From IMG/VR virus record IMGVR_UViG_3300018423_000070, positions 1 to 23,003 of that record: a stretch of DNA of 23,003 nt; one strand, written 5' to 3'. Position 1 is the stretch's first letter; every line of letters begins with the position of its first letter. The position numbers were made by a program, and so were the translations under genes. Positions 1-23,003 of this stretch are shown here, piece after piece. The notes beneath the pieces were generated by a model that had not been told where the DNA came from, ran no database searches, and was given only the letters and a program-made list of their open reading frames with translations. The stretch is from a virus.

Positions 1-1
1 A

Positions 2-3000
2 ATTATTAAAGATCAATATAAGCGTCCTGGTTTAATAAATCATATTCCTGTAGATACTGGTGGAAATTTATTAAGTCCATTAGATAGTGGTTACGCTAAA
101 AACTTTGTTGCAGCACTTTCAAAAGCTACGTTTGTTTTTGGCGACGAAGCACCAGTTGAAACAGCCTGGAGAAAAAGTTCAGAATATCCATTTGCATTAA
201 TGAAATCATGGATACTAAACCAACCAACAAAAATAATTGGTTTAGGTTTTGATAGATTAAGAATAACACGTAATAATGCTAATCAACTAGTATATAGTGA
301 TACACAAAAAAGAATAACCTTAGAAGATTTAAAATTCCCTAATAACTCGACAGTGTCTGATGATACAAATAGAATATATACTTCGGGATTTGTTAATTTT
401 ATTGCAAATTATCTATCGAGTAATGTTTTATCTAATTATGAAGATTATCAAACAAATCTTAAAAGTGTAACTAATCAGATAGCATTTAAGGTTGGCGGTT
501 TTACAGACAAAACTAAATTTAATCTAATACTTGATAGTAGAACTCCTTTAAACCAAGGAAACGTTTTCATACCGCCAGAAAACTATCAAGTAACATTGCA
601 AACAAGTAGTCCTATTGATGTTGTTACATATAGTGGTGTTGTAATTGAAAAAGCAACTAGTGGATATATTATTAGAGGGTATGATATACCTAGTCCGTCT
701 TTTAGATATTATAAACATCAAGAAAATGAAAAAGATCCTCTAGTTAATGTAGGAGGAGTAAGTGCAGGATTCGTAGAATGGGATCAAAATAAACGTTATG
801 TTGTAGATACTATTGTAAAGTTTGAAGTAACTTATTATAGATGTACTACAGCACACACTAGTACCAGCATATTTGACCAAACTAAGTTTTCAAAACTTCC
901 TTCATTGCCAACCGAAGGCGGCAGATCTGCTATATTTAGAACTAAGTTTGATAAAGTATTTCCACAAGAGTTACCATACGGAACATTATTAAGAACTACA
1001 CAGGAAGTTGTTGACTTTATACTAGGATATAGTGAATACTTAATTGATTCAGGATTTGTTTTTAACAATCATAATCCTAATTTAGAAACTATTGAAAACT
1101 GGAAATTAAGTGCAAAAGAATTTATGTTCTGGACAACTCAAGCCTGGGATAGTGGAGCATTAATAACTCTTAGTCCAGGTGCACAGCGAATTGAATTTAA
1201 ATCAGAGTATGCAGTAGTAGACGATATATTTGATACTTTTTATGATTACGGGTTAGTAAAAGCAGACGGCACAAAACTAAGAAAAGAATTTTGTAATATT
1301 TTAAGAACCAATGATAATAGTTTTGTTCTTACTACAAAAAATACAGCAGACGGAATATATGCTGTAAAATTACCATTAGTTCAAAAAGAACATGCTATTG
1401 TACTTGATAATGAAACAGTATTTAAAGATGTTATATATGATTTAGCACCAGGATATAGACAAGAGCGTATTCGTGTACTAGGTTACAGAACTGCTGACTG
1501 GGCAGGCGGATATAACATTCCAGGATTTTTATATGATAATGCTACAGTAACAGAATGGCAATCTTGGAAAGATTATGCAATTGGCGAAACTGTTAAGTAT
1601 AAAGAGTTTTATTATACTGCTACTACTAAAATTACAGGTAGTGAAACATTTGTTAATAGCCAATGGTATAGACTAGACGAAAAACCAGAAAGCAGACTTA
1701 TTTCTAACATTGAATATAAAACTAATCAATTTGCTGATTTTTATGATTTAGATACTGATAACTTTGATATTAACCAACAAGAAATTGCACAACATTTAAT
1801 TGGCTACCAAAAAAGAGATTATCTAGCAAATATTATTAACGACGATGTTAGTCAATACAAGTTCTATCAAGGAATGATTGCTGATAAAGGCACTCGTAAT
1901 GTATTAACTAAATTGTTTGACGCACTTGGCGCAGCCGATAAGGAAAGTTTAGAGTTTTATGAAGAATGGGCTGTTAGAGTAGGCCAATATGGAGCAGCTG
2001 ACGGATTTGATGAAATTGAATTTTTGTTAGACGAAGAAAAGTTTAGATTAAGTCCGCAACCAATTCTACTAACTAATACTATTCCAGAGGATGTTACAGA
2101 TTTAATTTATAGACAAACTCCAAGTGATATTTACGTTTCGCCTGTTAATTATACAAGCAATCCTTTCCCAGTAAGATATACACCGGATACTCCTTTAAAA
2201 ACAGCTGGATTTGTTAGAGAAGATGATGTTCAATATACAGTGAAAACATTTGATGATATATTAACTTTGGATCATACAGTGTTAACTGAAGGTGATTATA
2301 TCTGGGTAACATTTGAAAAAGATTCTTGGAATGTTTATAGATATGTTGACACTCCTTGCAGAGTTACATCTCTTATTAGTACAGAAAGTAGCACATCTGT
2401 AGTTGTTGTTTTAGACAGATTAACTTCTGTTAAAGTTGGAGATATTATAGGTTTATATGAAACTGGAGAAGAAATTAACGGACTGTTTAAAGTAACAGAA
2501 GTTGCACTGAACAGAATAACTATTGAACTACCTGAAGATGTAACACTAAGCAATGAACTAACAGAACTCACAGGAATCCTAACAACGTTTGTTTCTAACA
2601 GAGTAGCAAATCTTGAAGAAGCAAATTCATATGCAGAAAACGACATAGGGTTTAACGAGTTACTATGGGTTGATAGCCAAACAACTGACGGTAATGGAAA
2701 ATGGGCAGTACTTAAAGCAGGTAACTCATTTAACTTTGACGAAGATTTAATAAATCCTACAAATTCAAATTACTCATTTGGTAAAAGTATATTTACTAAT
2801 GATGATAATACTTTAGTTGCAGTAGGTTCTCCTGAAGATGGAGATGGAAAAGTCTTTATATATGAAAGAGTGCAAGACGGCAGCACAGCTCACGGAACAC
2901 TACAATTTAAACAAGTTATAGAACCAACACTAAACTTTTCGTCAGGCGGAAGTAAGTTTGGAGAATCGGTTTCTATAAGTCCTGATGGTAAGTTCTTAGT

Positions 3001-6000
3001 TGTTGGAGCTCCAAATGCAAGCAATGTAAAAACAGCATATAAAGAAGAATTTAACTTTAATACAGATTATAAATTAGGTGCTATTGTACAACATAAAGGT
3101 AATTTGTTTAAATCAAGAAGAACAGTTAGAGGTAGATCCGATAATGTTGTTTTTGGTACATTTGGTAGTGCTAGTAGTTGGAGATCAGAATTACATAAAA
3201 TCTATAACTCCTATGACGATGTACCTTTAATTGCATTAGGAGACTCTCCGCTAAGAGATGTTTCAATCGATCATATATTAGTTAGAGCACCGGCTGCTGC
3301 GTTTGAAGGTAGTAATGTAGGTGATAGCGTATACTTTGATTGGAACGATATTAGTTACAATTACAATCCTATATCGGAAGTTGCTATAACAAATATTAAT
3401 TTGGCAAATCCTGTAGAAATTACAACAGCAACTGATCATGGATTTTCAGATGGTGACGAAGTAATATTTACTGATTTCCCAAATGACGGATTCTTATTTA
3501 GACCATTTACAGGTAATGACCTATTTGACAATAGTGATGTAAACGTTCCTTATGATACTATAAGACAATACGGTGTTAAAGGATTTGAAAACAAACGATA
3601 TTATGTTAAAGTTATAACTAGTCAGTTAGTTGAACTTTATAATAATGAAGAGCTTACTAATAGAGTTAACGGTAATCCAACATCTGGATTATTTACTGGT
3701 TCTTCAGATCCAACTAGATTTAACGGATACATAAGAAAAATTAATAAGATTTTTGATGATCTTTATTCTGATGTAATAAACAAATCTTTCTTAACAACAA
3801 CTGTTCATACAGTTAGAAGAAAAATTACAGATGTATTTTATGTTGTTGATCCTATAAACATTCCTAGTGTATCACAAGGAGATAGAGTTACTACAACAAC
3901 AGGTAATGCTGATGTAGTTTATGTCCGCAACGAATTAGGAAGATTAATTATCTATGCTAACAATAAAAACGGTATTTTCAGTGAAACTGGAGAATTGTTT
4001 ATTAATGACCAATTCCGAATTGGAACCTATACTAGACCATTGCATGATAGTGTAGATAGAAGTTCAGTCTTAGGCGGGTATTGGGAAATAGCGTTACCTA
4101 CACCTATTACACCTAAAGATTATCAAATAGTTGATGCACCACTAATTGAACCTGCTGATGGTCTAGTGTTAGTTGATGTTAAAAATAATAGTGCAACTGA
4201 TTTAGTTAACGGATATACCGAAAGTACAGCTAGATTACCTTATAAGAGCACTATTCAAAATGCCTTAGATGTTCCAGTTACAATTATTGCTGCTACAGGT
4301 CTACCGTTCCAAAAAGAAACAGACTTAATACGTGTACTAAGTCATAAAAGTCAAGGCGTTGGCGGCAGTGTTACAGAAATAGATGTATTAGATCATCGTT
4401 GGGTAGTTAGATTGCCTAAAAATGTTTCTGACAAAGCAACAACTGCGTTTTCTGATGCAACAAAACCAGATCCTTATGTTGGTGTTTGGTTAAACGATAT
4501 ACCCGGTGTTGACGGAACATTGCCAGACTTATCGGATAGAGGTTTTGGGACAGATCCTTACAGTATTATAAACGAAACAAGAGTTCCTTTAGATTTATGG
4601 GATGGATACATTGATTATGATGTATTTGCTGAAATTCCTTTAGTGCCTGGTGATGTTATTAGAGAAGGCATTTCTGGAGCAACAGCAGAAGTTGCATATG
4701 TTCAAAGAGATCTTGACAAGGGAAGAGTGTATGTTAAAAATGTATCAGGTACATTTAGTTTTGGTGATAGATACTTCCCGGGGTTAGCACCGACGTCTAT
4801 GTTCTTGTACAAGCAAGTCGGAGTACAACTTTCTAGATTTGGTACAACTGAATCAAGACAACTTGCCGACGACGATATAGGTAAACTAGCAGTATTTGGT
4901 CAATTTGATGAAAATGGAACTCCTATACCTAGAGAAATTCCACCTACACTGACATATGCTATTACATCTACTTCAGACGAAATTGCAGATTATGAAGTTA
5001 AATTTATTTCTGGAATAGAATATCATACTTGGGTTGAAGAGCGTAAACCAGGACTTCCACGTAATGCTATTGAACCAAGTACAGAAAATAATGACTGGTT
5101 TGAAGTTGATAATATTCCAATTAATGTGCAAAGAAATGCAAGCTCTTTTGTTAATGAAGGTGCATACTTTGTTTACGAATACAATACAGAAACATACAAT
5201 TATGATTTAGTAAATGGTTATATTTTACCTAACAGAGAATCTAACAGATTCCTTGCTAGACATGTTAAAATTATTCAAAACAATAATTTTTATAAAATTA
5301 TTATCAATTCTAATGAAACACATACTAACGATACAAAACAAGAAGTTAGTGCAGATGGTAGAGGTAGATTATATTTTGTTCTTAATGGAACAAGCGACTA
5401 TGGAACATTTAATTGGTCACTAGGAAGAGATCCAAACTTCAAAGGTGTTTATTCTAATACAAGCTCTTATTATCAAGATCAAATTGTTATCTATAATGAA
5501 GTATTTTATAAAGCATTAACAACAATGCAAGCTGAAGAGTTTGATAGTACTAAATGGAGAGTGTTAGGAGATCATATAGACTATGTTGGCTATTTGCCTA
5601 ATACTTCAGGAATTACTATTATTGGTGACGATTCTAGTATTTCAAATTTAGATACAACAGCATTTGGCGATCAATTTGATATAAGTGATAATGGCAGAGT
5701 ACTAGCAACTATTGCAAGATATGAAACTGGCGATAAGTTAATAATTTATAGACTAAAAGATATGCATTTTGAATTTGCAGCGGAGTTTGATGCCCCGGCA
5801 GATTCAAAGAATTTTGGTGATAGTATTGCAGTTTCTGATAATGGTAACTTGATTGTTGTTGGAGCATATAAATCAGATGATAATGAAGCATTCCAAGGAA
5901 AAGTATTTGTTTATAAAAATGTTTCCGGAGTATATCAACTACAGCAAACTTTACACAGTCCTAATGCAGAGCTAGTTGAAGGCTTTGGACTTAATTTAAG

Positions 6001-9000
6001 TTTTGACGGCAACCAATTAATAGTAGCAGGAGAAGCAAGTGATATTATACTCGATACAACATTTGATAGGTATTCAGAAAGAAATACAAATTCTTTAACA
6101 GAGTTTAATAGTAAGTTTGTAAATAATCCTAATAGTAATTTGTCAATTGGAGAAACTACATTTGACAATGGATTTACTACATATGTTAAAAAACTAAACG
6201 ATAGTGGTATAGTTTACTTGTATGAAAATGTAAATGATACTCTAGTATTTGGACAACGTTTAAAATATCCTGACTTCAGAGTTAAAGATTTTGGTAAGAA
6301 TATAGTTGTTAAAAACAATTCAATTTTAGTAGGTTTGCCAGGAAGTTTGGTACAAGATAACCTAGTTGGAAAAGTAGCAGTTTACAATAAGTTTAATGAA
6401 AGTAAAATTTGGGAAGTATTTAGAGAGCCAGTTGATCCAGCTGATATTTCAAAATTTAGAGGAAGTTTCTTATATGACACTAGTGAAAACAAAATGCTCA
6501 CTAGGCTTGACATATTAGATCCAATACAAGGAAAAATTCCCGGATTAGCAGAACAAGAACTATCTTATAAAACTTACTATGACCCAGCATCTTATAATAT
6601 AGGATATGCACATGATAAAGAACAATATGTTTCTTGGGGCAGTGAACATGTTGGTAAACTATGGTGGGATTTAAGTACAGTTAAGTATGTTGATTATCAT
6701 CAAGGTAGTATAACTTATGCACAAAATCATTGGAATACATTTGCTGAAGGTTCGTCAGTAGATATTTACGAATGGGTTGAATCAAATATTCTTCCTTCGG
6801 CTTGGGATAACTTAGCCGGTACAAATAGAGGTATTGCTTTAGGAATAAGTGGTGTTTCTAAATACGGAGATACTAGATATGTTGTAAAAGACATATACGA
6901 TTCTATCTCGCAATCATTTGTAGTAAAATATTATTTTTGGGCAAAAGGAACCACAATACTACCACAAGTAGAAGGAAGATCAAAAACTGGATTTGATGTA
7001 CAGAATATTATATTAGATCCTCAAGGACAGCAATTAAAATTTGTTACTATTTTAGGCGATAATAAATTTGTTCTTTATAATTCTAACGGTTATTTAAAAG
7101 ACAAAGACGTTGCAATAAATTTCCGTTATTGGACTATAGATAATCAAGATAATAACATCCATACAGAATATCAAATTATTACAGACGGATTTGAAACAAG
7201 CCGTCCTAAGAAAGTAATAGAAGATAAATGGTTTGATAGTTTAATAGGATCAGATAAATTCCATAGACCTGTTCCAGATCCTGCATTAAGTGTAAAGCAA
7301 AAATATGGAAATATGAATAGACCAAGACAAAGTTGGTTTGTTGATAGACAGGAAGCACTAAAGCAGTTTATTGAAAGAGTTAATAGAGTATTAGCAAAAG
7401 AGTTAGCTACAGATAATTTAAATCTTGCAAAGCTATTTGATGCAGAAAAAGCACCATCAACATTAACAGGATTATATGACACTGCTGTTGACACTGATGA
7501 AGAATTAAGATTTATTGGTACAGTACGTGCAGAACAAGCACAAATACAAGCAACTGTTGTTGACGGAGTTGTGACTAAGATAGATGTTATTAATAGAGGT
7601 AGAGGATACAAATATCCACCTAAGATTGAAATAACTGGAACTGGAGAAGGTTTAGAGCTAGTACCAGTATTAAACAATTTAGGCATGATTACAAGCGTTA
7701 CTATTGTAAATGGCGGGTCAAACTACACTAATGATATAACGCTTACTATAAGACCTCTTACTGCGCTTGTAAGAGCGGATAGTACTATAGGCGGTGCCTG
7801 GTCATTGTATGCTTGGAATAGCACTACAAGAACTTGGAATATAGTTCGTCAGCAATATTATAATGTTTCGCAATATTGGCAGTATAAAGATTGGTACGAA
7901 GATGGCTATTCTGAACTTACATCTGTTGATTTCTTAATAGATGACTATTACCAGTTAAACATTATTAATGATAGTATTGGTGATATTGTTAAAATATCAA
8001 ATGTTGGCGAAGGTGGATGGATTTTACTTGAAAAAATTGTTAACGTTGATACTCCTGATTACACTTCGGGATATAGAACTGTTGGTAGACAAAGAGGCAC
8101 AATAGAGTTTTTACCTACACTGTATACTCAAGAAGGCGGCGATACAGAACTTAGAAAGATACTTGAAACTATAAGAGATGACTTGTTTGTTGACGAACTA
8201 GCTTCTGAATATAATCAGTTATTCTTTGCAAGTTTACGCTATGTACATACTGAACAAAACTATGTAGATTGGGCATTTAAAACCAGTTTTATTAAAGCAA
8301 AACACAACGTTGGAGAGCTTATTGAGAAAACAACATTTAACAATGATAGTTTACCTAGCTTTGAAGCATATATTGAAGAAGTTAAACCTTACAAGACTAA
8401 AATTAGAGAATATTTGTCAGCATACGACAAAACTGACAACACTCAAAGTGTAATAACAGATTTTGAACTATCTCCGTTCTATGATCCAGAAATTGGAGAA
8501 ATTGTTTCTCCACAAGTACAAATTAATAACGGTGTGTTATCAGGAATAAACTTTGATGTTACTGTTTATCCACAAAAACACTGGATTGATAACTTTACAT
8601 ATTCGGTGCAAGAAATTATAATTGAAGACGGCGGATCAGGTTATGTTGAAGCACCTCAAATAGTAATTAGTGGAGGTGGCGGATCAGGAGCCAAAGCAAC
8701 AGCGTATATTGGTAGTGGTAGTATTCAGTCTATTGTAGTAACAAGTCCTGGCACAGGATACACTAGTGTTCCAAATATAACTGTAATTGGTACTGTAGCC
8801 GACGGCGGCTCACTTCCTAAAGTTTCGGTAGTACTTGGTAATAAAAAAGTAAGAAGTTTAACTTTACAACAAAAGTTTGATAGGGTTTCTCCTAATTATG
8901 AAATTTTTGTGTTAGAAGAAACTGAATCATTTGTAAGCAGTGGTACTGAGCTTGTGTTAAGACTAAAATACCCTATGGATCTTACTAGAGCAAATGTTAA

Positions 9001-12000
9001 AGTATTCTTTAATGGTACTGAAGCATTAAGTAGCGAATATACTTACAAAAATATAAACGTTTTCTCAAACGATAAAACACACATACATGCAAAAGGTACT
9101 ATTATACTAGAACAAGCAGCTCTTAACGGTGTTACTATAACTGTACAATATAATAAAGACATTAGTATGCTTACTGCTGCTGACAGAATTAGATTATTTT
9201 ATAATCCAGCAGAAGGACAACAAGGAAATGATCTTGGACAGCTAATGGACGGTGTTGACTATGGTGGTGTAGAAGTTAGATCATTTGAGTTTGGACAAGA
9301 TTTAGGTTGGGATACTAAAGAATGGTATACAACTTCTTGGGATTCATACGATACAAACTTTGATGACGAAACATTCTATTCAGATGGCAGCACAACTAAG
9401 TTTTCGTTAAGTAAACCTCTTGAAGATGGTGTTGAATACAATGTGTACATTAACGGTATACGCATTGATGATCCTAATTGGGATGGAAGTTCTAAAACTT
9501 ATCTTGCCGATGATGGAGTTACAGTACTTGCACTAGGAAATCCTAACGCAATAATGAGAACTATTACAACAGAAAGTTCAAATTATGAAGTTGTTAATGG
9601 CGAGTATATTGTAAGTATAGAAAACATAGAAGAATTTGAAGAATACTACACTACAAGTATTAATAATCCTCCTAAAGACCAAGTTATTGTTATTAGAAAA
9701 TCTACATCAGATGGAAGTTTCTTACCCGAAGGTGTTGGATTTGACTCAATAATACAAGGTGGTAATTTAGCATATGGAACTGCTACAGGTTTAGCAGCAG
9801 GTGATATTACACTTGACGGTGACGGATTTGTTACACCTACTACAAGCAAAGGTCCTGAAGAACTTATTCCAGGACAGTTACACGATACACTTGATTTAAA
9901 AGTTTATGATCGTGCAGCAGATGGCGGCAGTTTAATAAGCACTAGAAATTATACTGCTACTAGCGGACAAACTACTTTTGATTTAAGTATTTTACCACAT
10001 AATATAGATTCGTTATTTGTTAAAGTTAATGGTGTGCTAATGAGCTCCGAAGAGTATGAAATAAATTATTCTGACAAGGTTGTTACTTTAACAACGGCTC
10101 TATCACAAGGAGATAAAGTAAACATTTCTTCAATGGCAGGTAATGGTGAAAGAATTATTGATATAGACTCATTTACTGGGGACGGAACAACACAAATTTT
10201 TGTTTCTAGCGCACTTTATAATCCAAATCAGCAATATTATATTACTGTAGATGGTAAAAAAGCACAAGTTACTCTGTTTGAAGCCGACGAAACATACGGA
10301 GATTTACAAGGCTATACCGCAATGCAGTTTGTAGTTGCTCCTGAAGAAAATGCATTTATATATTACTCGTTATTTGACACTAACGAAGATGCTACAATAC
10401 AAAGATATAGCGAAGTCCTTGTAGATAGATTTATAGGCGACGGTAGTACAGTTGAATTTGAATTAACTCCAGAGCCGTCAACTAGACTTCCTTTAAGTCA
10501 TAACATTATTGTTAAGGTTGATAATAAAATTCTTTATCCAGGATATACACAACATTGGTATATTAGTACTTCTAGAGAATATGTGTTAGATAGATCACAA
10601 TATGCAACAGGTAGTTTAAGTCCTGATTCAGTTATAGTCTATCTAAACGGTGAAAAATTAGCATTATTACAAGACTATCGTTGGAACTATAGTGACTCTT
10701 CAGTAACATTGTTTGATAACGTTGGAGAAGTTGGCGATGATTTAGAAATTGTTATTCCAGAATCTGGCGAATATGACTTTAATAGAAATACTTTAATAAC
10801 TGTTCCAAATGCAATTGGTACATTTGAACCTGGGGAAACTGTTGAAATTGGAACAGGAGATAGTACTGTTTATACAGCAACAGTTAAATCTTATTCTACA
10901 GGATCAGGAAATCTTGTGTTAGTTGGCACAGTATCAGGACTTGTACAAGCAATTGATCTTGATGATACTATTCCTGTAAAAGGACTAACTAGCCAAGCAT
11001 CGGCTGATAATATTTCTGCAATAGAATTTATCGAAGCAGGAGATAGTTTAATTCTAAAAGATACTCCGGCTGAAAATGCTACTATAGATGTTTATAAATT
11101 TAACAAACACGATATACAAGATATACAAATGGAAACTAAAGTTAATGTAACTAGATCTACATTAACTGTTGGAACAGATGATTACTATGAATTTAATAGA
11201 TTAACTAGAGGTTTAGTACAACTAAGAGTTCCAGCTTTAGATATAGCATATGTGTGGGTATTGCTAAACGGAGAAATGTTAACATCAAGCGTAGATTATA
11301 GATTAGTTAAAATGGATAATTACGTACAAATAGATAGACCCGTTAAAGAAAATGATGTAATACAAGTTATTCATTTTGCAGCTGATAAAGCAACTGAAAA
11401 ATTTGGGTTTAGGATGTTTAAGGATATGTTAAACAGAACTCATTATAAGAGATTAAACAAAAATAATGTTTATATTCTTAGAGAGCCGTTACACATTACA
11501 GACGAAAAGATAACTTTGACAGATGCAACCGGAATAACACAGCCGAGTACGGAACTTAATATTCCTGGTGTGTTATTTGTTGAAGGTGAAAGAATTGAAT
11601 ACTTCAAAGTAGAAGATAATGTTCTATCACAGTTAAGGAGAGGAACACTAGGAACAGGTCCTAAAGATGTATACGAAGTTGGTACAGAATTAATGGATCA
11701 AAGTACTTCAGAGACTATTCCTTATAGAGATGAAATGGTGAGCTTAATTGCACTTGATGATGAATCAACGCAACTTACACTTGATTGGATACCTACAAAA
11801 GGTGTTGACGAATTTGAAATTTTTGTTGCAGGTAGAAGATTACGCAAAAATTCAATATCAGCTTACCAGTTCCAAGAAATAGATAGCGAAGGTAACTTAA
11901 TAACAAACATTATTGATGCTGATAGTCCAGAAGGTGATATTACATTAGAGCCAGAATTTACACTATCAATTGAAAATAATACTGCTATAGTTACTCTTGC

Positions 12001-12142
12001 AGAGAAACCAATAGAAGCAACTAGGGTTTTAGTTGTTAGAAAACTAGGAAAAACATGGCAATTACCTGGAGAACAATTGAGATATGCAGATAATGCTATT
12101 GCAGATTTCATACGTGGAGCAACAACTGACTTACCTAAATAA
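2..12142 (+). CDS. Giant multi-domain virion structural protein (5' end outside window)
   Basis: The frame is open from base 2 with no stop before 12142, giving 4046 visible residues; the ATG at 200 is internal, since the 66 codons before it read as good protein and no ribosome site precedes it. Recognisable parts, by base: aromatic-rich segments resembling chitin-binding-type (CBM5/12) modules at 779-898, 1557-1678, 3044-3190 and 5435-5570; six FG-GAP-like propeller repeats (FG..., hydrophobic-VGAP, GKVxxY) in two blocks at 2777-3025 and 5663-6391; an HGFxxGDxV module at about 3380-3720; two similar GD...G.FS modules at 3878-4010 and 4652-4780; glycine-rich GxGY modules at 7541-7760 and 8611-8830; and a C-terminal series of GDG(S/T)T/VxVNG beta modules from about 9360 to 11400. 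Such very large proteins occur in marine T4-like phages and are called virion structural proteins. A baseplate or tail-fibre-attached adhesion role is inferred from the carbohydrate-binding and propeller-like modules and the adjacent fibre genes. No catalytic motif was recognised. Confidence 0.9.
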   Translation: MIKDQYKRPGLINHIPVDTGGNLLSPLDSGYAKNFVAALSKATFVFGDEAPVETAWRKSSEYPFALMKSWILNQPTKIIGLGFDRLRITRNNANQLVYSDTQKRITLEDLKFPNNSTVSDDTNRIYTSGFVNFIANYLSSNVLSNYEDYQTNLKSVTNQIAFKVGGFTDKTKFNLILDSRTPLNQGNVFIPPENYQVTLQTSSPIDVVTYSGVVIEKATSGYIIRGYDIPSPSFRYYKHQENEKDPLVNVGGVSAGFVEWDQNKRYVVDTIVKFEVTYYRCTTAHTSTSIFDQTKFSKLPSLPTEGGRSAIFRTKFDKVFPQELPYGTLLRTTQEVVDFILGYSEYLIDSGFVFNNHNPNLETIENWKLSAKEFMFWTTQAWDSGALITLSPGAQRIEFKSEYAVVDDIFDTFYDYGLVKADGTKLRKEFCNILRTNDNSFVLTTKNTADGIYAVKLPLVQKEHAIVLDNETVFKDVIYDLAPGYRQERIRVLGYRTADWAGGYNIPGFLYDNATVTEWQSWKDYAIGETVKYKEFYYTATTKITGSETFVNSQWYRLDEKPESRLISNIEYKTNQFADFYDLDTDNFDINQQEIAQHLIGYQKRDYLANIINDDVSQYKFYQGMIADKGTRNVLTKLFDALGAADKESLEFYEEWAVRVGQYGAADGFDEIEFLLDEEKFRLSPQPILLTNTIPEDVTDLIYRQTPSDIYVSPVNYTSNPFPVRYTPDTPLKTAGFVREDDVQYTVKTFDDILTLDHTVLTEGDYIWVTFEKDSWNVYRYVDTPCRVTSLISTESSTSVVVVLDRLTSVKVGDIIGLYETGEEINGLFKVTEVALNRITIELPEDVTLSNELTELTGILTTFVSNRVANLEEANSYAENDIGFNELLWVDSQTTDGNGKWAVLKAGNSFNFDEDLINPTNSNYSFGKSIFTNDDNTLVAVGSPEDGDGKVFIYERVQDGSTAHGTLQFKQVIEPTLNFSSGGSKFGESVSISPDGKFLVVGAPNASNVKTAYKEEFNFNTDYKLGAIVQHKGNLFKSRRTVRGRSDNVVFGTFGSASSWRSELHKIYNSYDDVPLIALGDSPLRDVSIDHILVRAPAAAFEGSNVGDSVYFDWNDISYNYNPISEVAITNINLANPVEITTATDHGFSDGDEVIFTDFPNDGFLFRPFTGNDLFDNSDVNVPYDTIRQYGVKGFENKRYYVKVITSQLVELYNNEELTNRVNGNPTSGLFTGSSDPTRFNGYIRKINKIFDDLYSDVINKSFLTTTVHTVRRKITDVFYVVDPINIPSVSQGDRVTTTTGNADVVYVRNELGRLIIYANNKNGIFSETGELFINDQFRIGTYTRPLHDSVDRSSVLGGYWEIALPTPITPKDYQIVDAPLIEPADGLVLVDVKNNSATDLVNGYTESTARLPYKSTIQNALDVPVTIIAATGLPFQKETDLIRVLSHKSQGVGGSVTEIDVLDHRWVVRLPKNVSDKATTAFSDATKPDPYVGVWLNDIPGVDGTLPDLSDRGFGTDPYSIINETRVPLDLWDGYIDYDVFAEIPLVPGDVIREGISGATAEVAYVQRDLDKGRVYVKNVSGTFSFGDRYFPGLAPTSMFLYKQVGVQLSRFGTTESRQLADDDIGKLAVFGQFDENGTPIPREIPPTLTYAITSTSDEIADYEVKFISGIEYHTWVEERKPGLPRNAIEPSTENNDWFEVDNIPINVQRNASSFVNEGAYFVYEYNTETYNYDLVNGYILPNRESNRFLARHVKIIQNNNFYKIIINSNETHTNDTKQEVSADGRGRLYFVLNGTSDYGTFNWSLGRDPNFKGVYSNTSSYYQDQIVIYNEVFYKALTTMQAEEFDSTKWRVLGDHIDYVGYLPNTSGITIIGDDSSISNLDTTAFGDQFDISDNGRVLATIARYETGDKLIIYRLKDMHFEFAAEFDAPADSKNFGDSIAVSDNGNLIVVGAYKSDDNEAFQGKVFVYKNVSGVYQLQQTLHSPNAELVEGFGLNLSFDGNQLIVAGEASDIILDTTFDRYSERNTNSLTEFNSKFVNNPNSNLSIGETTFDNGFTTYVKKLNDSGIVYLYENVNDTLVFGQRLKYPDFRVKDFGKNIVVKNNSILVGLPGSLVQDNLVGKVAVYNKFNESKIWEVFREPVDPADISKFRGSFLYDTSENKMLTRLDILDPIQGKIPGLAEQELSYKTYYDPASYNIGYAHDKEQYVSWGSEHVGKLWWDLSTVKYVDYHQGSITYAQNHWNTFAEGSSVDIYEWVESNILPSAWDNLAGTNRGIALGISGVSKYGDTRYVVKDIYDSISQSFVVKYYFWAKGTTILPQVEGRSKTGFDVQNIILDPQGQQLKFVTILGDNKFVLYNSNGYLKDKDVAINFRYWTIDNQDNNIHTEYQIITDGFETSRPKKVIEDKWFDSLIGSDKFHRPVPDPALSVKQKYGNMNRPRQSWFVDRQEALKQFIERVNRVLAKELATDNLNLAKLFDAEKAPSTLTGLYDTAVDTDEELRFIGTVRAEQAQIQATVVDGVVTKIDVINRGRGYKYPPKIEITGTGEGLELVPVLNNLGMITSVTIVNGGSNYTNDITLTIRPLTALVRADSTIGGAWSLYAWNSTTRTWNIVRQQYYNVSQYWQYKDWYEDGYSELTSVDFLIDDYYQLNIINDSIGDIVKISNVGEGGWILLEKIVNVDTPDYTSGYRTVGRQRGTIEFLPTLYTQEGGDTELRKILETIRDDLFVDELASEYNQLFFASLRYVHTEQNYVDWAFKTSFIKAKHNVGELIEKTTFNNDSLPSFEAYIEEVKPYKTKIREYLSAYDKTDNTQSVITDFELSPFYDPEIGEIVSPQVQINNGVLSGINFDVTVYPQKHWIDNFTYSVQEIIIEDGGSGYVEAPQIVISGGGGSGAKATAYIGSGSIQSIVVTSPGTGYTSVPNITVIGTVADGGSLPKVSVVLGNKKVRSLTLQQKFDRVSPNYEIFVLEETESFVSSGTELVLRLKYPMDLTRANVKVFFNGTEALSSEYTYKNINVFSNDKTHIHAKGTIILEQAALNGVTITVQYNKDISMLTAADRIRLFYNPAEGQQGNDLGQLMDGVDYGGVEVRSFEFGQDLGWDTKEWYTTSWDSYDTNFDDETFYSDGSTTKFSLSKPLEDGVEYNVYINGIRIDDPNWDGSSKTYLADDGVTVLALGNPNAIMRTITTESSNYEVVNGEYIVSIENIEEFEEYYTTSINNPPKDQVIVIRKSTSDGSFLPEGVGFDSIIQGGNLAYGTATGLAAGDITLDGDGFVTPTTSKGPEELIPGQLHDTLDLKVYDRAADGGSLISTRNYTATSGQTTFDLSILPHNIDSLFVKVNGVLMSSEEYEINYSDKVVTLTTALSQGDKVNISSMAGNGERIIDIDSFTGDGTTQIFVSSALYNPNQQYYITVDGKKAQVTLFEADETYGDLQGYTAMQFVVAPEENAFIYYSLFDTNEDATIQRYSEVLVDRFIGDGSTVEFELTPEPSTRLPLSHNIIVKVDNKILYPGYTQHWYISTSREYVLDRSQYATGSLSPDSVIVYLNGEKLALLQDYRWNYSDSSVTLFDNVGEVGDDLEIVIPESGEYDFNRNTLITVPNAIGTFEPGETVEIGTGDSTVYTATVKSYSTGSGNLVLVGTVSGLVQAIDLDDTIPVKGLTSQASADNISAIEFIEAGDSLILKDTPAENATIDVYKFNKHDIQDIQMETKVNVTRSTLTVGTDDYYEFNRLTRGLVQLRVPALDIAYVWVLLNGEMLTSSVDYRLVKMDNYVQIDRPVKENDVIQVIHFAADKATEKFGFRMFKDMLNRTHYKRLNKNNVYILREPLHITDEKITLTDATGITQPSTELNIPGVLFVEGERIEYFKVEDNVLSQLRRGTLGTGPKDVYEVGTELMDQSTSETIPYRDEMVSLIALDDESTQLTLDWIPTKGVDEFEIFVAGRRLRKNSISAYQFQEIDSEGNLITNIIDADSPEGDITLEPEFTLSIENNTAIVTLAEKPIEATRVLVVRKLGKTWQLPGEQLRYADNAIADFIRGATTDLPK

Positions 12143-12148
12143 ATACAC
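12138..12148 (+). promoter_or_regulatory. Possible T4-type late promoter motif overlapping the giant gene's stop
   Basis: AATAAATACAC matches the T4 late consensus TATAAATA at seven of eight core positions and overlaps the TAA stop at 12140-12142. The next start codon is at 12164, with a ribosome site GCAGGAAG at 12151-12158. If used, initiation would fall only about a dozen bases before the ATG, so the leader would be very short. It is weaker evidence than the two GATAAATACTA sites elsewhere in the window. Confidence 0.4.
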
Positions 12149-12163
12149 TAGCAGGAAGATAAA

Positions 12164-12781
12164 ATGACAGATACATTTAAAGATTTAAACGGAGTACTAC
12201 TCCAAGGACATATTAAAATCCATGATCCTGAGAGTGGAGAAATTCTTATTGACAAACGTAACGCTATTCATTATGAAAATATGAGTTTAGCGTTAGCAGA
12301 ATCACTAGCCAATTCTGGACAAGGTCCAATATACAAAATGGCGTTTGGAAACGGAGGAACGTCAGTTGATCCGACAGGTATTATTACATACTTGACTCCA
12401 AATAGCACAGGAACAAATGCAAGTTTGTATAATCAAACATTTGCTAAAGTCGTTGACGATCAAGCAGGAAATAATACTGATCCAGTAAGAAACAAAATTG
12501 AAACAAGACACGTAAGTGGTACAAATTATACAGACATACTTGTTAGTTGTTTGCTAGACTATGGTGAACCTAGCGGACAAGATGCGTTTGATACTACTAC
12601 AAACACAGAAAATCTTTATGTATTTGACGAACTAGGACTTGTTAGTGCAGGTCCAAATGGTGCAGACGGTAGGCTATTAACACATGTTATCTTCCATCCA
12701 GTTCAAAAATCATTGAATAGACTTATTCAAATAGATTACACTGTAAGGGTTCAAAGTTTAACAGGTTTTAACGAGGTGTAA
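12164..12781 (+). CDS. Conserved-type virion structural protein, 205 residues, function unassigned
   Basis: The gene starts 21 bases after the giant gene stops, with AGGAAG 6-11 bases before the ATG, and ends 3 bases before the next fibre gene, so it sits in the late structural operon. The protein is soluble-looking, with no signal peptide or membrane segment. A run near residues 50-65 (YKMAFGNGGTSVDPTG) and a C-terminal beta-rich stretch resemble unassigned structural proteins of marine T4-like phages. Its small size between a giant adhesion-type protein and the fibres suggests a connector or fibre-attachment component, but this is inference from position only. I do not recognise a named T4 homologue. 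Confidence 0.85.
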   Translation: MTDTFKDLNGVLLQGHIKIHDPESGEILIDKRNAIHYENMSLALAESLANSGQGPIYKMAFGNGGTSVDPTGIITYLTPNSTGTNASLYNQTFAKVVDDQAGNNTDPVRNKIETRHVSGTNYTDILVSCLLDYGEPSGQDAFDTTTNTENLYVFDELGLVSAGPNGADGRLLTHVIFHPVQKSLNRLIQIDYTVRVQSLTGFNEV

Positions 12782-12784
12782 TAA

Positions 12785-14998
12785 ATGGCATACGAAATTA
12801 GATATTCAGACTTTGTTAATAAAGGCAGTATTGTCATTGAAGATAATACTATTAACCAAGAAACTTCTTTAAAGTTGCCAGGACGTAATACTACTGCTTA
12901 TGGTTCTAGTATTGCAGAAAACTTTTTACATCTATTAGAAAATTTTGCAAATGCAACACAGCCATCAAGTCCAGTAGAAGGGCAGTTATGGTATGACAAT
13001 AGTCCGGGTGTTGACCAATTAAAACTATGGGATGGTAGTACATGGGTAGCAGCTGGCGGACTCAAAAAAGCAAATATTGCTCCAGATGCAGAAAATTCAG
13101 TTATTGGTGATCTTTGGGTTGATACAGATAACCAACAATTATACTTATTTGCTGGTTCTGGATGGTTGCTTGTAGGTCCACAATTTGCAGAAGGACTTGC
13201 TACTGGTTCTAGACCAGATAAAATTGTTGCTATTGATAACAACGAATATGATGTTGTATTCATTGAAGCAAAAGGAAAACCTGTTGCTATTATTTCAAGT
13301 GAAGCATTTAGTCCAAAAGCAACAATTGAAGGATTTGAAGGCGGAATACGTCCAGGAATTAATCTATCAGCAGCAAATATAGCAGGCGATGGCGTATCAC
13401 AATTTAATGGTATTTCAGAAAAAGCATTAGGGTTAGTTATACCAGGAGTAACAACAGCTCAAGATATATTAATTACTGCTGCTAATGTTATGCGTAAAGA
13501 CGCAATTAACCTTATAAACTATCCTATAGCAATTAAAAATCCAGAAGGATTGTCAATAGGTGAAACTTCAGAATTAAAACTAACAATAGATGGTTTTGGC
13601 GGCGTCATATCTCATGCTATACCAGGTTCTAATTTACAAATTAGAATGAACCCAGGCACACAATTAGTTGATGAAAATCCTATACTAGAAGCTGTATTAA
13701 CAGTAGACAGTTCTAGAAAAGTTGGTATTAACAAGTCAGGACCAGAACAAGAATTAGATGTATCGGGTATTATTCAATCAGACGAACAAATTAAAGTAAC
13801 AAGTTTATTAGACAGCGGAACTGTTAATAGTGGTAGTATTATAACTACTGGTGGTGCAGGCATTGCTAAGAACTTATCTGTTGGTGGACAAGCTAAAATC
13901 CAAGGTCCGTTAACAGTAGGTAGAGCACCTGATTCAATACCTTTAACAAGTATAGACTTGTCGGAGTTTGGTGTTGATGCTTTAAGAAATACATATAATG
14001 CTGCTATTGTTCCAGATGAAAATAACTTAAGAACTATTGGTACTCCAACTAGAGTTTTCTCAGCAATGTATGCTACAGAATTTATTGGAAGTCTACGAGG
14101 CGAAGTACAAGGTTCAGTTTCAGGAAGATCTGGACAAGCAGATAGATTATCGTCTCCTACAGTTTTCCAAGTAACAGGCGATGTTACTGCTAACAATGTC
14201 AGTTTTGACGGACAACAAGGAACAGTAACATTTACTACGGCGGTTAGTAACAACTTTATTGCTAACAGACCAGATGTTATTGGTGCTGGCGTAAATGCTA
14301 AACCTGTTCCTTCGGAAGACAATGACGAATTTTTAGTTAACAAACCTGAAGGCGTGTTTAAAATGCCAAGGTCTAGAATACTTGCAGGAGTTAAGGCGAT
14401 TGTGCCAGTAGGTACAGTTATACCATATGCAGGTATTATTAATGATATTGAAATTCCAATACCCGACGGTTGGTTAGTTTGTGATGGCGGCATATACTTA
14501 ATTGCAGAATATGCAGATTTACACAGTCTTATACAGTGGTCATTTTTATCAAAGAGTTTAGTACAACAAGCAGGATTTGATCCAGAAAAATATTTTGCTG
14601 TACCAGATATGCGCGGCAGATTCCCATTAGGTGCAGATATTATGGGAGAAGCTGGAAACGCACAACGAATTATTAACGACTCTGCAGATGCTATTGGCGG
14701 CAACGGCGGCGTAGAACAAGTATCACTTGAATTAACTAATCTTCCAGAACACGAACACGATATGATAAATGATATGGACGGCGGCGACGGATCGCAATTC
14801 TATGCATTTAGTGATACATCAACAGTTGCTAACTTAGGTCAAGGTGGCACAGTTGAGAAACAAGATTTAGTAGGTACTGGTACTGGTGCATTGTATGCAG
14901 GTACTGGTGGTGTATCGTCACAAGAAACTATAGGGCAAGCATTTGATACACTAAGCCCATTTTTAACACTTAACTATCTAATTTATGCAGGGGAATAA
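12785..14998 (+). CDS. Tail fibre protein with C-terminal tail-collar domain (short-tail-fibre-like)
   Basis: A fibre-type protein of 737 residues. Residues 1-135 carry the module shared with the next two genes: L.L.GRN, ENFLHLLENFA, P..GQLWYD at about 60-69, and a second GDLWVD near 108. Residues ~250-330 hold the GLSIG shaft module and the VGIN...LDVSG motif seen in fibre shafts. A segment near 410-430 (NNLRTIGTPTRVFSAMY) matches the IG...RW..VY motif of the other fibres. Residues ~539-615 form a phage tail-collar domain (VPVGTVIPYAG, IPDGWLVCDGG, VPDMRGRFPLG), followed by LPEHEHD near 653-659. The HEH recalls the HxH sequences that bind metal on the axis of T4 gp12 and gp37 tips; metal binding here is inference. 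The product probably forms a trimeric fibre that contacts the host surface. The start follows GAGGTG, and the previous stop is 3 bases upstream. It resembles T4 gp12 at the collar only, so I give no symbol. Confidence 0.88.
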   Translation: MAYEIRYSDFVNKGSIVIEDNTINQETSLKLPGRNTTAYGSSIAENFLHLLENFANATQPSSPVEGQLWYDNSPGVDQLKLWDGSTWVAAGGLKKANIAPDAENSVIGDLWVDTDNQQLYLFAGSGWLLVGPQFAEGLATGSRPDKIVAIDNNEYDVVFIEAKGKPVAIISSEAFSPKATIEGFEGGIRPGINLSAANIAGDGVSQFNGISEKALGLVIPGVTTAQDILITAANVMRKDAINLINYPIAIKNPEGLSIGETSELKLTIDGFGGVISHAIPGSNLQIRMNPGTQLVDENPILEAVLTVDSSRKVGINKSGPEQELDVSGIIQSDEQIKVTSLLDSGTVNSGSIITTGGAGIAKNLSVGGQAKIQGPLTVGRAPDSIPLTSIDLSEFGVDALRNTYNAAIVPDENNLRTIGTPTRVFSAMYATEFIGSLRGEVQGSVSGRSGQADRLSSPTVFQVTGDVTANNVSFDGQQGTVTFTTAVSNNFIANRPDVIGAGVNAKPVPSEDNDEFLVNKPEGVFKMPRSRILAGVKAIVPVGTVIPYAGIINDIEIPIPDGWLVCDGGIYLIAEYADLHSLIQWSFLSKSLVQQAGFDPEKYFAVPDMRGRFPLGADIMGEAGNAQRIINDSADAIGGNGGVEQVSLELTNLPEHEHDMINDMDGGDGSQFYAFSDTSTVANLGQGGTVEKQDLVGTGTGALYAGTGGVSSQETIGQAFDTLSPFLTLNYLIYAGE

Positions 14999-15003
14999 AA
15001 TAA

Positions 15004-17307
15004 ATGGCTTACAAACTTAACAAAACCGACGGAACACTACTAACAGAATTAGTAGACGGTCAAATAGATACTACTTCCTGCGATTTAACTCTTATAGGTA
15101 GAAACTACGTTGGATTTGGAGAAGCATTCAACGAGAATCTTATTAAGTTATTAGAAAACTTTGCAAGCACTTCGCCTCCAGCAACGCCAATTGTTGGACA
15201 AGTATGGTATGATAGATCTGAAGCAAGACTTAAAGTTTATGACGGAAGTGGTTTTAAAGCAAGTGGTCCTATTATAAGTAATACTCAACCAGATATGGTT
15301 GCAGGTGATATTTGGATCAATAACTCTACAAACCAGTTACACTTTTATGATGGCACAGGTGATCCTATACTAGTAGGTCCTGCATATACAGATGCCCAAG
15401 GAACTAGTGGTTATGTAGTAGATACAGTTAGAGGTAAAGATGGTCAAGACAGAACAGTAGTAAAACTTTTAATTGCAAATACTCCTGTTGCACTATTAAG
15501 TAATATAAACTTTGAACCATCATTATCAGAACAATCAAGATTACGTATTACTGGAAGAATTTTAAAAGGCTATAACATTATTGATTCTGATAACTTTGTA
15601 TTTTACGGAGTTTCAAATGCAGCAGAATCACTTATTACAAATGACCTTGACAGTAACGGAAACAGAATTAGAAAATCTGCATCGCAATTTTTGTTCTCAG
15701 ATGCAAATAGTACTACAACAGGTACAATTTTTATTCAAAACTCAAATGGTTTAACTATAGGTAGAACAGGAGAAGCAAGATTTCAAGCAACTGACGAAGT
15801 AACTTCTATAATACTTACAGGTAAAGATGATAAGTTTAGAGTTAATATGTTAGGCGATTCAGAATATGATGCTTTTGTATTAACTTCAAATAATAGACGT
15901 GCTGGTATTAATATGGATTTAGGCTCTGTTCCTAGAGCAACACTAGATGTAAACGGCGATACTATTATTCGAGGAAACTTAACAGTTGAAGGTAACCAAA
16001 CAGTACTTGAAACTTCAACACTAACTGTTGATGATTATAATCTTGAATTAGGACATGCTGATACTGTAATTACCTTAAACAGTCCAATGAATGCTACTAT
16101 TGCAGCATTGTTAACAGAGAATGAATTAATTACAGAATCAAATACTAATGCACAAGGTAGATTTAAATCTATATCAGATGATTTACTAACACTATATTTA
16201 GAACCAGTTAGTGGATCCTTTAGTGAAGGTTTATCAAATAGATTAACAGCAGCATCAGCAGGAATTTTGTTAAGAGAAGAACCTATTGGTACAGAAGCAT
16301 ATGTAGCTTCAGCTGTACAAAGATCTGATGTTACTGCTAACGGCGCCGGTGTTATTATTAAAGGTACTCCTGCTGTATCTAATGAATATGACAAGTATTT
16401 AAAATGGATCAATAACGCTTACGATGATCAATGGGAATCAAGTGAAAACTTTGCACTTGCTGAAGATAAAGCATTTAAGATTATAGATAGAGTTTCTAAT
16501 AATCCAAGAGTGATGATAGAACAAACATCTGCACCTGATACATATTTTGAATTAGGTGTAAACATTGAAGTAGCATCAGGATTAAGAGACGTTGGTATTT
16601 TAGATAGAGTAAGAGTTGGTGAGCCAGGTACTACTAGAATTTTAATTGACGAAGTTACAGCATACGGAGCAACATTACCTACGATACAAGCACCGATAGA
16701 TGGATTGCGTATAGATAGTGCAGACACTATAACTGTTACTAATGCTGGTAATGATGTTAAAATTACTGGTGTTGCAACAACAAACTACACTACAGGTGCA
16801 TTAAGTGATGCTGCTAACAAAGATTACGTTGATACACAAATGGAAAGTAATACTGTTGCACTTGCACTTGATGTAACAGACATGCCACAAACTGGATTTA
16901 ACAGTTTAAATGAACAAATTATAGATATTTTAGATTTCTTGCACCCAGCAGCAGAAAAAAGACTTAATACATTTGCTAGAGTACATACTACTTCTTTTAG
17001 AGGTCAAGTTTCTAATATTGATATATCAAATACAATTAGTACAACAAAGATTGGTGCAGATTTTAGTGACATTAATACTATTGAACCATATGGTACACCA
17101 CCAACAAATGGTGGTTCGGCAAACCAACAATTAGTTCAAGATATTGGATTTACTGGCACTACTTCAGGTGATGTTACCCTTAAAGCAGATGATGGCGGCT
17201 CACCGGCACAAACAACTCGCGTAAAACGCTTTTACAAAGTTATCGATAACGGCGGGACGTATGAATGGCAAGCATCTGCTACAGGACCAAACGGTGAAAC
17301 ACCGTAA
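15004..17307 (+). CDS. Fibre-like structural protein, second paralogue, 767 residues
   Basis: The N-terminal ~135 residues are homologous to the flanking fibre genes: LTLIGRNYVGFGE, NENLIKLLENFA, PIVGQVWYD, then GDIWIN...QLHFYDG and LVGPAY. A GLTIG module starts near residue 249, followed by RAGIN...LDVNGDTIIRG and then GNLTVEGNQTVLETSTL at about 325-345. That last motif is typical of marine phage fibre shafts. Unlike its neighbours it has no collar domain and no DLAEMY-type terminal domain; it ends in a short beta-rich stretch (RVKRFYKVIDNGG). It may be a proximal shaft, a heteromeric partner or a fibre carrying another tip. The start lies 5 bases after the preceding stop, with AGGGGAA overlapping that stop, so translation is probably coupled. 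Confidence 0.87.
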   Translation: MAYKLNKTDGTLLTELVDGQIDTTSCDLTLIGRNYVGFGEAFNENLIKLLENFASTSPPATPIVGQVWYDRSEARLKVYDGSGFKASGPIISNTQPDMVAGDIWINNSTNQLHFYDGTGDPILVGPAYTDAQGTSGYVVDTVRGKDGQDRTVVKLLIANTPVALLSNINFEPSLSEQSRLRITGRILKGYNIIDSDNFVFYGVSNAAESLITNDLDSNGNRIRKSASQFLFSDANSTTTGTIFIQNSNGLTIGRTGEARFQATDEVTSIILTGKDDKFRVNMLGDSEYDAFVLTSNNRRAGINMDLGSVPRATLDVNGDTIIRGNLTVEGNQTVLETSTLTVDDYNLELGHADTVITLNSPMNATIAALLTENELITESNTNAQGRFKSISDDLLTLYLEPVSGSFSEGLSNRLTAASAGILLREEPIGTEAYVASAVQRSDVTANGAGVIIKGTPAVSNEYDKYLKWINNAYDDQWESSENFALAEDKAFKIIDRVSNNPRVMIEQTSAPDTYFELGVNIEVASGLRDVGILDRVRVGEPGTTRILIDEVTAYGATLPTIQAPIDGLRIDSADTITVTNAGNDVKITGVATTNYTTGALSDAANKDYVDTQMESNTVALALDVTDMPQTGFNSLNEQIIDILDFLHPAAEKRLNTFARVHTTSFRGQVSNIDISNTISTTKIGADFSDINTIEPYGTPPTNGGSANQQLVQDIGFTGTTSGDVTLKADDGGSPAQTTRVKRFYKVIDNGGTYEWQASATGPNGETP

Positions 17308-17324
17308 CGAAATTAAAAGGGAAA

Positions 17325-17345
17325 TACGATAAATACTATATCGTA
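17325..17345 (+). promoter_or_regulatory. T4-type late promoter motif inside a 7-bp perfect hairpin
   Basis: GATAAATACTA at 17328-17338 matches the extended T4 late promoter (TATAAATACTAT) except for its first base, and recurs identically before the minus-strand fibre gene. The motif lies in an inverted repeat: TACGATA at 17325-17331 and TATCGTA at 17339-17345, separated by seven bases. A transcript starting near 17341-17343 would include the ribosome site AGGGGA (17348-17353) and the ATG at 17362. The gap to the previous gene (54 bases) is the largest among the plus-strand genes, which fits a separate promoter. Confidence 0.6.
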
Positions 17346-17361
17346 ATAGGGGAAGTAACGA

Positions 17362-19998
17362 ATGGCTTACACAATATTTAATACTCGCAATCAAGACGTT
17401 GCAGTAGTTGAAGATGGTACTATTGATAATACCACTGACCTTAAACTAATAGGTAAAAACTACGCAGGTTACGGCGAAATTCAAAATGAAAACTTTATCT
17501 ACTTGTTAGAGAATTTTGCTGGTGCTAATCAACCACCTAGACCTATTGCAGGTCAGTTATGGTTTGATACAACTGATAAAAAGATTAAAGCATATGACGG
17601 CAATGATGAGAGTGTTTTTGTTCCCCTTGGAAACCTTCACATTGGTGCTAAACCTACCGGCGCAGCAATTACAGCAGCAAACGTCAATAAAGGCGATTTA
17701 TGGTGGGATGATGTAACAAGTCAGTTATATACACACAACGGCGCAACTTCAGGTGATCCATTTGTACTAATTGGACCAAGAGGAAATCAAACAATTAAAA
17801 CAGCAGTAGAAGATGCTGAAGTATTTGATAATTTATTTGCAGGCCAAGCAGACCCTTCACCCTACAAACACAAAATTTTAAAAGGGTATGTAGACGATGT
17901 TGTAATTTTTACAGTAAGTAATGATGAGTTTGTATTAGACGATTCAAATCCAATAACAGGATTTGATAGAATTAAAAAAGGTATTACACTTTTAAATACT
18001 GAAAACGCAAACAATGGTGTTACTAGTGGAAACTATCAGTTCCACGGTACAGTGTCAAATACACTACAACTAGGCGGAACACTTGCACAAGAATTTGTAC
18101 AACGTTCTAATCCTATATTTTTAACTCAAGTTAATATTGATGATAACGACGGTGTATTAATTGGTCCAAATAATGAAGTAACATTAAGAGTTTCAAATGG
18201 CGAAGCAGAACTTAAATCAACTATTAATGGTGGAAAGATAAACTTTAAAGTTGATGATGTAAGTGGTAACACAGTTACACCATTAACACTTACTGCCGAT
18301 GGCGCAATGCCAGCAACAGATAACAGTAAAGATATTGGTAGTTCAAGTTTACGCTGGAATGAAGTGTATGCTGTAAACTTTAGAGGTATTGCAGATAATG
18401 CTAACAACCTTTTAAGTGACGGTACTTTTAGAATTGCTACTAGAACTAATACAAACAATGCTATTGTTACAAGAGATAGCGTTGGTGATATCTTTGGTAC
18501 AGCATTCCGTGGAACAGCGTTATACAACAGCGCAGACGCAACAGCAGCCCTTACAGCACGAGTTACAAAAGCAGATAGTGTACAAGTAGACGGTACAACA
18601 GATTATGTAAATGCAACTGTAACAAGTACAGCAAATAAACTAGCATTACGTGATGGTAATGGACATTTATTTGCAGAACAATTTAATGGACTAGCTTCTA
18701 GATCAGCAACAATAAGAGTTCCAACAGGAACTCCAGATCAATTTGAAAATCGTTCTGCAAGTGTTGCTAATCAAGGTAGCAATGTTCCTAATACTGTTGC
18801 TGTTAGAGACGAAAACGGAAGTTTATGGGCAAATGAATTTATTGGCGGATTAAACGGACAGTCATCAACTGCTACTAGATGGCATGAAAAAATGACACTT
18901 ACAATAGCAGGAGATGCAGACGGTTCAGTAGAATTTGATGGATCTCAAGATGTAACATTAAATATTACCGTTGGAAATAATAAAGTAGCACTAGGAAGTG
19001 ATACTACAGGTAACTATGTTCAAAGTCTTGCAATATATGACAATGACCCTTATGTTAACGTATACATAAACAATATACAAGACGGAGCAGCAACTGAAAG
19101 TGCAACAGCACTTCTTGGACTTAATGCTGGTTCAGACAACCGAGGCGGCAACCTTGTTGCTAGAGATCAGTTTGGTGACTTTGCTGCTAGAATAATTACA
19201 GCTGAAACTGGCATTGTATCAGATGATACAATTACAGGCGAAACAATTACAGCTAACGTTAAGTTTGTTGGGCATGTTAACGAAGTTGGTACAACTAAAG
19301 ATGGTTACTTTGATAATTTGTTCTGTAATAACTTTAATTTTGCAAACGAAGGTACACTTGCAATTTCAGGTGGTGGTACAGGAGCAACTACAGCACCTAC
19401 TGCTAGAACTAACTTAGGTGTTTACAGTACAGGCGAAGTTGACGCTTTAATTGCTGGTGTTAATAGCACAATTAGCGGTCTTAGTTCAGACAGAATTATT
19501 AGCGGCGACACTAACAGTACTAATATTATTTCTAATTCTAATATGGTGTATACATTAGCTAACGTACAACATACAGTTTTTGACGTAGATGGTATAACAC
19601 TGTCAACAGGTAAATTTAAAGGTACTGCTACTTCGGCAGAATATGCTGACTTAGCAGAGATGTACACAACCGATCAAGAACTTGCTCCAGGCACAGTAGT
19701 CACAGTATGTACAGATGAAGGTCATGAATTAGAAGCATGTAGTGCAGTATCATTTCCGGTAGGAATTGTATCAACAGATCCTGCTTACTTAATGAATTCA
19801 AGTTTAGAAAACGGTCAACCTATAGCACTTAAAGGTCGTGTTCCAACTCGTGTAGTTGGAGCAGTTCAAAAAGGCACTTTATTATTTGCAGGCGATAACG
19901 GATGTCTAGTTAAAGAAGGCATACACAAGGTTGCAGTAGCATTAGAATCAAATAGTGAAGAAGGCGAAAAATTAGTAGAATGTATGATAGTACTGTAA
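17362..19998 (+). CDS. Fibre-like structural protein, third paralogue, with distinct C-terminal domain
   Basis: The protein has 878 residues. Residues 1-145 repeat the paralogous module: LKLIGKNYAGYGE, NENFIYLLENFAG, PIAGQLWFD, then GDLWWD...QLYTHNG and VLIGPRG. The GVLIG shaft module begins near 264, followed by a DIGSSSLRWNEVYAVNFRG segment near 320-345. SGGGTGATTAPTARTNLGV at about 668-686 is a common phage fibre motif that often precedes the tip. From about residue 760 (YADLAEMYTTDQ) to the end is a beta-rich domain of a type frequent at the C-terminus of marine myovirus fibres (VVTVC, GIVSTDPAYLMN, ALKGRVPTRVVG, KGTLL). It resembles peptidase-G2-like intramolecular chaperone tips, but self-cleavage cannot be judged from sequence alone. 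The gene has its own putative late promoter and AGGGGA ribosome site, and ends just before the terminator. Confidence 0.88.
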   Translation: MAYTIFNTRNQDVAVVEDGTIDNTTDLKLIGKNYAGYGEIQNENFIYLLENFAGANQPPRPIAGQLWFDTTDKKIKAYDGNDESVFVPLGNLHIGAKPTGAAITAANVNKGDLWWDDVTSQLYTHNGATSGDPFVLIGPRGNQTIKTAVEDAEVFDNLFAGQADPSPYKHKILKGYVDDVVIFTVSNDEFVLDDSNPITGFDRIKKGITLLNTENANNGVTSGNYQFHGTVSNTLQLGGTLAQEFVQRSNPIFLTQVNIDDNDGVLIGPNNEVTLRVSNGEAELKSTINGGKINFKVDDVSGNTVTPLTLTADGAMPATDNSKDIGSSSLRWNEVYAVNFRGIADNANNLLSDGTFRIATRTNTNNAIVTRDSVGDIFGTAFRGTALYNSADATAALTARVTKADSVQVDGTTDYVNATVTSTANKLALRDGNGHLFAEQFNGLASRSATIRVPTGTPDQFENRSASVANQGSNVPNTVAVRDENGSLWANEFIGGLNGQSSTATRWHEKMTLTIAGDADGSVEFDGSQDVTLNITVGNNKVALGSDTTGNYVQSLAIYDNDPYVNVYINNIQDGAATESATALLGLNAGSDNRGGNLVARDQFGDFAARIITAETGIVSDDTITGETITANVKFVGHVNEVGTTKDGYFDNLFCNNFNFANEGTLAISGGGTGATTAPTARTNLGVYSTGEVDALIAGVNSTISGLSSDRIISGDTNSTNIISNSNMVYTLANVQHTVFDVDGITLSTGKFKGTATSAEYADLAEMYTTDQELAPGTVVTVCTDEGHELEACSAVSFPVGIVSTDPAYLMNSSLENGQPIALKGRVPTRVVGAVQKGTLLFAGDNGCLVKEGIHKVAVALESNSEEGEKLVECMIVL

Positions 19999-20013
19999 GG
20001 TACTATACATAAT

Positions 20014-20041
20014 AAAAAAGGCGCATAATGCGCCTTTTTTT
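20014..20041. terminator. Symmetric rho-independent terminator between convergent fibre genes
   Basis: GGCGCA (20020-20025), a three-base loop TAA, and TGCGCC (20029-20034) form a GC stem, flanked by six A's before and seven T's after; the A and T tracts extend the pairing. It begins 16 bases after the stop of the plus-strand fibre gene. Because it has a T tract on either strand, it could also stop transcription of the minus-strand fibre gene ending at 20117. Confidence 0.9.
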
Positions 20042-20116
20042 ATGACTAATTAACTTTGTACTATAATGTATATAAAGTGTGTGTATGACGCTTATATAAG
20101 CTCTAAAACGCCTTTA
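20042..20116. other. Short intergenic spacer with a 12-bp palindrome
   Basis: No gene is visible in this spacer. It holds the perfect palindrome GCTTATATAAGC at 20090-20101 and a TATAAT at 20062-20067 that lacks a convincing -35 partner or a downstream gene on the plus strand. The palindrome lies between the minus-strand fibre stop and the shared terminator, so it would be in that gene's 3' untranslated RNA. Confidence 0.5.
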
Positions 20117-21811
20117 TTATACGTTAGTCCAGTTAGAACCGTCAAAGAATTGTAATTGATTTGTTGCTGCTGGAGTAGTACCTGCTTCCATAAGTATTAC
20201 CATTCCTTTTTCTGGACTTGGAACAAGAGCAGTTCTAGCAGTATCATCTGCAACTACTGCAAACTTAGCAGGAACACCAAATGTTACTTTTTCGTTAGTT
20301 GCTTCAAAGTGTGTATCGTAATTTGCTGGGTTTGCAACTGCTACATCGTCATCTGGATCACCTGTAAAAGTGTGAAGCACTAAACTAGGATCAGTTGCAC
20401 CTGAAATTCTAAATAGTTCTACTTTATCCTGGGCAATTAACAGATTTTCAAAAGTTGATCTGTTTTCAAATCCTGTTCTATCTTTAAACTTAATTTCACC
20501 ACCTGAATCGTGAATAACATCAAGTGTTCGTAATGTTCTTACAGAAAGTTCACCATCTGGTCTACCTCTAATAACCTGACCGCCTAAAGCACCATCTGGA
20601 TTAACTTCAAATCCTTGATTCATTATAATATCAGCATTAAAAGTCATTGCAGGAGTTACTACAATAGCACTTGAATCTGCACTATCAATTAGACTAGTAA
20701 AAATGTTTCCGGTAAATGTTCCTGAATGATCACCAGCTGCATTACCAGTTAAGTTTGCTGTGATCGTACCACTAATAACTGACCCTGAAATTGTATTATT
20801 AACTGCATCAACTAGTATAGTTGAGTCATTACCAAATACTGTACCTTTAACATCACCTGTATGATAACCAGTTGTATTACCTACTACATTACCAGTTACA
20901 TCACCTGTATGTGTGCCAGCAGTATTACCTGTAACATTACCAACAACGCCTTGACCTGCTTGTAAAACACCATTAGCATCAATATAAACATCACCACCAT
21001 CAACTTTAAAGTTAATAATATTTGTTGATCCGTTAGAAGCATCGATAGTAAAATCGTTATTAGCATCATTAATGCTCATACCACCTGAGAAAGTTACGCT
21101 GTTTGTAAAGATATTGTTACCAACAGCATCTATAATAGGAGTGCTGTCGTCGCCAAACACAGAACCTTTAACATCGCCTGTGTGATAACCTGTTGTATTA
21201 CCCGTAACATCACCTGTTACGTTACCAGTTACATTACCAGTTAAGTTTCCGTTTAAGTTACCTGTAACATCACCTGTTAAATCACCAGTAAATGTATTAG
21301 CACTTACATCAACCATTACAGTTGAATTGTCTGCTATAACATTACCGTTTAAAGAAACAGCATCTATTTGACCGTCTACTGTTAATCCAGTAAAGTAACC
21401 ATTGTTCCAACGAGCGTTTGCTGCACCAATGTTATATGTAGAGTCTGCATTAGGAGTTAATGAGCTTGTTATCTTTGCAGTAAAGTCTACAGTATCAGTA
21501 TTAGCATCGTCACCAATGTTTACATTGCCGGTAGCAGTAATAGTGCCATTAATGTTGATATTACCTGTACCAATAATATCGTTGCCGTTAAGGTCTAAGT
21601 TTTGTTGTAAATTTATTTTTGAATTATTTGTATCTGCGGTAATATACGTTCCAAGGATTGCACCTGCGTTGTCTGTAAGTTTTATACCTCCAGCAGTTGA
21701 GCCGTCACCGATAAACAGTGCATCTGTATCTGTAATATATACTAGCTCGCCTTCTGCAAATACAACACTTGAACGCTCTGTGTCCGTACCGCGTCTAATT
21801 TGTAAAGCCAT
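20117..21811 (-). CDS. Fibre-like structural protein with Mtd-N-like N-terminus and TG-rich repeat shaft
   Basis: A 564-residue protein. The first ~45 residues (QIRRGTDTERSSVVFAEGEL, then YITDT..LFIGDGST.GG) match the pattern of the N-terminal domain of phage major tropism determinant-type proteins, widespread in marine myovirus fibres. Residues ~115-140 carry NADSTYNIGAANARWNNGYF, the IG..RW..Y motif also found in two plus-strand fibres. The middle (about 155-370) is built of TGNVTGDVTG-like runs alternating with DST..VD...N segments. The C-terminus (EKGMVILMEAGTT...LQFFDGSNWTNV) is a common ending of marine phage structural proteins. It probably forms an elongated trimeric fibre or virion decoration. 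It is transcribed toward the plus-strand fibre genes. AGGAG at 21820-21824 lies 8 bases before the ATG, and a late promoter motif sits upstream. Confidence 0.87.
   Translation of the reverse strand: MALQIRRGTDTERSSVVFAEGELVYITDTDALFIGDGSTAGGIKLTDNAGAILGTYITADTNNSKINLQQNLDLNGNDIIGTGNININGTITATGNVNIGDDANTDTVDFTAKITSSLTPNADSTYNIGAANARWNNGYFTGLTVDGQIDAVSLNGNVIADNSTVMVDVSANTFTGDLTGDVTGNLNGNLTGNVTGNVTGDVTGNTTGYHTGDVKGSVFGDDSTPIIDAVGNNIFTNSVTFSGGMSINDANNDFTIDASNGSTNIINFKVDGGDVYIDANGVLQAGQGVVGNVTGNTAGTHTGDVTGNVVGNTTGYHTGDVKGTVFGNDSTILVDAVNNTISGSVISGTITANLTGNAAGDHSGTFTGNIFTSLIDSADSSAIVVTPAMTFNADIIMNQGFEVNPDGALGGQVIRGRPDGELSVRTLRTLDVIHDSGGEIKFKDRTGFENRSTFENLLIAQDKVELFRISGATDPSLVLHTFTGDPDDDVAVANPANYDTHFEATNEKVTFGVPAKFAVVADDTARTALVPSPEKGMVILMEAGTTPAATNQLQFFDGSNWTNV
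20770..21356 (-). repeat. Imperfect tandem repeats within the minus-strand fibre gene
   Basis: In coding sense there are three copies of a DST..(V/I)D...N unit, at about 21356-21297 (ADNSTVMVD), 21168-21100 (GDDSTPIID) and 20845-20770 (GNDSTILVD). Runs of a 12-base unit encoding TGN/D-V separate them. Two longer blocks, GNTTGYHTGDVKG(S/T)VFG, recur at about 21200-21155 and 20885-20835 with mostly synonymous differences. The boundaries are approximate. This indicates internal duplication within the shaft. Confidence 0.75.
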
Positions 21812-21819
21812 TCGTTAAA

Positions 21820-21824
21820 CTCCT
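21820..21824 (-). promoter_or_regulatory. Ribosome binding site of the minus-strand fibre gene
   Basis: AGGAG in the transcript, eight bases before the ATG at 21811; it supports this start and lies downstream of the late promoter motif. Confidence 0.7.
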
Positions 21825-21844
21825 GATAACATAATATTTGTTAT

Positions 21845-21855
21845 TAGTATTTATC
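21845..21855 (-). promoter_or_regulatory. T4-type late promoter motif before the minus-strand fibre gene
   Basis: On the minus strand this reads GATAAATACTA, identical over 11 bases to the site at 17328-17338 and differing from the T4 late core TATAAATA only at the first base. It lies in the 61-base gap between the 104-residue gene and the fibre gene, 34 bases before the ATG, leaving room for a short leader with AGGAG. This position is what a late promoter for the fibre gene would need. Confidence 0.65.
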
Positions 21856-21872
21856 CGATTGAACAGGAATGA

Positions 21873-22187
21873 CTACTTTCTTAATTTAAGGAATTTACGT
21901 GTCCGTTTGGTAATATCTTCTTTAACCTTGTTGGTATTTAACCTAAAGTCAACGTTTTTAATAGCGTCTTTATATTCGTCAAACAGTTCTTCTAGTGATT
22001 TTTCTAAGATTTCTATCTTATTTTTTGAAGTATCAATGGCAATATCCCATATCTTTCCGTCGATAAATTCTACTCGTACAGAATGGAGGTATTCGAGAGG
22101 GACAACATCTATGTCAACATCCTCGAATACCTCTGGCCAATGATTTATAACGTCTTGGGGAAGTTTTTTACTGGGCTTCTTCGACAC
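21873..22187 (-). CDS. Small conserved-type phage protein, 104 residues, GTG start
   Basis: The start is GTG, inside the last codons of the upstream gene (20-nt overlap in another frame), so it is probably translated by coupling; only a weak AAGAGG lies upstream. The protein begins with a lysine-rich stretch (MSKKPSKKLPQ), followed by HWPEVF and PLEYLHSVRVEFIDGK..DI, then a charged helical segment (about residues 55-85) and a basic tail (KRTRKFLKLRK). The pattern resembles a small conserved uncharacterised protein of marine T4-like phages. No catalytic motif, signal or membrane segment is visible. The basic tail would allow nucleic-acid or acidic-protein contact, which is only inference. Confidence 0.82.
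   Translation of the reverse strand: MSKKPSKKLPQDVINHWPEVFEDVDIDVVPLEYLHSVRVEFIDGKIWDIAIDTSKNKIEILEKSLEELFDEYKDAIKNVDFRLNTNKVKEDITKRTRKFLKLRK
22086..22133 (-). repeat. Perfect 12-bp inverted repeat inside the 104-residue gene
   Basis: GAGGTATTCGAG at 22086-22097 and its exact reverse complement CTCGAATACCTC at 22122-22133 are separated by 24 bases. Within the spacer, GACA (22101-22104) and TGTC (22112-22115) can pair as an inner stem. The mRNA hairpin would span codons 19-34, encoding EVFE and LEYL in its arms. Confidence 0.7.
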
Positions 22188-22779
22188 TGGCTTTGGTTTT
22201 CCTCTTAGTAGGTACCAACTCCTCGGCCTGTTCTCTTAAACGTTTTGCTTCTTTAAACATTGCATCTGCTTGTGAACGATATTGAGCAGCCAGTTCTTCG
22301 TCTGACAATACACCAGCTGGTGCATCTGTTTCGCTTCTAGAAATATTAGTAGTATCTTCTACTGGAGCAGTTTGTGCTACAGGACTAGCGCCGTTTATTT
22401 CGTTTGCTAAATCACCTACTGTTACACCTTTTTGCTCAGCAATTATTTTATTAAGTTCTGCTAAATTTACTGTGCTCTTAGTATCTGGAGTCATTTCAAT
22501 ATCTTCAGATAATACTTTAGTTAATTTGCCCATTCGATGGAAACCAAGTAACATATTTTGTCCATCAGCTAATTGAGTTCTATGCATTGCATCAGCAAGT
22601 TCATTAGCATTTTGTCCTGCATCTGATTCTAATAGTTTCATAAGAGAATCGTGATCAGGCGCATCTAAGTTTTCGCTAAAAACTACTAATGAAAAATTAG
22701 GATCCCCAGGAATTACTCTATATGCTACTGCACATCTTTTTTTCTGTTTAACAGATCTTCCTATATGTTTTAGAGCCAT
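22168..22779 (-). CDS. Conserved-type phage protein, 203 residues, function unassigned
   Basis: The start at 22779 (MALKHIGRSVKQKKRC) is chosen because AGGAGAG precedes it by four bases. A longer frame beginning at 22833 would add 18 residues that overlap the upstream gene and read as an out-of-frame product. The N-terminal ~100 residues are a compact domain (CAVAYRVIPGDPNFSLVVFS, then a helical LMKLLESDAGQNANELADAM). A linker rich in A, T, P and D follows at about 130-160, and the C-terminus (about 163-203) is a charged, probably coiled-coil helix ending in a basic patch. It resembles uncharacterised proteins of marine T4-like phages; I cannot name a T4 equivalent. It lies one base after the stop of the upstream gene and overlaps the downstream one, so the three form one operon. 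Confidence 0.85.
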   Translation of the reverse strand: MALKHIGRSVKQKKRCAVAYRVIPGDPNFSLVVFSENLDAPDHDSLMKLLESDAGQNANELADAMHRTQLADGQNMLLGFHRMGKLTKVLSEDIEMTPDTKSTVNLAELNKIIAEQKGVTVGDLANEINGASPVAQTAPVEDTTNISRSETDAPAGVLSDEELAAQYRSQADAMFKEAKRLREQAEELVPTKRKTKASVEEAQ

Positions 22780-22780
22780 A

Positions 22781-23002
22781 TTACTCTCCTTTTGCTTCTT
22801 CCTTTGGCGGTTCTTGTTGAGCAGATACAGCACTTAGGAAAGATTCAAGTTTGTTATAAGTTGTACCAACTACTGCCATTTCATTTGCACGAAATGCACC
22901 GCGTGTACTAGCAACATCAATGATTTGCTTAATAGCAGTTAAATCCTGAACAGTTAGTTCAGCTGCCGGCGGTGTTGCTCCTGCTGGAGCCTGTGTAGTT
23001 GC
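22781..23002 (-). CDS. C-terminal part of a small conserved-type phage protein (5' end outside window)
   Basis: This frame runs in from the right edge and gives 73 residues before TAA at 22783-22781. After an Ala/Pro/Thr-rich stretch it contains LTVQDLTAIKQIIDVASTRG followed by AFRANEMAVVGTTYNKLESF, a two-helix pattern I associate with a small uncharacterised protein conserved in marine T4-like phages. The end is charged (PPKEEAKGE). The stop is separated from the next ATG by one base, and its last codons supply the ribosome site of the 203-residue gene, so the two are co-translated from one message. No function can be assigned. Confidence 0.8.
   Translation of the reverse strand, partial: ATTQAPAGATPPAAELTVQDLTAIKQIIDVASTRGAFRANEMAVVGTTYNKLESFLSAVSAQQEPPKEEAKGE
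22784..22790 (-). promoter_or_regulatory. Ribosome binding site that decides the 22779 start
   Basis: AGGAGAG in the transcript, formed by the last codons of the upstream gene (GGA GAG), sits four bases before ATG 22779. It favours that start over the upstream ATG at 22833. Confidence 0.8.
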
Positions 23003-23003
23003 T

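Follow-up and report, generated by a model that had tools for sequence, protein, structure and literature searches.

A predicted integrin-like seven-bladed propeller with a triply nested insertion in a baseplate-region protein of a phage

The sequence analysed here (the window) comprises 23,003 nucleotides of the IMG/VR virus record IMGVR_UViG_3300018423_000070. An initial annotation described six FG-GAP-like repeats between positions 2777 and 6391, proposed that they belong to one propeller split by an insertion of about 879 residues, and suggested that the insertion serves to display adhesion domains. This raises the questions of whether a propeller can close around an insert of this size, in what kind of protein it does so, and what the insert would be good for. 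The reading that we consider likely from models and gene order is that an integrin-alpha-like seven-bladed propeller is part of the wedge protein in the gp7 position of a T4-like, probably jumbo-type phage; the arm-bearing face of the ring may be directed outward.

Seven blades and a predicted ring

A single open frame holds all six repeats, which translate as FGKS..GKVFIYE, FGES..LVVGAPNASN, FGDQ..LIIYR, FGDS..GKVFVYK, FGLN..GIVYLYE and FGKN..GKVAVYNK, as annotated, and the Pfam family FG-GAP_2 (PF14312) is matched at 38.2 bits, above its cut-off of 23. In the identical contig L003 the whole frame has 5,229 codons. Its core matches PHROG 10938, a virion structural protein, in profile searches (E 1e-188), and so does the N-terminal part present in L003 (E 4e-206). 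A fault of assembly is unlikely, since the whole stretch occurs at 100% identity in the contigs L002 and L003, its first 510 residues occur in L014, and 14 other loci (three of them in part) carry it at 57-64% identity. The features of the frame are collected in the table.

Table. Features of the propeller-bearing protein (positions in the window)
Feature	Position	Strand	Basis or remark
Giant baseplate-region virion structural protein (ORF)	2..12142	+	C-terminal 4,046 codons; 5'-open in the window
Strand pair 5' of blade 1 (GKWAVLKAG..FNFDEDLINP)	2690..2761	+	Strands 47-62 of the L055 model; outside the window's own model
Blade 1	2765..2950	+	Profile comparison and window model (model begins at 2771)
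Blade 2, strands A and B	2951..3037	+	Alignment, profile comparison, window model
CBM5/12-like module 1, first half, in the blade-2 B-C loop	3038..3136	+	Short-class module (57 columns), columns 1-32, prob 98.3
Inserted arm, ~647 residues	3137..5077	+	No counterpart in 19 short-class relatives
CBM5/12-like module 1, second half (..ENNDWFEV..)	5078..5131	+	Short-class module, columns 40-57, prob 94.7
Blade 2, strands C and D	5147..5236	+	Window-model strands 797-805 and 810-818; hhalign to blade 5 C-D, prob 93.3
Blade 3	5237..5425	+	No FG motif; weak profile support (above decoys against blades 1 and 5 only) and window model
CBM5/12-like module 2, loop from blade 3 to blade 4	5432..5587	+	Alignment; Pfam 16.1 bits, below cut-off
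Blade 4	5651..5803	+	Profile comparison and window model
Blade 5	5804..5977	+	Profile comparison and window model
Blade 6; its B-C loop contains a 59-residue arm	5978..6277	+	Profile comparison, window model, loop lengths
Blade 7	6278..6430	+	Final strand beyond the window model (ends at 6370)
Post-propeller conserved core, start (..LDILDPIQ, then GKIPG)	6431..6529	+	Common to RaK2, PA5oct and Atu_ph07

Seven blades were found instead of six, the overlooked one being blade 3, in which FG is replaced by FL; the other six blades have FG, and G-x-P is present in three of the seven. In profile-profile comparisons of blades 1 to 7, 15 of the 21 pairs scored above the highest of 140 column-shuffled decoys (14.7; best pair 78.0), and the six pairs that did not involve blade 3 (four pairs) or blade 7 (two pairs). 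The second repeat does stop before the insert, as annotated, but its missing strands C and D lie beyond it. Rejoined from its halves, blade 2 gave 97.1% against blade 1 (44 columns, score 49.9) and 98.5% against blade 5 (52 columns, score 69.4), where 140 decoys reached at most 14.7, and its C-D half alone was above its decoys against four of the six other C-D halves. A single C-D-half profile run on the window picked the second CBM5/12-like module instead of these strands; in a per-sequence search it found them in most relatives of the short class described below, and picked CBM-like modules too.

The span between the second and third annotated repeats (3026-5662) is indeed exactly 879 codons long, but the true insert measures only about 650 residues. 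The span, annotated as some 2.6 kb of unrelated domains, begins with roughly 700 residues that separate two blade-2 strands and continues with the remainder of that blade, blade 3 and CBM-like module 2. The expansion by about 50 residues noted before GIVYLYE corresponds to the blade-6 loop of 59 residues. An annotation that counts repeats would miss the ring, as the blades, the arm and the probable closing strand are spread along 3.7 kb.

The AlphaFold2 model of window positions 2771-6370, a segment from which a 1200-residue limit excluded the strand pair ahead of blade 1 and the final part of blade 7, has a pLDDT of 83.0 and a pTM of 0.74. In VIA-align, all 50 matches listed for this model are integrin entries by title; the best, 7usl_A (integrin alphaM), has a Z of 32.4 with 330 residues aligned at 3.0 A over model residues 1..1192, and alphaV, which has no inserted domain, aligns over 333 residues at 2.8 A. 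The relative L055, which fits within the limit with both ends, gave a model (pLDDT 84.1, pTM 0.70) whose best match is 7usm_A (Z 29.7, 353 residues, 3.1 A, model residues 53..1093). Ring closure was judged from the alignment ranges of these predicted models and from a residue count. The part after the insert has only about 278 propeller residues by hand count, so the 330 aligned residues need blades 1 and 2 as well, provided that the insert, CBM-like module 2 and the blade-6 arm are unaligned. One ring of seven four-stranded blades around a large insert is therefore strongly predicted, in agreement with the single propeller proposed initially, and so are the site and the nesting of the insert.

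We consider it very improbable that blades 1 and 2 form one fold and blades 3 to 7 a separate five-bladed propeller, joined by a linker. Propellers of five blades exist, and raw Foldseek alignments against the PDB, in which integrins rank first with a probability of 1.00, have a high rmsd (7-13 A; TM 0.12-0.18 by query length), which speaks for two domains. However, the alignment begins at model residue 1 and covers 330 residues at 3.0 A, more than the C-terminal block contains by count, blade 2 is completed only past the insert, and relatives of the short class show, on visual inspection, the same seven blades one after another.

The two strands ahead of blade 1 probably complete the final blade; in the L055 model they are strands 47-62, and the match to alphaM begins at model residue 53 (chain residue 1). 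A ring of six blades was rejected on the finding of blade 3 and of the missing half of blade 2. For a ring of eight blades, with 6431-6529 and the strands before blade 1 as the eighth, only three of seven comparisons exceeded 14.7, and narrowly so (scores 5-18); we report seven blades because these scores are weak and the L055 model is poor there (low confidence past blade 7, with block means of 32-66 from residue 1101).

Relatives with and without the arm

The initial annotation also proposed a comparison with homologues lacking the insert, and such relatives were found. Among 75 sequences including the window, non-redundant at 95% identity, the stretch at the insert site is 479-782 residues long in 56 and 26-28 residues in 19, a ratio that is not a frequency in nature since only the best 80 of 173 and the best 80 of 290 relatives were kept. 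Of 183 proteins, 173 were retained before the reduction to 75; L096 was skipped, and L014, L016, L019-L024 and L054 gave no first-blade or post-propeller match. Relatives of the short class (L097, L138 and others) have the same propeller blade for blade, as judged by eye, and both CBM-like modules, with 26-28 residues, equal to the second half of the module, where the window has 667 in the counted alignment columns. Since the same ring occurs without the arm in some related viruses, it seems to close around the insert in the manner of some animal integrins, and the effect of the blade-2 insertion can be read from such natural pairs.

Loop lengths were counted in 69 of the 75 rows (all but L008, L030, L043, L102, L122 and L157). 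None of the 15 A-B and C-D loops exceeds 12 residues, and seven of the 14 B-C and D-A loops exceed 25 in at least one row. The B-C and D-A loops of a propeller lie on one common face; in these 69 rows, all loops longer than 12 residues (the arm, the CBM-like modules and the blade-6 arm) are on that face, and the other face consists of tight turns.

Rows entered the tree and the selection test only if they had sufficient sequence ahead of the propeller. In the tree (48 long and 17 short rows), a single change separates the two classes; as regards the direction of this change, gain or loss of the arm, the short clade is nested among long rows with a branch support of only 89, and the outgroup branches are long and were flagged by the tree tool. 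Purifying selection on the arm equals that on the core: in the selection test on the 48 long rows, pooled pN/pS over 31 close pairs was 0.186 for the insert, 0.202 for the blades and 0.191 for the core, where pairs share rows, pS is high in many of them, and pairs with L086 have an odd core pN of 0.22 that may raise the core ratio. Mean identity is 0.388 in the arm and 0.415 in the blades. The 31 other arms aligned are 25-65% identical to that of the window, so that none of the 32 aligned, out of 56, is unrelated.

These data bear on the possibility that the arm represents a selfish element, for instance an intein or some other removable insertion, with no role in the protein. Absence of the arm from one clade, at a single point, is what such an element would leave behind; nevertheless, we regard the chance as next to negligible, given the single change between the classes, the selection equal to that on the core, and the outcome of searches of 32 arms, in which neither Pfam (E up to 1) nor PHROG, scanned at E up to 0.1, gave an intein or endonuclease family.

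Probable position in the baseplate

In L003, the gene upstream encodes a baseplate wedge subunit (PHROG 10646, E 8.8e-299; PHROG 219, E 8.4e-18). The T4 gene order is 6-7-8-9-10, and the gene of the window lies directly behind the wedge gene, as gp7 does behind gp6, which suggests that the upstream gene is gp6 itself and that the propeller protein sits in the baseplate wedge. Homology to T4 gp7 was not found with hhalign, which gave a probability of at most 1.3% with the single T4 gp7 sequence. No homology was seen by hhalign against single T4 sequences of gp6-gp10, so the gp7 role rests on gene order. Among the publications listed for FG-GAP in phages, wedge proteins of jumbo phages and insertions into propellers, the protein is undescribed in the titles and the opening lines of the abstracts.

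Homologues are present in six named jumbo phages (RaK2 ORF070w, PA5oct gp355, Atu_ph07 AUZ94962.1, Phosso 294, Salicola SCTP-2 gp140 and Vibrio 2.275.O NVP2275O_424), with the homologous core on both sides of the propeller site; among these, the PHROG 10938 comparison covered Atu_ph07 only. In RaK2, PA5oct, Phosso and Atu_ph07, the homologue lies behind a baseplate wedge gene, as here. At the site itself, no blade match below E 0.01 and no recognisable propeller was found in this protein of the six phages. Between the same landmarks there are 302 residues in RaK2, 362 in Vibrio 2.275.O, 415 in PA5oct, 603 in SCTP-2, 1621 in Phosso and 1628 in Atu_ph07, and about 1,542, counted by hand, in the window. 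Propeller-like proteins occur elsewhere in Atu_ph07, and possibly in Phosso.

The propeller would occupy a site in the wedge-region protein that is short, or has other content, in other jumbo phages, and these differences offer a way to see how baseplates grow. An integrin-like propeller, carrying a triply nested insertion, is indicated as one of the units from which a phage baseplate-region protein is built.

The arm and its possible roles

The strongly predicted nesting is that of a CBM-like module in the propeller and the arm in the module, the propeller itself being part of the putative wedge protein. The second half of module 1 scored 29.9 against the short-class module, with a maximum of 11.0 in 40 decoys, and only 14.8% against module 2. 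Modules 1 and 2 of the window reach 13.5 and 16.1 bits with Pfam CBM_5_12 (PF02839), under the cut-off of 26.2, and a separate CBM5/12 module in the N-terminal core (residues 259-287) passes it with 35.3 bits. CBM5/12 modules are of the chitin-binding type. In sequence and profile searches, no adhesion or binding domain was recognised in the arm. Among 32 arms, no vWA match was found in Pfam at E up to 1, and a PDB sequence search gave one match, at E 1.2, and no known fold; a weak match to Gp7_5th (E 0.008, below cut-off) occurs in four of the 32.

One explanation, close to that of the initial annotation, is that the arm is a host-binding adhesin, the propeller presenting it and the CBM-like modules to a surface glycan or protein as integrins present their alpha-I domain. 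The modules flank and enclose the arm, a third one in the N-terminal core passes the Pfam cut-off, and the large expansions are all on the B-C/D-A face, which in integrins carries the ligands. Against this, the displayed adhesion domains that had been proposed are hinted at only by the sub-threshold modules around the insert. Moreover, the arm is little more variable than the blades and no unrelated arm was found among those aligned, and the match of its pN/pS to that of the core counts against a hypervariable adhesin. Overall, we consider host binding rather unlikely.

The explanation to which we give somewhat more weight, although only tentatively, is that the arm docks or spaces parts of the baseplate. 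On the preferred model of a propeller in the wedge, the tight face of the ring would pack onto the wedge, the docked face being our assignment. In the predicted ring, the B-C loop of blade 2 bears the CBM5/12-like module and, inside it, the arm of about 650 residues, after which the chain returns to complete blade 2. The arm would project outward from the expanded face and extend the baseplate in a fixed and conserved way; it may space or dock neighbouring parts, for example the fibres encoded downstream.

A likeness to integrins exists beyond the fold. The alpha-I subunits (alphaM, alphaX, alphaL) likewise have a seven-bladed FG-GAP-type propeller that a large domain interrupts at blade 2. 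In these subunits the domain is of the vWA type, has about 200 residues and lies between blades 2 and 3 (PMC12422189, PMC3192720), and each integrin blade has an FG-GAP/Cage motif (PMC3192720), according to the parts of these sources consulted. In contrast, the phage insert has about 650 residues, is not recognised as vWA, and is placed within blade 2, in the B-C loop, where a CBM-like module encloses it. Unlike integrin-type blades, the window's stretch has no DxDxDG calcium motif, and D.[DN].DG occurs anywhere in the region in only four of 69 rows. Parallel rather than shared descent of the two insertions is likely. By analogy with the alpha-I relay, the arm could change state on host contact and the rigid ring relay the change to the wedge, helping to trigger the baseplate; we view this as a long shot. 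If true, a large domain would have been grafted at blade 2 of an FG-GAP ring on two occasions, serving adhesion in animals and tail triggering in phages. FG-GAP propellers are also seen in viral proteins of the BFVD (from giant viruses, the cyanophage S-TIM5 and uncultured Caudovirales), with low global TM-scores.

Blades of the propeller and site of the insertion

In the window, a virus record of 23,003 bases, the whole propeller region lies within a single long frame that is open on its 5' side and has 5,229 codons in L003, a contig identical to the window. An initial search gave 17 loci (57-100% identity), four of which span the stretch only partly; eight rows were aligned. The six segments of the initial annotation all translate as FG-GAP-like repeats, and Pfam FG-GAP_2 is above its cut-off in the window protein. 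Instead of six blades, however, we counted seven, blade 3 lying within the supposed insert. Blade 2, noted earlier as stopping at 3025, has its seemingly missing strands beyond the insert (table).

Features of the window and the basis of the blade assignments
Feature	Coordinates	Strand	Basis
Long frame of the giant protein	2-12142	+	
CBM5/12 module, N-terminal core	776-862		Pfam
Insert	3137-5077		
Blade 2, strands C and D	5147-5236	+	alignment A3 (propeller region), after module's second half
Blade 3	5237-5425	+	alignment A3, after blade 2 strands C and D
Three downstream proteins	12785-19998	+	
564-residue protein	20117-21811	-	

In relatives without the insert (short class, e.g. L097, L131 and L138), the B-C loop of blade 2 holds only a short CBM5/12-like module; in alignment A3, the window chain enters this module, departs for ~650 residues and rejoins at its second half (..ENNDWFEV..). 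Against the 57-column short-class module, the second half from insert-bearing (long-class) relatives matches columns 40-57 at 94.7% (score 29.9; highest of 40 decoys 11.0) and the first half columns 1-32 at 98.3%, while the second half reaches only 14.8% against CBM-like module 2.

Rejoined from its halves, blade 2 gives 97.1% against blade 1 and 98.5% against blade 5. Its C-D half alone gives 93.3% against that of blade 5 (score 26.0; highest of 60 decoys 15.1) and is above decoys against four of the six other C-D halves; a single profile of C-D halves missed these strands in the window. Fifteen of the 21 pairs among blades 1-7 score above 14.7, the maximum of 140 decoys. The least well supported is blade 3, which reaches 71.6% with blade 5 (score 24.5) and 20% with blade 1 but stays at decoy level with the others.

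Predicted ring and its loop faces

Window positions 2771-6370 (1,200 residues) were folded with a 75-row alignment (pLDDT 83.0, pTM 0.74). All 50 matches listed by VIA-align for this model are integrins by title, the best listed being 7usl_A (Z 32.4, 330 residues, 3.0 A, model 1..1192 versus chain 16..592); alphaV 8xfg_A, an integrin without an inserted domain, aligns over 333 residues at 2.8 A. Since only ~278 residues (hand count) lie C-terminal to the insert once CBM-like module 2 and the 59-residue blade-6 arm are subtracted, ~50 or more aligned residues should stem from blades 1-2. The earlier proposal of one propeller closing around the insert is thus supported by the predicted structure, whose integrin match spans model 1..1192. 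Raw Foldseek also ranked integrins at the top, but with low global scores (TM 0.12-0.18 by query length, rmsd 7-13 A), which we attribute to the long insert. The relative L055, chosen for its shorter insert and because both propeller ends fit, gave a second model (pLDDT 84.1, pTM 0.70) with 7usm_A as best match (Z 29.7, 353 residues, model 53..1093), G-beta propellers following the integrins at Z ~28.

In propellers, B-C and D-A loops lie on one face and A-B and C-D loops on the opposite face. With loop limits taken from the L055 model and MAFFT, none of the 15 A-B/C-D loops exceeds 12 residues across 69 rows, and 7 of the 14 B-C/D-A loops exceed 25 residues in at least one row; the one-sided chance of this split, calculated by hand with loops treated as independent, is C(14,7)/C(29,7) ~0.002. 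The analysis supports a rigid ring that sits on a wedge-region protein and carries a conserved arm on one of its faces.

Among known designs, the alpha-I integrin comes closest; in it, according to PMC12422189 and PMC3192720, a vWA domain lies between blades 2 and 3. The layout is alike, but neither the calcium motif nor a vWA domain was recognised in the window's stretch, and the resemblance is one of layout, not of demonstrated common descent.

Distribution, evolution and role of the insert

The suggested comparison with homologues lacking the insert proved possible. Of 75 non-redundant sequences including the window, 56 carry 479-782 residues over the stretch W1046-1712 (codons in frame from base 2) and the other 19 carry 26-28, with no intermediates. 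The core that precedes the propeller gave a tree of 71 rows (17 short, 48 long, 6 outgroup) on which all short-class rows form a single clade (SH-aLRT 100), and one change, gain or loss, parts the classes. One Neomarinimicrobiota MAG contains a long-class relative on two of its contigs, L185 and L186 (153 kb and 335 kb), which show 9 differences across 21,281 bases compared; this may be a jumbo phage that was misbinned, or a hint at the host.

Among 48 long-class rows (1,128 pairs), pairwise identity averages 0.576 for the core, 0.415 for the blades, 0.388 for the insert and 0.528 for the part that follows the propeller. Pooled pN/pS over 31 pairs >80% identical is 0.191, 0.202, 0.186 and 0.162, respectively, with 0.225 for CBM-like module 2 and 0.172 for the blade-6 arm; it should be noted that these pairs have rows in common, that pS is high in many and that L086 pairs give odd core values. 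The insert bears no trace of the rapid evolution that a host-range domain would be expected to undergo. For the arm, we tentatively rank a putative function as structural spacer or in docking above host adhesion, which seems the less likely of the two.

Gene neighbourhood and relatives among jumbo phages

The giant protein matches PHROG 10938 (virion structural protein, E 1e-188), and the gene upstream of it in L003 has baseplate wedge subunit matches (PHROG 10646, E 8.8e-299; PHROG 219, E 8.4e-18). Genes annotated as baseplate wedge directly precede the homologue in Phosso, RaK2 and PA5oct, and the preceding gene in Atu_ph07 also matches PHROG 10646. The giant gene occupies the position of T4 gene 7, but comparison with single T4 sequences revealed no homology to any of gp6-gp10. 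Within L003:3728-8500, residues 191-275 of the giant protein match PHROG 677 (baseplate wedge tail fiber protein connector, E 8e-08), a name also borne by T4 gp9. The CBM5/12 module of the N-terminal core (residues 259-287) scores 35.3 bits, over the Pfam cut-off; the N-terminal core profile also finds chitinase A1 1ed7_A (E 0.003), plausibly through this module.

Measured from the KG to the DPxxG landmark, the propeller site has 302 residues in RaK2, 362 in Vibrio 2.275.O, 415 in PA5oct, 603 in SCTP-2, 1621 in Phosso and 1628 in Atu_ph07; for L003, where the scripted first landmark match falls within the insert, it is ~1,542 by hand. No blade match better than E 0.015 was found in these six relatives, and that one, in SCTP-2, is outside the site. 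Site content therefore varies among phages, and, as far as sequence profiles indicate, the propeller is extra to the protein and absent from these six homologues. Atu_ph07 has ~1,600 residues of other content there, with a repeated pattern like G.GY...P.V in the parts inspected.

Downstream, the 564-residue protein has a Major tropism determinant N-terminal domain (PF18454, 38.6 bits versus cut-off 26.3), and its gene is repetitive near 20700-21280; Mtd serves for receptor binding in a phage that has a diversity-generating retroelement. The three proteins encoded between (737, 767 and 878 residues) have N-terminal PHROG 15511 and 14394 matches in common and different family matches beyond, a pattern that fibres sharing one attachment domain would be expected to show; the first has a Phage Tail Collar domain.
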